64,000 bases of DNA from Paracoccus sp. (in: a-proteobacteria) (GTDB taxonomy: Bacteria > Pseudomonadota > Alphaproteobacteria > Rhodobacterales > Rhodobacteraceae): NCBI RefSeq assembly GCF_030538755.1, contig NZ_JAUNTJ010000017.1, forward strand, positions 1 through 64,000, in the 5' to 3' direction. A program made the position numbers and the translations under genes. Below are positions 1 through 64,000 of this stretch, piece after piece. The number at the start of each line of letters is the position of its first letter. The stretch's first letter is position 1. The notes beneath the pieces were generated by a model, which saw only the letters and a program-made list of their open reading frames with translations, was not told where the DNA came from and did no database searches.

Positions 1-1361
1 CCAACGTGCTGGAAAAGGAACGGCGCGGCGAATATCTGGGCAAGACCATTCAGGTTATTCCGCATGTAACGAATGAAATCAAAGACTTCCTTGCCGTGGG
101 CGAAGATGAGGTCGATTTCATGCTGTGCGAGATCGGCGGCACCGTCGGCGATATCGAGGGCCTGCCGTTTTTCGAGGCGATCCGCCAGTTCGCGCAGGAT
201 CGCCCGCGCGGGCAGTGCATCTTTATGCACCTGACCCTGCTGCCCTATCTGGCCGCGTCCGGGGAACTGAAAACCAAGCCGACGCAGCACAGTGTCAAGG
301 AATTGCGCACCATCGGCCTGTTCCCCGATGTGCTGGTCTGCCGCAGCGAACAGCCGATTCCCGAAAAGGAACGCGCCAAGATCGCGCTGTTCTGCAATGT
401 GCGTCCTGATGCCGTGATCCCGGCCTATGACCTGTCCTCGATCTACGAGGCGCCCTTGGCCTATCACCGTGCCGGGCTGGATCAGGCGGTGCTGGACGCA
501 TTCGGCATCAGCCCCGCGCCTCGCCCCGATCTGACCCGATGGGAAGACGTGATGGACCGCCTGACCAATGCCGAAGGCGAGGTGCGCATCGCCGTAGTTG
601 GCAAATATACCCAGCTTGAGGATGCGTATAAATCCATCTCCGAGGCGATGACGCATGGCGGCATGGCCAACCGGGTGCGGGTGCGTGCCGAATGGGTCGC
701 GGCCGAGGATATCGAGGCGGAAAACGGCGCGCATCTGCTGGATGGCTATCACGGCATCATCGTGCCCGGCGGCTTTGGCGAGCGGGGCACCGAAGGCATG
801 ATCGAGGCGGCGCGATACGCCCGCGAAAAGAAGGTGCCCTATCTGGGCATCTGTCTGGGAATGCAGATGGCCGTGATCGAGGCGGCGCGCAATCTGGCCG
901 GGATGCCCGACGCCGGGTCCGAGGAATTCGACCACGAGGCGGGCAAGACCCGGTTCACGCCGGTGGTTTACCACCTGAAAGAATGGGTGCAGGGCAATTA
1001 CACCGTGCAGCGCAAGGTTGGCGATGACAAGGGCGGCACCATGCGCCTTGGGGCCTACAGCGCCGTGCTGACGCCGGGTTCGCGGATCAGTCAGGTTTAT
1101 GGTGGCGCGGTTGAAATCGAAGACCGCCACCGCCACCGCTATGAAGTGGACGCGACCTATCGCGATCAGCTTGAATCGGCGGGGCTGGTGTTTTCGGGCA
1201 TGTCGCCCGATGGCAAGCTGCCCGAAGTGATCGAATACCCCGATCACCCGTGGTTCATCGGCGTGCAGTCGCACCCGGAACTGAAATCCAAGCCCTTTGA
1301 CCCGGCACCGCTGTTTGCCGATTTCATCCGCGCCGCCAAGGAAGGCGCGCGGCTGGTGTAA
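1..1361 (+). CDS. pyrG: CTP synthase (5'-truncated by window edge)
   Basis: CTP synthase makes CTP from UTP, ATP and glutamine in pyrimidine biosynthesis. The reading frame is open to the left edge, so the N-terminal part (roughly the first 95-100 residues of a ~545-residue enzyme, including the ATP P-loop) lies outside. What remains is the rest of the synthetase domain ([20 protein letters not shown] near the start) and a complete class I glutamine amidotransferase domain, with the nucleophile motif GICLGMQ (Cys codon at 852-854) and the C-terminal HPEL His/Glu pair near 1270-1280. The stop is TAA at 1359-1361. The next gene starts 10 bases downstream on the same strand and may be cotranscribed. 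Confidence 0.97.
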
Positions 1362-1371
1362 GGGGGCTGTG

Positions 1372-2349
1372 ATGGTGCAGTTCACCCGCAGGGCGGTTCT
1401 GTCGCCGCAGGGTCAGCCCTATCAGATGGCCGGGGCGCGGTCGTTCAGGCTGGCCCCAGAGGCCGAGGTGGTCGAAACCGCCTTGGGCGAGTATCACTCG
1501 TTGCATCATATTGATCTGGACCGGGCGCGGGTGTGTTGGGTGGATGCGGGCCGCAAGATTTCGGATCGCGAAGGCGCGTTCTTTTATCAGGAACAGCGCC
1601 GTCATGCGCAGGCGGTGCTGTTCGCGCCGTTCGATGATGCGGTGCAACTGGATGCGCCGCTGACCCGGCGGCCGGTGCTGTTCTTTTCCATCGGGCGCTG
1701 CGGCTCGACCCTGATTTCCAAGATCGCGCATACCTGCGGCCTGACCACCTGGTCCGAACCCGACAGCTTTACCAACCTGACCCGCGCCCGTGATCTGCGC
1801 CTCAGCCAGCCGCAGACGGTGGCGCGGCTGACGCATCTGGCGCTGTCCGATCTGGACCGGCTAAGCGAGGGCACCGCATTTGGCATCAAGTTCCGCGCCG
1901 AGGTGACGGGCAGCATGGCCAGCATCATCGACGCCGCCGAAGATGCGGTCAGCTTTTTCGTGGTGCGCGACGCGGTGGAATGGGCGCGATCCAGCCGCAG
2001 GGTGTTCGGGGTGACGGCGGATCAGTCGGTGCGGCGGCTGGCGCGGATGGTGAATGTGGTGCGCCGGGTGTCTGGCTCTGGCCGGAGGATCCGGCTGCTG
2101 GATTACCGCCAGATGGTGACGCAGCCCGAGACGGTGGCGGCGATGATCTGCGACGCGGCGGGATTGCCTTATCCCGATCCCGCGCGCCTGCAACAGACCA
2201 TGCAGACGGATTCGCAGCAGGGCACCAGCATCAATCGCGAGGCCAAACGCTTTGACCTGCCGCCCGACTTTGACGACAGCTTTCGCGCCGCCTGGGTGGC
2301 CGCCGCGCCCAATCTGGACCCGCATGACAGCGCCCGCTGGCTAAGCTGA
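1372..2349 (+). CDS. P-loop sulfotransferase-like protein
   Basis: A 325-residue soluble protein with a nucleotide-binding loop at residues 107-116 (IGRCGSTLIS), the PAPS-binding P-loop pattern of the sulfotransferase superfamily. A later segment (FFVVRDAVEWARSSRRVF) resembles the second PAPS-contacting region, with a conserved Arg and Ser. Such proteins move a sulfuryl group from PAPS to a small molecule or glycan, but many bacterial members have no known substrate. I chose the ATG at 1372 because an upstream start would overlap pyrG. The phosphotransferase-like gene 117 bases downstream may form a functional pair with it. The fold call is fairly sure; the reaction is inference. Confidence 0.72.
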   Translation: MVQFTRRAVLSPQGQPYQMAGARSFRLAPEAEVVETALGEYHSLHHIDLDRARVCWVDAGRKISDREGAFFYQEQRRHAQAVLFAPFDDAVQLDAPLTRRPVLFFSIGRCGSTLISKIAHTCGLTTWSEPDSFTNLTRARDLRLSQPQTVARLTHLALSDLDRLSEGTAFGIKFRAEVTGSMASIIDAAEDAVSFFVVRDAVEWARSSRRVFGVTADQSVRRLARMVNVVRRVSGSGRRIRLLDYRQMVTQPETVAAMICDAAGLPYPDPARLQQTMQTDSQQGTSINREAKRFDLPPDFDDSFRAAWVAAAPNLDPHDSARWLS

Positions 2350-2466
2350 CGATCTGGCCGGTGGGGGAGGATGCCCCCCCGACAGCGGTTCGGAAAACGT
2401 CCCGATCTGCGGGAATAGACCTGTATCTGACACGTTTATCCCATCGGGGCGGCCAGTGGGGGGAAA

Positions 2467-3381
2467 GTGGATCACGAGAACGGACAGCTTGTCGCCCGCA
2501 TGGATCGCGCCCTGGCCGACCGTTTTGGGCCGGGGTGGCATCTGCGCCGGGTCTATCACCGCATCCGCCCCGCCGGGGTGCAGCAGGTCTATCAGGCGAC
2601 ATCCGCGCAGGGGCAACGGCTGGCGATCAAGATCTGCGCCACGCCAGAAACCACACGGGCGCAGTTCGACGCTTTGGTTCTCATGGCGCGGGCACAGCCC
2701 GACAGTGTGACCCCTCGATTTATCGCGGCGGACGATGGGTTCTTTGCAATGGACTGGATCGAGGCGCCGACGCTGAAGGACCGGCTGGGCGATGCTGAAC
2801 GGCTGAAGCTGCTGCATGGTGCGGGCCGTTGGTTGCGGCGGCTGCACGCGGCCACGCGCGCGCTGCGCCCCCGGACCGATGCCGGGCCAAGGGGCGATCT
2901 GCTGTATCCGGGGCAGGGTGCCGAATACAATGCCGTCCTTCGCGAGCTGACGCAGCGGCAGCGGCGGCTGCGCATGAAATTCGCCTGGATTTCATTGCTG
3001 CACGGGGATTTTCATCCGGGGAACCTGTTCGTGGATGCGGGCAGGATCGTCTGCTTTGATCCGCCGCAGATCCGCTATGGCCCGCGCCATGTGGATTTGG
3101 CCCGTTTTCTGGTGCTGCTGAGGGTGTATCGCCAGCACGCGCAGGCTCTGGGCAGGGCATGGCCCGACAGCTACCGTCAGGATGAAGCTGCCTTTTTGGG
3201 GGGGTATGGCGCGTTGTATCTGCCTCTCTCGGGGCGGCTGCGGTTCATGGTTGATCTGGCCACCGCCCGGCTGTGGCACCATCTGGCGCGCCAACCCCGG
3301 TTAACCGCGCTGGAGCAGGCCGAACTGGCCATGCTGCATCGCCAGATGGCCCGGCGTGGGCTGCTGCCGGAACCCGGCTGA
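2467..3381 (+). CDS. APH/choline-kinase-like phosphotransferase
   Basis: A 304-residue protein of the protein-kinase-like aminoglycoside phosphotransferase superfamily. Visible motifs are the ATP-anchoring AIK (Lys55), the catalytic loop HGDFHPGN (residues 179-186) and a following FDP (Asp198) that corresponds to the metal-binding DFG/DxD position. These enzymes phosphorylate small hydroxyl substrates or, in some branches, lipid A sugars; nothing here fixes the substrate. The start is taken as GTG at 2467 because a purine-rich GGGGGGAAA stretch lies directly upstream; ATG at 2500 is an alternative. Confidence 0.7.
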   Translation: MDHENGQLVARMDRALADRFGPGWHLRRVYHRIRPAGVQQVYQATSAQGQRLAIKICATPETTRAQFDALVLMARAQPDSVTPRFIAADDGFFAMDWIEAPTLKDRLGDAERLKLLHGAGRWLRRLHAATRALRPRTDAGPRGDLLYPGQGAEYNAVLRELTQRQRRLRMKFAWISLLHGDFHPGNLFVDAGRIVCFDPPQIRYGPRHVDLARFLVLLRVYRQHAQALGRAWPDSYRQDEAAFLGGYGALYLPLSGRLRFMVDLATARLWHHLARQPRLTALEQAELAMLHRQMARRGLLPEPG

Positions 3382-3477
3382 CCGATCCGGCGTGGGCCGA
3401 TCTGCCCCCTACACTTTCGCCCGGCAAAAAGGCAGACTGCGCCCGAACCGTGGCCGCCAACCGTGACGGAGCCTGTG

Positions 3478-3939
3478 ATGCGCCTTGCCCTGATCTTGTC
3501 CCTGCTGCTGGCCGCGCCTGCCATGGCGGATGCGCCGCTGTTCATTCTGGACCGCACGCAGATGGCCTTTGACCTTGGCCCCGGTCATCCGGCGAACAGC
3601 CCGGCGCGGGCGTCGAATTCGCCGAATGCGGCGTGGAATTCGGCCGCCAATTCGGCCAACAGCGCGGCGGCCTATGAAAACCGGCCTGACAATCCGGCGA
3701 ACCAGAACCGGCTGATCTTTACTGCCGATGGCAATGTGCTGGGCTATTACGCCGTGAATGCGGGCGGGGTGCTGAACCTGTTCGATCTGCGCGGGCAGCG
3801 GATCGCCTATCGCCCGGCGCGCGGCACCCGCAGCCTGTTCACCACTGGCGGGGAATGGTGCGGCACGGTTGACGGCACCATGGGCGGCGGCTTTGCCCTT
3901 GGCGTGACGCGGCAATGCGCGGCGCGGTTCGGGCGGTAA
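3478..3939 (+). CDS. secreted protein with Asn/Ala/Ser-rich segment
   Basis: A 153-residue protein of unknown function. It starts with a clear Sec signal peptide (MRLALILSLLLAAPAMADA), so it is probably periplasmic or exported. Residues about 38-75 form a low-complexity region rich in Asn, Ala and Ser, built from irregular NSA/NSP-like units, followed by a compact domain with several Gly and Trp residues and two cysteines (GGEWCGTVDG and TRQCAARF) that could form a disulfide. The ATG at 3478 is preferred over an in-frame upstream codon because the signal peptide begins exactly there. It lies 63 bases upstream of the ppk2 gene. Confidence 0.6.
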   Translation: MRLALILSLLLAAPAMADAPLFILDRTQMAFDLGPGHPANSPARASNSPNAAWNSAANSANSAAAYENRPDNPANQNRLIFTADGNVLGYYAVNAGGVLNLFDLRGQRIAYRPARGTRSLFTTGGEWCGTVDGTMGGGFALGVTRQCAARFGR

Positions 3940-4001
3940 CGCAGCCCTTGTGAAACTGTCACAATGCCGGTCTATGACGAGTAAAATTTTCGGAGGACGG
4001 A

Positions 4002-4907
4002 ATGACCGACGCACCCAGAGACTGGCTTGACGCCGAGCTTCAGGACACGCTGGACGAGGATTACGAGATCGAGCTTGAGGATGCCGTTCTGTCGGCGGAA
4101 ATCAAGAAGATCTATCGGGATACGCATCCCGATGAACTGGATCGCAAGGTTTATTTCAACGAGCTGCTGCGCCTTCAGTCCGAGCTTATCAAATTGCAGG
4201 ACTGGGTGGCCCATCACAAGGAAAAGGTCGTCGTCATTTTCGAGGGCCGCGATTCCGCAGGCAAGGGCGGCGCGATCAAGCGTATCACCCAGCGTCTGAA
4301 CCCGCGCGTGTGCCGGGTCGTCGCGCTGCCCGCCCCTTCGGACCGCGAGAAAAGCCAGTGGTATTTTCAGCGCTATGTGCCGCATCTGCCGGCGGGTGGG
4401 GAAATCGTGCTGTTCGACCGCAGTTGGTATAACCGCGCCGGGGTCGAACGGGTGATGGGCTTTGCCGACGAAGATCAGGTGCAGCAGTTCTTTGACGACG
4501 TGCCGGAATTCGAACGGATGCTGGTGCGTTCAGGGATTCGGGTGGTGAAATACTGGTTCTCGATCACGGATGAGGAACAGCAGATGCGGTTTTTGATCCG
4601 CATCCACGATCCGCTGAAACAATGGAAACTGTCGCCGATGGACCTGCAATCCCGCGTCCGCTGGGAAGCCTATACCAAGGCGAAAGAGGAGATGCTGGAA
4701 CGCACCAATATTCCCGAAGCGCCTTGGTATGTCGTGCCCGGCAATGACAAGAAACGCGCCCGGCTGAATGTGATGAACCATCTGCTGAGCCTGATCCCCT
4801 ATACCGAGGTTCCGCACGAAGAGGTGCATTTGCCCGACCGCGTGTTCAACGTCGATTACGAACGCGAGATTCTGCCGCCGGAACTGTATGTGCCCCAAAA
4901 GTATTAA
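4002..4907 (+). CDS. ppk2: polyphosphate kinase 2 (PPK2)
   Basis: A cytosolic 301-residue kinase that transfers phosphate between polyphosphate and nucleotides. It has the P-loop EGRDSAGKGG (residues 81-90), the lid region PSDREKSQWYFQRYVPHLP and the Walker B segment IVLFDRSWYNRAG (from about residue 135). Length and single-domain architecture fit short PPK2 proteins, which often favour making NTPs or NDPs from polyP, but the direction and nucleotide preference cannot be read here. A good ribosome site, GGAGG, sits 8 bases before the ATG. Confidence 0.93.
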   Translation: MTDAPRDWLDAELQDTLDEDYEIELEDAVLSAEIKKIYRDTHPDELDRKVYFNELLRLQSELIKLQDWVAHHKEKVVVIFEGRDSAGKGGAIKRITQRLNPRVCRVVALPAPSDREKSQWYFQRYVPHLPAGGEIVLFDRSWYNRAGVERVMGFADEDQVQQFFDDVPEFERMLVRSGIRVVKYWFSITDEEQQMRFLIRIHDPLKQWKLSPMDLQSRVRWEAYTKAKEEMLERTNIPEAPWYVVPGNDKKRARLNVMNHLLSLIPYTEVPHEEVHLPDRVFNVDYEREILPPELYVPQKY

Positions 4908-4941
4908 TGCCTCCGGCGGGGATATTTACGGACCAAAGATG
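4908..4941 (+). repeat. intergenic repeat, family A, overlapping a start codon
   Basis: This stretch fills the gap between the ppk2 stop codon and the next gene. It combines GCCTCCGGCGGGG with GATATTTACGGACCAAAGATG. Its core differs from the copies at 38.2 and 45.75 kb by a single base, and its GC-rich half is identical to the copy at 28.3 kb in reverse orientation. The last three bases are the ATG of the following phzF-like gene, so the repeat provides that gene's initiation context. Confidence 0.75.
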
Positions 4942-5808
4942 CTGGATTTCGTGATCTGTGACGTGTTCACGGATCGGCCGTTTTCCGGCAATCCTTTGGC
5001 CATCGTCATGGATGCGGACGGGTTGAGCGCGGCGCAGATGCAGATCATCGCGCGGCAGTTCAATCTGTCCGAGACGATCTTTGTCATCGCTCCGCGCGAT
5101 CCGGCGCATACCGCGCGGGTGCGGATTTTCTTTCCGACCGCCGAGATTCCTTTTGCCGGTCATCCGACCATCGGCTGCGCCTTGCATCTGGCGGGTGGTG
5201 CCGACGGGCGGATCGTGCTGGAGGAGGAGGCGGGGCTGGTGCCTGTCACCATCCGCGACGGCGTGGCGGAATTTGTTGCGCCGCGCTTGCCTGTGGCGCA
5301 TGGGGCTGTGCCCGATGCCGGGTTGATCGCGGCGGCGCTGGATCTGTCGTCCGGCGATCTGGGCTTTGACCGTCACAGGGTCGGGTGTTGGCAGGGTGGC
5401 CCGGCCTTTCTGTTCGTGCCGGTGGCGGATGGTGCTGCGTTGGTGCGTGCCCGCCCGGTCGAGCCGTATTGGTCACGCTTGATGGCGGCGGCTGATGTGG
5501 ACAGTGCCTATCTTTACACCCCGGATGGGGGCGGGTTCCGTGCCCGGATGTTTTCGCCAACCGCCGGGATTCCCGAAGATCCGGCCACCGGGTCTGCTTC
5601 GGCCCTTTTGGCGGCGCAGTTTCTGGCGGCGGGCGATCTGGCGCAGGGCGAAACCCGCATCGCGCTGCGGCAAGGGGTCGAGATGGGGCGGCCGTCCGAG
5701 ATTGGCTTGACCGTGGTGGTTTCCGGTGCTTGGCTGGCCGAAATTCGTGTCGCGGGCCGTGCCGTGTCGATGGCGCAGGGCCGTATCCGTATACCGGAGG
5801 TGGGATGA
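4939..5808 (+). CDS. PhzF family epimerase/isomerase
   Basis: A 289-residue member of the PhzF fold, related to phenazine biosynthesis isomerase and diaminopimelate epimerase. It keeps the N-terminal SGNPLAIV motif (residues 16-23), the catalytic Glu45 in NLSETIFV, the FPTAEIPFAGHPTIG motif and the C-terminal EDPATGSA motif. There is no phenazine cluster nearby, so the substrate is unknown. The start at 4939 aligns with the family N-terminus; the codon lies in an intergenic repeat and has no strong Shine-Dalgarno sequence. Its stop overlaps the next start (ATGA), suggesting translational coupling. Confidence 0.88.
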   Translation: MLDFVICDVFTDRPFSGNPLAIVMDADGLSAAQMQIIARQFNLSETIFVIAPRDPAHTARVRIFFPTAEIPFAGHPTIGCALHLAGGADGRIVLEEEAGLVPVTIRDGVAEFVAPRLPVAHGAVPDAGLIAAALDLSSGDLGFDRHRVGCWQGGPAFLFVPVADGAALVRARPVEPYWSRLMAAADVDSAYLYTPDGGGFRARMFSPTAGIPEDPATGSASALLAAQFLAAGDLAQGETRIALRQGVEMGRPSEIGLTVVVSGAWLAEIRVAGRAVSMAQGRIRIPEVG

Positions 5809-6098
5809 CCAAAGCCTATTGGGTCGGGTTGGTGACGGTCGATGATCCGGCTGCCTATGATGCCTATCGTCAGGCTAATGCCGCTGCGTTCGAAAAATAC
5901 GGCGCGCGGTTTCTGGTGCGTGGCGGGGCGGCCGAGGTGGTCGAGGGCAATGTTCGTCCGCGTGTGGTGGTGATCGAGTTTCCCGATCTTCAGACGGCGC
6001 GCGATTGCTGGCACAGCCCGGAATATCAGGCGGCGCGGGCGCTGCGTCTGCCGGTCAGCGATGCCGATCTGGTGATCGTCGAGGGCTGGGGCGGGTGA
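5805..6098 (+). CDS. DUF1330 family protein
   Basis: A 97-residue protein with the typical DUF1330 pattern: an N-terminal strand (AYWVGLVTVDD), YDAYRQAN, a central GGAAEVVEG and FPDLQTARDCWHSPEYQAAR, which belongs to the dimeric alpha/beta-barrel ferredoxin-like fold. No biochemical function is established for the family. It overlaps the upstream phzF-like gene by four bases (ATGA) and has a GGAGG just upstream, so the two are probably made together. Confidence 0.85.
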   Translation: MTKAYWVGLVTVDDPAAYDAYRQANAAAFEKYGARFLVRGGAAEVVEGNVRPRVVVIEFPDLQTARDCWHSPEYQAARALRLPVSDADLVIVEGWGG

Positions 6099-6143
6099 CA
6101 ATCTGGCCCTTGCCGTCACGTGGTGTCGGTTTATATCGGGTGG

Positions 6144-6605
6144 ATGTTTCGCAATCTGCTGTCGCGCCTGTTTTCTGATGAGCCGCTTTCGCAACCGCTG
6201 GCATCCGAGGATGCCGAGGTTGCGGTGGCTGCGCTGTTGGTTCGTGTGGCGCGGGCCGACGATCATTACACCACGACCGAGCGCGACAGGATCGACCGCG
6301 TGCTGGCCCGGCGCAGGGGGCTGAGTGGTGACGAAGCCACCGCCCGCCGTCTTGCCGCCGAAATGATCGAGGCCGAGGCCCCCGACACCGTGCGCTTTAC
6401 CCGGCAGGTCAAGGAGCGCATCGCGCTGGACGATCGCATCGGCGTCATCGCCGCCATGTGGGAGGTTGCCTATGCCGACAATCGCCGCAGCGCCGAGGAA
6501 GAAAGCCTGATCCGTCTGGTCGCCGGTCTGCTGGGGGTGACGGATCGGGAATCGGCGGTTGCGCGGCAGCAGGTGCTGGCGCAGATGGGGTTGCCCGAGG
6601 GTTGA
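6144..6605 (+). CDS. TerB-like protein
   Basis: A 153-residue, mainly helical acidic protein matching the TerB-like (tellurite resistance B) fold. Two characteristic repeats are visible: LVRVARADDHYTTTERDRID and MWEVAYADNRRSAEEESLI, each with the acidic loop thought to bind metal. Stand-alone TerB proteins are common in proteobacteria and are not evidence for tellurite resistance. I chose the ATG at 6144; a GTG at 6120 is in frame but has no better ribosome site. Confidence 0.82.
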   Translation: MFRNLLSRLFSDEPLSQPLASEDAEVAVAALLVRVARADDHYTTTERDRIDRVLARRRGLSGDEATARRLAAEMIEAEAPDTVRFTRQVKERIALDDRIGVIAAMWEVAYADNRRSAEEESLIRLVAGLLGVTDRESAVARQQVLAQMGLPEG

Positions 6606-6656
6606 GCCGCTGGTTGGTTGTGGTGCGGTTGGTCGGGCGATCAGCCTTTCGTTTTT

Positions 6657-6680
6657 GCGTATTTATGACAAACAGGAAGC
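6657..6680 (+). repeat. intergenic repeat, family B
   Basis: GCGTATTTATGACAAACAGG followed by AAGC. It matches copies at 13587-13610 and 31625-31648 (both reversed) with changes confined to about four central positions. It lies between two convergent genes. Confidence 0.55.
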
Positions 6681-6717
6681 CATGGGCGCGTCCGGGGTGG
6701 CCGGATGTGGCGGCGCG

Positions 6718-7422
6718 TTAATCCAGTTCGGCCAGAAAGATATATCCGGCGCCATAGATGGTTTTGATAAGGCGCGGGTTTTTCGGGTCTTCGCCCAGCT
6801 TGGCCCGCAGCCGCGAGATACGCACATCCATCGCCCGGTCAAAGCTGTCGCCTGCCGTGCCGCCCAGTGATTCCAGCATTTGTGCGCGGGTAATCAGGCG
6901 GCGCGGGCTGTCGAGGAACAGGCGCAGCAGTTCGGCTTCGGCATGGCTGATCGGGGATTCGCTGCCGTCTGGGGCGGTCAGCATGTAGCGGTCGAAATCG
7001 GCGGTCCATCCGGCGAAGTGCTGGATCTGGCCGCTGCGGCCTGCGGTGGTCTGGGCCGGGCGGCGCAGGCGGGCGCGGATGCGGGCCACGACCTCGGCGG
7101 TTTCGAACGGTTTGATGATGTAGTCATCGGCGCCCAGTTCCAGCCCCGTTACCCGGTCCTGCACCTGTGCGCGGCCCGAGATGATGATGATCGCCGCCCC
7201 CGATTCCGCCGCCAGCCGGTGAACCAGCGCCAGCCCGTCGCGGTCGGGCAGGCCAAGGTCGATCAGGCAGGCGTCGGGGGTGATGCGGCGCAGCGCGGCC
7301 TCGAATTCGGTGGCGCGGGCAAAGGCGGCGGTGCGGAACCCGGCATCTTCCAGCGCATTGGCCAGCAGGCGGCGGATTTCCGGTTCGTCGTCCAGAATGG
7401 CGATCAGCGGGACATCAGACAT
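6718..7422 (-). CDS. OmpR-family response regulator
   Basis: A 234-residue two-component regulator. The receiver domain (residues 1-118) has the acidic pair Asp11/Asp12, phospho-acceptor Asp55 (CLIDLGLPD) and the conserved Lys in IIKPF. The C-terminal winged helix (about 130-230) has the OmpR-type pattern AEAELLRLFLDSPRRLITR and DVRISRLRAKLGEDPKNPRLIKTIYGAGY. It overlaps the hybrid kinase gene by eight bases and is translated after it, so the two almost certainly form one signalling pair. Targets are not shown, but the acyl-CoA synthetase/ABC operon divergent from the kinase gene is the obvious candidate. Confidence 0.93.
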   Translation of the reverse strand: MSDVPLIAILDDEPEIRRLLANALEDAGFRTAAFARATEFEAALRRITPDACLIDLGLPDRDGLALVHRLAAESGAAIIIISGRAQVQDRVTGLELGADDYIIKPFETAEVVARIRARLRRPAQTTAGRSGQIQHFAGWTADFDRYMLTAPDGSESPISHAEAELLRLFLDSPRRLITRAQMLESLGGTAGDSFDRAMDVRISRLRAKLGEDPKNPRLIKTIYGAGYIFLAELD

Positions 7423-9298
7423 CGGGCATGGTTCCAGAGATTGCCTTGGCCAGCGCGGCGGCCAGCCGGGCGGCGTCGAAAGGTTTGGTCAGCACCGGGC
7501 AATTGGCCGCCAGCCGGGCAGGGTCAGAGGGCGGCAGCGAGGTCATCAGCACGCAAGGCAGCGGGCCGCCGGTCAGATCAAGGCCAGAGCCGTCGCCCAG
7601 TTGCAGGTCTGACAGGATCAGCGTCAGCCCCGGCAGATCGGCGATGGCCCGCGCCTCGGCCAGCGAGGCGGCCTCGATCACGGCATGGCCAAGACTGGTC
7701 AGCATATCGCGGACACTGGTGCGGATCGTATTATCGTCCTCGGCCAGCAGCACCATTTGCGGGGTGGCGCGACGCAACGGCAGGCGGATGCTGATGCATG
7801 CGCCGCTGTCGGTATTTCTCAGCCGCAGGGTGCCGCCGGCCAGTTTGGTCTGGTCATAGACCATCGACAGGCCAAGGCCCGATCCTTGTGCCTGCTTGGT
7901 GGAAAAGAACGGCTCGGTCCCGCGCTGCAATGCTTCGGGGGAAAAGCCGGGGCCGGTGTCGGTGACGGTCAGCAGCAGCCAGTCGCTGCCCTCGGCGCGG
8001 GCGGTCAGCGCGATCCGGCCCGGCCCGGCCATGGCGGCATTGGCGTTCAGGATCAGGTTCAGCAGCGAATCCTGCAAGAAGCCGGGGTCAAGGATCAGGC
8101 GCTGATCGGGCAGGGTGCAACTGACCGCCAGTTCGGTGCCGTCGTGCAGCGACGGGCGGGCCAGCGCGGCGGTTTCCGTCAGCAAGGCGGGCAGATCGAC
8201 GGGCTGTGGCGACGGCTGGCGCGGCCCGGAAATCCGCGCCAGCCGTTCCAGCAGCGCCGCGCCCCGGCGGGCGGCGGCCAGCGTGCCCTGCACATCGGCG
8301 GCTGATCCCGGCGGCAGGTCGGCCCCGGCCAGCCGCCCCTGAAGGCCCAGAATGATCGTCAGCAGATTGCCGAAATCATGCGCCAGCCCCGATGTCAGCC
8401 GCGCGGCCAGTTGCCGTTTCGAGGCGTGGCTTAACGCTTCGCGCGCCTGAACCTCGGCGGTGACATCGGTGGACAGGATATAGACACCATGCCCGGCGCG
8501 GTCGGGCGTCAGGGCGATGCGGATGCGGCGGCCCGATCCGGGGTGCGTCATCTCGAACACCTGCGGATCGCCGGCGAGGGCGTTTTCCATCGGCGGGACC
8601 AGCGTTCTGGCCGCGTCGGGGCCATGCGCCTCTTGCAGGGTCAGGCCGACGATTTCGGCATTGGTGCCGGGAAAGACCGAAGGCAGGCGCCGGTTGGAAA
8701 AGGTATAGCGCAGCTGATCGTCCATATGCGCGATATGGGCCGGGATCATTTCGATGACCTGCCGGGTGTGCGCCTCGGTCCGGGTCAGGATGGCCTGCGC
8801 TTCTTGCAGGGCGGCGTTGGTGGCGGCCAGTTCGCGGTTGGCGGCGGCAAGCTGTTCGGCATGGGTCAGCAACTGTTCCGACAGTTCCTCGGACCGGGCG
8901 CGCAGCAATGCTTCCTGCCGCTTGGTGGCGGTGATGTCGGTATAGACGGCGATCCAGCCGCCCTGCGCCAGCGGCGCGCCCTCGACCGCGATCCAGCGGC
9001 CATCGGGGCGCTGACGTTCCAGATAATGCGCCTGAAAGGCCCGCGCCTGTTCGACCCGCATGGCCACTGCGGCATCGGGATCGGCCTGCGGGCCGTATTC
9101 ACCGCGCTCGACCATAAAGCGGATCGTGTCTTCAAAGGTGGTGCCGGGCTGGATCAGTGATTCGGGCAGGTCGAACATGTCCTGAAACGGGCGGTTCGCC
9201 ACCGCCAGCCGCAGATCGGCGTCGAAAATCGTCAGGGCCTGCCCGATCAGATTCAGGGCCGAGCGGGTCAGATCGTTCAGTTGCGCCGTGGTTTCCAT
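7415..9298 (-). CDS. soluble PAS-PAS hybrid histidine kinase
   Basis: A 627-residue sensor kinase with no membrane segment. Order of domains: PAS (about 15-125), a coiled-coil linker rich in Ala/Glu (125-175), second PAS (175-290), HisKA dimerisation helix with the phospho-His in GLAHDFGNLL (about 306), HATPase_c (N box NLILNANAAM, G boxes DTGPGFS and GSGLGLS), then a C-terminal receiver domain (about 510-627, LLAEDDN and ILSDLQLGDGSG). The start ATG at 9298 is preceded by GAGGGGGA. It is cotranscribed with the response regulator. The attached receiver and the separate regulator suggest phosphorelay or competition. The signal is probably cytosolic. Confidence 0.92.
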   Translation of the reverse strand: METTAQLNDLTRSALNLIGQALTIFDADLRLAVANRPFQDMFDLPESLIQPGTTFEDTIRFMVERGEYGPQADPDAAVAMRVEQARAFQAHYLERQRPDGRWIAVEGAPLAQGGWIAVYTDITATKRQEALLRARSEELSEQLLTHAEQLAAANRELAATNAALQEAQAILTRTEAHTRQVIEMIPAHIAHMDDQLRYTFSNRRLPSVFPGTNAEIVGLTLQEAHGPDAARTLVPPMENALAGDPQVFEMTHPGSGRRIRIALTPDRAGHGVYILSTDVTAEVQAREALSHASKRQLAARLTSGLAHDFGNLLTIILGLQGRLAGADLPPGSAADVQGTLAAARRGAALLERLARISGPRQPSPQPVDLPALLTETAALARPSLHDGTELAVSCTLPDQRLILDPGFLQDSLLNLILNANAAMAGPGRIALTARAEGSDWLLLTVTDTGPGFSPEALQRGTEPFFSTKQAQGSGLGLSMVYDQTKLAGGTLRLRNTDSGACISIRLPLRRATPQMVLLAEDDNTIRTSVRDMLTSLGHAVIEAASLAEARAIADLPGLTLILSDLQLGDGSGLDLTGGPLPCVLMTSLPPSDPARLAANCPVLTKPFDAARLAAALAKAISGTMPDV

Positions 9299-9475
9299 CC
9301 TGTCCCCCTCGGGCGTCAGCGTTAGCATCGCCCCCCGCGAGGGGGAAGCTGTAACATTTTGTTGGATTCGGGAAAAACTGCGGCAAAGATTGCCCCCGAC
9401 AACGAAAAGCGCGCAACGGAGGAGAGGTCCGGCGCGCACGAAGCCCGGCAGACAGGCCGGGCAGGGGGAGGGGAC

Positions 9476-11638
9476 ATGACCACACCAGCCGCGCCTGCGG
9501 GCGATCTGCAATCTATTCCTGCGCTGTTGGCGCGGAACGTCGCGCAGTTCGGCAACTGTCCCGCCTATCGGGAAAAGGAATTCGGCATCTGGCAAAGCTG
9601 GAGCTGGGCCGAAGCCGCCGAAGAAATCCGCGCGCTGGCGCTGGGCTTTCTGGCGCTGGGGCTGAACCGGGGCGATCATGTGGCCATCGTCGGGCGCAAC
9701 CGCCCGATGCACTATTGGTCAATGGTGGCGGCGCAGATGTGCGGCGCGGTGCCGGTGCCGCTGTATCAGGACGCCGTGGCCGACGAGATGGCCTATGTGC
9801 TGGGGCATTGTAACGCCCGCTTTGTCGTCTGCGGCGATCAGGAACAGGTGGACAAGATCATCGAGGCCGAACAAAAGGCCCATACCGTCGATCAGGTCGT
9901 CTATGCCGACAAGCGCGGGATGCGCAAATATGACCACACCCGCCTGAACGCGCTGGAACATGTGCAGGCCGAAGGCCGTGCCGCCGCGCAGCGTCTTGGC
10001 CCCGAACTGGACGCCCGCATCGCCGAACTGACCTATGACCACACCTGCGTCATGCTTTATACCTCGGGGACGACCGGCAAGCCCAAGGGCGTGGTGCTGT
10101 CGAACCGCAACGTGATCGAAAGCGCCAGGAACTCGGCCTCGTTCGATCATCTGGGCATGGACGAAGATGTTCTGGCCTATCTGCCGATGGCGTGGGTCGG
10201 GGATTTCGTGTTCTCGATCGCGCAATCCACCTCGGTCGGTTTTACCGTGAACTGCCCCGAAGGCGCGCATACGATGATGACCGATTTGCGCGAAATCGGG
10301 CCGACCTATTTCTTTGCCCCGCCGCGTATCTTTGAAACCATGCTGACCAATGTGATGATCCGCATGGAGGACGCAGGCGATCTGAAACGCGGTATCTTTA
10401 ATTACTTCATGGAGTTCGCCAAGGCGAACGGCGAAGAATTCGGGATGCCGAAATACCGCAAGCAGCAGTCGAAACCGACGCTGCGGCGGCGGGTGCGTTG
10501 GGCATGGCGCTATGCCATGGGGATCGGCTTTGCGTTTGAAACCATCGTGGAAAACGCGATCCGTCTGGCGCTGGTCAAGCTGCGCCATGGCAAAAAGGCG
10601 CGCGACCATTTCAAGGCGCGCGGGCCGCTGTTGAACCTGTATCCGCAGCCGCTGCGCGATTACTTTACCTATCGCACCGGCGAAGTGCTGGTCTATTCGC
10701 CGCTGAAAAACTCGTTGGGGCTGTCGCGCATCCGCGTGGCCTATACCGCAGGCGAAGCCATCGGGCCGGAGATTTTCGAATTCTACCGCAGTCTGGGCAT
10801 CAACCTGAAACAGCTTTACGGCCAGACCGAAGCAACGGTGTTCATCACCCAGCAGCCCGACGGTCAGGTGCGTGCCGATACCGTTGGCGTGCCCTCGCCG
10901 GGGGTCGAGGTCAAGATCGCGGACAATGGCGAGGTGTTCTATCGCGGCCCCGGCACTTTCGTCGAATATCTGAACAACCCCGAAAGCACCGCATCGACCA
11001 AGGACGCCGAAGGCTGGGTTGCAACCGGCGACGCCGGGTTCTTTGAACCGGACAGCGGCCATCTGCGCATCATCGACCGCGCCAAGGATGTGGGCAAGAT
11101 GGCCGATGGCAGCATGTTCGCGCCCAAATATGTCGAAAACAAGCTGAAGTTCTATCCCAACATTCTGGAAGCCGTGGTGATCGGGAACGGGCGCGACTAT
11201 TGCACCGCCTTCATCAACATCGACCTGACGGCGGTGGGCAACTGGGCCGAACGCAATAACGTGGCCTATGCCAGCTATCAGGAACTGGCCGGAAATCCGC
11301 GCGTCTATGAAACCATCCGCAAACATATCGAAGAGGTAAATGCCTCGGTTGCGCAGGATGCGATGCTGTCGGGCTGCCAGATCCACCGCTTTCTTGTGCT
11401 GCACAAGGAACTGGATGCGGATGATGGTGAAATGACCCGCACCCGCAAGGTCAAGCGCGGCGTCATTTCGGAAAAATTCGCCGATCTGATCGAGGCGATG
11501 TATGGCGGCAAGGACAGCATCTATACCGAAACCGAAGTCACCTACGAAGACGGTCGCAAGGGCAAGCTCAAGGCCACGGTGCGGATCGAGGATGCCAAGG
11601 TTTTCCCGACCGCCAGCCAACAGGTCGCGGCGGAATGA
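9476..11638 (+). CDS. AMP-binding acyl-CoA synthetase
   Basis: A 720-residue adenylate-forming ligase of the long-chain acyl-CoA synthetase type: it activates a carboxylic acid to acyl-AMP and then acyl-CoA. The AMP-binding P-loop YTSGTTGKPKG is near residues 195-205, with YGQTEA and the hinge region TGDAGFF...IDRAKD farther on. The start at 9476 follows a GGGGGAGGGG ribosome site; upstream in-frame codons lie in the divergent promoter region. It is the first gene of an apparent operon with a complete Liv-type ABC transporter and a PaaK-like ligase, so the transported substrate may be the acid it activates. Confidence 0.9.
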   Translation: MTTPAAPAGDLQSIPALLARNVAQFGNCPAYREKEFGIWQSWSWAEAAEEIRALALGFLALGLNRGDHVAIVGRNRPMHYWSMVAAQMCGAVPVPLYQDAVADEMAYVLGHCNARFVVCGDQEQVDKIIEAEQKAHTVDQVVYADKRGMRKYDHTRLNALEHVQAEGRAAAQRLGPELDARIAELTYDHTCVMLYTSGTTGKPKGVVLSNRNVIESARNSASFDHLGMDEDVLAYLPMAWVGDFVFSIAQSTSVGFTVNCPEGAHTMMTDLREIGPTYFFAPPRIFETMLTNVMIRMEDAGDLKRGIFNYFMEFAKANGEEFGMPKYRKQQSKPTLRRRVRWAWRYAMGIGFAFETIVENAIRLALVKLRHGKKARDHFKARGPLLNLYPQPLRDYFTYRTGEVLVYSPLKNSLGLSRIRVAYTAGEAIGPEIFEFYRSLGINLKQLYGQTEATVFITQQPDGQVRADTVGVPSPGVEVKIADNGEVFYRGPGTFVEYLNNPESTASTKDAEGWVATGDAGFFEPDSGHLRIIDRAKDVGKMADGSMFAPKYVENKLKFYPNILEAVVIGNGRDYCTAFINIDLTAVGNWAERNNVAYASYQELAGNPRVYETIRKHIEEVNASVAQDAMLSGCQIHRFLVLHKELDADDGEMTRTRKVKRGVISEKFADLIEAMYGGKDSIYTETEVTYEDGRKGKLKATVRIEDAKVFPTASQQVAAE

Positions 11639-11678
11639 CCGCCCGCCCCGCAAACTGCCCCGCTTTGAAAGGTGACGC

Positions 11679-12515
11679 ATGACCCAGATGACCGCAGCCA
11701 CCGCCCCGGCCGAGGGCTATACCACCGCGGATGGTCGCCAGATCGGCCCGGTGCTGATGGAGATGAAGAACATCACCCTGCGCTTTGGCGGCGTCAAGGC
11801 GATCACCGACATCAGCTTTGACATCCGCGAAGGCGAAATCCGCGCCATCATCGGCCCGAACGGGGCTGGCAAATCCTCGATGATGAACGTCATGTCGGGC
11901 TTTTATGTCCCGCAGGAAGGCGAAGTCTGGTTTCGCGGCAGCCGCCGCCCGCCGATGAAACCGTATGAGGTCGCGCGGCAGGGCATCGCCCGGACGTTCC
12001 AGAACATCGCGCTGTTCGACGGCATGTCGGTGCTGGACAATATCATGACCGGCCGCCTGAACCAGATGAGCGCGAATATCTTTCAGCAGGCCCTGTGGTG
12101 GGGCGCGGCCGAACGCGAGGAAATCGCCCATCGTGAAAAGGTGGAAAAGGTCATCGACTTTCTGGAAATCCAGAACATCCGCAAAACCCCGGTCGGGCGC
12201 TTGCCCTATGGTCTGAAAAAGCGGGTCGAGCTGGCCCGCGCGCTGGCCGCCGAACCCAAGCTGCTGATGCTGGACGAACCGATGGCCGGCATGAACGTCG
12301 AGGAAAAAGAGGACATGTCCCGCTTTATCCTGGATGTGAACGACGAATTCGGCACCACGATTGCGCTGATCGAACATGATATGGGCGTGGTCATGGATCT
12401 GTCCGACCGCGTGGTCGTGATGGATTACGGCAAAAAGATCGGCGACGGCACCCCCGACGAGGTGCGCAACAACCCCGAGGTCATCAGCGCCTATCTGGGG
12501 GTGTCTCATGACTAA
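11679..12515 (+). CDS. livG: Liv-type ABC transporter ATPase (LivG-like)
   Basis: A 278-residue ATPase with Walker A GPNGAGKSS (59-67), Q-loop region RTFQNIALFDGMS, signature LPYGLKKRVELARAL and Walker B LLMLDEPMAGMN. The degenerate signature (no LSGGQ) is normal for the LivG branch. The C-terminal ADNP-like tail ends in LGVS, also typical. With LivH, LivM, the binding protein and LivF it forms a branched-chain-amino-acid-type importer, but such transporters beside acyl-CoA ligases often carry aromatic, amide or fatty acids. Ribosome site AAAGGTGA precedes the ATG. Confidence 0.92.
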   Translation: MTQMTAATAPAEGYTTADGRQIGPVLMEMKNITLRFGGVKAITDISFDIREGEIRAIIGPNGAGKSSMMNVMSGFYVPQEGEVWFRGSRRPPMKPYEVARQGIARTFQNIALFDGMSVLDNIMTGRLNQMSANIFQQALWWGAAEREEIAHREKVEKVIDFLEIQNIRKTPVGRLPYGLKKRVELARALAAEPKLLMLDEPMAGMNVEEKEDMSRFILDVNDEFGTTIALIEHDMGVVMDLSDRVVVMDYGKKIGDGTPDEVRNNPEVISAYLGVSHD

Positions 12516-12553
12516 GACAGAATTCGCCGCAACCGGACGGGAGGCCGTGTGAC

Positions 12554-13534
12554 ATGGGTTTCTTTATTGCCACCGAGGTCTTTATCAACGGTCTGATGAC
12601 CGGCGTGATGTATGCGCTTGTCGCGCTTGGCTTTGTGCTGATCTACAAGGCGTCGGGCGTGTTCAACTATGCGCAGGGCGTGCTGGCGCTGTTCGCCGCG
12701 ATGACGCTGGTGGGCATCCAACAGGGGCAGGTGCCCTTTGCGCATCTTATCAACGCGGCCTTTGGCACCAACCTGCACCATTTCGGCTGGACCATCCCGT
12801 CGCTGCTGGCGATCCTGCTGACAGCGGGCGTCATGGTTCTGCTGGCCATCGCCATCGAAAAGCTGGTGCTGCGCCATCTGGTCGGGCAGGAACCGATCAT
12901 CCTGTTCATGGCCACCATCGGCCTTGCCTATTTCCTTGAAGGTCTGGGCGACGTGATGTGGGGTGCCGACATCAAATCGCTGGACGTGGGGCTGCCGCAG
13001 GGCGTCTCGGAAAGCTTCGAGGAAATGACCGATGCGATGTTCGGCTATGGCCTGTTCATCGACAAGCTGGACATCTGGGCAGCCATCATCGCGGCGGCGC
13101 TGGTCGCGGCGCTGGTCGTGTTCAGCCAATACACCAAACAGGGCCGCGCCATGCGCGCCGTGGCCGATGACCATCAGGCGGCGCTGTCGGTCGGGATCAA
13201 CCTGCAATTCATCTGGATCATGGTCTGGTCGATCGCGGGCTTCGTGGCGCTGGTCGCGGGCATCATGTGGGGCACGAAATCGGGGGTGCAGTTCAGCCTG
13301 TCGCTGATCGCGCTCAAGGCGCTGCCGGTGCTGATGCTGGGCGGCTTTACCTCGATCCCCGGTGCGATTGTCGGGGGGCTGATTATCGGCGTGGGCGAAA
13401 AGCTGTTCGAGCTGTGGGTCGGCCCACTGGTCGGCGGCGCAACCGAAAACTGGTTCGCCTATGTGCTGGCGCTGCTGTTCCTGGTGTTCCGTCCGCAGGG
13501 CCTGTTCGGCGAAAAAATCATCGAGAGGGTGTAA
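12554..13534 (+). CDS. livH: Liv-type ABC transporter permease (LivH-like)
   Basis: A 326-residue integral membrane protein with about eight hydrophobic segments. It begins with the LivH-typical LMTGVMYALVALGFVLIYKA and GVFNYAQG. The cytoplasmic ATPase-contact region GRAMRAVADDHQAALSVGI and the end GLIIGVGEKLFEL...RPQGLFG are also family hallmarks. The start is preceded by GGGAGG. The gap to the next permease (130 bases) holds a copy of the intergenic repeat, which is unusual within such an operon. Confidence 0.93.
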   Translation: MGFFIATEVFINGLMTGVMYALVALGFVLIYKASGVFNYAQGVLALFAAMTLVGIQQGQVPFAHLINAAFGTNLHHFGWTIPSLLAILLTAGVMVLLAIAIEKLVLRHLVGQEPIILFMATIGLAYFLEGLGDVMWGADIKSLDVGLPQGVSESFEEMTDAMFGYGLFIDKLDIWAAIIAAALVAALVVFSQYTKQGRAMRAVADDHQAALSVGINLQFIWIMVWSIAGFVALVAGIMWGTKSGVQFSLSLIALKALPVLMLGGFTSIPGAIVGGLIIGVGEKLFELWVGPLVGGATENWFAYVLALLFLVFRPQGLFGEKIIERV

Positions 13535-13664
13535 GGATGCAAGGTTGCAGCGCCTCCGGCGGGGAGAATGGGACAAGCAAGAAGCCAGCTTCCTGTTTGC
13601 CTGAATACGCAGTCCACCGCGCAAATCCGAATGCCATGTTTCACCATCAAGAGGGGGTCAACTG
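13535..13664 (+). repeat. repeat-bearing spacer between livH and livM
   Basis: This 130-base spacer inside the operon contains GCCTCCGGCGGGGA (13548-13564 region, shared with the repeats at 4.9 and 28.3 kb) and, at 13587-13610, a family B copy in reverse orientation (GCTTCCTGTTTGCC...AATACGC). The two repeat types therefore occur side by side here. Just before livM is a GAGGGGG ribosome site. Confidence 0.6.
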
Positions 13665-14741
13665 ATGCTTTACCGTGAGGCCGGTGATTTCAAGACCAGC
13701 TACCGTGATGACGGGCAGACCTTCCCGATCGGCTTCGACCGCTGGCGCTATTACTTCGTGCTGTTCGTCGCCTTTCTGGTGATCCCGCTGTGGATCGACG
13801 ATTACTGGGCGAACGCCGTGTTTGTGCCCTTTCTGATCTATGCCATCGCGGCCATCGGGCTGAACATCCTTACCGGCTATGCCGGGCAGGTCAGCCTGGG
13901 GACCGGCGGGTTCATGGCGGTGGGGGCCTATGCGGTTTACAAGCTGATGACCGCCTTTCCCGACATCAATATCGTGATCCACATCGTTCTGGCGGGCGGG
14001 ATCACGGCGGCGGTTGGTGTGCTGTTCGGCCTGCCTTCGCTGCGGATCAAGGGGTTCTATCTGGCCGTGGCCACGCTGGCGGCGCAGTTCTTTCTGGTCT
14101 GGCTGTTCAACAAGGTGCCGTGGTTTTACAACTATTCCGCCTCGGGTCAGATCAACGCGCCGACCCGCACCGTTCTGGGCTGGGATGTAACCGGCCCGGC
14201 CACCAGCGCCCCGGCGAAATACCTGATCTGCCTGGTCTTTGCCTTTGTGCTGGCGTGGGTGGCGCGCAACCTGACGCGCGGCACCATGGGCCGCAAGTGG
14301 ATGGCGATCCGCGATATGGACATCGCCGCCGAAATCATCGGGGTGAACCCGCTGACCGCAAAACTGACCGCCTTTGCCGTGTCGTCCTTCTTTGTCGGCA
14401 TCGCGGGCGCGCTGTTCTTTGCCGTCTATCTGGGGGCCGCCGAAGTGGGCGAGGCGTTCGGGATCAACAAGTCCTTCCTGATCCTGTTCATGATTATCAT
14501 CGGCGGTCTTGGATCTATCTTTGGCGCTTTTGCAGGGGCCGCTTTCCTTGTGTTGCTGCCGGTGCTGCTGAAAAACGTCCTTGTGGGTGGCATGGGCTGG
14601 CCGACCGATCTGGCGGCACATATCGAGCTGATGATCGTGGGCGCGCTGATCGTGGTCTTTCTGATCGCCGAGCCGCACGGGCTGAACCGCCTGTGGGAAC
14701 TGACCAAGGAAAAGCTGCGGCTGTGGCCGTTCCCGCACTGA
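13665..14741 (+). CDS. livM: Liv-type ABC transporter permease (LivM-like)
   Basis: A 358-residue membrane protein, second permease of the importer. It has the LivM landmarks AIAAIGLNILTGYAGQVSLGTGGF and LPSLRIKGFYLAVATLAAQF, and the ATPase-contact motif GRKWMAIRDMDIAAEIIGVNPLTAKLTAF. The hydrophilic N-terminus of about 25 residues is cytoplasmic. The C-terminal EPHGLNRLWE corresponds to the usual family ending. It is followed after 58 bases by the binding-protein gene. Confidence 0.93.
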   Translation: MLYREAGDFKTSYRDDGQTFPIGFDRWRYYFVLFVAFLVIPLWIDDYWANAVFVPFLIYAIAAIGLNILTGYAGQVSLGTGGFMAVGAYAVYKLMTAFPDINIVIHIVLAGGITAAVGVLFGLPSLRIKGFYLAVATLAAQFFLVWLFNKVPWFYNYSASGQINAPTRTVLGWDVTGPATSAPAKYLICLVFAFVLAWVARNLTRGTMGRKWMAIRDMDIAAEIIGVNPLTAKLTAFAVSSFFVGIAGALFFAVYLGAAEVGEAFGINKSFLILFMIIIGGLGSIFGAFAGAAFLVLLPVLLKNVLVGGMGWPTDLAAHIELMIVGALIVVFLIAEPHGLNRLWELTKEKLRLWPFPH

Positions 14742-14799
14742 CGTTCGAATATCAGAACCGGGCAATCCGGCACGTTTAACCTTTTGGGAGGAAACCCGA

Positions 14800-16086
14800 A
14801 TGAAACTGACTTTCCCCGCAATCGTCGCTGCCGCCATGATGGCCGCCGCGCCCGCGATGGCCGATCTGGTGGTGCCGAACCTGTCGTATCGCACCGGCCC
14901 CTATGGCGCGAACGGCACGCAATACGCCGATGGCTTCAACGATTACTTCACCCTGCTGAACGAACGCGACGGCGGCATCGGCGGCGAGCGTGTGCGGGTG
15001 CCCGAATGCGAAACCGCCTATAACACCGAAAAGGGTGTCGAATGCTATGAGGCGACCAAGGGGCAGGGCGCGCTGGTTTACAACCCGCTGTCCACCGGCA
15101 TCACCTATCAGCTGATCCCCAAGGTGACGGTTGACCATATCCCGCTGTATACGCCGGGCTATGGCCGCACCTCGGCCAAGGACGGCACGGTGTTCGAATG
15201 GGTGTTCAATGCGCCCGCCAACTATTGGGACGGCGCTTCAATCGCGGTCAAACATCTGCTGGACGTGAACGACGGTAGCCTTGATGGCAAGTCGATTGCG
15301 CTGGTCTATCACAACTCGGCCTATGGCAAGGAACCGATCCGCACGCTGGAGGAGTTGTCGAAAAAGCATGGCTTCAAGCTGACACTCATCCCCGTTGATG
15401 CGCCCGGCCAGGAACAGAAAAGCCAGTGGCTGCAAATCCGGCGCGAACGTCCTGACCATGTGATCCTGTATGGCTGGGGCGTAATGAACCAGGCCGCCAT
15501 TCAAGAGGCGGCGAACGTCCGCTTTCCGATGGAAAACATGATCGGCATCTGGTGGTCGGGTTCGGAACTGGACGTGCGCCCGGTGGGGGCAGGGGCCAAC
15601 GGCTATAAGTCCATGACCTTCCACGGCGTCGGCACCGATTACCCGATGTATGATGACATGAAGCAATATGTCATCGACCCCGGCAAGGCCTCGCAGGGGG
15701 GGGCGCATGTCGGTTCGGTGCTGTATTCGCGCGGCATGTATGCGGCACTGGTCATTTCCGAGGCGATCCGCAAGGCGCAGGAACTGTCGGGCACGTCCTC
15801 GGTCAATGCCGAACAGGTCCGTCAGGGCTTTGAGGCGCTGGACATCACGCCGGAACGTCTGGTCGAACTGGGCCTGCCCGATTTCGGCCCGGAACTGGCG
15901 ATCTCTTGCGACAACCACGGCGGCAGCGGCATGGCCCGCGTGCAGCAGTGGGATGCCGCCGCAGGCCAGTGGAACCTGATTACCGAGTTCACCGCCCCCG
16001 ACCACGAGGTGCTGGACCCGCTGATCGCCGAAGACAGCGCGGCCTATGCGCGGGAAAGCAATATCACCCCGCGTAGCTGCAACTGA
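14800..16086 (+). CDS. periplasmic substrate-binding protein of the Liv-type transporter
   Basis: A 428-residue type I periplasmic binding protein. The Sec signal peptide MKLTFPAIVAAAMMAAAPAMA is followed by NLSYRTGPYGANGTQYADGF, the start of the Peripla_BP_6 fold. It contains the central YHNSAYGKEPI and GWGVMNQAAIQEA segments and a carboxy-terminal pair of cysteines that may form a disulfide. Binding proteins of this subgroup are long (over 400 residues) and usually accompany acyl-CoA ligases rather than true leucine transport. A strong GGGAGG ribosome site and a stem-loop just downstream fit high expression. Confidence 0.9.
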   Translation: MKLTFPAIVAAAMMAAAPAMADLVVPNLSYRTGPYGANGTQYADGFNDYFTLLNERDGGIGGERVRVPECETAYNTEKGVECYEATKGQGALVYNPLSTGITYQLIPKVTVDHIPLYTPGYGRTSAKDGTVFEWVFNAPANYWDGASIAVKHLLDVNDGSLDGKSIALVYHNSAYGKEPIRTLEELSKKHGFKLTLIPVDAPGQEQKSQWLQIRRERPDHVILYGWGVMNQAAIQEAANVRFPMENMIGIWWSGSELDVRPVGAGANGYKSMTFHGVGTDYPMYDDMKQYVIDPGKASQGGAHVGSVLYSRGMYAALVISEAIRKAQELSGTSSVNAEQVRQGFEALDITPERLVELGLPDFGPELAISCDNHGGSGMARVQQWDAAAGQWNLITEFTAPDHEVLDPLIAEDSAAYARESNITPRSCN

Positions 16087-16094
16087 TCCGACAG

Positions 16095-16119
16095 CCCCGG
16101 CGGTATGATGCCGCCGGGG
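16095..16119 (+). promoter_or_regulatory. stem-loop after binding-protein gene
   Basis: CCCCGGCGG / CCGCCGGGG form a perfect 9-bp stem with a 7-base loop, 8 bases after the binding-protein stop. There is no T-run, so it is more likely an mRNA-stabilising or partial termination structure that raises the binding protein over the downstream LivF-like ATPase. Confidence 0.65.
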
Positions 16120-16153
16120 CCACCCTGACCGCCATCTGACCGGGGGATTGCCC

Positions 16154-16999
16154 ATGCTGGACACCGCGCCGAACCAGACCTCGACCATCACCAGCGGCGA
16201 AACGCTGCTTGAGGTGAACAATATCGAGGTGATCTATAACCACGTCATTCTGGTGTTGAAGGGCGTCAGCCTGTCGGTGCCCAAGGGCGGCATCACCGCT
16301 CTGCTGGGGGGCAACGGCGCGGGCAAGACCACCACGCTGAAGGCGATTTCCAACCTGCTGCACTCGGAACGCGGGGAAGTGACCAAGGGCAGCATCACCT
16401 ATCGCGGCGAGCGTGTGCAGGACATGGACCCCGCCAGTCTGGTAAAAAAGGGCGTCATTCAGGTGATGGAGGGGCGGCACTGCTTCGAACACCTCACGGT
16501 CGAGGAAAACCTGCTGACCGGCGCCTATACCCGCACCGATGGCAGCGTCGCGATCAAGCGCGACCTTGAAATGGTTTACGAATACTTTCCGCGTCTGCGT
16601 GAACGGCGGCGGTCGCAGGCCGGTTATACCTCGGGCGGGGAACAGCAGATGGTCGCCATGGGCCGCGCCCTGATGAGCCGCCCGGAAACCATCCTGCTGG
16701 ACGAACCCTCGATGGGGCTGGCCCCGCAGCTGGTCGAGCAGATCTTCGAGATCGTCAAAGCCGTGAACGAGGGCGAGGGCGTGACCTTTCTTCTGGCCGA
16801 ACAGAACACCAACGTCGCGCTGCGCTATGCCCATTATGGCTATATCCTTGAAAGCGGCCGCGTGGTGATGGATGGCGCGGCGGATGCGCTGCGTGAAAAC
16901 CCGGACGTCAAGGAATTCTATCTCGGCATGTCGGACGAGGGCCGCAAATCCTTCCGCGACGTGCGCAGCTATCGCCGCCGCAAACGCTGGCTGGCGTGA
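16154..16999 (+). CDS. livF: Liv-type ABC transporter ATPase (LivF-like)
   Basis: A 281-residue ATPase, second of the transporter. Walker A GGNGAGKTT, signature YTSGGEQQMVAMGRAL, Walker B ILLDEPSMGLAPQLVE and the switch His-equivalent region FLLAEQN are all visible. The ATG at 16154 is used because GGGGGA lies six bases upstream; an in-frame TTG at 16148 is too close to that site. A C-terminal extension of about 25 basic residues (DVRSYRRRKRW) follows the core domain. The next gene starts 34 bases later. Confidence 0.92.
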   Translation: MLDTAPNQTSTITSGETLLEVNNIEVIYNHVILVLKGVSLSVPKGGITALLGGNGAGKTTTLKAISNLLHSERGEVTKGSITYRGERVQDMDPASLVKKGVIQVMEGRHCFEHLTVEENLLTGAYTRTDGSVAIKRDLEMVYEYFPRLRERRRSQAGYTSGGEQQMVAMGRALMSRPETILLDEPSMGLAPQLVEQIFEIVKAVNEGEGVTFLLAEQNTNVALRYAHYGYILESGRVVMDGAADALRENPDVKEFYLGMSDEGRKSFRDVRSYRRRKRWLA

Positions 17000-17033
17000 T
17001 GACCAAACCGACACCGAAACGCAGGGGGACAGC

Positions 17034-18254
17034 ATGACCAGCCATCACGACGATCTGGAAACCCGCAGTGCGGATGAACGAGAGGCCGCCCTGATGCGCG
17101 ACCTGCCCGCCGCGCTGACCCGTGCCAAGATGGCCCCGGCCCTGGCGCGGCTGCTGCGCGAGGTGGACCCGGATCAGATCACGACCCGCGCCGCACTGGC
17201 CAGCCTGCCGGTGATCCGCAAGGCGGAACTGTCTGATGCGCAAAAGAAATCGCCGCCCTTTGGGGGCTTTGCCACGCGCAAGGCGGCCGAGTTCGATCAT
17301 ATCTTTCAGTCGCCCGGCCCGATCTATGAACCGGGCCGTCGGGAAGGCGACTGGTGGCGTCTTGGCCGGTTTCTGCACGCCGCCGGGGTCGGGCGTGGCG
17401 ACATTGTGCAGAACTGTTTCGGCTATCACCTGACGCCCGCAGGGATGATGTTCGAATCGGGCGCGCGGGCGGTGGATGCTGCCGTTTTGCCCGCTGGAAC
17501 CGGACAGACCGAATTGCAGGTCCGCGCGGCGGTGGATATTGGCACGACCGTCTATGCAGGCACGCCGGATTATCTGAAGATCATTCTGGATAAGGCCGAC
17601 GAGATGGGCGAACAGCTTGGCTTTACCCGCGCAACCGTGTCGGGCGGGGCGCTGTTCCCGTCGCTGCGTCAGGCCTATGCCGACCGTAGGATCGTCACCC
17701 GGCAATGCTATGCCACCGCCGATCTGGGGCTGCTGGCCTACGAATCCGATTCGATCGACGGGATGATCGTGGACGAGGGCGTGATCGTTGAAATCGTCCG
17801 CCCCGGCACCGGCGATCCGGTCCCCGAAGGCGAGGTTGGCGAGGTGGTCGTCACCACGATGAACCCCGATTATCCGCTGATTCGATTCGCCACGGGCGAT
17901 CTGTCGGCGGTGCTGCCGGGCACAAGCCCCTGCGGCCGCACCAATATGCGCATCAAGGGCTGGATGGGCCGGGCCGATCAGACGACCAAGATCAAGGGCA
18001 TGTTCGTGCGCCCCGAACAGGTCGCCGCGCTGGTCGCCCGGCACCCCGAAATCGCCCGCGCCCGCGTGATCGCCACCCGCGAGGGCGAGATGGACAGCAT
18101 GACCATCCGCATCGAAGCACCTGATTCAACAGGTGAATCCTATGCCGCAACCGTTGCCGACGTTCTTAAGCTGAAAGGTCGTATCGAGGTTGTCGCCCCT
18201 GGCAGCCTGCCCAACGACGGCCTGGTGATCGAGGATCAGCGCAAATACGACTGA
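17034..18254 (+). CDS. PaaK-like phenylacetate-CoA ligase family protein
   Basis: A 406-residue adenylate-forming enzyme of the PaaK type. The early part is short, and the P-loop is not as clear as in FadD-type ligases. The later domain is well preserved: GTTVYAGTPDYLKII, RQCYATADLGLLAYE, then GEVGEVVVTT, RFATGDLSAVL and RADQTTKIKGMFVRPEQV, which is the PaaK C-terminal swing region. Such genes usually close operons that contain an acyl-CoA synthetase and a Liv-type ABC importer. Substrate could be an aryl acid; unproven. CAGGGGGA precedes the ATG. Confidence 0.85.
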   Translation: MTSHHDDLETRSADEREAALMRDLPAALTRAKMAPALARLLREVDPDQITTRAALASLPVIRKAELSDAQKKSPPFGGFATRKAAEFDHIFQSPGPIYEPGRREGDWWRLGRFLHAAGVGRGDIVQNCFGYHLTPAGMMFESGARAVDAAVLPAGTGQTELQVRAAVDIGTTVYAGTPDYLKIILDKADEMGEQLGFTRATVSGGALFPSLRQAYADRRIVTRQCYATADLGLLAYESDSIDGMIVDEGVIVEIVRPGTGDPVPEGEVGEVVVTTMNPDYPLIRFATGDLSAVLPGTSPCGRTNMRIKGWMGRADQTTKIKGMFVRPEQVAALVARHPEIARARVIATREGEMDSMTIRIEAPDSTGESYAATVADVLKLKGRIEVVAPGSLPNDGLVIEDQRKYD

Positions 18255-18279
18255 TGCAGAATACGATGCATTTGAAGCG

Positions 18280-18294
18280 TTAACTTGTTTTGAA
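18280..18294 (+). promoter_or_regulatory. candidate CtrA box upstream of motB
   Basis: TTAA-N7-TGAA, seven of eight positions of the alphaproteobacterial CtrA consensus TTAA-N7-TTAA, 55 bases before the motB start. A second near-match lies ahead of flgE. CtrA controls flagellar genes in many Rhodobacteraceae; the match alone is not proof. Confidence 0.45.
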
Positions 18295-18348
18295 AGGCGT
18301 CCTGATAAACTTTCCACCCTTGGGTAACTGAAACTTGGGGGTGGCATC

Positions 18349-19098
18349 ATGGCCGCTGATAAGGGCAGAGCATCTGCTCCGATCATTATCAAACGTGTGC
18401 AGGTCGGTGGCGGCGGTCATCACGGCGGCGCATGGAAAGTGGCCTATGCGGATTTCGTGACCGCAATGATGGCATTTTTTCTGCTGATGTGGCTGCTGAA
18501 TGCGACCACTGAAAAACAGCGTCGCGGTTTGGCCGATTATTTCGACCCGACGATCATGCAGTCCCAGACCGGCTCGGGCGATTCGGTCGAGGATGGGCAG
18601 GGTCAGGCCGAAAAGATGACTGGCGATGCCGCTCAGTTTCAGGAAATGGTCAAACAGATTCAGGATGCCCTGACCGGATCGGGCGCCGAATCAATGCAGC
18701 ATACCAACGCGCTGCGCCATGTCGTCACGCGGCTGACCGATGAAGGTCTGGTCATCGAACTGTCTGATTTGACGGATGAACCGTTGTTTGTCGAAGATAC
18801 GGCGCAGCCGCATCAGGTCACGCGCGAACTGGCCGATATTCTGGCGCGGGTTCTGGGCCGGGTGCGCAACGATCTGGCGATTTCCGGCCATGTGCGCGCC
18901 TATCCGGCGATGATGACCAGATCACCGGTCTGGCCGCTGTCCGATGCTCGCGCTCACACTGTGCGCAACCTGCTGGAACAGGCGAATCTGGATGGTCAGC
19001 GTATCCAGCGCGTCACTGGCTGGGCCGACCGCAAAAACCGCTCGGCCAACCCGATGGACCCTGCAAACAACCGGATTGAAGTGATTTTACTGAGATAG
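18349..19098 (+). CDS. motB: flagellar motor protein MotB
   Basis: A 249-residue stator protein. The N-terminus is cytoplasmic and Gly/His rich; the single membrane helix starts at WKVAYADFVTAMMAFFLLMW, with Asp35 as the proton-carrying residue. After a plug/linker comes a peptidoglycan-binding OmpA-like domain (about 120-249) with NDLAISGHVRA and LSDARAHTVRNLLEQ. It is on the short side for MotB. No motA is next to it; the partner must lie elsewhere. GGGGGTGG precedes the ATG. First gene of the flagellar group here. Confidence 0.93.
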   Translation: MAADKGRASAPIIIKRVQVGGGGHHGGAWKVAYADFVTAMMAFFLLMWLLNATTEKQRRGLADYFDPTIMQSQTGSGDSVEDGQGQAEKMTGDAAQFQEMVKQIQDALTGSGAESMQHTNALRHVVTRLTDEGLVIELSDLTDEPLFVEDTAQPHQVTRELADILARVLGRVRNDLAISGHVRAYPAMMTRSPVWPLSDARAHTVRNLLEQANLDGQRIQRVTGWADRKNRSANPMDPANNRIEVILLR

Positions 19099-19118
19099 CC
19101 GGGAAAAGCTGTCGGGCG

Positions 19119-19133
19119 TTAGGCGAATTTTAA
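19119..19133 (+). promoter_or_regulatory. candidate CtrA box upstream of flgE
   Basis: TTAG-N7-TTAA, seven of eight positions of TTAA-N7-TTAA, 53 bases before the flgE ATG and in nearly the same relative position as the box ahead of motB. That shared placement strengthens both calls. Confidence 0.45.
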
Positions 19134-19185
19134 GGCGTCTGGTCCATGGTGCATTCAAAGGTTCAAACGCAAGGATAGCAGCCAC

Positions 19186-20511
19186 ATGACGATGTCTTCA
19201 GCCCTCAGCGCCGGTGTTTCGGGTCTTTCGGCCAACGCCATGCGCCTGGCGACGATTTCGGACAATATCGCGAACTCGTCCACCTATGGCTACAAGCGGG
19301 TCGAAACAGAATTCGATGCGATGGTGCTGATCGAGGGGAATTCGACCGGGATGTATTCGGCGGGCGGCGTGCGCGCCACCTCGCATCGCATCATCGACCA
19401 GAACGGTGCGCTTATCGGCACATCGAATCCGCTGGATATTGCCATCTCGGGCCGTGGGATGCTGCCTGTCACCACCGCCGTCGCGCTGGACAATCAGATG
19501 AGCGATCTGCCCATGCTGATGACCCGCACCGGCAGCTTCCGTCCCGATGCCAATGGCATTCTCAAGACCGAATCCGGGCTGGTTCTGATGGGTTGGCCCG
19601 CAAACAGCGATGGTTCGATCCCGCTGATGCCGCGCGATACGATCGCTGGGATGCAGCCGATCAAGATCGACAAGAACCAGACCGCCAGCGACCCGACCCG
19701 CAACATTTTTCTCAGCATGAACCTGCCTGCGTCGGAAACGCGCGATACCGCCGATGGCGAACCGATCACCATGAGCGTGGAATATTTCGGCAACCTCGGC
19801 ACATCTGAGACTCTGACGCTCAGCTTCACGCCCGAGATCCCGGATGATCCCGGTCTGTCGAACACCTGGACGGTCGAGGTCCGCGATTCCGCCGGGAACC
19901 CGCCCGAGGATGTGATCGAAACCTTCCAACTCGTCTTTGACGATGCAGCCGGCACCGCCGGCACCATCAAAGAGGTGAATGACGACGGTGGTAATGCGCA
20001 TGGAAAATACGATGCCGAAACCGGCAAGCTGAATTTCAACGTCGCTGGCGGGCCCATGTCGCTGGAGATTGGCAAGATCAATGGTGTCAGCGGGATGCGG
20101 CAACTGTCCAGCAGCTTTTCGACCACCAACGTAACCAAGGATGGCTCTCCGGTCGGTAATCTGGCGTCGGTTGAAATTGATCCGAACGGCCTGATCCGCG
20201 CGACCTATGACACCGGCTTTATGAAGGTTCTTTACAAAGTGCCGCTGGCGGATGTGCCGAACCCGAACGGTTTGATCGCGCTGGACAAGCAGACCTTCAA
20301 GATTTCGCCAACCTCGGGGTCGTTCTTCTTGTGGGATGCAGGTGACGGCCCGACTGGCGAAGTTGTCGGTTATGCCCGTGAAGAGTCCACAACCGATGTT
20401 GCCGACGAACTGACCAGTCTGATCGTAACGCAGCGGGCCTATTCCTCGAACGCCAAGGTCATCCAGACCGTGGATGAGATGCTTCAGGAAACGACCAACA
20501 TCAAACGCTGA
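19186..20511 (+). CDS. flgE: flagellar hook protein FlgE
   Basis: A 441-residue exported rod/hook-type protein. The N-terminal D0 helix (SSALSAGVSGLSANAMRLAT) and the rod motif ISDNIANSSTYGYKR are typical, as is the C-terminal coiled-coil AYSSNAKVIQTVDEMLQETTNI. The central region (about 80-400) is the variable hook domain, here with an immunoglobulin-like stretch. There is no cleavable signal peptide, as expected for flagellar type III export. flgK follows after 34 bases. Confidence 0.95.
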   Translation: MTMSSALSAGVSGLSANAMRLATISDNIANSSTYGYKRVETEFDAMVLIEGNSTGMYSAGGVRATSHRIIDQNGALIGTSNPLDIAISGRGMLPVTTAVALDNQMSDLPMLMTRTGSFRPDANGILKTESGLVLMGWPANSDGSIPLMPRDTIAGMQPIKIDKNQTASDPTRNIFLSMNLPASETRDTADGEPITMSVEYFGNLGTSETLTLSFTPEIPDDPGLSNTWTVEVRDSAGNPPEDVIETFQLVFDDAAGTAGTIKEVNDDGGNAHGKYDAETGKLNFNVAGGPMSLEIGKINGVSGMRQLSSSFSTTNVTKDGSPVGNLASVEIDPNGLIRATYDTGFMKVLYKVPLADVPNPNGLIALDKQTFKISPTSGSFFLWDAGDGPTGEVVGYAREESTTDVADELTSLIVTQRAYSSNAKVIQTVDEMLQETTNIKR

Positions 20512-20545
20512 TGATTGCACCGGGAGTTGCTGAAAGGAAGACAGC

Positions 20546-22000
20546 ATGAACCTTACAAGAGCTTTGTCCAACGCCGTAACCGGCCTTCAGGCCAGCGGTC
20601 GCGGCACCGAAACCGTGTCTTCGAACCTCGCCAATATCATGACGCCGGGCTATGCCCGGCGTGAGATGGAGGTGTCGTCCCAATCCTGGTCGGGGGGCGT
20701 CGGTGGCGTTCATGTGAATGGTATCAACCGCATCGTTAACGATACTCTGGTTGCAGAAAATCGTTCGGCAAGCGGTGCCAAACAAGGTGCGATGATCCAG
20801 TCGCAGTTCCTGACCTCGATGGAAAATCTGGTTGGCGTTCCCGGTGAGACCGGCTCTCTTTCATCCGCGCTCAGTGGTTTTCAGACCGCACTGGCGTCGG
20901 CCTCGGCCCGGCCGGATGATGAAGTCCGCCTGACCAATGTCGTGTCATCTGCAACGGTATTGGCGCGACAGTTGAATGCAATTGGCGACGGTATTCAGGC
21001 GGCACGTTCCGCTGCGGATCAACAGATTGCTGCCGATGTGGCCAATCTGAACGCGGATTTGCAGCGTGTGGCCGAACTGAATCGGCGCATTTCCTCGCTT
21101 GGCAGCAGCGGCGTCGAAACGCTTTCCATGGAGGATGAACGTCAGACAATTATCGACCGTATTTCGACGATTATTCCCGTCCAGCAAGTCGAGCGGCCCG
21201 GAAACAAGCTGGCTCTTTTCGCAACGGGCGGCACAATTTTGCTGGACGGAAGCAAACCATCAAATTTCGAGTTTACCGCAGTTGGCCAGATATCGGCAGA
21301 TATGACGGTCCAAGGCGGGCAGCTTGGGGTGCTTTCGGTTGACGGTCACCAGATTTCTGCCAGCAAAATGGCAATGCTGGGCGGCGGAACGCTGGTGGCA
21401 TCATTCGCGGTACGCGATGATCTGGCACCGCAGTTGCAACGTGAAATTGATGCGCTTGCACTGGATTTGCATGATCGCCTTGCAAGCGACACTGTGGATT
21501 CGACGCTTGATGGAAGCCCTGGTTTTTTTACCGATGACGGCTCGCTTGCGTCCCTTGATGCGATTGATGGCCTTGCCTCTCGCATCCGTATCAACTCTGC
21601 ACTCAATGCGGTTGATGGCGGGGACGTGTGGAGGGTTCGAGATGGCATAGGTGCCACATCGCAGGGTAGTGTTGGTAATGGCAGCCTGCTGGATCGGATC
21701 AGCGCAGCTTTGACAGCGCCGAAAACCATGGCGGACGCGGCGACCTTTGGGGGGCAGTCGGGCCTTGATGATTTTGCGGGGCAGCTTTCGTCCCGCTTGG
21801 GGAGTCGTCGCGTCAGTGCGGATGCCGAACTGGCAGTTCGAAACGCGAGATCAACGACCCTTTCCACTCGCCTGATGGCTGACGGTGTTGACAGCGATGC
21901 CGAGATGCGCCGCCTGTTGCAATATGAACATGCTTACTCTGCCAACGCGAAGGTCATTCAGACCATCGACGATATGCTGAAAACACTGTTGAGTATCTGA
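20546..22000 (+). CDS. flgK: flagellar hook-associated protein FlgK
   Basis: A 484-residue hook-filament junction protein (HAP1). N-terminal NAVTGLQASGRGTETVSSNLANIMTPGYARR and C-terminal YEHAYSANAKVIQTIDDMLKTLLS are family hallmarks. The middle part is shorter than in enteric FlgK (~550 residues). Base composition falls along the gene: the first third looks like the chromosome, the rest is visibly richer in A/T. Ribosome site AAAGGAAG. The stop is one base before the flgL start. Confidence 0.94.
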   Translation: MNLTRALSNAVTGLQASGRGTETVSSNLANIMTPGYARREMEVSSQSWSGGVGGVHVNGINRIVNDTLVAENRSASGAKQGAMIQSQFLTSMENLVGVPGETGSLSSALSGFQTALASASARPDDEVRLTNVVSSATVLARQLNAIGDGIQAARSAADQQIAADVANLNADLQRVAELNRRISSLGSSGVETLSMEDERQTIIDRISTIIPVQQVERPGNKLALFATGGTILLDGSKPSNFEFTAVGQISADMTVQGGQLGVLSVDGHQISASKMAMLGGGTLVASFAVRDDLAPQLQREIDALALDLHDRLASDTVDSTLDGSPGFFTDDGSLASLDAIDGLASRIRINSALNAVDGGDVWRVRDGIGATSQGSVGNGSLLDRISAALTAPKTMADAATFGGQSGLDDFAGQLSSRLGSRRVSADAELAVRNARSTTLSTRLMADGVDSDAEMRRLLQYEHAYSANAKVIQTIDDMLKTLLSI

Positions 22001-22001
22001 T

Positions 22002-23018
22002 ATGACCATCAATCCCATTGGCGATAACGCCCGTGCTTATGCGCTGCAAAATGCAACTAACAGGTTGAAATCGACGCTTGATGCTCTTTCATCGGAACTG
22101 AACAGCGGTAAAGTGGCTGATATTACACAGCGTGTGCGGGGAAATCTCCAGCCGCTTAATCATATCGAAAACCGAATGTCACTGCTGCAACAGTTCAAGC
22201 TGAATTCCGCAGAGGCTTCCGGTCAAGTTGATGCGATGCAGGCTGTTCTGGGGGATGTGCATTCCAAAGTGGAAAAAATGGGCGTAACGCTGATGGCAGT
22301 TACGGTGTCTGAATCTCCTCATATCGTGTCGGCTTACGCCCAAGAATCGTCGCAGGCATTCCAATCAGTAATATCTCAGCTTAATACAACAGTGGCGGGT
22401 GTTGCCATTTTTAGTGGCGTTGACACTGATCGTTTGCCTCTGGCCTCGGCGGACAGCATTCTGGCCGAGCTTGAAACAATCGTTTCTGGCGCCACAACGG
22501 CTGATGAGGCTAGTGTGCTGCTAGATGACTGGTTTTCAGCCCCGGCAGGTGATGGCGGCTTTCTGGACTTTGCCTATTCCGGGTCGCAAGGTGGAATGCG
22601 GCAGGTTCAGCTGTCAGAACGGGATAAGGCGGCGGTTGAGATTGATGCAAGCCATCCAGTTTTGCGTGATACAATGAAGCTGATGGCCATGGGTGCGCTT
22701 GTTGATCGTGGCTTTCTCTCAGATTCGCCGGTCGAGCAGAAAGAGATTTTACGCCTGTCTGGCATGGGTTTGTTCAAGAATACCCCTGATGTCATTGGCC
22801 TGCGTAGCAATCTAGGCCTGACTCAGCAGCAGATAGAAAGCGTAAGTGCGCAAAATGCCAGTGCACTCGCATCTTATGAGATCGCGCGCAATGAAATGGT
22901 TTCTGCTGACCCGTTTGCGACCTCGACTGCGCTGATGGAAGTTCAGACCCAGTTGGAGACGCTTTATACGCTGACGTCGCGCCTTTCCAACCTCAAGCTT
23001 GTGGATTACCTCCGGTGA
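22002..23018 (+). CDS. flgL: flagellar hook-filament junction protein FlgL
   Basis: A 338-residue flagellin-like junction protein (HAP3). N-terminal DNARAYALQNATNRLKSTLD and C-terminal MEVQTQLETLYTLTSRLSNLKLVDYL give the terminal helices of the flagellin fold. Internal sequence is divergent, and GC content by eye is about 50%, clearly below neighbours. The start follows the flgK stop by one base, and the stop overlaps the flgI GTG by four bases, so flgK-flgL-flgI are translationally linked. Confidence 0.9.
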   Translation: MTINPIGDNARAYALQNATNRLKSTLDALSSELNSGKVADITQRVRGNLQPLNHIENRMSLLQQFKLNSAEASGQVDAMQAVLGDVHSKVEKMGVTLMAVTVSESPHIVSAYAQESSQAFQSVISQLNTTVAGVAIFSGVDTDRLPLASADSILAELETIVSGATTADEASVLLDDWFSAPAGDGGFLDFAYSGSQGGMRQVQLSERDKAAVEIDASHPVLRDTMKLMAMGALVDRGFLSDSPVEQKEILRLSGMGLFKNTPDVIGLRSNLGLTQQQIESVSAQNASALASYEIARNEMVSADPFATSTALMEVQTQLETLYTLTSRLSNLKLVDYLR

Positions 23019-24115
23019 AGAAAATTATCGCGCTAATCGCCCTTTTTTTGCTGCCTGCCTTGGCCTCTGCTGCGCCTGTGCGGATCAAGGATCTTGCGAA
23101 CTTTGATGGTGTCCGGGGGAACGATCTGGTTGGCTATGGCCTTGTCGTGGGGCTTGATGGGACGGGCGACAGCTTTCGTAACGCGCCTTTTGCTGAAGAT
23201 ATGTTGGCAGGTCTTTTAGAGCGACTTGGTGTTAACGTGTCTGACGATGCCCTGCGGTCGAAAAATGTTGCTGCTGTTATTGTTACGGCGGATTTGCCGC
23301 CTTTTGCCCGCGCCGGAAGCCGTGTCGATGTAAATGTTGCCACTATTGGCGATGCCAAAAGCCTGTTGGGCGGAACATTGGTGATGACGCCACTTAAGGC
23401 CGCAGATGGAAATATCTATGCTGTGGCGCAGGGTTCGATCATCTCGGGGGGCGCGGCTGCATCTGGGCAAGCGGCCCGTGTGGTCGAAGGGGTGCCGACA
23501 GCGGGCACAATCCCGGTTGGTGCTCGTGTCGAAAGAGAGGTGGATTTCGATTTTTCTGAAATTCAGGATATTCGCATCGCGCTTAGAAATGCCGATTTCA
23601 CAACGGCTGTTCTGATTGAGGATGCAATCAACAGGGATTTTGGAAACCGTATAGCGCGCACCGATGACAGCGGCACTGTTTCTGTCGATTTTCAGCGTCT
23701 CGGTTCCGTTAATCCGGCGCGTGTCCTTGCACGTATCGAAAATTTGACTGTTGAACCTCAGGATAAGGCCAAGGTGGTGATCGACCACAGGTCAGGGACT
23801 ATTGTGATGGGGAATAATGTGCGTATTTCGCGCGTGGCCGTGTCGCAGGGGAATCTGACGCTTAAAGTGGCGGAAACGCCCGTGGTTTCTCAGCCCAATC
23901 CATTTGCGGCGGGCCAGACTGTAGTTGTTCCGCGCACGAATGTAGAGCTTTCAAATGAAGCGGGGATTGGCTTTGCCGAAGTTTCTGGCGAGACGTCTCT
24001 GTCTGAAGTTGTGGCAGGGCTGAATGCGCTTGGTGTCCGTCCGCGCGAGATGATTGATATTCTGAAATCTATCCACGGCGCTGGTGCGCTGCATGCCGAG
24101 CTGCTGGTTCAATAA
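23015..24115 (+). CDS. flgI: flagellar P-ring protein FlgI
   Basis: A 366-residue periplasmic P-ring subunit. Signal peptide MKKIIALIALFLLPALASA, then the invariant RIKDLANFDGVRGNDLVGYGLVVGL. Later motifs VVIDHRSGTIVMGNNVRIS and EMIDILKSIHGAGALHAEL are standard. It starts with GTG overlapping flgL. It is the last flagellar gene here and is directly followed by hisH on the other strand. Its AT-rich composition contrasts sharply with hisH. Confidence 0.95.
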   Translation: MKKIIALIALFLLPALASAAPVRIKDLANFDGVRGNDLVGYGLVVGLDGTGDSFRNAPFAEDMLAGLLERLGVNVSDDALRSKNVAAVIVTADLPPFARAGSRVDVNVATIGDAKSLLGGTLVMTPLKAADGNIYAVAQGSIISGGAAASGQAARVVEGVPTAGTIPVGARVEREVDFDFSEIQDIRIALRNADFTTAVLIEDAINRDFGNRIARTDDSGTVSVDFQRLGSVNPARVLARIENLTVEPQDKAKVVIDHRSGTIVMGNNVRISRVAVSQGNLTLKVAETPVVSQPNPFAAGQTVVVPRTNVELSNEAGIGFAEVSGETSLSEVVAGLNALGVRPREMIDILKSIHGAGALHAELLVQ

Positions 24116-24150
24116 GTGTGCGGTGGCAATCGTCCATATACATGCAATGG

Positions 24151-24169
24151 GCCGGGGGCCTCCCCCGGC
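24151..24169. terminator. stem-loop between convergent flgI and hisH
   Basis: GCCGGGGG / CCCCCGGC with a three-base loop. It sits midway between the two convergent genes and can fold in either transcript. Only a short T-run follows on the + strand, so it is a likely but not certain terminator. The GC-rich hairpin resembles those next to the family A repeats. Confidence 0.55.
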
Positions 24170-24194
24170 TTTGTATCGCGGCGCAATCGCGGCC

Positions 24195-24824
24195 CTACAC
24201 CTGCCAGCGTAGAAAATTGGCAATTATCCGCAGCCCGACGGTTTGGGATTTTTCCGGGTGGAACTGGGTGCCTACGATATTGTCGCGTCCGACCACCGCT
24301 GTCACGGCCCCGCCATAATGGGCCGTTGCCAGCAGATGCGCGGTGTTGGCGACCTTGAACTGCCAGCTATGCACAAAATAGGCATGGTCGCCGGTGGTGA
24401 TGCCTTCCAGAACAGGGTGCGGGTGCAGAACGGTCAGGTCGTTCCAGCCCATATGCGGCACTTTCAGGCCAGGCGTGTCGATGGCGGTAATCTCGCCGCC
24501 GATCCAGCCGAGGCCGGGGGTTTCGCGATACTCATGCCCCACATCTGCCAGCATCTGCATTCCGACGCAGATGCCCATGAATGGCACCCCGCCCGCAATC
24601 ACACGCTCGCGCAGGGCATCGACCATGCCCGGCACCGCGTCCAGCGCCGCGCGGCAGGCCGGAAAGGCACCGTCGCCCGGCAGGATAATGCGATCGGCGC
24701 GGCGCACCACATCGGGGTCGGCGGTCACGATCACCTCGGCCCCGGCATCGCGGCCCATCAACTGCACCGCCTTTTCGGCCGAATGCAGGTTGCCGCTGTC
24801 ATAATCGACCAGCGCCACCCGCAT
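24195..24824 (-). CDS. hisH: imidazole glycerol phosphate synthase, glutaminase subunit
   Basis: A 209-residue glutamine amidotransferase that supplies ammonia to HisF in histidine synthesis. Nucleophile Cys86 is in PFMGICVGMQM, and the His-Glu pair is in TQFHPEKSQ. Length is normal. The hisB stop overlaps its ATG by one base (TAATG). In related genomes hisA and hisF usually follow; here flagellar genes lie next, so the cluster is split. Confidence 0.97.
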   Translation of the reverse strand: MRVALVDYDSGNLHSAEKAVQLMGRDAGAEVIVTADPDVVRRADRIILPGDGAFPACRAALDAVPGMVDALRERVIAGGVPFMGICVGMQMLADVGHEYRETPGLGWIGGEITAIDTPGLKVPHMGWNDLTVLHPHPVLEGITTGDHAYFVHSWQFKVANTAHLLATAHYGGAVTAVVGRDNIVGTQFHPEKSQTVGLRIIANFLRWQV

Positions 24825-25408
24825 TACAGCGCCCCCTTGGTCGAGGGCAGCGCGTCGCTGCGCGGGTCAGGCTCGACCGCTTCACGCAGGGCGCGGGCCA
24901 CGGCCTTGAAGGTGGCCTCGGCGATGTGGTGCGAATTGATCCCATGCAGCCGGTCCACATGCAGCGTGATGCCGCCGTGCGTGGACAGCGCCTGAAAGAA
25001 TTCGCGCACCAGTTCCACGTCAAAGCTGCCGATCTTGTGCGTCGGGAAATCGACATTCCACACCAGATAAGGCCGCCCCGACAGATCCAGCGCGGCCCGC
25101 ACCAGCGTATCGTCCATCGCCAGATGAAACGCGCCATAGCGGCGGATGCCCTTTTTGTCGCCCAAGGCCCGCACCAAAGCCTGACCGATGGCGATGCCGG
25201 TATCCTCGACCGTGTGGTGATCGTCGATATGCAGATCGCCATCTGCCCGCACGGTCAGGTCGATCAGCGAATGCCGCGACAACTGATCCAGCATATGGTC
25301 AAAAAAGCCGACCCCCGTCTGATTGTCATAAACCCCGGTGCCGTCGAGGTTTACCGTGACCTCGATCCGGGTCTCGGCGGTGTTGCGGGAAACGGTTGCT
25401 GTGCGCAT
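24824..25408 (-). CDS. hisB: imidazoleglycerol-phosphate dehydratase
   Basis: A 194-residue single-domain IGP dehydratase (no phosphatase domain), sixth step of histidine synthesis. The two metal-binding His clusters [14 protein letters not shown] and DDHHTVEDT, and later [10 protein letters not shown], are intact. I use ATG at 25408 ([17 protein letters not shown]), which matches family length and has AAGGAT upstream; ATG codons at 25423 and 25468 are possible but add unconserved residues. Confidence 0.96.
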
Positions 25409-25623
25409 CGGTTCATCCTTCATCTCTGCCTGTTCTTTAGCCCGGCAGACCCCGCGCGCCAAGATCATGCGCAGATTCGTCGTATCTGGTTCCGGTCCGG
25501 TCGATTCTGGTGGATGTTGGTGGGGTGGCTGTCTTCATATTTCTGTGATACGCCCCGGTGTTTCTGCGGCATAACGCCGCCGTCCGACCGACCGATCACA
25601 GCCACCGCGAGAAAGGAAAGAGG

Positions 25624-27360
25624 ATGACAGATCCGAAAAATCCCAATTCAGCCCGCAAGGGCCGCCCCGGAGACAGCAGATACGAAAGGCCGATTCTCAG
25701 TGGCTACCCTGAAATGGTGCCGCAGGATAGCGATGGGACCGACCCGATCCCCCAGCCGGAAGGCCCGACTGAGATCATCGAGACCGATTACACCATCGGT
25801 CAGGACAATATCGAAAAGCGCGACGCTGCGATCCCTTTCGACATTCACAACCCCGTTTTCGGCACCTCGGCGGCGGCCATCGTGATTTTCACCGTGCTGA
25901 CGCTGATGTTCCCCGCACAGGCCGAACCGTTTTTCACCGGGATGCGCAACTGGCTGACCGGCAATCTGGACTGGTTTTTCCTGATGTCGGGCAACATTTT
26001 CGTGCTGGTCTGCCTGTATCTGGTCGTATCGCCCCTGGGCAAGATCCGCCTTGGCGGCCCCGAGGCGACGCCCGATTTTTCCCTTGGCGCGTGGTTTTCG
26101 ATGTTGTTCGCCGCCGGGATGGGCATCGGCCTGATGTTCTATGGCGTGTCCGAACCGATCAGCCATTTCGAGGCTGCCTTCGCCGGGCCGACCTATGAAA
26201 ACGGTGTGCGCACCGACTGGGCGCCGCTGGGCGCTGCCGCGGGCGACGAAATGGCCGCGCGGCGTCTGGGGATGGCCGCGACCATCTATCATTGGGCGCT
26301 GCATCCTTGGGCGATTTATGCCGTTGTTGCGCTGGCGCTTGGTATCTTCAGCTATAACAAGGGCTTGCCGCTGACGATGCGCAGCGTGTTCTATCCCATC
26401 TTTGGCGACCGCATCTGGGGCTGGCCGGGGCATGTGATCGACATTCTTGCCGTGTTTGCCACGATCTTCGGCCTGGCCACCTCGCTGGGCTTTGGCGCAG
26501 AGCAGGCAACGGCGGGGCTGAACTTCCTGTTCGGCTGGTCCAATTCGACCACGGCCAAGGTGGTGCTGATCGTCGTCATCACGCTGATCGCAATGGTTTC
26601 GGTCATCACCGGCGTGGAAAAGGGCGTCAAGCTGCTGTCCGAATTCAACATGGCGCTGGCGGTGCTGCTGTTGTTCTTTGTGATCTTTGCCGGGCAGACG
26701 ATGACGATCTTCACTGGCTTCTTTGGCAATCTGGGCGCCTACGCGCGCGAGCTGATCCCGCTGTCCAACCCCTTTGGGCGCGATGACAACAACTTCCGCG
26801 AGGGGTGGACGGCTTTTTACTGGGCCTGGTGGATCAGTTGGTCGCCCTTCGTCGGCATGTTCGTCGCGCGTGTGTCGCGTGGCCGCACCGTGCGCCAGTT
26901 GCTGATGGCGGTGCTGATCGTGCCCTCGCTGGTCTGTGTGCTGTGGATGACGGCCATGGGCGGCACCGCGATCACCCAGACGCTGGCCGGATTTACCGGC
27001 ATCAGCGAGGCAGGGCTGGAACTCAAGCTGTTCCAGATGCTGTCGCAACTGCCGATGACGCAGATCACCAGTTTTGTGGGCATCGTTCTGGTGTTGGTGT
27101 TCTTCATCACCTCGTCCGATTCCGGCTCGCTGGTGATCGACACCATCGCATCGGGCGGCAAGATCAACTCGCCGGTTCCGCAGCGGGTGTTCTGGTGCAC
27201 GATCGAGGGGCTGGTCGCGATTGCGCTGATGGTCGGCGGTGGTCTGGGGGCGTTGCAGGCGATGGCCGTGTCCACCGGGCTGCCCTTTACCATCGTGCTG
27301 CTGGGTGCAGTCTGGGCCATCATCAAGGGGCTTCAGGGCGAGCAGCGTGAACTTGCCTGA
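25624..27360 (+). CDS. BCCT-family transporter
   Basis: A 578-residue membrane protein of the betaine/carnitine/choline transporter family with about 12 helices and a hydrophilic N-terminus of ~75 residues. Diagnostic motifs are GMGIGLMFYGVSEP and the Trp-rich FYWAWWISWSPFVGMFVARVS. BCCT proteins take up quaternary ammonium or sulfonium osmolytes with Na+ or H+. The substrate cannot be read from the sequence. No betaine catabolic genes are adjacent. The start has GAAAGGAAAGAGG upstream. Confidence 0.92.
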   Translation: MTDPKNPNSARKGRPGDSRYERPILSGYPEMVPQDSDGTDPIPQPEGPTEIIETDYTIGQDNIEKRDAAIPFDIHNPVFGTSAAAIVIFTVLTLMFPAQAEPFFTGMRNWLTGNLDWFFLMSGNIFVLVCLYLVVSPLGKIRLGGPEATPDFSLGAWFSMLFAAGMGIGLMFYGVSEPISHFEAAFAGPTYENGVRTDWAPLGAAAGDEMAARRLGMAATIYHWALHPWAIYAVVALALGIFSYNKGLPLTMRSVFYPIFGDRIWGWPGHVIDILAVFATIFGLATSLGFGAEQATAGLNFLFGWSNSTTAKVVLIVVITLIAMVSVITGVEKGVKLLSEFNMALAVLLLFFVIFAGQTMTIFTGFFGNLGAYARELIPLSNPFGRDDNNFREGWTAFYWAWWISWSPFVGMFVARVSRGRTVRQLLMAVLIVPSLVCVLWMTAMGGTAITQTLAGFTGISEAGLELKLFQMLSQLPMTQITSFVGIVLVLVFFITSSDSGSLVIDTIASGGKINSPVPQRVFWCTIEGLVAIALMVGGGLGALQAMAVSTGLPFTIVLLGAVWAIIKGLQGEQRELA

Positions 27361-27369
27361 TACCGGCCC

Positions 27370-27395
27370 GGACGGGCGCCATGTCGCGCCCGTCC
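27370..27395 (+). terminator. stem-loop terminator candidate after BCCT gene
   Basis: GGACGGGCGC / GCGCCCGTCC, a perfect 10-bp stem with a 6-base loop, starting 10 bases after the transporter stop and followed by TTGTC. It is probably the transporter's terminator, though the T-run is weak. Confidence 0.6.
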
Positions 27396-27404
27396 TTGTC
27401 AGCG

Positions 27405-27427
27405 CGGGTTTTGAGTGTCAAAACCCG
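27405..27427. promoter_or_regulatory. palindrome upstream of the zauP-like gene
   Basis: CGGGTTTTGA-GTG-TCAAAACCCG is a perfect 10-bp inverted repeat, 25 bases before the next start codon. It could be an operator or a second terminator arm; position so close to the start favours a regulatory role for the zauP-zapA pair. Confidence 0.4.
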
Positions 27428-27452
27428 TTCTGACACGACAAAGGACAAGCGG

Positions 27453-27923
27453 ATGAGCGACATAGCCACAGCCGAACGCCGTCTTAGTGCGGCGCTGGAC
27501 CGGATCGACTATCTGCTGGAAACAGGCCGCCTGCGCGGGGCCGCCCCCGCCGCGCCCGATCCCGTGACCGCCGATCCCGATCTGGCCGCGCGTCTGGATG
27601 CGGCATTGGCCGATAACGAGCGCCTGTCACAAGAACTGGCCAAGGCGCTTGCGCAACCCTCTGCGCCTGACGTCGATGAACGGCTGCATGACGCAGGCGC
27701 CGAAATCGCCCGCCTTGCTGCCGCGAACGAAGAACTGGCCGCCGCCAACCGCGCCCTGATCGAGGCGCAGCCGGGCGAAAACAGCGATCAGGCCAGCATC
27801 GCCGCGTTAGAGGCGGAAATTCAGGCCCTGCGCGCCGCGCGCGAGGCTGAAATCGCCCAGCTTGGCGACATCATGGCAGAACTGGAACGCCTGCTGGGCG
27901 CAAAAACCGGCGAAAGGGGCTGA
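27453..27923 (+). CDS. zauP: coiled-coil protein upstream of ZapA (ZauP-like)
   Basis: A 156-residue cytosolic protein, mostly predicted coiled coil, rich in Ala, Glu and Leu. It sits three bases upstream of zapA. In Caulobacter the gene upstream of zapA encodes ZauP, a coiled-coil partner that acts with ZapA to focus the Z ring. Position and architecture match; sequence similarity of coiled coils is not decisive, so the name is an inference from context. ATG at 27453 has GGA upstream. Confidence 0.6.
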   Translation: MSDIATAERRLSAALDRIDYLLETGRLRGAAPAAPDPVTADPDLAARLDAALADNERLSQELAKALAQPSAPDVDERLHDAGAEIARLAAANEELAAANRALIEAQPGENSDQASIAALEAEIQALRAAREAEIAQLGDIMAELERLLGAKTGERG

Positions 27924-27925
27924 TT

Positions 27926-28285
27926 ATGGCAGAGGTCACATTCACCATCGGTCAGCGCGACTACACTCTGGCGGCGCAGGACGGCGAAGAAAAACTGCTG
28001 CGCCGCGCCGCCGCCATGCTGGATACCGAAGCCCAGCAGATTCTGTCGCAGGCCGGCAGGATGCCCGAACCGCGCCTGCTGCTGCTGGCTGGCCTGATGC
28101 TGGCCGACCGCACCGCGCAATTCGAAGACCGCGCCGACAAGGCTGAACGGGAACTGAACCGCCTCAAGGCGCACCCCGAACGGGTGGAAATTCCCGTCAT
28201 CCCCGCCGATCTGCACGAGGCGATGAACGAACTTGCCGCCCGCGCCGAAGCCTTGGCCGATCGCATCGAAGACGATACCCCCTGA
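27926..28285 (+). CDS. zapA: cell division protein ZapA
   Basis: A 119-residue Z-ring-associated protein. The globular N-terminus (VTFTIGQRDYTLAAQDGEEKLLRRAAAMLD) matches the ZapA fold that binds FtsZ, and the C-terminal half is a helix suited to the tetrameric coiled coil. It follows the ZauP-like gene by two bases, so both are made together. A repeat lies just downstream before convergent valS. Confidence 0.85.
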   Translation: MAEVTFTIGQRDYTLAAQDGEEKLLRRAAAMLDTEAQQILSQAGRMPEPRLLLLAGLMLADRTAQFEDRADKAERELNRLKAHPERVEIPVIPADLHEAMNELAARAEALADRIEDDTP

Positions 28286-28296
28286 CCAGCAGGCGT

Positions 28297-28337
28297 CTTT
28301 CGTTTCTAAATATCCCCGCCGGAGGCTCCGGCAGGGA
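28297..28337 (-). repeat. intergenic repeat, family A (divergent copy)
   Basis: Read on the minus strand: a short hairpin GCCGGAG/CTCCGGC, then GCCTCCGGCGGGGATATTTA and a degenerate ...ACGAAAG tail. The first 20 bases are identical to the repeat at 4.9 kb. It lies between convergent zapA and valS. Confidence 0.6.
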
Positions 28338-28415
28338 CGTCCTCACACCGTTGCAGATGGCAGAGCTGCGGCGCAAACCCGTCGCCACGGAGAAACGCCC
28401 CCGCCCCCCCTCAAA

Positions 28416-31400
28416 TCACATCGCGGCCAGTTGTGCCAAGGCCGCGCGGGTGCGGGCGATGTCATCCTCCAGCGTGGACAGCTTGGCGCGGGTTTCCTCG
28501 ATCACCTCGGCATCGGCGTTTTCGACGAAGCGCGGGTTCGACAGCCGCCCGCGCAATCCGCCCGCATCCTTTTCCGCCTTGGCTACCGATTTTTCCAGCC
28601 GCGCGGTTTCCACGTCCACGTCGATCAGATCGCCAATCGGCAGCGCGAAAGACGCCCCCGCCACCGCCACCGCGATGGTGCCCCTGGCTGCTGCGCCATC
28701 GGCAGGCGGGTTCACGCGGGCCAGCCGCCCGATCAGCGGAGCGTTGGCGGCCAGCGCGGCACGGGCGGCGGCGTCCGCCTGCGTCACGATCAGGTCCAGC
28801 TTTGCACCGGCGGGAACACCCATCTGCGCGCGGGCCGAGCGCACCGCCTCGATCAGCGAAATCACCCAGTTCATCTGCCGGTCAGCATCGGCGTCGATCA
28901 GTTCCGCGCCGTATTCGGGCCAGTCGCCATGCACCAGCATCCCCGTGCGGTCGCCGGTCAGCGCCCACAGTTCTTCGGTGACAAAGGGCATGATCGGATG
29001 CAGCAGCGTATAGCACTGATCCAGCACCCACCCCATCGTGGCGCGGGTTTCATCGGCACATTCGCCATCGAACAGAGGCTTGGCGAATTCCACATACCAA
29101 TCGCAGACCTTGCCCCAGACAAAGGCATAAAGCCCGGTCGCCGCATCGTTAAAGCGATAGCCGGTCAGCGCCTCATCCGTGGCCATACGAATGCGCGCCA
29201 CTTCGCCGATGATCCAGCGGTTCACGGTATGCGCAGGCTCGGGCCGCGCCCCGCCGCCGCGCACGCCGTTCATTTCGGCAAAGCGGGTGGCGTTCCACAG
29301 CTTGGTCACAAAGTTGCGGTTCGCCTCGACATGCTTTGGCCCCAGCTTGGGGTCGCGGCCCATCGCGGCCATGCTGGTCAGGGTGAATCGCAGCGCGTCG
29401 GCGCCGAAATCGTCGATCAGGGTCAGCGGGTCGATGACGTTGCCCTTCGACTTGGACATCTTCGCGCCCTTTTCGTCGCGCACCAGCCCGTGAACATAGA
29501 CGGTGCGGAAGGGCACATCGCCCGCAACCTCCAGCTGCATCATCATCATCCGGGCGACCCAGAAAAAGATGATGTCAAAGCCCGTGACCAGAACATCGGT
29601 CGGGAAATAGCGGCGCAGTTCCGGCGTATCCTCGGGCCAGCCAAGGGTGCCCAGCGGCCACAGCCCCGACGAAAACCATGTGTCCAGCACGTCCGGGTCA
29701 CGCCAGACGGGATAGACCAGATGCGTCGGGTCTTGCGTCAGGTTGTAATCGGCCAGCGCACGGGCCAGCGTTTCCACGGCCTGATGGCGGTTCTCGACCT
29801 CGACCACGCGGCTGATTTCCAGCGGCTGCGGCAAACCGGCGATGGCATCGCGGAACAGTTCGGTCACGCCCTCGAAACTGGCGGCGGCGCGGTGCAATTC
29901 GCCGCGATCCACCAACCCATCGACCAGCAAGCGGAACAGTTCCACCTCATCCAGCGCGCCGTCGCCCTCATCATCGGCAAAGCCTTCGGCCGACAGATCA
30001 AGACCATACCATACCGGGATCTGATGCCCCCACCACAATTGGCGGGAAATCGTCCACGGCTCGATATTTTCCAGCCAGTTAAAGTAAACCTTCTTGTGCT
30101 GTTCCGGCAAAATCTCGGTCCGGCCATCGCGCACGGCGTCCAGCGCGGGGCCGACGATCCGCTGTGTATCGACGAACCACTGATCGGTCAGCATGGGTTC
30201 AATCACCACGCCGGACCGGTCGCCAAAGGGCTGCATGATCGGTTTGGCATCGACCAGTGCGCGGCGTTCCAGATGCTCGGCCCCGGTTTCCTTGTCGATG
30301 GATTTGTGCAGATAGGTGACGGCCAGCCCCTCGGCGGTGATCTGGTCGATCACCACGGCGCGGGCGTCCATCCGGTCCAGCCCGCGCAGTTCCTCGGGCA
30401 CAAGGTTCACGTTCGACACATCGCCCACATCCTCGCCCCGCGCCGCGCGGCTGGCGATCTCGGCGCTTTCGTCATAGGGCAGACCATCGCGCCGCATCGC
30501 GCCCTTGGTATCCATCAGCGCATACAGCGGGATGTTGTTGCGCATCGCCACGCCGTAATCGTTGAAATCATGCGCGCCGGTGATTTTCACCGCGCCCGAG
30601 CCGAAATCGGGGTCGGGGTATTCATCGGTAATGATCGGGATCAGACGGCGAAGCTCTTTTGGCCCGACCGGAATCTCCACCAGCTTGCCGACGATAGGGG
30701 CATAGCGCGCGTCGTCGGGGTGAACCGCCACCGCGCCATCGCCCAGCATGGTTTCGGGCCGCGTCGTGGCGATGGCGATATAGTCGCGCACCTCGCGCAG
30801 GGTCACATTCCCGTCGGCGTCACGCTCGACATATTCATAGGTCTCGCCACCGGCCAGAGGGTATTTGAAATGCCACATATGGCCGGGGGTCTCGCGGTTC
30901 TCGACCTCCAGATCGGAAATGGCGGTCTCAAAATGCGGGTCCCAGTTCACCAGCCGCTTGCCGCGATAAATGATGCCCTTGTTATACAGATCGACAAAGA
31001 CGCGGATCACCGCATCGTGGAAATTGCCGTCCTCGCCCGCAGGCGCGCCGGGCGCACCCGACATGGTAAAGGCATTGCGCGACCAGTCGCAGCTTGCCCC
31101 CAGCCGTTTCAGCTGATTGATGATCGTGCCGCCGGATTCCTGCTTCCACGCCCAGACTTTTTGCAAAAACGCTTCGCGCCCGATGTCGCGGCGGCCCGGC
31201 TGACCGGCTTGGGCCATCTGCCGTTCCACCACCATCTGCGTCGCAATTCCCGCATGGTCCTGACCCGGTTGCCACAGCGTGTCAAAGCCGCGCATCCGGT
31301 GCCAGCGCACCAGAATATCTTGCAGCGTATTGTTCAGCGCGTGGCCGATATGCAGGCTGCCGGTGACATTGGGCGGCGGGATCATGACCGTAAAGGTCTC

Positions 31401-31505
31401 GGCCCGCCGCACATTGGCCCCGGCGGCAAAGGCCCCGCTGCGTTCCCATTCGGCGGCGATCCGCTGTTCAGCGGTCTTGGCGTCGAAGCTTTTGTCCATG
31501 CTCAT
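28416..31505 (-). CDS. valS: valyl-tRNA synthetase
   Basis: A 1029-residue class I aminoacyl-tRNA synthetase that charges tRNA-Val. HIGH motif at residues 52-55 ([11 protein letters not shown]) and KMSKS near residue 683 ([15 protein letters not shown]) are intact. The CP1 editing domain (about 200-400) and the anticodon-binding region ([28 protein letters not shown]) are recognisable. The C-terminal coiled coil ([24 protein letters not shown]) is the usual tRNA-contacting arm. The complementary strand carries a very long open frame that is only a shadow of this gene. Confidence 0.98.
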
Positions 31506-31624
31506 CGGTCATCCCCTTGCTTGGCCATTGGATTAACGGCTGGCGCGGGGAAGGCCAAGGGCGATCAGCGCAGACGGGGCCTGTCAGGGCTTTCAGTCAG
31601 CGGCTCCGCCCCTGGCGCGAAAAA

Positions 31625-31648
31625 CGCTTCCTGTTTGCCCAAATACGC
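31625..31648 (-). repeat. intergenic repeat, family B
   Basis: Reverse-oriented copy (CGCTTCCTGTTTGCCCAAAT then ACGC), matching 6657-6680 and 13587-13610. It lies between valS and the VOC-family gene. Confidence 0.6.
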
Positions 31649-31673
31649 ACCTTCGGGCACAACCTCGCCCCGT

Positions 31674-32453
31674 TCAGCGAGGCCCGACCACCGCAAACCA
31701 CGCGCCCTGCGGGTCTTGCGCGATGGCGATCCAGGCGCCGCCGGGCACCTCGGTCGGGCCGTGATGCAGGCGGCCGCCTGCCGATTTGATCCGCTCGATA
31801 GCGGCTTCGGTGCCCTCGACGCCGAAATAGGGCAGCCAGTTCGGCACCGGCGCATCGCCAAGCCCCATGATCGCCCCAATATCGCGGCCATCGCGGCGGA
31901 CAAGCTGATAGGTGCCCATTTCGCCCATGTCCATCGCCTCGCCCTTGGTCCAGCCGAAATGGCGGGCATAGAACGCGCAGCCCGCCTCGGGGTCCGTGGT
32001 CATCAGCTCGTTCCAATTAGCATGGCCGGTCTTCGACTGATCGAACGACCCCGACGCTTCGGCCTTGGCGATCTCGTCGGCGGTCATCTGCGACATATCG
32101 GGTTGCAAAATGCCAAAGCGGGCACCCTGCGGATCGGCGATGACGGCATAATGGCCGGTTCCGGGCACTTCGTCCGGGCCGGACAAGATATTGGCTCCGT
32201 CCCGCTGCATGGCCGCGCAGGTCGCGGCGCAATCATCGACGGCGAAGCAGATCAGCCAATGCGGCGGCAAATCGCCGGGATTCGCGGTCAGCCCCGCAAT
32301 CATCACATCATCCGCCTTGGCCAAGGTATAATCAAGTCCCGGCATATCGGCCGCGATGGTTTGCCACCCCAGAACTGCCGCATAAAATCGCCCTGCCTCG
32401 GACGGGTTGCTGGTGTTCAGCTCATACCAGCAGGGATTGCCTTGATAGCTCAT
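31674..32453 (-). CDS. two-domain VOC (glyoxalase-like) protein
   Basis: A 259-residue protein of two vicinal-oxygen-chelate domains in tandem (about 1-120 and 130-259). Each begins with a typical strand-helix unit (PCWYELNTSNPSEAGRFYAAVLGW and ANWNELMTTDPEAGCAFYARHFGW) and ends with an AIADPQG/AIAQDPQG motif. Such tandem proteins are often annotated as glyoxalase/bleomycin resistance or hydroxylase-like, but substrates are unknown. Start at 32453 matches the first domain. Confidence 0.85.
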   Translation of the reverse strand: MSYQGNPCWYELNTSNPSEAGRFYAAVLGWQTIAADMPGLDYTLAKADDVMIAGLTANPGDLPPHWLICFAVDDCAATCAAMQRDGANILSGPDEVPGTGHYAVIADPQGARFGILQPDMSQMTADEIAKAEASGSFDQSKTGHANWNELMTTDPEAGCAFYARHFGWTKGEAMDMGEMGTYQLVRRDGRDIGAIMGLGDAPVPNWLPYFGVEGTEAAIERIKSAGGRLHHGPTEVPGGAWIAIAQDPQGAWFAVVGPR

Positions 32454-32570
32454 GGTTCGTCCTTTCAGGTATTGCGGTTGTGAAACCGGGGCAAGGCCGC
32501 GCCGGTTCCCCTGAAAAGAAGGTGCCAGTTGCAGTCTTGAAAAGCAAACATTGGTCTGAAAAGACAACGG

Positions 32571-32612
32571 AAGCGGCCAGGCCCTGCAATAACGCAGGCT
32601 GTCTGGCCGCTT
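32571..32612 (-). terminator. long stem-loop downstream of the Lrp-type regulator
   Basis: AAGCGGCCAG / CTGGCCGCTT outer 10-bp stem and CCTGC / GCAGG inner stem separated by a small bulge. On the minus strand it is followed by CCGTTGTCTTTT, so it probably ends the regulator transcript before the VOC gene. Confidence 0.6.
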
Positions 32613-32638
32613 ATGTGCTGATGTCCGTTTCCGCCGCC

Positions 32639-33070
32639 TCAGGTCGCGCGATCCAGCTTGGTGGACAGGTGAATCAGGCTTTCGGATGACCGCACCCCCT
32701 CGATCCCGCCGATCCGGTCCAGCACGTCATCCAGTTCCGAGGTCGAGGCGCAGGCCAGTTGCAGCAGCAGATCGACCCGCCCGCTGGTCGAGTGGATGCG
32801 CTCGACCTGCTGGATCGCGCGCAGCCGGGTCAGCACGGCGGGCAGCGTGCGCGGCTCGATCGCGATCAGCACGGTGGTGCGGATGTGACCGGCGCGCGCG
32901 GCCTCGCCCAGGCGCAGGGTATAGCCGGCGATGGTGCCGCTGGATTCCAGCCGCTCCAGCCGGGCCTGAACCGTGGACCGCGCCACGCGCAGCTTGCGCG
33001 CCAGCACTGCGACGGAAATGCGGGCATCTTGCGACAGTTGTGTCAGGATGTTGCGGTCAAGATCATCCAT
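32639..33070 (-). CDS. Lrp/AsnC-family transcriptional regulator
   Basis: A 143-residue feast/famine regulator. N-terminal helix-turn-helix (LDRNILTQLSQDARISVAVLARKLRVARSTVQARLERL) is followed by the RAM ligand-binding/oligomerisation domain. It diverges from the ornithine-decarboxylase-like gene; the shared 127-base spacer contains spaced direct repeats, making control of that gene likely. Ligand probably an amino acid, by analogy only. Confidence 0.92.
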   Translation of the reverse strand: MDDLDRNILTQLSQDARISVAVLARKLRVARSTVQARLERLESSGTIAGYTLRLGEAARAGHIRTTVLIAIEPRTLPAVLTRLRAIQQVERIHSTSGRVDLLLQLACASTSELDDVLDRIGGIEGVRSSESLIHLSTKLDRAT

Positions 33071-33118
33071 GGCGACTCCACTTCAACGGAATTTTCGGCA
33101 GAATAACCGGATTTTTCG

Positions 33119-33151
33119 ATGAAATCACGCTTTTCAATGATGAAATCAGGC
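33119..33151. promoter_or_regulatory. direct repeat in the Lrp/decarboxylase divergent promoter
   Basis: ATGAAATCACGC (33119-33130) and ATGAAATCAGGC (33140-33151) repeat with a 21-bp period, two helical turns. This arrangement suits cooperative binding by an oligomeric regulator such as the neighbouring Lrp-type protein. Confidence 0.45.
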
Positions 33152-33197
33152 GGCATATGGCGCATCTTTCTGGCTTTGGAACATGGAAGGGCCACGC

Positions 33198-34352
33198 ATG
33201 GGACAGAACAAGACCGTCTGGGATAACCCCGCCGACCTGATCCGCAACATGCAGCCGGAAAATCCGGTCATGGCCTTTGCGCCGACCCTGCTGCAAGACA
33301 GGGCGCGGCGGTTTATCACCGGATTTCCGGGGCTTGTGACCTATGCTGTCAAATCGAACCCCGAAGAAGTGGTGATCCAGAATCTGGTCGCCGCCGGGCT
33401 GCGCGGCTTTGATGTGGCCTCGCCTGCGGAAATCGGCCTGATCGGGCGGCTGGCTCCGGGTGCGGCGCGGCATTACCACAACCCCGTGCGCTCGGTCGCG
33501 GAAATTGCCCATGCGGTGGGGGCGGGGATTCTGGCGTGGTCGGTGGACAGCCGGTCCGAACTGGACAAGCTGTTCGCACAGGTGCCGGTGTCGGTCGATG
33601 GCGCGGGCGTGGAAATTTCGCCCCGCTTCAAGCTGCCGGTTCTGGGGGCAGCCTATGATTTCGGCTCGAAATTCGGGGCCACGCCGGAACTGGCGGCCGA
33701 GCTGCTGCGGGCGGTGGCGGATCGCGGCTATACGCCCTCGCTGACCTTCCACCCCGGCACGCAATGTGTCGATCCGGGCGCGTGGGAAAGCTATATCCGG
33801 GTTGCGCGGGAAATTTGCGATGCGGCGGACGTGCGCGCCGTGCGGCTGAACGTGGGCGGCGGTTTTCCCTCTTACCGCGTGCATGGCGTCGAACCCGAGC
33901 TTGAGTCGATCTTTGACCGCATCGGTTCCGTCACGGCCGAGGTGTTCGGCACCGACGCCCCGCAACTGGTGTGCGAGCCGGGCCGCGCCCTGTGCGCCGA
34001 TGCGTTTTCGCTGATCGCGCGGGTCAAGGCGGTGCGCGACGGCACCAACGTATTCCTGAACGATGGCGTTTATGGCGGCCTGACCGAACTGCCCATCATC
34101 GGCAACCTTGACCGGATCGAGGTGCTGGCCCCCGATGGCTCCCCGCGCGGGGCCGAGGTGCATGGCCGGGTGATTTTCGGCCCGACCTGCGATTCGGTGG
34201 ACCGCCTGCCCGGCGAGTTGAGCCTGCCGAACGATATTGCCGAAGGGGATTACGTCATTTTTCACGGTGCGGGTGCCTATTCGACGGTGACGAACACGCG
34301 TTTCAACGGCTTTGGCCTGATGACCCACGCGACCGTGATGGCATTGGACTAA
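33198..34352 (+). CDS. group IV PLP decarboxylase (ornithine/lysine decarboxylase-like)
   Basis: A 384-residue alanine-racemase-fold decarboxylase. The PLP lysine is Lys52 in LVTYAVKSNP, followed by GLRGFDVASPAEIGLI. The substrate-contact motif GPTCDSVDRL and the FHGAGAYSTVTNTRFNGF region near the end are typical of ornithine decarboxylase. It would make putrescine from ornithine, or cadaverine from lysine. The ATG at 33198 has GAAGGG six bases upstream and is preferred over 33183. Divergent regulator of the Lrp family. Confidence 0.87.
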   Translation: MGQNKTVWDNPADLIRNMQPENPVMAFAPTLLQDRARRFITGFPGLVTYAVKSNPEEVVIQNLVAAGLRGFDVASPAEIGLIGRLAPGAARHYHNPVRSVAEIAHAVGAGILAWSVDSRSELDKLFAQVPVSVDGAGVEISPRFKLPVLGAAYDFGSKFGATPELAAELLRAVADRGYTPSLTFHPGTQCVDPGAWESYIRVAREICDAADVRAVRLNVGGGFPSYRVHGVEPELESIFDRIGSVTAEVFGTDAPQLVCEPGRALCADAFSLIARVKAVRDGTNVFLNDGVYGGLTELPIIGNLDRIEVLAPDGSPRGAEVHGRVIFGPTCDSVDRLPGELSLPNDIAEGDYVIFHGAGAYSTVTNTRFNGFGLMTHATVMALD

Positions 34353-34387
34353 CCCTTTTGTAATCAGGCTGTGCTAGGACACGGGGC

Positions 34388-35455
34388 ATGGACAGAATCC
34401 GTGCCCCGTTGACGCATGTGGTGCTGATGGACGGCACCTTCGCCTCGCTGGCCGAGGGGCGGCGTTCGTCCATCGGCCAGATCCGGCAATTGCTGCGCGG
34501 GGCCTATGGGGCGGTGCCCGGCGGGCGGCTGCGGTTGCACTATACGGCGGGGCAACAGTGGAACCGCTGGCGGACATTGGGCGACATCGCCATGGGCCGG
34601 GGGCTGGAGGCGTGGATTTCCGGTGCCTATGGCTGGCTGGCCTCGGGCTATCTGCCGGGCGACCGGGTGTTCTTGCTGGGCTATTCGCGCGGCGCTTTTG
34701 CCGTGCGATCCTTGGCCGGGATGATCGGGCGTGTCGGCCTGCTGCGGGCCGATGCCGCGACCGAACGTAACATCCGGCTGGCGTGGCGCTATTACCGCCG
34801 CGACGATGCGACCGGGGCTGCGGCGCTGTTTCGCCGGCGGCGCTGCCATCCGGCTGCACCGATTCGCATGGTGGGCTGCTTTGATACGGTGATGGCGCTT
34901 GGCCTGCGGCTGCCCTTGCTGTGGATGCTGACCGAGCCGCAGTTCCGTTTCCACGATGCGCATCTGGGGGCGGGCGTGGATTACGGCTATCAGGCACTGG
35001 CGCTGGATGAAACGCGCGCGGTCTTTGCGCCGCAGCTTTGGGATGACGCCAGCGGCGCGGGGCATATCGAACAGATGTGGTTCAAGGGCTGCCACGCCGA
35101 TATTGGTGGCCAACTGGCGGGGTTAGAGTTCGCGCGCCCGCTGGCCAATATTCCGCTGGTCTGGATGCTGGAACGGGCCGGTGCCGCAGGGCTGCCGCTG
35201 CCCGATGGCTGGCGCGCGCATTTTCCCTGCGATGCCACCGCGCCCGGCATCGGATCGTGGCGCAACTGGGGCAAGTTCTTTCTGGCCCGCGCCCCGCGAC
35301 TGGCCGGCCAGCACCCGACCGAGGCGCTGCACCCGACCGTCATCCGCCCCTATCCCGGCCCCGCCCTGCTGACCGGGCATCTGGCAGATCAGGCGGTGGA
35401 CAAGGTGCGGCGGCGCGGGTGGCTGCGGGCGGGGCAGACCGTGGCGGGCAAGTAA
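34388..35455 (+). CDS. DUF2235 alpha/beta-hydrolase-like protein
   Basis: A 355-residue protein of the DUF2235 family, an alpha/beta-hydrolase relative that includes type VI secretion phospholipase effectors (Tle1). The nucleophile elbow GYSRGAFAVRSLAGMIG places Ser100 as the catalytic serine; the later GCFDTVMALG and MWFKGCHADIGG segments are the usual family blocks, with the latter His as a likely catalytic residue. No type VI genes, VgrG or immunity gene are seen beside it, so a housekeeping lipase role is as likely. Confidence 0.8.
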   Translation: MDRIRAPLTHVVLMDGTFASLAEGRRSSIGQIRQLLRGAYGAVPGGRLRLHYTAGQQWNRWRTLGDIAMGRGLEAWISGAYGWLASGYLPGDRVFLLGYSRGAFAVRSLAGMIGRVGLLRADAATERNIRLAWRYYRRDDATGAAALFRRRRCHPAAPIRMVGCFDTVMALGLRLPLLWMLTEPQFRFHDAHLGAGVDYGYQALALDETRAVFAPQLWDDASGAGHIEQMWFKGCHADIGGQLAGLEFARPLANIPLVWMLERAGAAGLPLPDGWRAHFPCDATAPGIGSWRNWGKFFLARAPRLAGQHPTEALHPTVIRPYPGPALLTGHLADQAVDKVRRRGWLRAGQTVAGK

Positions 35456-35466
35456 CGGCGGCGGCT

Positions 35467-36339
35467 TTACGCCACCGCCTCCAGCTCGCGCACGGGGACG
35501 ACGCCAAGCGCGGCGCAAACGTCGCGGGTCAGCTCGGGGCGGTTCAGCGTGTAGAAATGCAGCCGGTCCACACCGCCCCGGATCAGGTCGTCGCACAGTT
35601 CGGCGCAGATCGCGGTGGCCAGCAGGCGTTCACGCTCGCCCCCGTCGCGGGCGGCGGCGGCAAAGGCGTCCTCGGCCCATTGCGGGATCGAGGTGCCGCA
35701 GCTCTGTGCGAACCGCCTGGCCCCCGCCCAGCCGTGAATCGGCAGGATACCGGGGATGATCGGCGCGTCGATCCCGGCCTTTTCGCAGGCATCGCGGAAC
35801 CGGAAAAAGGTGTCTGCCTCGAAAAAGAACTGCGTGATGGCGCTGTTCGCCCCGGCGTCGATCTTGCGTTTCAGCCAGGTGACATCGGCGGCGGTGTCGG
35901 CTGCGTCGGGATGCGGTTCGGGATAGGCGCCGACGCGGATCGTCATGTCACCGCGCGCCGCGATGGCCTCGATCAGTTCGACAGAATTGGCGAAACCGTC
36001 GGGATGCGGGGTGAACCGCGCCGCGCCCTTGGGCGCATCGCCACGCAGGGCGACGATTTCCCGAATGCCCGCGTCGGCGTAATCCTGAACGATGGCAAGG
36101 GTGTCGTCGCGCGTCGCCTCGACACAGGTCAGATGCGCGGCGACATTCAGGCCATAGTGGCGGTTGATGGTCGTCACCGCTTCGTGCGTCAGCTTGCGCG
36201 TGGTGCCGCCCGCGCCATAAGTTACCGAGACGAAATCGGGCGACAGGGGGGCCAGCGCCCGCGCGGTGTCCCACAGGCGAAAGCTGGCATCCAGCGTCTT
36301 GGGCGGGAAGAACTCAAAGCTGATGCGGGGCGTTGTCAT
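35467..36339 (-). CDS. metF: methylenetetrahydrofolate reductase
   Basis: A 290-residue FAD enzyme that reduces 5,10-methylene-THF to 5-methyl-THF for methionine synthesis. The opening ISFEFFPPKT with the catalytic Glu and the NSAITQFFFEADTFFRF segment are diagnostic. Start at 36339 is the family start. It diverges from a MetR-type gene with a 92-base shared promoter that contains a palindrome. Confidence 0.96.
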   Translation of the reverse strand: MTTPRISFEFFPPKTLDASFRLWDTARALAPLSPDFVSVTYGAGGTTRKLTHEAVTTINRHYGLNVAAHLTCVEATRDDTLAIVQDYADAGIREIVALRGDAPKGAARFTPHPDGFANSVELIEAIAARGDMTIRVGAYPEPHPDAADTAADVTWLKRKIDAGANSAITQFFFEADTFFRFRDACEKAGIDAPIIPGILPIHGWAGARRFAQSCGTSIPQWAEDAFAAAARDGGERERLLATAICAELCDDLIRGGVDRLHFYTLNRPELTRDVCAALGVVPVRELEAVA

Positions 36340-36385
36340 GGCGCGATTCCTTTTTGTTATCCCCCTTGTGCCATGCGGCTTGACG

Positions 36386-36407
36386 TGAGACAAATTCATG
36401 TTTCTCA
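36386..36407. promoter_or_regulatory. candidate MetR operator between metF and metR
   Basis: TGAGACA-N8-TTTCTCA, an imperfect palindrome (six of seven pairs) 25 bases before metR and about 46 bases before metF. LysR-type regulators bind such dyads in divergent promoters; assignment to MetR rests on context. Confidence 0.5.
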
Positions 36408-36431
36408 ACAAGGTTATGAGGCTGACTCAAG

Positions 36432-37337
36432 ATGCACCTGGAGTTGCGGCACCTGCGCACCGTCCGCGCGATCCATGAACAGGGCGGTCTGGCCCGCGCC
36501 GCCGAGGTGCTGCATATCACCCAAAGCGCGCTGAGCCACCAGATCAAGGGGTTAGAGGATCAGGCCGGGGTCGAGCTGTTCGTGCGCCGGGCCAAGCCGA
36601 TGCGGCTGTCGGCGGCGGGGCTGCGCCTGTTGCGGCTGGCCGAAACCGTGCTGCCGCTGATCGAGGCCGCCGAGGCCGAGTTCAAGGGCGTCGAGATGGG
36701 GCGCGTCGGGCGGCTGCACATCGCCATGGAATGCCACGCCTGTTTCGACTGGCTGTTGCCGGTGCTGGACATGTTCCGCCGCGCCTGGCCCGATGTCGAT
36801 GTGGACATCCGCCAGCGGCTGGCCTTTGCCGCGCTGCCCGCGCTGTTGCGCGAAGATGTCGATCTGGTGATTTCCTCGGACCCCGAGGATACGCCCGGCG
36901 TCAGCTTTCAGCCGCTGTTCGATTATGCCCCGACGTTGATGGTGCCCGCCACGCATCCGCTGGTGGCCAAGGGTTGGGCCGACCCCGAGGATCTGGCGAC
37001 CGAGACGCTGATTACCTATCCGATGGACCGGGCGCGGCTGGATGTGTTCAGCCAGTTCCTGACCCCTGCCGGGGTCGAGCCGCGCGGGCTGCGGCAGGTC
37101 GATCTGACGGCGGTGGCGGTGATGCTGGTTGCCTCGGGGCGCGGGGTGGCGGTGATGCCCGACTGGGTTTTGCGGCGCGAGATCGCCAATCCGGAAATCG
37201 CGCTGCTGCCGCTGGGGCAGGGCGGGATGCTGCGGCGTCTTTATGCGGCGGTGCGTGCCGATGATCTGGGTTTGCCCTATATCGCCCATGTTTTGCGGCT
37301 GGCGCGGACCGAACCTTTGCGGATGCTGCGCGGGTAA
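36432..37337 (+). CDS. metR: LysR-type regulator, MetR-like
   Basis: A 301-residue LysR-family activator. N-terminal HTH (LRTVRAIHEQGGLARAAEVLHITQSALSHQIKGLEDQAG) and an effector domain with the MetR-like HIAMECHACFDWLLPVLDMFRRAWP and DLVISSDPEDTPGVSFQPLFDYAP. In enterics MetR uses homocysteine to activate metE and other methionine genes. The divergent metF and the palindrome between them support this name. Confidence 0.88.
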   Translation: MHLELRHLRTVRAIHEQGGLARAAEVLHITQSALSHQIKGLEDQAGVELFVRRAKPMRLSAAGLRLLRLAETVLPLIEAAEAEFKGVEMGRVGRLHIAMECHACFDWLLPVLDMFRRAWPDVDVDIRQRLAFAALPALLREDVDLVISSDPEDTPGVSFQPLFDYAPTLMVPATHPLVAKGWADPEDLATETLITYPMDRARLDVFSQFLTPAGVEPRGLRQVDLTAVAVMLVASGRGVAVMPDWVLRREIANPEIALLPLGQGGMLRRLYAAVRADDLGLPYIAHVLRLARTEPLRMLRG

Positions 37338-37393
37338 GGGATTGGATTTTGGCCCGCATCGCCGTAAGACGCCTGAAACCACAGGAGCCGCCG

Positions 37394-38185
37394 ATGCAAA
37401 GCGCCAATCTGAACGTGATGATAAAAGCCGCGCGCAAGGCGGGGCGCAGTCTGGTCAAGGACTTCCGCGAGGTCGAGAACCTTCAGGTCAGCGTCAAGGG
37501 CGCGGGCGATTTTGTCAGTCGCGCCGACCGCGAGGCGGAACGGATCATCAAAGAGGAACTGCGCGGCGCCCGCCCCAACTATGGCTGGATCGGCGAGGAA
37601 ACCGGGCAAGAGGCGGGCGAAGACCCGACCCGGCGCTGGATCGTCGATCCGCTGGACGGCACCACGAATTTTCTGCACGGCCAGCCGCATTGGTGCATCT
37701 CGATCGCGCTGGAACACAAGGGCGAGGTGGTCGCAGGCGTGATCTTTGATCCGGCCAAGGACGAGTTGTTCGTGGCCGAAAAGGGCGGCGGCGCATGGAT
37801 GAACGACCAGCGGCTGCGCGTCTCGGGCCGCAAGCAACTGGGCGAGGCGGTCATCGCGACCGGCGTTCCCATCGGTGCGCGCTCGGGCCTGCTGGGGCAG
37901 GGGCTGCGCGACATGGCCCGCATCGGCCCGCAGTCGGCGGGCATCCGTTGTCTGGGCGCGGGCGCACTGGATCTGGCCTGGCTGGCCGCCGGCCGCGTCG
38001 ATGCCTATTGGGAGCGCGGGTTCAAGGCATGGGACGTGGCTGCGGGCATCGTGCTGGTGCGCGAGGCGGGCGGCTTTGTCGATGGCATCACGGCGGGTGA
38101 AAACCCGGTCGAATCGGGCGACATGATCGCCGCCGCGCCGGGGCTGTTCGACAACGTGGCCAAGATTATTCGCGATCAGGGCTGA
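37394..38185 (+). CDS. suhB: inositol monophosphatase family protein
   Basis: A 263-residue Mg-dependent phosphatase. Metal-binding motifs GEETG (67-71), DPLDGTTNF (85-93) and the later WDVAAG (about 213) are intact. Bacterial SuhB hydrolyses inositol phosphates and in some species acts in rRNA antitermination. The ATG at 37394 is preceded by ACAGGAG and fits family length. A repeat and hairpin follow the stop. Confidence 0.93.
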   Translation: MQSANLNVMIKAARKAGRSLVKDFREVENLQVSVKGAGDFVSRADREAERIIKEELRGARPNYGWIGEETGQEAGEDPTRRWIVDPLDGTTNFLHGQPHWCISIALEHKGEVVAGVIFDPAKDELFVAEKGGGAWMNDQRLRVSGRKQLGEAVIATGVPIGARSGLLGQGLRDMARIGPQSAGIRCLGAGALDLAWLAAGRVDAYWERGFKAWDVAAGIVLVREAGGFVDGITAGENPVESGDMIAAAPGLFDNVAKIIRDQG

Positions 38186-38194
38186 ATTGCCCAA

Positions 38195-38244
38195 AGGCCG
38201 GGGGTTTTACCCCCGGACCCCCAGGATATTTAGGGACCAAAGAT
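38195..38244 (+). repeat. intergenic repeat, family A
   Basis: Hairpin CCGGGGG-TTTTA-CCCCCGG, then CCCCCAGGATATTTAGGG ACCAAAGATGAG. The 24 bases from GGATATTT are identical to the inverted copy at 45.75 kb. It lies between convergent suhB and the glycosyltransferase gene and may also stop transcription. Confidence 0.75.
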
Positions 38245-38259
38245 GAGGCCGCGTCTGTT

Positions 38260-40401
38260 TCAGGCGGTTGCGGCCTGACGTGTTTCGGGTTTGTCGGCGC
38301 TTGGCTGGCTGTGGGGCACCGGCGGCTGGTTTTGTGACAGTTCGTCCAGTGTCCGTCCGCCGATCTGGCCCAGCATTGGCACCGCCACCGTGCCCGGCAT
38401 GGCGGGATCGTTTGCTGCCTCTTGCGGTTCGGCTTCGAAGATGCCGTGGGTGGTTTTGTCCCAGTAGAAGGGGGCGACGACCACTTCGTAGATGGCCTTC
38501 CACCCGGCGAAACAGGCCAGCGGGTTGTAGAAGTGCATTGTCGGCACCCATGCCATCAGGTGGCGGTGTTTTTGTTTGCGCACGGCATACATGCCGATGG
38601 CCATGTTCAGCAGCTCGGCGGTGATGAACAGGGTAAACAGGCTGATGGCGGCCAGCGGTGCCCATTCTGGCGGGAAGGCGGGGATGACCGGATGCGGCAG
38701 GCCCAGGCTGAGCAGCCAGAAGCTCCACAGCACGGGGGCCAGCAGGTGTTGCGAGACCGAGCCGAAGAACTGCACCTGCATCCCCACGAACGCCTTGGTG
38801 CCGATCTGCCGCCACAGGCCCGCCGGGTCGCGCATGGCGACGCCCCATGTCATGGCATAGCCCTTGATCCAGCGGGACCGCTGTTTGACCCATGGCACGG
38901 GGCGGCAGTTGGCCTCTTCGTCGGTGGTGGTGTCCAGCACCTCGGCGCGCCAGCCATAGCGGGCCAGACGCACGCCCATATCGGCGTCCTCGGTCACGTT
39001 CCACGCATCCCATGCGCCAAGTTGTTCCAGCACGTCGCGGCGGAAGAACTGCGTGGTGCCACCCAGAGGCACGACCAGGCCCATCCGCGCCATGCCCGGC
39101 AGCAGGACCCGGAACAGGGTCGCGTATTCGATGGTAAAGCAGCGTGCCATCCAGTTGGTGCGCGGGTTATAGTAATCCAGCGCGCCTTGCAGGCAGGCCA
39201 CATCGGGGGCGGCAAAGTGAAAGCCGCGCGCGATCTTGTGCAGTTGGTCCGGGTCGGGGCGATCCTCGGCATCCCAGACGCCCACGATGCTGCCGCGGCA
39301 GAAATTCAGCGCATAGTTCAGCGCCCGCGGCTTGGTGCGGATCGGGCCGTCGGGCACCTTGACCACGCGCATCCAGCGCGGCAGCGTCACCCCCTTGAGC
39401 GCGTCGCAGGTCACGTCGTCGGTGGCCTCGACCACCAGCAGGATGTCGGTCAGTTCGCGCGGATAGGTCAGCCGCGACAGGCGCGTGACCAGACTGTCGG
39501 CGATGTCGCTTTCGCGAAACAGCGGCACCATGACCGAGATGACCGGCAGGGGGCCGTCGAACTCGGGCGGGGTGCGCAGGTTTGCCGCCAGTGCGATCCG
39601 TTCGGCCCGCGCGGCGGCATCGGCGCGTAAGGTGCTGCGAAAAGCCAGAATTTTCAGCGCGGTGGCGCAGATCAGCATAAACACGGCCCAGACGGTCAGG
39701 GTTGCCGCCACCGCCACCGGCGACAGCACCAGCCCGGCCAGCAGCACGGCGCCCAAGGTCATGGCGATACGGCCGGTGCGGGTTTCGTTTCGCGTGCGGC
39801 AGCTTTCGGCGGCGGGCACGCGCGATTCGGCCTGACGGATCAACTGCGTGCGGCGCGTGGCCAGAATCGCCTCTTGCGCCTGAGTGGGCGCGCAGAGCAG
39901 CATCCGCACGATACCGAAACTGTCGGGCAATTGCGGCAGCAGGGCGTCGAAATCCTGCGGGCGGGCGGTGGCGATCCATGTGACCCCGGCCACACGCCGC
40001 CACGGCACGATCCCCTGCGCCAGACAGAAATCCGCCCCGGCGGCGTCGATCAGGCGCGGGTCGGGCGGGGTTTCGGCCAGATCAATGACCGAAGTGCGCC
40101 ATTGCCGCGACAATGCCCGCGTCAGCGCCGGTTCCGTCACCCAGCCATGCGCCAGCAGAATTTGCCCTAGCGACACATCTTCGCGCTTGCGCAGCACCGT
40201 TGCCTTGAGCAGATCGCCGGTCGAGACCGCCCCATCTTCCAGCAGCAGTTTTCCAAGCGGCTGTTGATTGCGCGGGGCCAGAGTCGTGGTTGCCGCCGGT
40301 TCCGGCGTGGGGGCTGCCTGCGCCGGTGTTATGACCGGGGCAGGGGTGCGGCGCAGCGCAAAGATATTGTCAGCGCGTTCTGCGCCTCTGGTCTGGCTCA
40401 T
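38260..40401 (-). CDS. MshEN-domain family 2 glycosyltransferase
   Basis: A 713-residue membrane glycosyltransferase. Residues about 48-105 hold two copies of the MshEN half-motif (PLGKLLLEDGAVSTGDLLKA and SLGQILLAHGWVTEPALTRA), a known high-affinity c-di-GMP-binding fold. Then two membrane helices (about 225-265), a GT-A domain with VSVMVPLFRE, DAEDRPDPDQ (DxD-like), TEDADMG and the QRSRW motif (about 505-509), and further helices at the C-terminus. It resembles exopolysaccharide synthases and NfrB-like proteins. Start at 40401 has AGAAGGA upstream. The product is unknown; c-di-GMP control is predicted from the motif. Confidence 0.85.
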   Translation of the reverse strand: MSQTRGAERADNIFALRRTPAPVITPAQAAPTPEPAATTTLAPRNQQPLGKLLLEDGAVSTGDLLKATVLRKREDVSLGQILLAHGWVTEPALTRALSRQWRTSVIDLAETPPDPRLIDAAGADFCLAQGIVPWRRVAGVTWIATARPQDFDALLPQLPDSFGIVRMLLCAPTQAQEAILATRRTQLIRQAESRVPAAESCRTRNETRTGRIAMTLGAVLLAGLVLSPVAVAATLTVWAVFMLICATALKILAFRSTLRADAAARAERIALAANLRTPPEFDGPLPVISVMVPLFRESDIADSLVTRLSRLTYPRELTDILLVVEATDDVTCDALKGVTLPRWMRVVKVPDGPIRTKPRALNYALNFCRGSIVGVWDAEDRPDPDQLHKIARGFHFAAPDVACLQGALDYYNPRTNWMARCFTIEYATLFRVLLPGMARMGLVVPLGGTTQFFRRDVLEQLGAWDAWNVTEDADMGVRLARYGWRAEVLDTTTDEEANCRPVPWVKQRSRWIKGYAMTWGVAMRDPAGLWRQIGTKAFVGMQVQFFGSVSQHLLAPVLWSFWLLSLGLPHPVIPAFPPEWAPLAAISLFTLFITAELLNMAIGMYAVRKQKHRHLMAWVPTMHFYNPLACFAGWKAIYEVVVAPFYWDKTTHGIFEAEPQEAANDPAMPGTVAVPMLGQIGGRTLDELSQNQPPVPHSQPSADKPETRQAATA

Positions 40402-40467
40402 GGGGCAAGTCCTTCTCTTGCCCCATGGCTGCACAGTTCAGGTTAAAAACCCGTTAAGCACGATAGA

Positions 40468-41616
40468 TTATTTGCGCCGTTCCTGCATTGCATCCGCAAA
40501 ACGGCGGAACAGATAGAGACTATCCTGCGGGCCGGGCGCGGCCTCGGGGTGGTATTGCACCGAAAACACCGGGCGGCCCTGCACGCGCAGGCCGCAGTTC
40601 GAGCCGTCGAACAGGCTGACATGGGTTTCCAGCACGCCATCGGGCAGGGTCTGCGAATCAACCGCAAAGCCGTGGTTCATCGAGGTGATTTCCACCTTGC
40701 CCGTTTCCACATCGCGCACCGGATGGTTCGCGCCGTGGTGGCCGTGGCCCATCTTGACCGTCTTGGCACCAAGCGCCAGTGCCAGCATCTGGTGGCCCAG
40801 ACAGATGCCAAAGATCGGCAGATCATGTTCCAGCAGGGTCTGGATCATCGGCACGGCATAGTCGCCCGTCGCCGCCGGATCGCCGGGGCCGTTCGACAGA
40901 AATACGCCTTCCGGGTCATGGGCCAGCACCTCGTCGGCGGTGGCGGTTGCGGGCAGGACCGTGACCTGCGCACCGCTGGCCACCAGCGAGCGCAGGATGT
41001 TCCGCTTGGCACCGTAATCCAGCGCCACCACCTTGAACGGGCGCTCGGTGGCAGGCGTGTCAAAGCCGGTCCCCCATTCCCAGGTGCCTTCGGTCCAGCG
41101 ATAGCTTTGGGTGCAGGACACCTCTTTCGCCAGATCCAGCCCGACCAGCCCCGGCCAGTCGCGCGCTTTGGCGACCATGGCGGCGATGTCGAAATCGCCG
41201 TCGGGATCATGGGTCAGCACCACATGCGGCGCGCCCTGCTGGCGGATCGCGCGGGTCAGCCGCCGGGTATCGACGCCGCCGATGCCGATGCGGTTGCGCG
41301 CGGCCATCCACGCCGACAGTTCGTTCGTGGCGCGCCAGTTCGACGGCTCGGTCGGGTTCCAGCGGACGACAATGCCGGATGCGACGGGATCGCCCGCCTC
41401 GTCATCCTCGGGGGTGATGCCGGTGTTGCCGATATGCGGAAAGGTAAAGGTGACGATCTGGCTGGCATAGGACGGATCGGTCATGATTTCCTGATAGCCG
41501 GTCATCGCGGTGTTGAACACCAGCTCGGCGACCACCTGCCCGGTGGCACCAAAGCCTTGCCCATAAAACACTGTGCCGTCGGCAAGCGCGAGGCAGGCGG
41601 TAGGTTTTGCGGCCAT
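40468..41616 (-). CDS. carA: carbamoyl-phosphate synthase small subunit
   Basis: A 382-residue glutaminase subunit that feeds ammonia to CarB for arginine and pyrimidine synthesis. The small-subunit N-terminal domain (ADGTVFYGQGFGATGQVVAE) and the amidotransferase triad (Cys in GICLGHQMLALALG, His/Glu in VQYHPEAAPGP) are intact. Start at 41616 matches the family. carB is not in the window. It diverges from the yqeY-type gene. Confidence 0.97.
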   Translation of the reverse strand: MAAKPTACLALADGTVFYGQGFGATGQVVAELVFNTAMTGYQEIMTDPSYASQIVTFTFPHIGNTGITPEDDEAGDPVASGIVVRWNPTEPSNWRATNELSAWMAARNRIGIGGVDTRRLTRAIRQQGAPHVVLTHDPDGDFDIAAMVAKARDWPGLVGLDLAKEVSCTQSYRWTEGTWEWGTGFDTPATERPFKVVALDYGAKRNILRSLVASGAQVTVLPATATADEVLAHDPEGVFLSNGPGDPAATGDYAVPMIQTLLEHDLPIFGICLGHQMLALALGAKTVKMGHGHHGANHPVRDVETGKVEITSMNHGFAVDSQTLPDGVLETHVSLFDGSNCGLRVQGRPVFSVQYHPEAAPGPQDSLYLFRRFADAMQERRK

Positions 41617-41757
41617 GGCGGCACCTCTGTCTGAAATCACAGGGTGAATAGGGGGGGCGCAGCGCGGGGTCAAGTCTTGCGGGTTGAAAACCGGCCGTCC
41701 GGGGCATAAATGGCCGAGCTTCGGAACCGGCCCTTTGGCCATCAGGAAGGACAGACC

Positions 41758-42222
41758 ATGGATTTGCGCACCCGGCTGATGGCCGACACGAAAGAGGCGA
41801 TGAAGGCGCGTGACAGCGCCCGCCTGTCCACGCTGCGCCTGATCGGCGCCGCCCTGAAGGACCGCGAGATCGCCGCCCGGTCCGAGGGGGGCGAGACGGC
41901 GGAACTGGGCGATGCCGATCTGATCGCGATCCTGTCGAAGATGGTCAAGCAACGGCAGGAATCGGCGCGCGCCTATGAAGAAGGCGGGCGGCTGGAACTG
42001 GCGGAAAAGGAACTGGCCGAAATCGAGGTGATTCAGGCCTATCTGCCCCGGCAGTTGACCGGCGACGAGGCCGAGGCCGCCATCGCCACCGTCATCAGCG
42101 ATCTGGGCGCCGGGTCGATCCGCGACATGGGCCGCGTGATGGCCGAACTGCGGGCGCGCTATGCCGGGCAGATGGATTTCGGCGCTGTCGGCCCGCTGGT
42201 CAAGGCGCGGCTGATGGGCTGA
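41758..42222 (+). CDS. GatB/YqeY domain protein
   Basis: A 154-residue all-helical protein of the YqeY family, related to the tRNA-binding tail of GatB. Motifs: TKEAMKARDSARLSTLRLIGAALKDREI, KMVKQRQESARAYEEGGR and IEVIQAYLPRQLT. Function is not established; it may touch tRNA. Its position divergent from carA is common in related bacteria. AGGAAGG precedes the ATG. Confidence 0.93.
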   Translation: MDLRTRLMADTKEAMKARDSARLSTLRLIGAALKDREIAARSEGGETAELGDADLIAILSKMVKQRQESARAYEEGGRLELAEKELAEIEVIQAYLPRQLTGDEAEAAIATVISDLGAGSIRDMGRVMAELRARYAGQMDFGAVGPLVKARLMG

Positions 42223-42276
42223 ACCCTTTGGCGGTGCCGGGGCGGTCCCGGGCGTTATGCGGGCAGGAGGTATTCC

Positions 42277-42321
42277 ATGCCCGCAAAATCCAAAGCCCGG
42301 CAGCGCGCCGCCGGGGCCTGA
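42277..42321 (+). pseudogene. 14-codon ORF resembling a DUF3008 N-terminus
   Basis: An ATG behind a strong AGGAGG encodes MPAKSKARQRAAGA and then TGA. The sequence looks like the start of small basic DUF3008 proteins, which continue for about 50 more residues. Downstream frames show no continuation, so this is a relic or a leader-sized peptide. Confidence 0.35.
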
Positions 42322-42390
42322 AGGTTGGCCCTACCCCAAGCGGCCCCCCTGGCAGAGTGGTCGGGAGTGGCGGGCGGTTCGGGCCTTTGG

Positions 42391-42744
42391 TCAGGCGGGT
42401 GGCTCGTTCTCACTCAGTGTTGTCATGAGCCGCCGGGACAGCAAGGTGGTGCCCCTGTCGGGTGGCGGGACATGCGCAAAGAAAAATGCGATGACCATCA
42501 GCAATGTGGCAAGAATACCGGGTCGTTGCCATTCGGGCGTGCCGGCTGCTGCCAGCAGGGCGATGGCTTCTTGTGCCTGACTGGCAGGGACGGCGATTCG
42601 ACAGCCGCCGGTCGCTTGTGACCAGTGAGGGGTCTGAACCGTCATATGCTGGTCAAGCGCATAAGCCTGTATGCCATGACCTGTCAGAAACCCAAGGCAC
42701 AGAGAAATATCGGCGCCGCCTTTTGCTGATGCAACTACAATCAT
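42391..42744 (-). CDS. DUF2007-type protein with C-terminal membrane helix
   Basis: A 117-residue protein. The first ~65 residues match the DUF2007 (putative signal-transducing) fold: FLTGHGIQAYALDQHMTVQ and CRIAVPASQAQEAIALL. A hydrophobic segment (ILATLLMVIAFFFAHV) follows, so it is probably membrane-anchored by its tail. Start at 42744 is used; one at 42777 adds residues that do not fit the family. Base composition is somewhat AT-richer than around it. Function unknown. Confidence 0.7.
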   Translation of the reverse strand: MIVVASAKGGADISLCLGFLTGHGIQAYALDQHMTVQTPHWSQATGGCRIAVPASQAQEAIALLAAAGTPEWQRPGILATLLMVIAFFFAHVPPPDRGTTLLSRRLMTTLSENEPPA

Positions 42745-42933
42745 ATCAGGTGAATCCTGTCCTAATAATTGCGGCATACACTATTCTGGATTCTGGCCGG
42801 GATGAGGCAAGTGCTGTTTCCCTGCCGCCGCAGTTTATGTTCAGCGGATGCCCCGCTCTCATGACAACCTTGATCTTGCCGCAAGGGGCAGGGGGCAACT
42901 CATCCCAATAGGCGGCACTTAAAGCGAAGTAAC

Positions 42934-43410
42934 TCAACGCAGGTCCATCAGCCGCTGCGTGATCTGGTTATGCAGGGTGCGGCGCTCCTCGGGCGTCAGA
43001 AAGGCCCCTAGCTCAAGCTCGCGGCGGCCATCGGTCAACGTCAGATAATCCTGCACCGGACCTTTGCGCAAAACGGCGCGCACCCAATGGCTGTTGGCCT
43101 GCCAGTGCCGGTCAGGGCTGCCCGGATCGTGGCGGATCAAGACGACCTGATCGCGGGTCAGCGTCAGAATTTCCTGCGTCTGACCACTGCGATAGCTGCG
43201 CGTGATCGCAAACCACAGCCCCCACAGCGCCACGCCCGCGAAGGGCAGCAGCCCCCACAGAATCGCCGTGCCGACCATGGCGATCAGCGGCAGCCCCATG
43301 AAAATCGCCGTCGCCGCAATGAACCAGACAAACCCGTGCACCGGCATCGACCGATAGGGCCAGGCGGTCAGCCGCGCGGTGCCGGGGTGGTCTTGCCACT
43401 CATAGGGCAT
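42934..43410 (-). CDS. DUF2244 integral membrane protein
   Basis: A 158-residue inner-membrane protein with two adjacent helices (FVWFIAATAIFMGLPLIAMVG and ILWGLLPFAGVALWGLWFAI) and a cytoplasmic C-terminal domain with LTLTRDQVVLIRHDPG. This is the DUF2244 layout, a family that often lies beside cytochrome oxidase genes in alphaproteobacteria, as here near ctaD. Its start overlaps the upstream VOC gene by 11 bases. Confidence 0.85.
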   Translation of the reverse strand: MPYEWQDHPGTARLTAWPYRSMPVHGFVWFIAATAIFMGLPLIAMVGTAILWGLLPFAGVALWGLWFAITRSYRSGQTQEILTLTRDQVVLIRHDPGSPDRHWQANSHWVRAVLRKGPVQDYLTLTDGRRELELGAFLTPEERRTLHNQITQRLMDLR

Positions 43411-43831
43411 GCTGCCTCGCCGGGCGGGTGCCGAGGAGCTGGCAAAAGCGCAAATAATAGCCGTCGGGATCCGCGACAACGAACTGGCGCTGGCCAGTTT
43501 CATGATCGCCCGCGCGATACCATTTTTCTTCGTCCGGCAGGATCAGTGGCCAGCCTTTTTCCGCCAGCGCATCCAGCAGGGGCTGCACCTCGTCCACTGT
43601 GATTTCCAGATTCATGCCGCGACCAAAAGGGCGGTCAGCCGCTGTCAGGCTCTGGTCAAAATTGCGCCCGACCGAAGGCGCGTCGATCATCAGATCGGCC
43701 CCGCCCATGCGGAGATATGCAAAGCTGTCCTCGGGGCGGTCATAGATCACCTGCCAACCCAGAATATCCCGATAAAACCGCAGCGAGGCGTCGAAATCGG
43801 TGACAGTCAGTTCAGGAACCAGTGAGGGCAT
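43400..43831 (-). CDS. VOC-family (bleomycin resistance-like) protein
   Basis: A 143-residue single-domain VOC protein. VPELTVTDFDASLRFYRDILG, FGRGMNLEITVDEVQPLL and GQRQFVVADPDGYYLRFCQ give the paired beta-alpha-beta-beta-beta units with candidate metal-binding His/Glu. Members include bleomycin-binding proteins and dioxygenases; no substrate can be inferred. The ctaD terminator lies just upstream, so it has its own promoter. Confidence 0.88.
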   Translation of the reverse strand: MPSLVPELTVTDFDASLRFYRDILGWQVIYDRPEDSFAYLRMGGADLMIDAPSVGRNFDQSLTAADRPFGRGMNLEITVDEVQPLLDALAEKGWPLILPDEEKWYRAGDHETGQRQFVVADPDGYYLRFCQLLGTRPARQHAL

Positions 43832-43848
43832 CGGCGTTCTCGTATGAA

Positions 43849-43874
43849 AAAGCCCCGGAGCGTTCCGGGGCTTT
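43849..43874 (-). terminator. rho-independent terminator of ctaD
   Basis: AAAGCCCCGGA-ACGC-TCCGGGGCTTT on the minus strand followed by a T-run. An 11-bp perfect stem, 20 bases after the ctaD stop. Confidence 0.9.
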
Positions 43875-43894
43875 GTGATCTTGTCCGCCCCGGC

Positions 43895-45658
<1,764 letters not shown>

Positions 45659-45749
45659 TCACATGCCAGATCAGACATGGGTCGCAGGAACCGCCCCTCG
45701 CCGTCACGGGGTCACATGTCACGGCACAGACAAAAACCGCCGCCCTGTC

Positions 45750-45806
45750 TCATCTTTGGTCCCTAAATATCCCGGGGGTGCGGGGGCTGGCCCCCGCTTG
45801 CGCGCG
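45750..45806 (-). repeat. intergenic repeat, family A
   Basis: Reversed copy: CTCATCTTTGGTCCCTAAAT followed by ATCC and then the hairpin GCGGGGG-CTG-GCCCCCGC. Its core is identical to that at 38.2 kb over 24 bases. Confidence 0.75.
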
Positions 45807-45863
45807 GATCGCGGGGCCACACCCCGGCCCTGCAGGCCGACCCAATTCCACCACCCGCGCCAT

Positions 45864-45896
45864 GAAAAACCCCCGCAAGCGCAAGGGCGTGCGGGG
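45864..45896 (-). terminator. rho-independent terminator of cycA
   Basis: On the minus strand CCCCGCACGCCC...GCTTGCGGGG forms a stem followed by TTTTT, about 27 bases after the cycA stop. Confidence 0.8.
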
Positions 45897-45922
45897 AATG
45901 CAGGGGTGATCCGGTGGCAGAG

Positions 45923-46345
45923 TTACTGCGCGCCGTGCTGCGCCAGAAAGGCCACGACGTCGGCCTGGCCTCTGTTCAGCTTGAAGGTCATCTTGGTTTT
46001 CAGGGTCGGGTCGCCGACCTTTTCTTCGGTGAATTTGTTCGGGTCGGTGACGTAACCGATCAGGTCTTCCTGGGTCCAGACCTCGCCTGCCTCACCCAGC
46101 TTTATCAGCGCGTCCGAGTATTTGAACCCTTCCTCGGCCCCGGCTTTGCGGCCAACGATGCCATACAGGTTTGGGCCGGTGGTGCCGCCCTTCACGATGT
46201 CGGTGCCCGCGTCGTCGCGGATCATGTGACAGGCGCGGCATTTCTTGAATTCGTTTTCGCCCTTGGCGGCGTCGCCCGCCTCTTGCGCGAAAACGGGCGT
46301 GGTCATCGTCAACACGGCAAGAGAGGCGAAGATCGTGGCTTTCAT
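45923..46345 (-). CDS. cycA: cytochrome c550 (class I c-type cytochrome)
   Basis: A 140-residue periplasmic electron carrier. Signal peptide MKATIFASLAVLTMTTPVFA, then heme site CRACH (Cys36, Cys39, His40) and axial Met119 in KTKMTF. The sequence closely follows Paracoccus cytochrome c550 (GDAAKGENEFKKC, TGPNLYGIVGRKAG, NRGQADVVAFLAQ). It passes electrons from the bc1 complex to the aa3 oxidase, whose subunit I gene lies just downstream on the same strand. Confidence 0.94.
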   Translation of the reverse strand: MKATIFASLAVLTMTTPVFAQEAGDAAKGENEFKKCRACHMIRDDAGTDIVKGGTTGPNLYGIVGRKAGAEEGFKYSDALIKLGEAGEVWTQEDLIGYVTDPNKFTEEKVGDPTLKTKMTFKLNRGQADVVAFLAQHGAQ

Positions 46346-46483
46346 GGCTTTGTCCTAACGAACTGCGATTCGGGGATTTGTGCCCCCCAGACGCAGATTG
46401 TTAGCACCACGCCGGGACGCCGCAACACTCAAATCCGGCCATGCAGATGCCGTCAGCGGCTTGTCGCGGGAATATGATGGCAC

Positions 46484-47179
46484 CTATCCGGGAAAGTGCC
46501 GGGCAAAGGTGGCGCGCAGGGCCACGTCCAGATCATCCATCCCCACCGGCAGGCCCAGATCGACAAGACTGGTCACGCCATGCCCGGAAATGCCGCAGGG
46601 CACGATGCCGGCGTAATGGCCAAGGTCGGGTTCGACATTGATCGAGATGCCGTGAAAGCTGATCCATTTGCGCAGCTTGATGCCGATGGCGGCGATCTTG
46701 TCGTCGCGGGTGCTGCCATCGGGCAGGGGGGGCTTGTCGGGGCGCGCGACCCAGACGCCGACCCGGCCCTGACGGATTTCGCCCTTGATGCCGAATTCGG
46801 CCAGCGCGGCGATCACCCAGTTTTCCAGCCCGGTGACAAAGGCGCGGATGTCGCGCCCGCGCCGGTTCAGATCCAGCATCACATAGACGATCCGCTGCCC
46901 CGGCCCGTGATAGGTATATTGCCCGCCGCGCCCGCTTTCATGCACCGGAAAGCGGCTGTCCAGCAGATCGCCGGCCTTTGCGCTGGTGCCTGCGGTATAA
47001 AGCGGCGGGTGTTCGACCAGCCAGACGGCCTCGTCCGCCGTGCCCGCTGCAATGGCCGCCACGCGCGTCTCCATGAACTCGACCGCCTGATGATAATCGG
47101 TCAGGCCCGTTGATGCGATCCATTCCACCATGGGCGGGGATTGGCCCAACCCAACCGCTGCGTCAATCCCCGCTGCCAT
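46484..47179 (-). CDS. lipB: octanoyltransferase LipB
   Basis: A 231-residue enzyme that moves octanoate from ACP to lipoyl domains. The [11 protein letters not shown] motif, catalytic Lys161 ([10 protein letters not shown]) and Cys195 (GIVPCGI) are all present. I keep the start at 47179 because AGGGGA lies seven bases upstream; a start at 47131 fits some homologues but has no ribosome site. It ends about 140 bases from the cycA start. Confidence 0.95.
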
Positions 47180-47240
47180 GCACGAATCCCCTTTTCATCT
47201 GCGCGGCGCTGCATTATGACCCCGCGCACTGCCCGAAGAT

Positions 47241-47327
47241 GCGGTCGTGGCGGAATTGGTAGACGCGCAGCGTTGAGGTCGCTGTTCCTTAACCGGAGTG
47301 GAAGTTCGAGTCTTCTCGACCGCACCA
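47241..47327 (+). tRNA. tRNA-Leu (anticodon GAG)
   Basis: An 87-base class II tRNA. Acceptor stem GCGGTCG/CGACCGC, anticodon stem CAGCG/CGCTG with loop TTGAGGT (anticodon GAG), long variable arm, T arm GAAG-TTCGAGT-CTTC and an encoded CCA. It reads CUC and CUU codons. Confidence 0.95.
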
Positions 47328-47420
47328 TCACCTGAAAACGGGTCCGGCCTTTGCTGGATGGCCGTGCGCCGGGCAGGGCGTTGCCATATTCTGCGCGCCA
47401 TGTGACAGCGGAGGAATTCG

Positions 47421-49121
47421 GTGTTTCCTGCAATTCTGCGGCGTCGCGCCGCCAGCTCCGTGAACGAACCGCTGCGCTGTTCGCTTTACGACGATGCCGT
47501 GGTCTGCCCGATTCAGAAACACAAGACGACGGATTGTCGGCAATATCTGGGCGTGTTCGACCGTTTTGGACGGCTTTTGCCGGATACCATCGCAGATCGG
47601 AATCATGGCACGTATCTGTATCGCGCCGCCGACCTGCCGCCGCCCGCCGCAATCGCAGACGCCCCCGAGGGCGAGGCGATCTATGCCGGGGTGTTCTTTC
47701 ACCACTTCGGGCATTTCCTGATCGAGAGCATGGCGCGGCTTTGGTATGCCAAGGATCGCCCCGATCTGCCCGTCGTCTGGATCGGCGTGGATTCCTGGCC
47801 GCATCAGCCCACCATCCGGCAGTGGCAGCGGGATATGCTGGACATTCTGGGCATCCGAAATCCGCTGCGTGTGCTGATCGCCCCCGAGCGGTTCAAGCAA
47901 CTGCATGTGCCCGGCCCCGGATATCGCTATGCCGACTGGTGCCACCCGCAACAGGCCGCTTTTCTGGCGGCCTACGACGGGCCGCCGCAGGAACCGGGCC
48001 GGCGGCTGTGGCTGTCGCGCAACGGGGTTCACAATGATGTCGGGCTGGCCAACAGCGACATCGTTGAACGCCGGTTGGCCGATGACGGCTGGATCGTGGC
48101 CCGCCCCGAGACATTTCCGCTGCGTGAACAACTGGACATGCTGTCACGCGCCGAAACCATCGCGGGCGAGGAAGGTTCCGCCTTTCACAGCCTGCTGCTG
48201 CTGCGCAATATCACCGGCAAGAAATTCAGGATATTTCAGCGCACCGAGAGGCTGCATCAGTCCTTTGATACCATCGGCGGGGCGCGGCAGGTCGATCAGG
48301 TCTCTTTCCACACCCGCGCCGATCGCGTCGCGAAAAAAAAGGGACGCTCGGTCTGCCGGATTGCGCCGAATGCCGATGAATACCTGAACGCACTGGCCGT
48401 TCCTGTGCCGCCGGTTAAGCCGCCCTCGCCCCCCGCGCAGCAGATGGCCGAACGGCTTGACTGGCTGGCAGGGTTTAACAAGGCCGCGTCTTACCTCGAG
48501 CTGTCGGCCGAGGGGCGCGACATCATGGCGACAGGGGTGCCGGACAAGGTTTCGGTCAGCCCGCATTTTCCGTTCGACACCCGGTCGTCAGTGGTGCCAG
48601 CCGCGCGGTTTTATGAAATGAACCTGTCGGATTACGCTGCACATTTCGCGGCGGGCCGCAGGTTCGACCTGATCTTCATCCGCCAGACGCAGCGGTTCGA
48701 GGATGTGTTGCGGCTGTTTCTGGGCAGCCAGCCGCTGGCCCGCGAATCGGCGATCTGGGTTGTGGATGGCGTCTGGCCTGTCGATGAATGCGCGACGATG
48801 GCATCGCAGCAGGATGCGCTGCGCTGTCGTCAGGCCACGGGCAGCGCCCGGCAGATATGGCAGGGCGATGCCTGTAAATTCGTGGTCATGCTGCATGATT
48901 TCTTTCCGGCCTTCCGGTTCCACACGCTGGATGACGGCGGCAGGCGCGACCAGTTGATCGTCTGGAAAGAGCCGCGCCTGTTTGCCCGGCCAGCCATGGG
49001 CAATATGGCCGGGATCGCGGCGATGATCTATGCGCAGACGCGGCAGATGCGCGACCTGTTTTCGCGCCAGAGCGCCGACACGATCGCGGCGGATCTGACC
49101 CGCCGCTTTGCTGCTGGGTGA
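47421..49121 (+). CDS. GT61-type glycosyltransferase with C-terminal methyltransferase-like half
   Basis: A 566-residue protein. The first ~330 residues match glycosyltransferase family 61: AGVFFHHFGHFLIESMARLW, then RRLWLSRNGV and the MLSRAETIAGEEGSAFHSLLL block. The rest (about 360-560) has a Rossmann-like layout with VSVSPHFPF, RFDLIFIRQTQRFEDVLRLF, ESAIWVVDGVWPVDE and WQGDACKFVVMLHDF, resembling SAM-methyltransferase-like proteins that act with surface glycans. GTG start with GGAGG upstream. It begins 93 bases after tRNA-Leu. Product and surface target unknown. Confidence 0.72.
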   Translation: MFPAILRRRAASSVNEPLRCSLYDDAVVCPIQKHKTTDCRQYLGVFDRFGRLLPDTIADRNHGTYLYRAADLPPPAAIADAPEGEAIYAGVFFHHFGHFLIESMARLWYAKDRPDLPVVWIGVDSWPHQPTIRQWQRDMLDILGIRNPLRVLIAPERFKQLHVPGPGYRYADWCHPQQAAFLAAYDGPPQEPGRRLWLSRNGVHNDVGLANSDIVERRLADDGWIVARPETFPLREQLDMLSRAETIAGEEGSAFHSLLLLRNITGKKFRIFQRTERLHQSFDTIGGARQVDQVSFHTRADRVAKKKGRSVCRIAPNADEYLNALAVPVPPVKPPSPPAQQMAERLDWLAGFNKAASYLELSAEGRDIMATGVPDKVSVSPHFPFDTRSSVVPAARFYEMNLSDYAAHFAAGRRFDLIFIRQTQRFEDVLRLFLGSQPLARESAIWVVDGVWPVDECATMASQQDALRCRQATGSARQIWQGDACKFVVMLHDFFPAFRFHTLDDGGRRDQLIVWKEPRLFARPAMGNMAGIAAMIYAQTRQMRDLFSRQSADTIAADLTRRFAAG

Positions 49122-49276
49122 CCAGAATTTGCCGCGCCGCAGCATCATTGCCCGATTTTTAGGCATGTCGCGCAGGGTGGTCGCCTTGTCGTAAATGGTA
49201 ATTGCAATTGGCCCGTCACGCTGCGTAACCTCTGCCTGCGCCATAAGCAGAACAAGACCTACAGGGGAGGTGCGCA

Positions 49277-50377
49277 TTGACCGGCAAGACCAGTGGCGAC
49301 GGGTTCGTCGTTTTCGACCACGTTCAGAAAAGCTATGACGGCCAGACGCTTGTCGTCAAAGATTTGAATCTTTCTATCGCCAAGGGTGAATTTCTGACGA
49401 TGCTTGGCCCGTCAGGTTCGGGCAAGACCACCTGCCTGATGATGCTGGCCGGGTTCGAAACCGCCACCCATGGCGAAATCCGGCTGGACGGGCGCAACAT
49501 CAACGATGTGCCGCCGCATAAACGCGGGATCGGTATGGTGTTTCAAAGCTATGCCCTGTTCCCGCATATGACCGTGGGCGAAAATCTGGCCTTCCCGCTG
49601 GAGGTCCGGGGCATGACCAAGGCCGACCGCGATGCCCGGATCAAGCGGGCGCTGGACATGGTGCAGATGGGCGCCTTTGCAAACCGCCGCCCCTCGCAGC
49701 TTTCGGGGGGGCAGCAACAGCGGATCGCACTGGCCCGCGCGCTGGTGTTTGACCCGGAACTGGTGCTGATGGACGAACCGCTTGGCGCGCTGGACAAGCA
49801 GTTGCGCGAACATATGCAATATGAAATCAAGCAGTTGCATCACACTTTGGGAATTACCGTCGTCTATGTGACCCACGATCAGGGCGAGGCGCTGACCATG
49901 AGCGACCGCATCGCTGTGTTCAACGATGGCCGCATTCAGCAGCTTGCCCCGCCTGCCGTGCTGTATGAAAAGCCGGAAAACAGCTTTGTTGCGAATTTCA
50001 TTGGCGAAAACAACGCTCTGCCCGGCAATATTGAACAGTTGAACGGCAATCAGGCGCTGGTCCGGCTGGGCAATGGCGAGCTGATCGACGCCACGGCGGT
50101 CAACATCCGTCAGGTCGGGCAGGACACCCGCGTCTCGATCCGCCCCGAACGGGTCGAGTTCAAGCCCGACCTGATGCCCGCCGATGCCCACACGATCGAA
50201 GCGCAGGTCATCGACGTGATCTATATGGGCGACATTCTGCGCGCCCGCCTGCGGGTCGCGGGCAGCGATGGTTTCGTGATGAAATACCGCAATACGCTGG
50301 GTCAGACCAAGCTGTCGCCCGGCGAAAAGCTGCGTATCGGCTGGCATCCGCAGGATGCCCGCGCGCTGGATCCTTGA
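49277..50377 (+). CDS. polyamine-type ABC transporter ATPase (PotA-like)
   Basis: A 366-residue ATPase with Walker A GPSGSGKTT, signature QLSGGQQQRIALARAL, Walker B LVLMDEPLGALD and a C-terminal TOBE regulatory domain (about 280-366). It serves the spermidine/putrescine-type importer encoded downstream. The start is TTG at 49277, six bases after GGGGAGG; no ATG or GTG in frame fits better. The first binding-protein gene begins three bases after its stop. Confidence 0.92.
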   Translation: MTGKTSGDGFVVFDHVQKSYDGQTLVVKDLNLSIAKGEFLTMLGPSGSGKTTCLMMLAGFETATHGEIRLDGRNINDVPPHKRGIGMVFQSYALFPHMTVGENLAFPLEVRGMTKADRDARIKRALDMVQMGAFANRRPSQLSGGQQQRIALARALVFDPELVLMDEPLGALDKQLREHMQYEIKQLHHTLGITVVYVTHDQGEALTMSDRIAVFNDGRIQQLAPPAVLYEKPENSFVANFIGENNALPGNIEQLNGNQALVRLGNGELIDATAVNIRQVGQDTRVSIRPERVEFKPDLMPADAHTIEAQVIDVIYMGDILRARLRVAGSDGFVMKYRNTLGQTKLSPGEKLRIGWHPQDARALDP

Positions 50378-50380
50378 CCG

Positions 50381-51454
50381 ATGCGCCGCGCGTTTGCCCT
50401 GATCGCCGCTGCCCTGCCGCTTGGCGCTGCGGCGCAGGATCGCAGCATCACGGTCATTTCATGGGGCGGCGATTTTTCTGCCGCTCAGGTCGAGGCGCTG
50501 AACCGTCCCTTTACCGCCGAAACCGGGATCGGCGTGCTGATGGTCGATGCCGGCGACCCGGCCCTGCCGCTGAAGGCGCAGGCCGAGGCGGGCAATGTCA
50601 CCACCGATGTCGCCAGCATCGGTTATGCCGAGGCGACGCAACTGTGTGATGCCGGTGTGGTGCAGCCCATCGACCATGCGATCCTGACGCCCGCGCCTGA
50701 CGGCACTCCGCTGGAACAGGATTTCATGCCGCACGCCCTGGCGGAGTGTTTCGTGGCGACCGACATCTATTCCACGGTCATTGCCTGGGATGACCGGGCG
50801 ATGGATGGCGCCGTGCCGCAGACCGTGGCCGATTTCTTTGATCTGGAACGCTTTCCGGGCCGCCGCGGGGTTTTGAAAGAGCCGCGCTTTACGCTGGAAA
50901 TGGCGCTGATGGCCGATGGCGTGCCCGCCGCGCAGGTCTATGAGCTACTGTCCACCGATGCGGGTGTGGACCGCGCCTTTGCCAAGCTGGATACGATCAA
51001 GGCGCAGTCGATCTTTTGGGAAGCGGGCGCTCAGCCCCGGCAATTGCTGGCCGATGGCGAGGTGGCGATGGCCATGGCCTATAACGGCCGCATCTTTGCC
51101 GCGCGCGTCGATGATGATGTGCCCGTGTCGATGATGTGGGACGGCCAGATCTATGAAATCGAAGGCTGGGTGATTCCGACCGACGCCCCCAACCCGGCCG
51201 AGGCGCTGGAATATGTCGCCTATACCACCTCGCCGCAGGTGATGGCGCGGTTTGCGGGGCAGATCAGCTATGGCCTGCCGCGCCACAGTGCTGCCGCGCT
51301 GGTGGGCAATTATCGCGATACCGACATGCCGATGGCCGGGCATCTGCCGACCGCGCCGGAAAACATGTCGAATGCGCTGCAATTCGACCATGATTTCTGG
51401 GGCGATCACCTGAACGAACTGAACGAACGCTTTGCCCGCTGGGTGGCGTCGTGA
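50381..51454 (+). CDS. polyamine-type binding protein 1 of 4
   Basis: A 357-residue periplasmic PotD/PotF-like solute-binding protein. Signal peptide MRRAFALIAAALPLGAAA, then ITVISWGGDFSAAQVEAL. Shared landmarks with its three neighbours are AEAGNVTTDVASI, FFDLERFPGRRG, AGVDRAFAKLDTIK and the end LNERFARWVAS. It is the most divergent of the four and is translated directly behind the ATPase. A stem-loop follows its stop. Confidence 0.9.
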   Translation: MRRAFALIAAALPLGAAAQDRSITVISWGGDFSAAQVEALNRPFTAETGIGVLMVDAGDPALPLKAQAEAGNVTTDVASIGYAEATQLCDAGVVQPIDHAILTPAPDGTPLEQDFMPHALAECFVATDIYSTVIAWDDRAMDGAVPQTVADFFDLERFPGRRGVLKEPRFTLEMALMADGVPAAQVYELLSTDAGVDRAFAKLDTIKAQSIFWEAGAQPRQLLADGEVAMAMAYNGRIFAARVDDDVPVSMMWDGQIYEIEGWVIPTDAPNPAEALEYVAYTTSPQVMARFAGQISYGLPRHSAAALVGNYRDTDMPMAGHLPTAPENMSNALQFDHDFWGDHLNELNERFARWVAS

Positions 51455-51466
51455 TTAACTTGACCT

Positions 51467-51484
51467 GCTGCCAGCCATGGCAGC
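51467..51484 (+). promoter_or_regulatory. stem-loop after binding-protein gene 1
   Basis: GCTGCC / GGCAGC with a 6-base loop, in the 84-base gap between binding-protein genes 1 and 2. No T-run. Confidence 0.45.
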
Positions 51485-51538
51485 CAATCACAACGGCGAA
51501 TACGCCAGACCCATAGTCCAACCGGAGAAGAAACCGAT

Positions 51539-52609
51539 ATGAAAAGACTGCTGATCCTGACCACCGCACTGGGCGCACTGGCTGTTCCTGCCTCGGCGGA
51601 TGTGAACCTGCTGTCCTGGGGTGGGGCCTATGGCAATTCCCATCTGGAAGCCTATGTCAAACCGTTTCAGGCTGAAACCGGCATCGCCGTCAGTATGGCC
51701 GATGCCGACAACCCCGCGACTCCGATCAAGGCCATGGTCGAGGCGGGCAATGTTTCAGCCGATGTGGCTTCGGTCGAATATGCCGACGCGGTGCGGCTGT
51801 GCGACGAAGGGCTGCTGGAAACGATTGATGCGTCGATCCTTGCCCCGGCCGGGGACGGCACCGCCGCCGCCGATGACTTTATCGAAGGCGCGATCACCGA
51901 ATGCTTTGTCGCCACCGATGTTTATTCGATGGTGCTGACCTATGACGACAGCAAATTCCCCGAGGCCAAGCCCTCGACCCCGGCGGATTTCTTTGATCTG
52001 GAACAGTTCCCCGGCAAGCGCACCATGCGCAAGGGGGCCAAGTTCAATCTGGAATTCGCGCTGATGGCCGATGGCGTCGCCCCGGATGAAGTCTATGACA
52101 TGCTGGCCACCCCCGAAGGCGTGGACCGCGCCTTTGCCAAGCTGGACACGATCAAGCGCGACATCGTGTGGTGGGAAGCGGGCGCGCAGCCGCCGCAACT
52201 GCTGGCCGATGGCGAGGTGACGATGGCCTATGCCTTTAACGGGCGTATCTTCAACGCCGCCCATGGCGAGAACAAGCCGTTCAAGATCGTCTGGGACGGC
52301 CAGATCTACGAAATGGAAGGCTGGATCGTGCCCAAGGGTGCGCCGAATCTGGAAGATGCGCTGAAGTTCATCACCTGGACCACCGCGCCCGCGCCGCAGG
52401 CCCGTGCGGCTGAATTCATCAGCTATGGCCCGCCGCGCCGCTCGGCTGCTGCGCTGGTCGGCAATATCGAAGGCTCGGACGTGCCGATGGGGCCGAACCT
52501 GCCGACGACGGCGGAAAACCTGACCAATGCACTGGGGTCGAACCTTGAATTCTGGGTCGATCACGATGCCGAGCTGAACGAACGCTTTAACAGCTGGCTG
52601 GCAAGCTGA
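51539..52609 (+). CDS. polyamine-type binding protein 2 of 4
   Basis: A 356-residue paralogue: signal peptide MKRLLILTTALGALAVPASA and VNLLSWGGAYGNSHLEAY. A central region (residues about 189-229) is encoded by 124 bases identical to those in binding protein 4. Ligand-pocket residues appear to differ among the four: here YSMVLTYDD replaces YSTVIAWDD. Good GGAGAAG ribosome site. A strong stem-loop follows. Confidence 0.92.
   Translation: MKRLLILTTALGALAVPASADVNLLSWGGAYGNSHLEAYVKPFQAETGIAVSMADADNPATPIKAMVEAGNVSADVASVEYADAVRLCDEGLLETIDASILAPAGDGTAAADDFIEGAITECFVATDVYSMVLTYDDSKFPEAKPSTPADFFDLEQFPGKRTMRKGAKFNLEFALMADGVAPDEVYDMLATPEGVDRAFAKLDTIKRDIVWWEAGAQPPQLLADGEVTMAYAFNGRIFNAAHGENKPFKIVWDGQIYEMEGWIVPKGAPNLEDALKFITWTTAPAPQARAAEFISYGPPRRSAAALVGNIEGSDVPMGPNLPTTAENLTNALGSNLEFWVDHDAELNERFNSWLAS
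52102..52225 (+). repeat. 124-bp tract identical to one in binding protein 4
   Basis: These 124 bases match 54441-54564 with no difference, whereas sequence on both sides is clearly diverged. It lies within coding sequence and encodes the same 41 residues in both genes, including WWEAGAQPPQLL. Confidence 0.95.
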
Positions 52610-52627
52610 TCCGGCCCTTTGAACACC

Positions 52628-52656
52628 GCCGTTCCCGCCACCGATGCGGGGACGGC
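52628..52656 (+). promoter_or_regulatory. stem-loop after binding-protein gene 2
   Basis: GCCGTTCCCGC / GCGGGGACGGC, 11 pairs with one G-T, 7-base loop, just after the stop. No T-run, so probably mRNA stabilisation or partial termination. Confidence 0.65.
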
Positions 52657-52712
52657 ATCGCAGGAAAGAACAAGCTGTAGTCAACAGCGTCCATATTGGG
52701 GAGGACGACGCT

Positions 52713-53792
52713 ATGATGGGGTCCAAACTGCTGGTCGGAACGGCGCTTGCTTTGCTGGCCGGCCCGGCATTGGCCGAAGGGCCGATCAATATCACCACCT
52801 ATGGCGGTGCCTTTGGCGACGCGGTGAACGAGGCTTACACCAAGCCCTTTACCGAGGCGACCGGCATCGGGGCCACGATGATCGACAATTCCGATCCGCC
52901 CACCCGGCTGAAAGCCGAGGTCGAGGCAGGCAATGTGCAAAGCGATGTGTTCGACGTCGAACAGTCGGATGTGCTGCGCCTGTGCGACGAAGGGCTGATC
53001 GAGCCGATTGATCCGGCGATCCTGCCCGCAGGTGCCGATGGCAGTGCGCCCGCCGATGACTATCTGCCCGCGGCGCTGCATGAATGCGGCGCGGCGATCA
53101 TGGTCTGGTCAACGGTCATTGCCTATGACACCAGCGCCTTTCCCGATGGCGCGCCCGCGACGGTGGCCGATTTCTTTGATCTGGAGAAATTCCCCGGCAA
53201 GCGTGGTTTCATCAAGCGGCCGAAATACACGCTGGAATTTGCCCTGCTGGGCGATGGCGTGGCCCCGGATCAGGTCTATGACGTGCTGTCCACGCCCGAA
53301 GGCGTTGACCGCGCTTTTGCCAGGCTGGACACGATCAAGGGCGACATCCTGTGGTGGGAAGCCGGCGCGCAGGCACCGCAACTGCTGGCCGACAAAGAGG
53401 CGTCGATGACGCTGGCCTATAACGGCCGGATTTTCGACGCCATCGTGCAAGAGGGCAAGCCGTTCGGCTTTGTCTGGGATGGCGTCAATCTGGATATGGA
53501 TTACTGGGTCGTGCCGGTCGGTGCGCCCAATCGCGACGCGGCGATGAAGTTCATCGCCTTTGCCTCGGACCCGGCGCAGCAGGCGAATCTGTCGAAATAT
53601 ATCGCCTATGGCCCGCCGCGCAAATCGGCCTCTGCCAGCGTGGGTATGTTCAAGGACGGCACCACCGACATGGCCCCCTATCTGCCGACCACGCCCGAAA
53701 ACGTGGAAAGGGCGCTGGTCAACGATGCCGAGTTCTGGGCCGATCACGACATCGAACTGACCGAGCGTTTCAACGCCTGGCTGGCAAGCTGA
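52713..53792 (+). CDS. polyamine-type binding protein 3 of 4
   Basis: A 359-residue paralogue. Signal peptide MMGSKLLVGTALALLAGPALA, then INITTYGGAFGDAVNEAY. It differs from the others in the ligand region: CGAAIMVWSTVIAYD and NLDMDYWVVPVGAP. The end DIELTERFNAWLAS is shared with protein 4 nearly base for base. Start at 52713 (or 52716) follows GGGGAGGA at seven bases. A stem-loop separates it from gene 4. Confidence 0.92.
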   Translation: MMGSKLLVGTALALLAGPALAEGPINITTYGGAFGDAVNEAYTKPFTEATGIGATMIDNSDPPTRLKAEVEAGNVQSDVFDVEQSDVLRLCDEGLIEPIDPAILPAGADGSAPADDYLPAALHECGAAIMVWSTVIAYDTSAFPDGAPATVADFFDLEKFPGKRGFIKRPKYTLEFALLGDGVAPDQVYDVLSTPEGVDRAFARLDTIKGDILWWEAGAQAPQLLADKEASMTLAYNGRIFDAIVQEGKPFGFVWDGVNLDMDYWVVPVGAPNRDAAMKFIAFASDPAQQANLSKYIAYGPPRKSASASVGMFKDGTTDMAPYLPTTPENVERALVNDAEFWADHDIELTERFNAWLAS

Positions 53793-53840
53793 GAAGGCCG
53801 GGCCGTTCGCCTGCTTGATGGGCGGTCCAAAACCAAAAAC

Positions 53841-53856
53841 GGCGGCCAAAGCCGCC
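53841..53856 (+). promoter_or_regulatory. stem-loop after binding-protein gene 3
   Basis: GGCGGC-CAAA-GCCGCC, 6-bp stem, in the gap before gene 4. No T-run. Confidence 0.5.
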
Positions 53857-53874
53857 AAACAGGGAGAACGACAT

Positions 53875-54951
53875 ATGAAAAAATATCTGATTCTTGGCAC
53901 GGCACTGGCCGGGCTGACGGGTGCCGCCTCGGCGCAGCAGGTGAACGTGGTGTCATGGGGCGGGGCCTATTCGGCCAGTCAGGTCGAGGCGTATAACAAG
54001 CCCTTCACCGAGGCGACGGGCATCACCGTCAACATGATCGACTCCGATGATCCCGCGATCCCGCTGAAAGCGCAGGTCGAGGCGGGCAATGTCACCGCGG
54101 ATGTGTTCGACCTTGACCACGCCGGTGCGGTCCGCATGTGCGATGAGGGGGCCGCGATCCAGATCGACGCCGCCGATCTGCCCGCCGCGCCCGATGGCAC
54201 GGCAGCCGTGGACGATTTCATCCCCGGCGCGCTGACCGATTGCGCGGTCGGGAACATCGTCTGGGGCACGGTCATCGCCTATGACACGACCAAGTTCCCC
54301 GATGGCGCGCCGCAAACCGCCGCCGATTTCTTTGACACCGCCCAATTCCCCGGCAAGCGCGGCCTGCCGCCCAGTGCGAAACGCACGCTGTCGCTGGCGC
54401 TGGTGGCGGATGGCGTCGCGCCCGATCAGGTTCTGGAAACGCTGGCCACCCCCGAAGGCGTGGACCGCGCCTTTGCCAAGCTGGACACGATCAAGCGCGA
54501 CATCGTGTGGTGGGAAGCGGGCGCGCAGCCGCCGCAACTGCTGGCCGATGGCGAGGTGACGATGACCACCGTTTACAACGGCCGCATCTTTGACGCCATT
54601 GTGGCCGAGGGTAAGCCCTTCGGCATCATCTGGGACGGGCAATACATGGAAATGAACCTGTTCGTCATCGCCGAGGGCGCACCGAATCCCGAACAGGCGC
54701 TGGAATATGTGAAATTCGCCACCGACACGCAGCAACTGGCGGAACAGGCGCGCTATATCAGCTATGGCCCGACGCGGAAATCCTCGCTGCCGCTGGTGGG
54801 CACCTACAAGGATGACAAGACCCAGATGGCCGATCACATGCCCAACTCGGAACAGCATATGGCGGGTGCGGTGATGGATGACCCGGAATTCTGGGCCGAC
54901 CACGACATCGAACTGACCGAGCGTCTGCGCAGCTGGCTGTCGCAGAACTGA
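53875..54951 (+). CDS. polyamine-type binding protein 4 of 4
   Basis: A 358-residue paralogue. Signal peptide MKKYLILGTALAGLTGAASA and VNVVSWGGAYSASQVEAY. Residues about 190-230 are encoded by the 124-base tract shared with protein 2. The pocket region reads CAVGNIVWGTVIAYD. GGGAGA precedes the ATG. A perfect 10-bp stem-loop follows before the permease genes. Confidence 0.92.
   Translation: MKKYLILGTALAGLTGAASAQQVNVVSWGGAYSASQVEAYNKPFTEATGITVNMIDSDDPAIPLKAQVEAGNVTADVFDLDHAGAVRMCDEGAAIQIDAADLPAAPDGTAAVDDFIPGALTDCAVGNIVWGTVIAYDTTKFPDGAPQTAADFFDTAQFPGKRGLPPSAKRTLSLALVADGVAPDQVLETLATPEGVDRAFAKLDTIKRDIVWWEAGAQPPQLLADGEVTMTTVYNGRIFDAIVAEGKPFGIIWDGQYMEMNLFVIAEGAPNPEQALEYVKFATDTQQLAEQARYISYGPTRKSSLPLVGTYKDDKTQMADHMPNSEQHMAGAVMDDPEFWADHDIELTERLRSWLSQN
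54441..54564 (+). repeat. 124-bp tract identical to one in binding protein 2
   Basis: The second copy of the tract at 52102-52225. Gene 3 lies between the two copies and has a related but clearly different sequence in the same place. Confidence 0.95.
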
Positions 54952-54961
54952 TGCCGGTTGT

Positions 54962-54986
54962 CCGCCGCCCCCGTGCGGGGCGGCGG
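54962..54986 (+). promoter_or_regulatory. stem-loop after binding-protein gene 4
   Basis: CCGCCGCCCC-CGTGC-GGGGCGGCGG, perfect 10-bp stem, 10 bases after the stop. No T-run. It sits between the abundant binding proteins and the permeases. Confidence 0.65.
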
Positions 54987-55023
54987 CTTATCTGATCCGA
55001 TCCTGCCGAACCGAAGGTTACAG

Positions 55024-56322
55024 ATGTCGAACGCCCTTGATCCACATGCCGCCGTTGTCGCCACCGCCTCGGGTGTCAGCCCTGATGGCGTGATGCGCAC
55101 CGCTGATGGCAAGCCGCTGCGGCGCGCGTTGATGCGGTCGCAGGCGCGGGCGCGGCGGCGGGCGTTCCTGCTGGTCACGCCGCTGCTGCTGTTCGTGCTG
55201 CTGACCTTTCTGGTGCCCATCGGGCAGATGTTGCAGCGCTCGTTCTATAACGCCGAGTTTGCGGCCAATATGCCGCGCGTGACCGAGTGGTTTCACAACA
55301 CCGCGCCCGGCACGCCCCCGGATGATGCCGCCTGGACGGCGCTTGGCGACGACATCAAAGAGGCCGCCGCCGCCCGCACCATCGCCCGCGCGGGCACGCG
55401 CCTGAACTATGACATGTCGGGGGCGCGGTCGCTGTTCACCTCGACCGGGCGCGCGGCCCGCAATATGGAGCCGCCCTATCAGGCCGCGCTGGCCGAAATC
55501 GACGCCCGCTGGGAAAGCCCCCTGCTGTGGGCCAAGATGCGGCAGTCGGCCAATGCGGTGACGGGCGATTTCTATCTGGCCGCCGTGGATCGCACGCGGG
55601 ATGAGGCGGGCAGCATCACCGCCGTTCCCGAACAGCAGCAGATCTATGTAAAGCTGTTTATCCGCACGCTGGTTCTGTCGGCGGTCATCACGCTGACCAC
55701 CTTTGTTCTGGGCTTTCCGATTGCGCATCTGCTGGCCACGCTGCCGATGCGCAAATCGAACCTGCTGATGATCCTTGTGCTGCTGCCGTTCTGGACCTCG
55801 CTTCTGGTGCGCACGACAAGCTGGATCGTGCTGCTGCAACAGCAGGGCGTCATCAACGATCTGCTGATCTTTTTCGGCATCATCGGCCAGCAAAGCCGGT
55901 TGCAGATGATCTATAACATGACCGGCACGATCATCGCGATGACGCATATCCTGCTGCCGTTCATGGTGCTGCCGCTGTATTCGGTGATGCGGACGATCAA
56001 CCCGTCCTATGTCCGCGCCGCCCGCAGCCTTGGCGCGACAAGCTGGACGGCCTTCCGCCGCGTCTATTTCCCGCAGACCCTGCCGGGGCTGGGGGCAGGG
56101 GCGCTGTTGGTGTTCATTCTGGCCGTTGGTTATTACATCACGCCCGCGCTGGTCGGCGGTGCCTCGGGGCAGTTGATTTCCAACATGATCGCCATGCACA
56201 CCACACAGACGCTGAACTGGTCGCTGGCGGCGGCGCTGTCCACCATTTTGCTGGTGATCGTGCTGGTGCTTTACTGGCTGTATGACCGCATGGTCGGCAT
56301 CGACAACCTGAAACTGGGGTAA
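55024..56322 (+). CDS. polyamine-type ABC permease 1 (PotB-like)
   Basis: A 432-residue inner-membrane permease, long for the PotB family (~280-310). A basic cytoplasmic N-terminus (~45 residues) precedes helix 1 (FLLVTPLLLFVLLTFLVPIG). Then about 130 periplasmic residues intervene before helix 2, which is the source of the extra length. The ATPase-contact EAA motif is RAARSLGATSWTAFRRVYFP. It stops four bases before permease 2. Start at 55024 follows AAGGTTAC. Confidence 0.92.
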   Translation: MSNALDPHAAVVATASGVSPDGVMRTADGKPLRRALMRSQARARRRAFLLVTPLLLFVLLTFLVPIGQMLQRSFYNAEFAANMPRVTEWFHNTAPGTPPDDAAWTALGDDIKEAAAARTIARAGTRLNYDMSGARSLFTSTGRAARNMEPPYQAALAEIDARWESPLLWAKMRQSANAVTGDFYLAAVDRTRDEAGSITAVPEQQQIYVKLFIRTLVLSAVITLTTFVLGFPIAHLLATLPMRKSNLLMILVLLPFWTSLLVRTTSWIVLLQQQGVINDLLIFFGIIGQQSRLQMIYNMTGTIIAMTHILLPFMVLPLYSVMRTINPSYVRAARSLGATSWTAFRRVYFPQTLPGLGAGALLVFILAVGYYITPALVGGASGQLISNMIAMHTTQTLNWSLAAALSTILLVIVLVLYWLYDRMVGIDNLKLG

Positions 56323-56325
56323 ACC

Positions 56326-57285
56326 ATGGCGCTTCCTTCTTATGCCTCTCCGCTGGAAAAACTGTGGCACGGCGCCTATCTGGTGATCTGCACGGCGATC
56401 TTTGTGTTCCTGATCGCGCCGATTCTGGTGTTCATTCCGCTGTCCTTCAACGCGGAGCCATATTTCACCTTTACGGAAAAGATGCTGACGCTCGACCCCG
56501 AGGGTTACAGCACCCGCTGGTATCAGACGCTGCTGACCTTCGGGATGCAGAACCCCGGCGGCAACACCGGCTGGGCGTGGTGGCAGGATGCGTGGAACAA
56601 CGCGCATTGGATCAAGGCGGCCAAGAACTCGGTCATCATCGGAGTCAGCGCGACGCTGGTGGCGACGTTTCTGGGCACGCTGGCCGCGCTTGGCCTGTCG
56701 CGGCCGGAAATGCCGTTCCGGCGGGCGATCATGGCGATGCTGATTTCGCCGATGATCGTGCCGGTCATCATCTCGGCCCTGGGGATGTTCTTTTTCTATT
56801 CGAACCCCTGCGGTATTCTGGGGATGAGCGGTTCTGACGGCGGGCCGGCCTGCGGGCGTCTGACCGGCAGCTATCTGGGGATCGTGCTGGCCCATGCCAC
56901 GCTGGGAATTCCCTTTGTGATTATCACCGTCACCGCAACGCTGGTCGGCTTTGACCAGTCGCTGAACCGGGCGGCGGCCTCGCTGGGGGCCAGCCCGCGG
57001 CGGACGTTCTTCAAGATCACGCTGCCGCTGATCCTGCCGGGGGTGATTTCGGGGGCGCTGTTCGCCTTTGTCACCAGCTTTGACGAGGTGATCGTGGTGC
57101 TGCTGATTGCCGCGCCGGAACAGCAGACCATTCCGCGCCAGATGTGGAACGGCATCCGCGAACAGATCAGCCCGGCGATTCTGGCCATAGCCACGCTGCT
57201 GGTGTTCTTTTCCATCGCGCTGCTGACCACGGTTGAACTGCTGCGCCGCCGTTCGGAACGCATTCGCGGTGTCACCCCGTCATGA
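56326..57285 (+). CDS. polyamine-type ABC permease 2 (PotC-like)
   Basis: A 319-residue permease with six helices. It too has extended periplasmic segments: about 45 residues after helix 1 (YSTRWYQTLLTFGMQNPGG...WWQD) and a loop with two cysteines, SNPCGILGMSGSDGGPACGR, that could form a disulfide. EAA motif: RAAASLGASPRRTFFKITLP. Its stop overlaps the hemerythrin-like gene start (ATGA). Confidence 0.92.
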   Translation: MALPSYASPLEKLWHGAYLVICTAIFVFLIAPILVFIPLSFNAEPYFTFTEKMLTLDPEGYSTRWYQTLLTFGMQNPGGNTGWAWWQDAWNNAHWIKAAKNSVIIGVSATLVATFLGTLAALGLSRPEMPFRRAIMAMLISPMIVPVIISALGMFFFYSNPCGILGMSGSDGGPACGRLTGSYLGIVLAHATLGIPFVIITVTATLVGFDQSLNRAAASLGASPRRTFFKITLPLILPGVISGALFAFVTSFDEVIVVLLIAAPEQQTIPRQMWNGIREQISPAILAIATLLVFFSIALLTTVELLRRRSERIRGVTPS

Positions 57286-57842
57286 CGCCCGAACAGCTAG
57301 AGGACGACGCGGCCCGCCCCAAGGCCCCGCCGATCCCCGGCCTGACGCCGATGCAGGAACTGCACGGCAAGGGGCTGGCGCGCATCCATCGGATGTATCT
57401 GAACGAACTGACGGCGGTGGCCCGGCTGATGGCGGATATCCGCGCCGGTCTGGCCAGCCCGCAGGTGCTGCCAACAGCCATCGCCGGAATGTCGCTGACG
57501 CAGAATCTGGCGATGTTCGGTTCTGTCTGCGGGCGGCAATGCGCTTTGCTGCAAAACCACCATGACATCGAAGAACAGTGGATGTTTCCTGCCATTGCCG
57601 AACATGCGCAGGCGGGCTTGGACGCGGTGCTGGACCGGCTGAAGGCCGAACACGAGGTCATCCACAGCCTGATCGGCGAGTTGCGGCAGGCGGCGGATGA
57701 TCTGGCCGATGCGCCCGATGATGCCAGCTTTGGCGCCTGCACCGCCGCGTTCAACCGGCTGGACCGCGCCATCCGGTCGCATTTCGGATACGAGGAAACG
57801 CAGCTTGGCCCGGCCATGGGCTATCTGGGGATTCCGGTTTAG
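57282..57842 (+). CDS. hemerythrin HHE-domain protein
   Basis: A 186-residue cytosolic helical protein. The four-helix hemerythrin pattern is spread over LLQNHHDIEEQWMFPAI, KAEHEVIHSLIGEL and IRSHFGYEETQLG, giving His/Glu ligands for a di-iron site. Such proteins sense or carry O2, NO or iron. It starts inside the stop of permease 2, so it belongs to the transport operon, an unusual partner for a polyamine-type importer. Role unknown. Confidence 0.83.
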   Translation: MTPEQLEDDAARPKAPPIPGLTPMQELHGKGLARIHRMYLNELTAVARLMADIRAGLASPQVLPTAIAGMSLTQNLAMFGSVCGRQCALLQNHHDIEEQWMFPAIAEHAQAGLDAVLDRLKAEHEVIHSLIGELRQAADDLADAPDDASFGACTAAFNRLDRAIRSHFGYEETQLGPAMGYLGIPV

Positions 57843-57875
57843 GGGCCGCCCGGTCGGGCAGCGCGGCGCGGGGCG

Positions 57876-58880
57876 TCAGCCGCCCGTGTGGCTCATATGG
57901 CGGGACATCTGCCCCGAGACGGTTTGCCGGGAATAGTCGAAATCATGGCCCTTGGGCTTGCGTGCGATGGCGGCGCGGATCGCGTCGGTCAGGGCGGCGT
58001 CGTCGCGGCTGGCACGCAGGGGCGCGCGCAGATCGGCGCGGTCTTCCTGACCCAGACACATGAACAATTCGCCGGTGCAGGTGACGCGCACACGGTTACA
58101 GCTTTCGCAGAAATTATGCGTCAGCGGGGTGATGAAGCCAATCTTCTGCCCGGTTTCCGCCAGCCGGACATAGCGGGCCGGGCCGCCGGTGCGCTCGGCC
58201 AGATCGGTCAGGGTGAACTGCTGCGCCAGACAGGCGCGCAGGTCGATCAGCGGCCAATATTGGTCCAGCCGCATCTCGCCCTCCATCTCGCCCATGGGCA
58301 TGACTTCGATGAAGGTCAGGTCAAAGCCCTGATCGCCGCACCAGCCGACCAGATCGAGCAGTTCGTCTTCGTTGAAGCCCTTTAGTGCGACGGTGTTGAT
58401 CTTGACCCGCAACCCGGCGTCCTGTGCGGCGCGCAGCCCGTCCAGCACCTGATTCAGCCGGCCCCAGCGGGTGATCTGCGCAAACTTGTCGGCGTCCAGC
58501 GTGTCCAGCGACACATTCACCCGCCGGATGCCGCATTCGGCCAGTTCGGCGGCAAAGCGGCGCAACTGGCTGCCGTTGGTGGTCAGGGTCAACTCGTCCA
58601 GCCCCGCGCCCAGATGGCGGGACATGGCGCGGAAAAACTCCATAATGCCGCGCCGGACCAGCGGTTCGCCGCCGGTCACGCGCAGCTTGCGCACGCCAAG
58701 GCCGATGAAGGCGGAACAGAGCCGGTCCAACTCCTCCAGCGTCAGCAGGTCGGCCTTGGGCAGAAACTGCATATGCTCGACCATGCAATAGGTGCAGCGA
58801 AAATCGCAGCGGTCGGTCACGGACACCCGCAAATAGGTGATGGGCCGGGCAAAGGGGTCGATCAAGGGTGCGCAGGTCAT
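57876..58880 (-). CDS. moaA: GTP 3',8-cyclase MoaA
   Basis: A 334-residue radical-SAM enzyme that starts molybdenum cofactor synthesis. N-terminal cluster CDFRCTYCM (Cys25, 29, 32), C-terminal cluster [22 protein letters not shown], and the essential C-terminal Gly-Gly (SHTGG) are all intact. It is convergent with the hemerythrin-like gene. Confidence 0.97.
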
Positions 58881-58996
58881 CTGCCTGATTTAAGAGCGTG
58901 GCGACCGCAGCACAAGCACGACCCGATCACACAGCCGTCGCTGGACCGATGCCGCAACTGCCGCTAGCGTGGCGCGAAACAACCGAGGAAAGCCCG

Positions 58997-59524
58997 ATGA
59001 CCGTCCCGAGTTTTGCCAAACGCCCGCTGGCGCTGATCCTGCCGGTGCTGGCGCTGTCTGCCTGCGCTACGGCGACCACGCAGGCCACGACGCAACGCCC
59101 CGCGACCAGCGCGGCAGCGGAAACCCCGCAAGCGCCCGAGGTGGTTCAGGCCGCCGCCGCCGTGACCCGCGCCCCGGCACCGCGCCCGGCCGCCCGCGCG
59201 ACGGCGGCGCAACTGAACACCACCACCGCCGCTCAGCGCGCCGCCGCCGCCGAAAAGCCTGCGGCCAGTGCGGAAACCCGTCTGGGCACGACCGTTGCTT
59301 CGCTGGGGGATGCGACGCAGCCGGGCTTTTGGATCAAGACGCCGCTGGTGAAAACGCAGGCCGTGGGCCGGATCGTGAACCCGGCGAATGGCAAATCGGC
59401 CAAGGTCGATCTGATGCCGCTGGACGGCCCTGCCAGTGGCGGCAGTCAGGTTTCGCTGCCCGCGCTGCAATTGCTGGGCATCTCGCTGACCGATCTGCCG
59501 GTGATCGAGGTGTTCCGGTCGTAA
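58997..59524 (+). CDS. Ala-rich lipoprotein of unknown function
   Basis: A 175-residue lipoprotein: signal peptide ending in lipobox LSAC (Cys23). Residues about 24-95 are an Ala/Thr/Pro-rich flexible linker. The C-terminal ~75 residues form a small domain (GDATQPGFWIKTPLVKTQAVGRI, GGSQVSLPALQLLGISLTDLPVIEVF) that I recall as a conserved block in Rhodobacteraceae proteins often mis-labelled as D-galactarate dehydratase. It is not an enzyme by any motif I can see. Confidence 0.7.
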   Translation: MTVPSFAKRPLALILPVLALSACATATTQATTQRPATSAAAETPQAPEVVQAAAAVTRAPAPRPAARATAAQLNTTTAAQRAAAAEKPAASAETRLGTTVASLGDATQPGFWIKTPLVKTQAVGRIVNPANGKSAKVDLMPLDGPASGGSQVSLPALQLLGISLTDLPVIEVFRS

Positions 59525-59533
59525 TCCGCCGGT

Positions 59534-59563
59534 CTGCGGTGTCGCGCACAGGCGGCACCGCAG
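59534..59563 (+). terminator. weak stem-loop after the lipoprotein gene
   Basis: CTGCGGTG / CACCGCAG with a 14-base loop, 10 bases after the stop. No T-run, so termination is uncertain. Confidence 0.35.
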
Positions 59564-59649
59564 GTGGCCATTTCGTGACGACCGCCTTTCGTGATTGATC
59601 CGCGCCGCCAGCCGCCCTATCGTCCGCGCAGTCACAGAAGGGGGCGGAT

Positions 59650-60525
59650 ATGGCGGTTCAATCGGTTGGCGTGATCGGTGCGGGGCAGATGGGCAACGGG
59701 ATCGCTCATGTCTTTGCGCTGGCGGGATACGATGTGCTGATGACCGACATCAGCCGCGAGGCGCTGGACAAGGCCGTGGCGCTGATCGACAAGAACATGG
59801 AACGTCAGGTCAGCCGCGGCAAGATCAGCGCCGAGGAAAAGGCCGCGGCGCTTGGGCGGCTGAAAACCACGCTGACGCTGACCGATCTGGGCCAGACCGA
59901 TCTGGTGATCGAGGCAGCAACGGAACGCGAGACCGTCAAGCAGGCCATCTTCGAAGATCTGCTGCCGCATTTGAAACCGAACACGATCCTGACCTCGAAC
60001 ACCTCGTCGATTTCGATCACGCGGCTGGCCAGCCGCACCGACCGGCCGGGCAAGTTCATGGGCTTTCACTTCATGAACCCGGTGCCGGTGATGCAACTGG
60101 TGGAACTGATCCGGGGCATCGCCACGGATGAGGAAACCTATAAGACCCTGCTGGGCGTGGTCGAAAAGATCGGCAAGACCGCCGCCAGTGCCGAGGATTT
60201 CCCGGCCTTCATCGTCAACCGCATCCTGATGCCGATGATAAACGAGGCCGTTTACACGCTGTATGAGGGCGTCGGCAACGTCCGCTCGATCGACGAATCG
60301 CTGAAGCTGGGGGCCAATCACCCGATGGGACCGCTGGAACTGGCCGATTTCATCGGGCTGGACACCTGCCTTGCGATCATGAACGTGCTGCATGACGGGC
60401 TGGCCGATACGAAATACCGCCCCTGTCCGCTGCTGACGAAATATGTCGAAGCGGGCTGGCTTGGGCGCAAGACCGGGCGCGGCTTTTATGATTATTCTGG
60501 CGAAACTCCGGTGCCGACGCGCTGA
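59650..60525 (+). CDS. hbd: 3-hydroxybutyryl-CoA dehydrogenase
   Basis: A 291-residue NAD(P)-dependent enzyme that interconverts acetoacetyl-CoA and 3-hydroxybutyryl-CoA. Rossmann motif [17 protein letters not shown], the catalytic His region [17 protein letters not shown] and the C-terminal [15 protein letters not shown] are typical. Could also be a related 3-hydroxyacyl-CoA dehydrogenase (PaaH-like). In relatives it commonly lies near etf genes, which are not here. Confidence 0.93.
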
Positions 60526-60573
60526 ACCCCCTTGCGCCGGGCGGGCATCCGCCGTAATCAGACGACCGGCCTT

Positions 60574-60649
60574 AGGGGTATAGCTCAGTTGGTAGAGCAT
60601 CGGTCTCCAAAACCGAGGGTCGGGGGTTCGAGTCCCTCTGCCCCTGCCA
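60574..60649 (+). tRNA. tRNA-Trp (anticodon CCA)
   Basis: A 76-base cloverleaf: acceptor AGGGGTA/TGCCCCT, D arm GCTCAGTTGGTAGAGC, anticodon stem TCGGT/ACCGA with loop CTCCAAA, T arm GGGGG-TTCGAGT-CCCTC, discriminator G, encoded CCA. Confidence 0.97.
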
Positions 60650-60737
60650 GGCCGGTTTCCCGGATTTTGTCGTAACCTGTGCCGCCGCCTTGGCGTGTAT
60701 TGTCGTGGATGCCGGACGGCTGGCCGCTGGCCGCCAA

Positions 60738-61163
60738 TCAGACCTCGGCGCCCAGGGTCTGTGCCGTGGCGGCCAGTTCTTCGGCGGTGGGGCTGGTCGG
60801 GACGGAATAGCCGTCTGGCCCGTCGGCCAGATAGGCGGCGGAACTGACGTCGTGGACATGGTGCATCGGCACGACATGGGCGTGGACATGCGGCACATGG
60901 ATGCCGGTAAAGAACATCGCCACACGCTCGACACCATACAGCTTTTTCTGCGCGCGGGCGATCTGCTGCGACAGGTCCATCACCTCGGCGGCAAGGGGGG
61001 CGGGCATGTCTTCGAACCAGACATGGTGTTCGCGCGGCACGACCAGCGTATGGCCGGGGCGGATCGGGTGCAGGTCCAGAAAGGCGACCAGATTATTGGT
61101 TTCGGCCACCTTATGGGCGGGCAGCGCGCCGGATGTGATGCGGCAAAACAGGCAGTCGGTCAT
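60738..61163 (-). CDS. HIT-family protein
   Basis: A 141-residue histidine-triad nucleotide-binding protein. Active-site triad HVHAHVV (His92, 94, 96) and zinc-type Cys4/Cys7 pair (CLFC). HIT proteins hydrolyse adenosine phosphoramidates and related AMP conjugates. It is convergent with tRNA-Trp and 48 bases from the epmA end. Confidence 0.93.
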   Translation of the reverse strand: MTDCLFCRITSGALPAHKVAETNNLVAFLDLHPIRPGHTLVVPREHHVWFEDMPAPLAAEVMDLSQQIARAQKKLYGVERVAMFFTGIHVPHVHAHVVPMHHVHDVSSAAYLADGPDGYSVPTSPTAEELAATAQTLGAEV

Positions 61164-61211
61164 GGTTCCCCCCTTGTGCTGTCGCGATGGTGACGCGCGG
61201 GGCGGCGGGCG

Positions 61212-62249
61212 TCAACCGTGCGGCACTGGCGCCCAGATCACCGCGTCGATATGCGGCGCGGCGGTGGCCAGCATCACCAGCCGGTCAAACCCCAGCGCGA
61301 TGCCGCTGGCCTGCGGCATGATCGCCAGAGCCGCCAGAAAGTCGTCGTCCAGCGGATAGCGGTGGCCATAGACGCGCTGCTTTTCGTCCATCTCGGCGGT
61401 AAAGCGGCGCTGCTGCTCGGCGGGGTCGGTCAGCTCGCCAAAGCCGTTGGCCAGCTCGACGCCGCAGGCATACAGCTCGAACCGCTCGGCAAAGCGGGGA
61501 TCGTCGGGGCAGGGGCGCGCCAGCGCGGCCTCGGCCACGGGGTAGCGGTCCAGAACGGTGGCGCGGCCCATGCCAAGGCGCGGCTCGATCTTTTCCACCA
61601 GAACGCGGCTGAACATGTCGGCCCATGTGTCGTCGGCGGCATGGCGCAGCCCGGCGGCCCGCATCTGCGCCGCCATGGCTGCCGCATCGGTGGTGCCGTC
61701 ATCGTGCAGCGTCGCGGCCAGATCGACACCGGCATGGCGGGCAAAGGCCTCCGCCACCGACAGCCGCTCTGGCGCGGCAAAGGGATCGCAGACCGCATCG
61801 CGAAACCGCAGCGCCGCAACCCCGGCCCCCTGTGCCGCCAGCCGCAGCAGGGCGGCGCAATCCGCCATCAGCGCATCATAAGGGGCACCCGCGCGATACC
61901 ATTCCAGCATGGTGAATTCGGGGCTGTGCAGAGGCCCACGCTCGCGGTTGCGCCAGACATGGGCAAAGGCGGCGATCCGGGTTTCCCCCGCCGCCAGCAG
62001 CTTTTTCATCGCGAATTCGGGGCTGGTGTGCAGATACATCCGCCGCGCCGTGCCGTCATCGCCCATGGCATCGGTGGCAAAGGCGTGCAGATGCGCCTCG
62101 TTCCCCGGCGATACGGCCAGTGCGGCCGGGTCCACCTCGGTAAAGGCTTCATCGTCCAGCCAGCCGCGCAGCAGGCGCTGAATCCGGTTCCGCGCCAGCA
62201 GGGCAGGGCGCCGCCCTTCATGCCGTTCGGGTCGCCACCAATCGTTCAT
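61212..62249 (-). CDS. epmA: EF-P lysine ligase EpmA
   Basis: A 345-residue class II lysyl-tRNA-synthetase-like enzyme without an anticodon-binding domain. It attaches (beta-)lysine to a lysine of EF-P. Motif 2 HVWRNRERGPLHSPEFTMLEWYRAG and motif 3 GIALGFDRLVMLA are clear. Start at 62249 (MNDWW) is used; 62255 is also possible. It diverges from efp, which strongly supports the assignment. No epmB (lysine aminomutase) gene is in the window. Confidence 0.92.
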   Translation of the reverse strand: MNDWWRPERHEGRRPALLARNRIQRLLRGWLDDEAFTEVDPAALAVSPGNEAHLHAFATDAMGDDGTARRMYLHTSPEFAMKKLLAAGETRIAAFAHVWRNRERGPLHSPEFTMLEWYRAGAPYDALMADCAALLRLAAQGAGVAALRFRDAVCDPFAAPERLSVAEAFARHAGVDLAATLHDDGTTDAAAMAAQMRAAGLRHAADDTWADMFSRVLVEKIEPRLGMGRATVLDRYPVAEAALARPCPDDPRFAERFELYACGVELANGFGELTDPAEQQRRFTAEMDEKQRVYGHRYPLDDDFLAALAIMPQASGIALGFDRLVMLATAAPHIDAVIWAPVPHG

Positions 62250-62345
62250 GCGCATCCTCGGGTCTGGTGAAATCTGTTCGTCCGCGCTATGGCGTGGCAT
62301 CCCGCGCCCTTAGGCGCGCCCCGATTTATGGTCAAGGAGCCATTC

Positions 62346-62912
62346 GTGAAGGTCATCGCCTCTAGCCTGCGCAAAGGTAATGTCGTCGAACTGGACGACA
62401 AGCTGTATGTCGTGCTTACCGCCCAGAACTTCCATCCGGGCAAGGGCACGCCGGTCACTCAGGTCGATATGCGCCGCATTTCCGACGGCGTGAAGGTCAG
62501 CGAACGCTGGCGGACGACCGAACAGGTCGAACGTGCCCATGTGGACGAACGGTCGTATAATTTTCTGTATGAAGATGGCGAAGGCTATCACTTCATGGAG
62601 CCGGAAAGTTATGAGCAGGTCGTGGTGTCGCCCGATGTGATCGGCGATCAGGCCGTTTATCTGCAAGAGGGCGCAAGCTGTTTCCTGCAAGTTTACAATG
62701 GCGTGCCGATTTCCATTGAAATGCCCGCCAAGATCACCCTCGAAATCACCGAGACCGAGCCGGTGGTAAAAGGGCAAACCGCGTCGTCGTCGTATAAACC
62801 TGCAATCTGCGATAATGGCCTGCGCGTGATGGTGCCGCCGCATATCGGCGTGGGCACGCGGATCGTGATTAACACCGAGGATAATTCCTACGTCGAACGC
62901 GCGAAAGACTGA
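62346..62912 (+). CDS. efp: elongation factor P
   Basis: A 188-residue translation factor that rescues ribosomes stalled at proline stretches. The modified lysine is Lys33 in HPGKG, within the loop of domain I; domains II and III follow ([27 protein letters not shown] and [26 protein letters not shown]). GTG start at 62346 with AAGGAG upstream. EpmA is encoded divergently. A terminator follows. Confidence 0.97.
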
Positions 62913-62933
62913 TCTTTTCGCAATATGTTCATC

Positions 62934-62964
62934 AAGGCCCCGTGTGTCATGCGCGGGGCCTTTT
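62934..62964 (+). terminator. rho-independent terminator of efp
   Basis: AAGGCCCCG / CGGGGCCTT with an 11-base loop, followed by TTTT. It begins 22 bases after efp and ends three bases from the RTX gene stop on the other strand. Confidence 0.85.
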
Positions 62965-62967
62965 GCT

Positions 62968-63960
62968 TTAGGTGAACAGGAAGTCGGCGGCGGTGATATC
63001 TGCGGTGCTGATGCCTTTGACGAAAACCGCAGTTCCGGGGTTGATAAGGAACGCAAAGCTGTCCTCAAGATCTTCCATCAGCATGTTGTCGAAATCAAGC
63101 GCGCCGCTGGTGTTCGTGATGTGAATGATGTCCTCCCCTTGGGTGGAATCATTGATGATATCAATGTCTTCGTAATCTGGATCGTTCAGGGTGAAATAAG
63201 TGCTATAATCGAACAGGAATGTGTCATTCCCGGCCCCGCCATAAAGCGAGTCATATCCATCGCGCCCGATCAGCGTGTCGTCACCGGCCATGCCCATAAG
63301 CGTGTCATTGCCGATGCCACCATCCAGCGTATCATTTCCGCTTTCACCCAGCAGATGATCGTCACCCGCATTGCCGAAAATATGGTCATTCCCGGCACCG
63401 CCGGTGATGATATCGTTAAAGTGAACGGTTTCCCAAATCCCTGCCGGGTTCTTCATCTGGATTATGTCAAATCCCTTGATGGTGTCGTTCAGGTCGCTGC
63501 CCCAGATTTGGCTTAGCTTTCCTCCGGCTGTGTCGTATTTTTTGATGGACGAGACGTCGATGCTGATGGCCCCCTGAATTATCAGAGATTTTTCTGCTGT
63601 GGCGTTATAAAGGATTTCGATATTAGAGACTTCACCCAATTTGATCGCCAGAACCGATCCGGTCGTTGAGTTTGAATATGCTCGGATTTCGTTTTTGCCG
63701 CCTCCACCGTCAATGGTGTCGCCTCCTTTGAAGCGATAATCGAGCGCATCATCTACGAAAATAATGTCATTTCCAGATCCGCCGTAGATCATATCGACGC
63801 CGTTTCCTCCGTAGATGTGATCGTCTCCATTGCCTCCGTAGATTGTATCCAATCCATCCCCGCCATAAATGGTGTCGTTCCCGCCCCTTCCATCTATGAA
63901 ATTATGACCGCTGGTTCCGTTAAGGATGTCATGTCCGATTGTGCCGAAAATGGTCGCCAT
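62968..63960 (-). CDS. RTX calcium-binding protein (type I secreted)
   Basis: A 330-residue protein with two blocks of RTX nonapeptides (GGxGxDxUx): residues ~6-68 (GGNDTIYGGDGLDTIYGG...) and ~190-260 (GGAGNDHIFGNAGDDHLLGE...). Between them is a non-repeat domain without recognisable catalytic residues. The C-terminal end (STADITAADFLFT) is a typical type I secretion signal. AT-rich composition, unlike neighbours. No secretion genes nearby. Start at 63960 follows GAGGGAAG. The function may be adhesive or structural. Confidence 0.88.
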   Translation of the reverse strand: MATIFGTIGHDILNGTSGHNFIDGRGGNDTIYGGDGLDTIYGGNGDDHIYGGNGVDMIYGGSGNDIIFVDDALDYRFKGGDTIDGGGGKNEIRAYSNSTTGSVLAIKLGEVSNIEILYNATAEKSLIIQGAISIDVSSIKKYDTAGGKLSQIWGSDLNDTIKGFDIIQMKNPAGIWETVHFNDIITGGAGNDHIFGNAGDDHLLGESGNDTLDGGIGNDTLMGMAGDDTLIGRDGYDSLYGGAGNDTFLFDYSTYFTLNDPDYEDIDIINDSTQGEDIIHITNTSGALDFDNMLMEDLEDSFAFLINPGTAVFVKGISTADITAADFLFT

Positions 63961-64000
63961 ACTTCCCTCGCATGGTAGTTAAAAGTTGAATCAAATGCAC

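Follow-up and report, generated by a model that had tools for sequence, protein, structure and literature searches.

A Pot-type ABC importer operon with four anciently diverged receptor genes in Paracoccus

ABC importers in which several periplasmic receptors with different ligands serve one core have been described, namely CbcWV with the receptors CbcX, CaiX and BetX, and HisQMP with ArgT and HisJ (PMC10846223). In Rhodopseudomonas palustris, three clustered paralogous receptors (RPA3723-3725) are part of one ABC gene cluster, RPA3725 being 71% and 60% identical to the other two; two of the three were reported to differ in ligand profile while the third bound nothing tested, the ligands being fatty acids and dicarboxylates (PMC3223731). 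The E. coli PotD-PotABC system combines one ATPase type and two permeases with a single SBP_bac_8-like receptor.

The locus analysed here lies in a stretch of 64,000 nucleotides of a Paracoccus sp. contig (NZ_JAUNTJ010000017.1; hereafter the window) and is built from the same kinds of parts as PotD-PotABC, but four receptor genes, instead of the one of potABCD, accompany its single core. It has one core and several receptors in common with Cbc and HisQMP, although these belong to other transporter families and have three and two receptors, respectively. Some Cbc and His receptors are encoded away from their core, and R. palustris RPA3723-3725, with three receptors against four here, represent a different receptor family. 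The principle of the multi-receptor ABC importer is established, and four receptors in the Pot-type family are an unusual version of it; the suggestion of the earlier note on this DNA that the layout might be undescribed is not supported in that form, in view of Cbc, HisQMP and the three clustered receptors reported for R. palustris. A literature search found no description of four receptors in a Pot-type operon, which is weak evidence. The importer genes and the hemerythrin-domain gene that follows them are:

49277..50377, + strand: PotA-like ATPase (ABC_tran + TOBE_2), 366 aa, TTG start with GGGGAGG ahead of it
50381..51454, + strand: receptor of lineage S1 (SBP_bac_8), 357 aa
51539..52609, + strand: receptor of the core lineage S2 (SBP_bac_8), 356 aa
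52713..53792, + strand: receptor of lineage S3 (SBP_bac_8), 359 aa (358 aa if the start is at 52716)
53875..54951, + strand: receptor of lineage S4 (SBP_bac_8), 358 aa
55024..56322, + strand: PotB-like permease P1 (BPD_transp_1), 432 aa
56326..57285, + strand: PotC-like permease P2 (BPD_transp_1), 319 aa
57282..57842, + strand: hemerythrin-domain gene, overlapping P2 by 4 bases

An ORF and domain search of the window found all seven importer ORFs uninterrupted and on the same strand, which bears out the composition given in the earlier note: one ATPase, two permeases and four paralogous receptors of 356-359 aa. In line with the signal peptides it had ascribed to the receptors, each begins with a hydrophobic leader that, judged by eye, ends in an AxA-type site. 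None of the receptor genes is broken, and the same four occur in the same order in the assembly of Paracoccus sp. S5R_Sa_21 (L072), whose importer proteins are 92-97% identical to those of the window; the order was read from L111, a contig equal in length to that of L072. Since the pairwise identity among S1-S4 is only 48-57%, they are not assembly copies of a single gene, and together with the second assembly this rules out an assembly artefact. The hemerythrin gene, which the span given in the earlier note takes in and which is found on the operon strand in 27 of 113 fetched Paracoccus loci, is probably an optional neighbour and not an importer component. P1 carries a long additional stretch of about 150 residues, lacking in E. 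coli PotB, N-terminal to the PotB-matching part, and this stretch has no match among solved structures at E 1. In the genome assembly (86.8% complete) P1 is without a second close copy, the next match being partial and 37% identical.

The label “polyamine-type” proved to be only loosely right. The ATPase exceeds the cut-off of the NCBIfam model TIGR01187 potA (382.2 against 355.6 bits), which places it in the PotA subfamily, while it stays below that of the narrower PotA equivalog NF006987 (364.8 against 482), and the permeases match the PotB and PotC models best, at scores well under the cut-offs (163.1 against 348 and 141.5 against 326). Against the PotD equivalog, with its cut-off of 582 bits, the receptors reach about 43 bits at most (S1 43.3, S2 35.7, S3 26, S4 no match), and S1 scores 31.9 bits against the 636 of the PotF equivalog. 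In a weak alignment judged by eye, PotD E36 has no acidic counterpart in S1-S4, and PotD D168 has one in S1 only. Among solved structures, the GABA receptors Pf622 (iGABASnFR) and Atu4243 and the opine receptors MotA (5l9g) and 6hly (listed as Agropine permease) belong to the best sequence matches, behind 8jv1. We know of no four-receptor operon among these GABA and opine receptors.

Comparison of the gene order in relatives revealed a multi-receptor expansion, mainly in Paracoccus. From 125 Paracoccus genomes 113 loci were fetched, leaving aside the window's own genome and 11 others, two without a match and nine with weaker matches only. One receptor is present in 17 loci, two in 63, three in 25 and four in 3, and the remaining five are incomplete (four without P1 on the stretch, and L222 without the ATPase). 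In 108/113 loci the receptors are encoded between the ATPase and P1, all in the same orientation. Outside the genus, 394 genomes were searched and 60 of the 79 best-ranked places were fetched, the other 19 and weaker ones being left; 58 of these 60 loci have a single receptor, a figure that applies to them only.

In the receptor tree, from which L222 was left out as its receptor pieces covered fewer than 280 profile positions, S1 occurs in 26, S2 in 111, S3 in 23 and S4 in 80 of the 113 Paracoccus loci, and the 17 one-receptor loci have S2 only. The loci were picked through a search with S2, and therefore its near-universal occurrence is partly a selection effect. Median identity within S1, S2, S3 and S4 is 59, 79, 80 and 80%, respectively, compared to 51-57% between lineages. 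The four receptors of the window are old lineages shared across the genus, not products of a recent local duplication: a local origin was rejected (deltaL 1239, AU p 1e-89) in a test of 77 sequences with 2000 resamplings, few by IQ-TREE's own warning. The separate status of S1 is less secure, because it nests within S2 in the IQ-TREE subset, while it stands beside S2 in the FastTree tree. In five non-Paracoccus loci the sole operon receptor is of the S3/S4 type (S4-clade or a related b-type), and the permeases of these loci nest among those of loci with S1/S2-type receptors only, as in the case of L268 (S3/S4-type only), which is placed beside L029 (S1/S2-type only) with a support of 0.998. 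Outside Paracoccus, the two principal types of receptor substitute for each other behind related permeases.

The pocket positions were mapped by sequence alignment to the site of Pf622 and are numbered according to S1. Arg205 and Tyr264 of Pf622 belong to its GABA site (PMC12999171); these two contacts are invariant in all 245 S1-S4 sequences, whereas other pocket positions differ from Pf622. A filter for conservation within lineages retains seven of the eight GABA-site positions; five of the seven separate the lineages, compared to 29 of the 124 columns of this kind (P 0.008); adding position 170, which was done post hoc when the lineage-separating columns were already known, gives 6/8 (P 0.002). 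Over all mature columns, 2/9 pocket positions are shared, not significantly below average (P 0.32), so that the enrichment is confined to columns conserved within lineages. Three positions are nearly fixed per lineage: in the order S1, S2, S3 and S4, position 128 is D, D, M and I, position 261 is E, E, D and D or N, and position 170 is F, F, Y and R. The proposal that the receptors differ around the probable ligand pocket is thereby upheld for the predicted site, and these lineage-specific positions suggest that the ligands differ among the four receptors. Among 354 sequences, positions 128 and 261 pair as ID (157), DE (153), MD (24), IN (18), DD (1) and LD (1). A repeated independent origin of D128-E261 was not supported; parsimony places one joint change, at a clade of 154 tips, and the pairing counts are therefore not independent events.

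Plausible ligands are polyamines, omega-amino or GABA-like acids, guanidino compounds or opine-like amines. Near non-Paracoccus operons, a class-III aminotransferase was found in 24/94 cases without the D128-E261 pocket and in 0/17 with it, and agmatinase-like genes in 5/94 and 2/17, respectively; such neighbours are compatible with amine ligands, without being proof. None of five catabolic markers occurs within 4.5 kb of the operon in 109 Paracoccus loci. The neighbour clusterings were swamped by spurious overlapping high-GC frames and served for the choice of markers only, which were then named by family searches.

It is unlikely, though worth weighing, that all receptors bind the same ligand and form a series differing only in affinity or amount. 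The commonest pocket codes of S1 and S2 differ by Phe/Tyr exchanges only, most pocket residues being common to both, and the spacers between receptors, which are long (median 97 nt, n=133) and more stably folded than shuffled versions (median z -2.63, n=130), could tune receptor amounts. Those of the window, with the spacer ahead of P1, are:

51455..51538, + strand: S1-S2 spacer, GC hairpin, z -4.07
52610..52712, + strand: S2-S3 spacer, 11-pair GC hairpin, z -1.26, unexceptional alone
53793..53874, + strand: S3-S4 spacer, GC hairpins, z -1.31
54952..55023, + strand: S4-P1 spacer, 10-pair GC hairpin, z -1.30

Terminators between receptors were considered and rejected, as no + strand terminator-like site is listed in these four spacers; the two strands of the region together carry 12 such sites, compared to 6.9 +/- 2.8 in shuffled sequence, and sigma-70-like promoters are absent, compared to 2.5 +/- 1.9. 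Against an affinity or dosage series, S3 and S4 depart at the nearly lineage-fixed positions 128, 261 and 170, and such a series would not require old, pocket-distinct lineages.

PotD E220-G221-E222 is an experimentally tested docking motif (PMC11414716). In the window it aligns with D-G-E in S1, S2 and S4 and with D-K-E in S3, and the docking segment has one consensus in all four lineages at 9/12 positions, compared to 119/336 (P 0.005); one of its ten columns separates lineages, a shortage that is not significant (P 0.27). This mostly shared segment, and the substitution of one receptor type for the other behind related permeases, are indirect signs that all four receptors may dock on this permease pair. 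Receptors can also feed sensor kinases, as described in Pseudomonas aeruginosa (PMC11113362), and some of the four might serve another permease, a sensor or a chemoreceptor. We regard this as quite improbable given the kept docking segment, the position of the receptors between ATPase and P1, and the five non-Paracoccus loci in which an S4-clade or b-type receptor is the only one of its operon.

Purifying selection acts on all four receptors, with dN/dS (NG86) between the window and L072 of 0.08, 0.15, 0.09 and 0.11 for S1 to S4; that some of them are decaying, non-functional leftovers of duplication, as their patchy presence across Paracoccus might suggest, is hardly credible with four open frames under such constraint.

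We consider it likely, from comparative sequence evidence, that several specificity variants feed one Pot-type channel. In such an arrangement, a PotABC-type core of one ATPase and two permeases would be served by four anciently diverged receptors, each capturing its own ligand and then docking on the one pair of permeases by way of the conserved segment of its C-lobe, and the four would be kept since each binds a different, related small amine: one channel with several specificity cartridges. A tentative extension, about which we are doubtful, is that the four ligands are chemically distinct and that the receptors form a modular specificity cassette, whose members come, go and replace one another across Paracoccus while the permease behind them varies far less. 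The D128-E261 type might then take a dicationic amine, the I/M128 types an omega-amino acid or zwitterion, and the S4 type with Arg170 a neutral or anionic amine conjugate.

PA0222 had been predicted to be a polyamine receptor but is GABA-specific (PMC6829864), and the polyamine-type annotation of genes such as those described here may mislead in the same way. The sequence data are consistent with the earlier note's idea that a single channel may accept several substrates, and one pump probably takes up several related compounds through the four receptors. Paracoccus offers a natural graded series of one to four receptors behind one permease type, which, combined with the nearly lineage-fixed pocket differences, opens two questions to direct testing: to what extent different ligands are tolerated by a single ABC channel, and if the choice of receptor alone determines the specificity of the importer.

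An open-reading-frame and domain reading bore out the layout that the earlier note had proposed, with one ATPase, four tandem binding proteins and two permeases, all on the + strand:

49277-50377, + strand: PotA-like ATPase
between the ATPase and P1, + strand: four SBP_bac_8 receptors, S1, S2, S3 and S4 (357, 356, 359 and 358 residues)
55024-56322, + strand: P1, PotB-like permease
56326-57285, + strand: P2, PotC-like permease
57282-57842: hemerythrin-domain protein, the last gene of the span in that note, overlapping the P2 gene by 4 bases

Gaps of 3 bases were found at the ATPase/S1 and P1/P2 junctions, while 72-103 bases follow each receptor gene. The hemerythrin-domain gene is an optional neighbour of the operon, being present on its strand at 27 of 113 fetched Paracoccus loci and at 0/17 single-receptor loci. 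Immediately upstream of the operon (47421-49121) lies a gene whose 566-residue product carries a glycosyltransferase 61 domain in the N-terminal half. Further downstream, an elongation factor P gene and a class II (D, K, N) tRNA-synthetase-like gene point away from each other (61212-62912), the latter presumably encoding the EpmA-type modifying partner of elongation factor P, and an RTX calcium-binding repeat protein is encoded on the minus strand (62968-63960).

The named locus of Paracoccus sp. S5R_Sa_21 (L072), in which P1 is 97% and the receptors are 92-95% identical, points to Paracoccus as the genus of the window, and comparison with it revealed purifying selection on all four receptors. 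No second close copy of P1 was found in the window genome, which is 86.8% complete.

A search of 125 Paracoccus genomes gave a match at 1e-60 in 123, and 113 loci were fetched. Between the ATPase and P1, 17 of these carried one receptor, 63 two, 25 three and three four; the remaining five lacked P1 on the stretch (four) or the ATPase (one). Among 80 named loci, the three-receptor species include P. caeni, P. acridae, P. aerius and P. sanguinis. The comparison with relatives that the earlier note proposed shows expansion to several receptors mainly in Paracoccus. A single receptor followed the ATPase in 58 of 60 fetched non-genus loci; of the other two, one has its single receptor at a contig edge and L241 carries two. 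Likewise, the named loci labelled other than Paracoccus and showing ATPase, receptor and P1 had one receptor there, with two exceptions. In L051 a single receptor is seemingly split across two frames. L013, for which Alphaproteobacteria is the only label, has two receptors, and its contig is as long as that of G478, a Paracoccus genome. A further receptor lies behind P2 in L052, L069 and L073; in L069 it is found at about 2.6 kb and is followed by a second permease pair. The two receptors of L241 (about 6260-8560) are S1/S2-type and in tandem, so receptors seem to have been duplicated in this operon a second time, independently. Relatives of S4 (E at most 1e-80) in 80 plasmid records comprised 53 from Rhizobium and seven from Paracoccus, which suggests that plasmids, too, carry related systems.

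In a tree of 354 receptors, the genus sequences fell into lineages S1 (26), S2 (111), S3 (23) and S4 (84, plus one from the non-genus locus L259). Across 113 genus loci (112 fetched plus the window), the commonest sets, written in gene order, were 24 (58), 2 (17), 231 (10) and 243 (6), followed by 124 (4), 21 (4), 244 (3), 234 (2) and 14 (2); 23, 123, 2314, 214 and 2414 occurred once each. The order 1234 was found in two loci, the window and L111, and all four lineages are also present in L217. Two of the four receptors of L220 are S4-type, and in L112 the contig breaks off within a fourth receptor. IQ-TREE analysis of 77 sequences supported S1 (99), S3 (100), S4 (100) and a group of S3, S4 and related non-genus (b-type) receptors (95), with S1 falling within S2. 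A local origin of the four receptors was rejected, as enforcing their grouping cost 1239 log units in this analysis; phylogenetically, they belong to old lineages rather than to a local burst.

An S3/S4-type protein is the only operon receptor in five non-genus loci (L240, L254, L259, L263, L268). Because their P1 permeases sit among those of S1/S2-type-only loci (P1 of L268 and of L029 being sisters, support 0.998), we read receptor type as having been naturally exchanged, or differentially lost, behind one permease lineage. P1 itself is about 150 residues longer than PotB ahead of the PotB-aligning region (match from residue 207 of a 434-residue reading, PotB model position 58). This stretch, which gave no solved-structure match at E 1, is perhaps a periplasmic domain aiding docking. 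It is not tied to receptor number, since one-receptor relatives match P1 nearly full length.

The GABA site of the receptor Pf622 (iGABASnFR), given in an extract of PMC12999171 as W9, T13, F100, F/Y102, W202, R205, D228 and Y264, was mapped by sequence alignment to S1 positions 28, 32, 128, 130, 234, 237, 261 and 297. In the order S1/S2/S3/S4, the residues are W/W/Y/W (28), F/Y/F/Y (32), D/D/M/I (128), Y/Y/W/W (130), Y/F/Y/Y (234), R in all (237), E/E/D/D-or-N (261) and Y in all (297); position 170, F/F/Y/R, corresponds approximately to PotD E171 in a weak alignment read by eye. Pocket residues are near-fixed inside most lineages and vary most at 32 in S1 (20 F against 6 Y) and, in S4, at 261 (67 D against 18 N; N in the S4 of the window). 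The suggestion that the receptors differ near the ligand pocket thus agrees with lineage-specific residues at the predicted positions. The pocket was not significantly less shared than the average over all mature columns (2/9, P 0.32). The PotD docking stretch, D212-E222 in an extract of PMC11414716, maps to GAQPxQLLADGE, of which 9/12 positions are common to all lineages (P 0.005); its deficit of lineage-separating columns was not significant (P 0.27). These tests assume that columns are independent and depend on the alignment, so they support the reading of one channel with exchangeable receptors without deciding it.

The nearest solved sequences to the receptors were 8jv1, GABA sensors, Atu4243 and opine receptors; 8jv1 is named spermidine/putrescine-binding by its depositors, and a search of open-licence literature found no paper on it. 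A PRK06105-type class-III aminotransferase lay within 4.5 kb in 24/94 non-genus loci without the pocket pair D128-E261 versus 0/17 with it (Fisher P 0.02, uncorrected, one of five markers tested), and in 0/109 genus loci. The other markers, without versus with the pair, were agmatinase-like (5/94, 2/17), M24 (9/94, 0/17), aldehyde dehydrogenase (3/94, 0/17) and 5-aminolevulinate synthase (8/94, 0/17). Neighbouring genes fit amine or omega-amino ligands in general, with nothing firm for the Paracoccus receptors.

Receptor-receptor gaps in the genus have a median of 97 nt (n=133), and the 130 of 40-200 nt folded more stably than their dinucleotide-shuffled counterparts (median z -2.63, with 20 shuffles per gap); three of the four spacers in the window were unexceptional (z about -1.3). 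Such spacers would plausibly stabilise receptor mRNA, giving more receptor than permease. No four-receptor Pot-type operon was described in the titles and abstract openings of the open-licence papers listed, which were part of the matches (in one instance 20 of 543); this is weak evidence of absence. We consider the four-receptor operon real and functional-looking, and regard it as an unusual form of an arrangement already known rather than a new kind of system.
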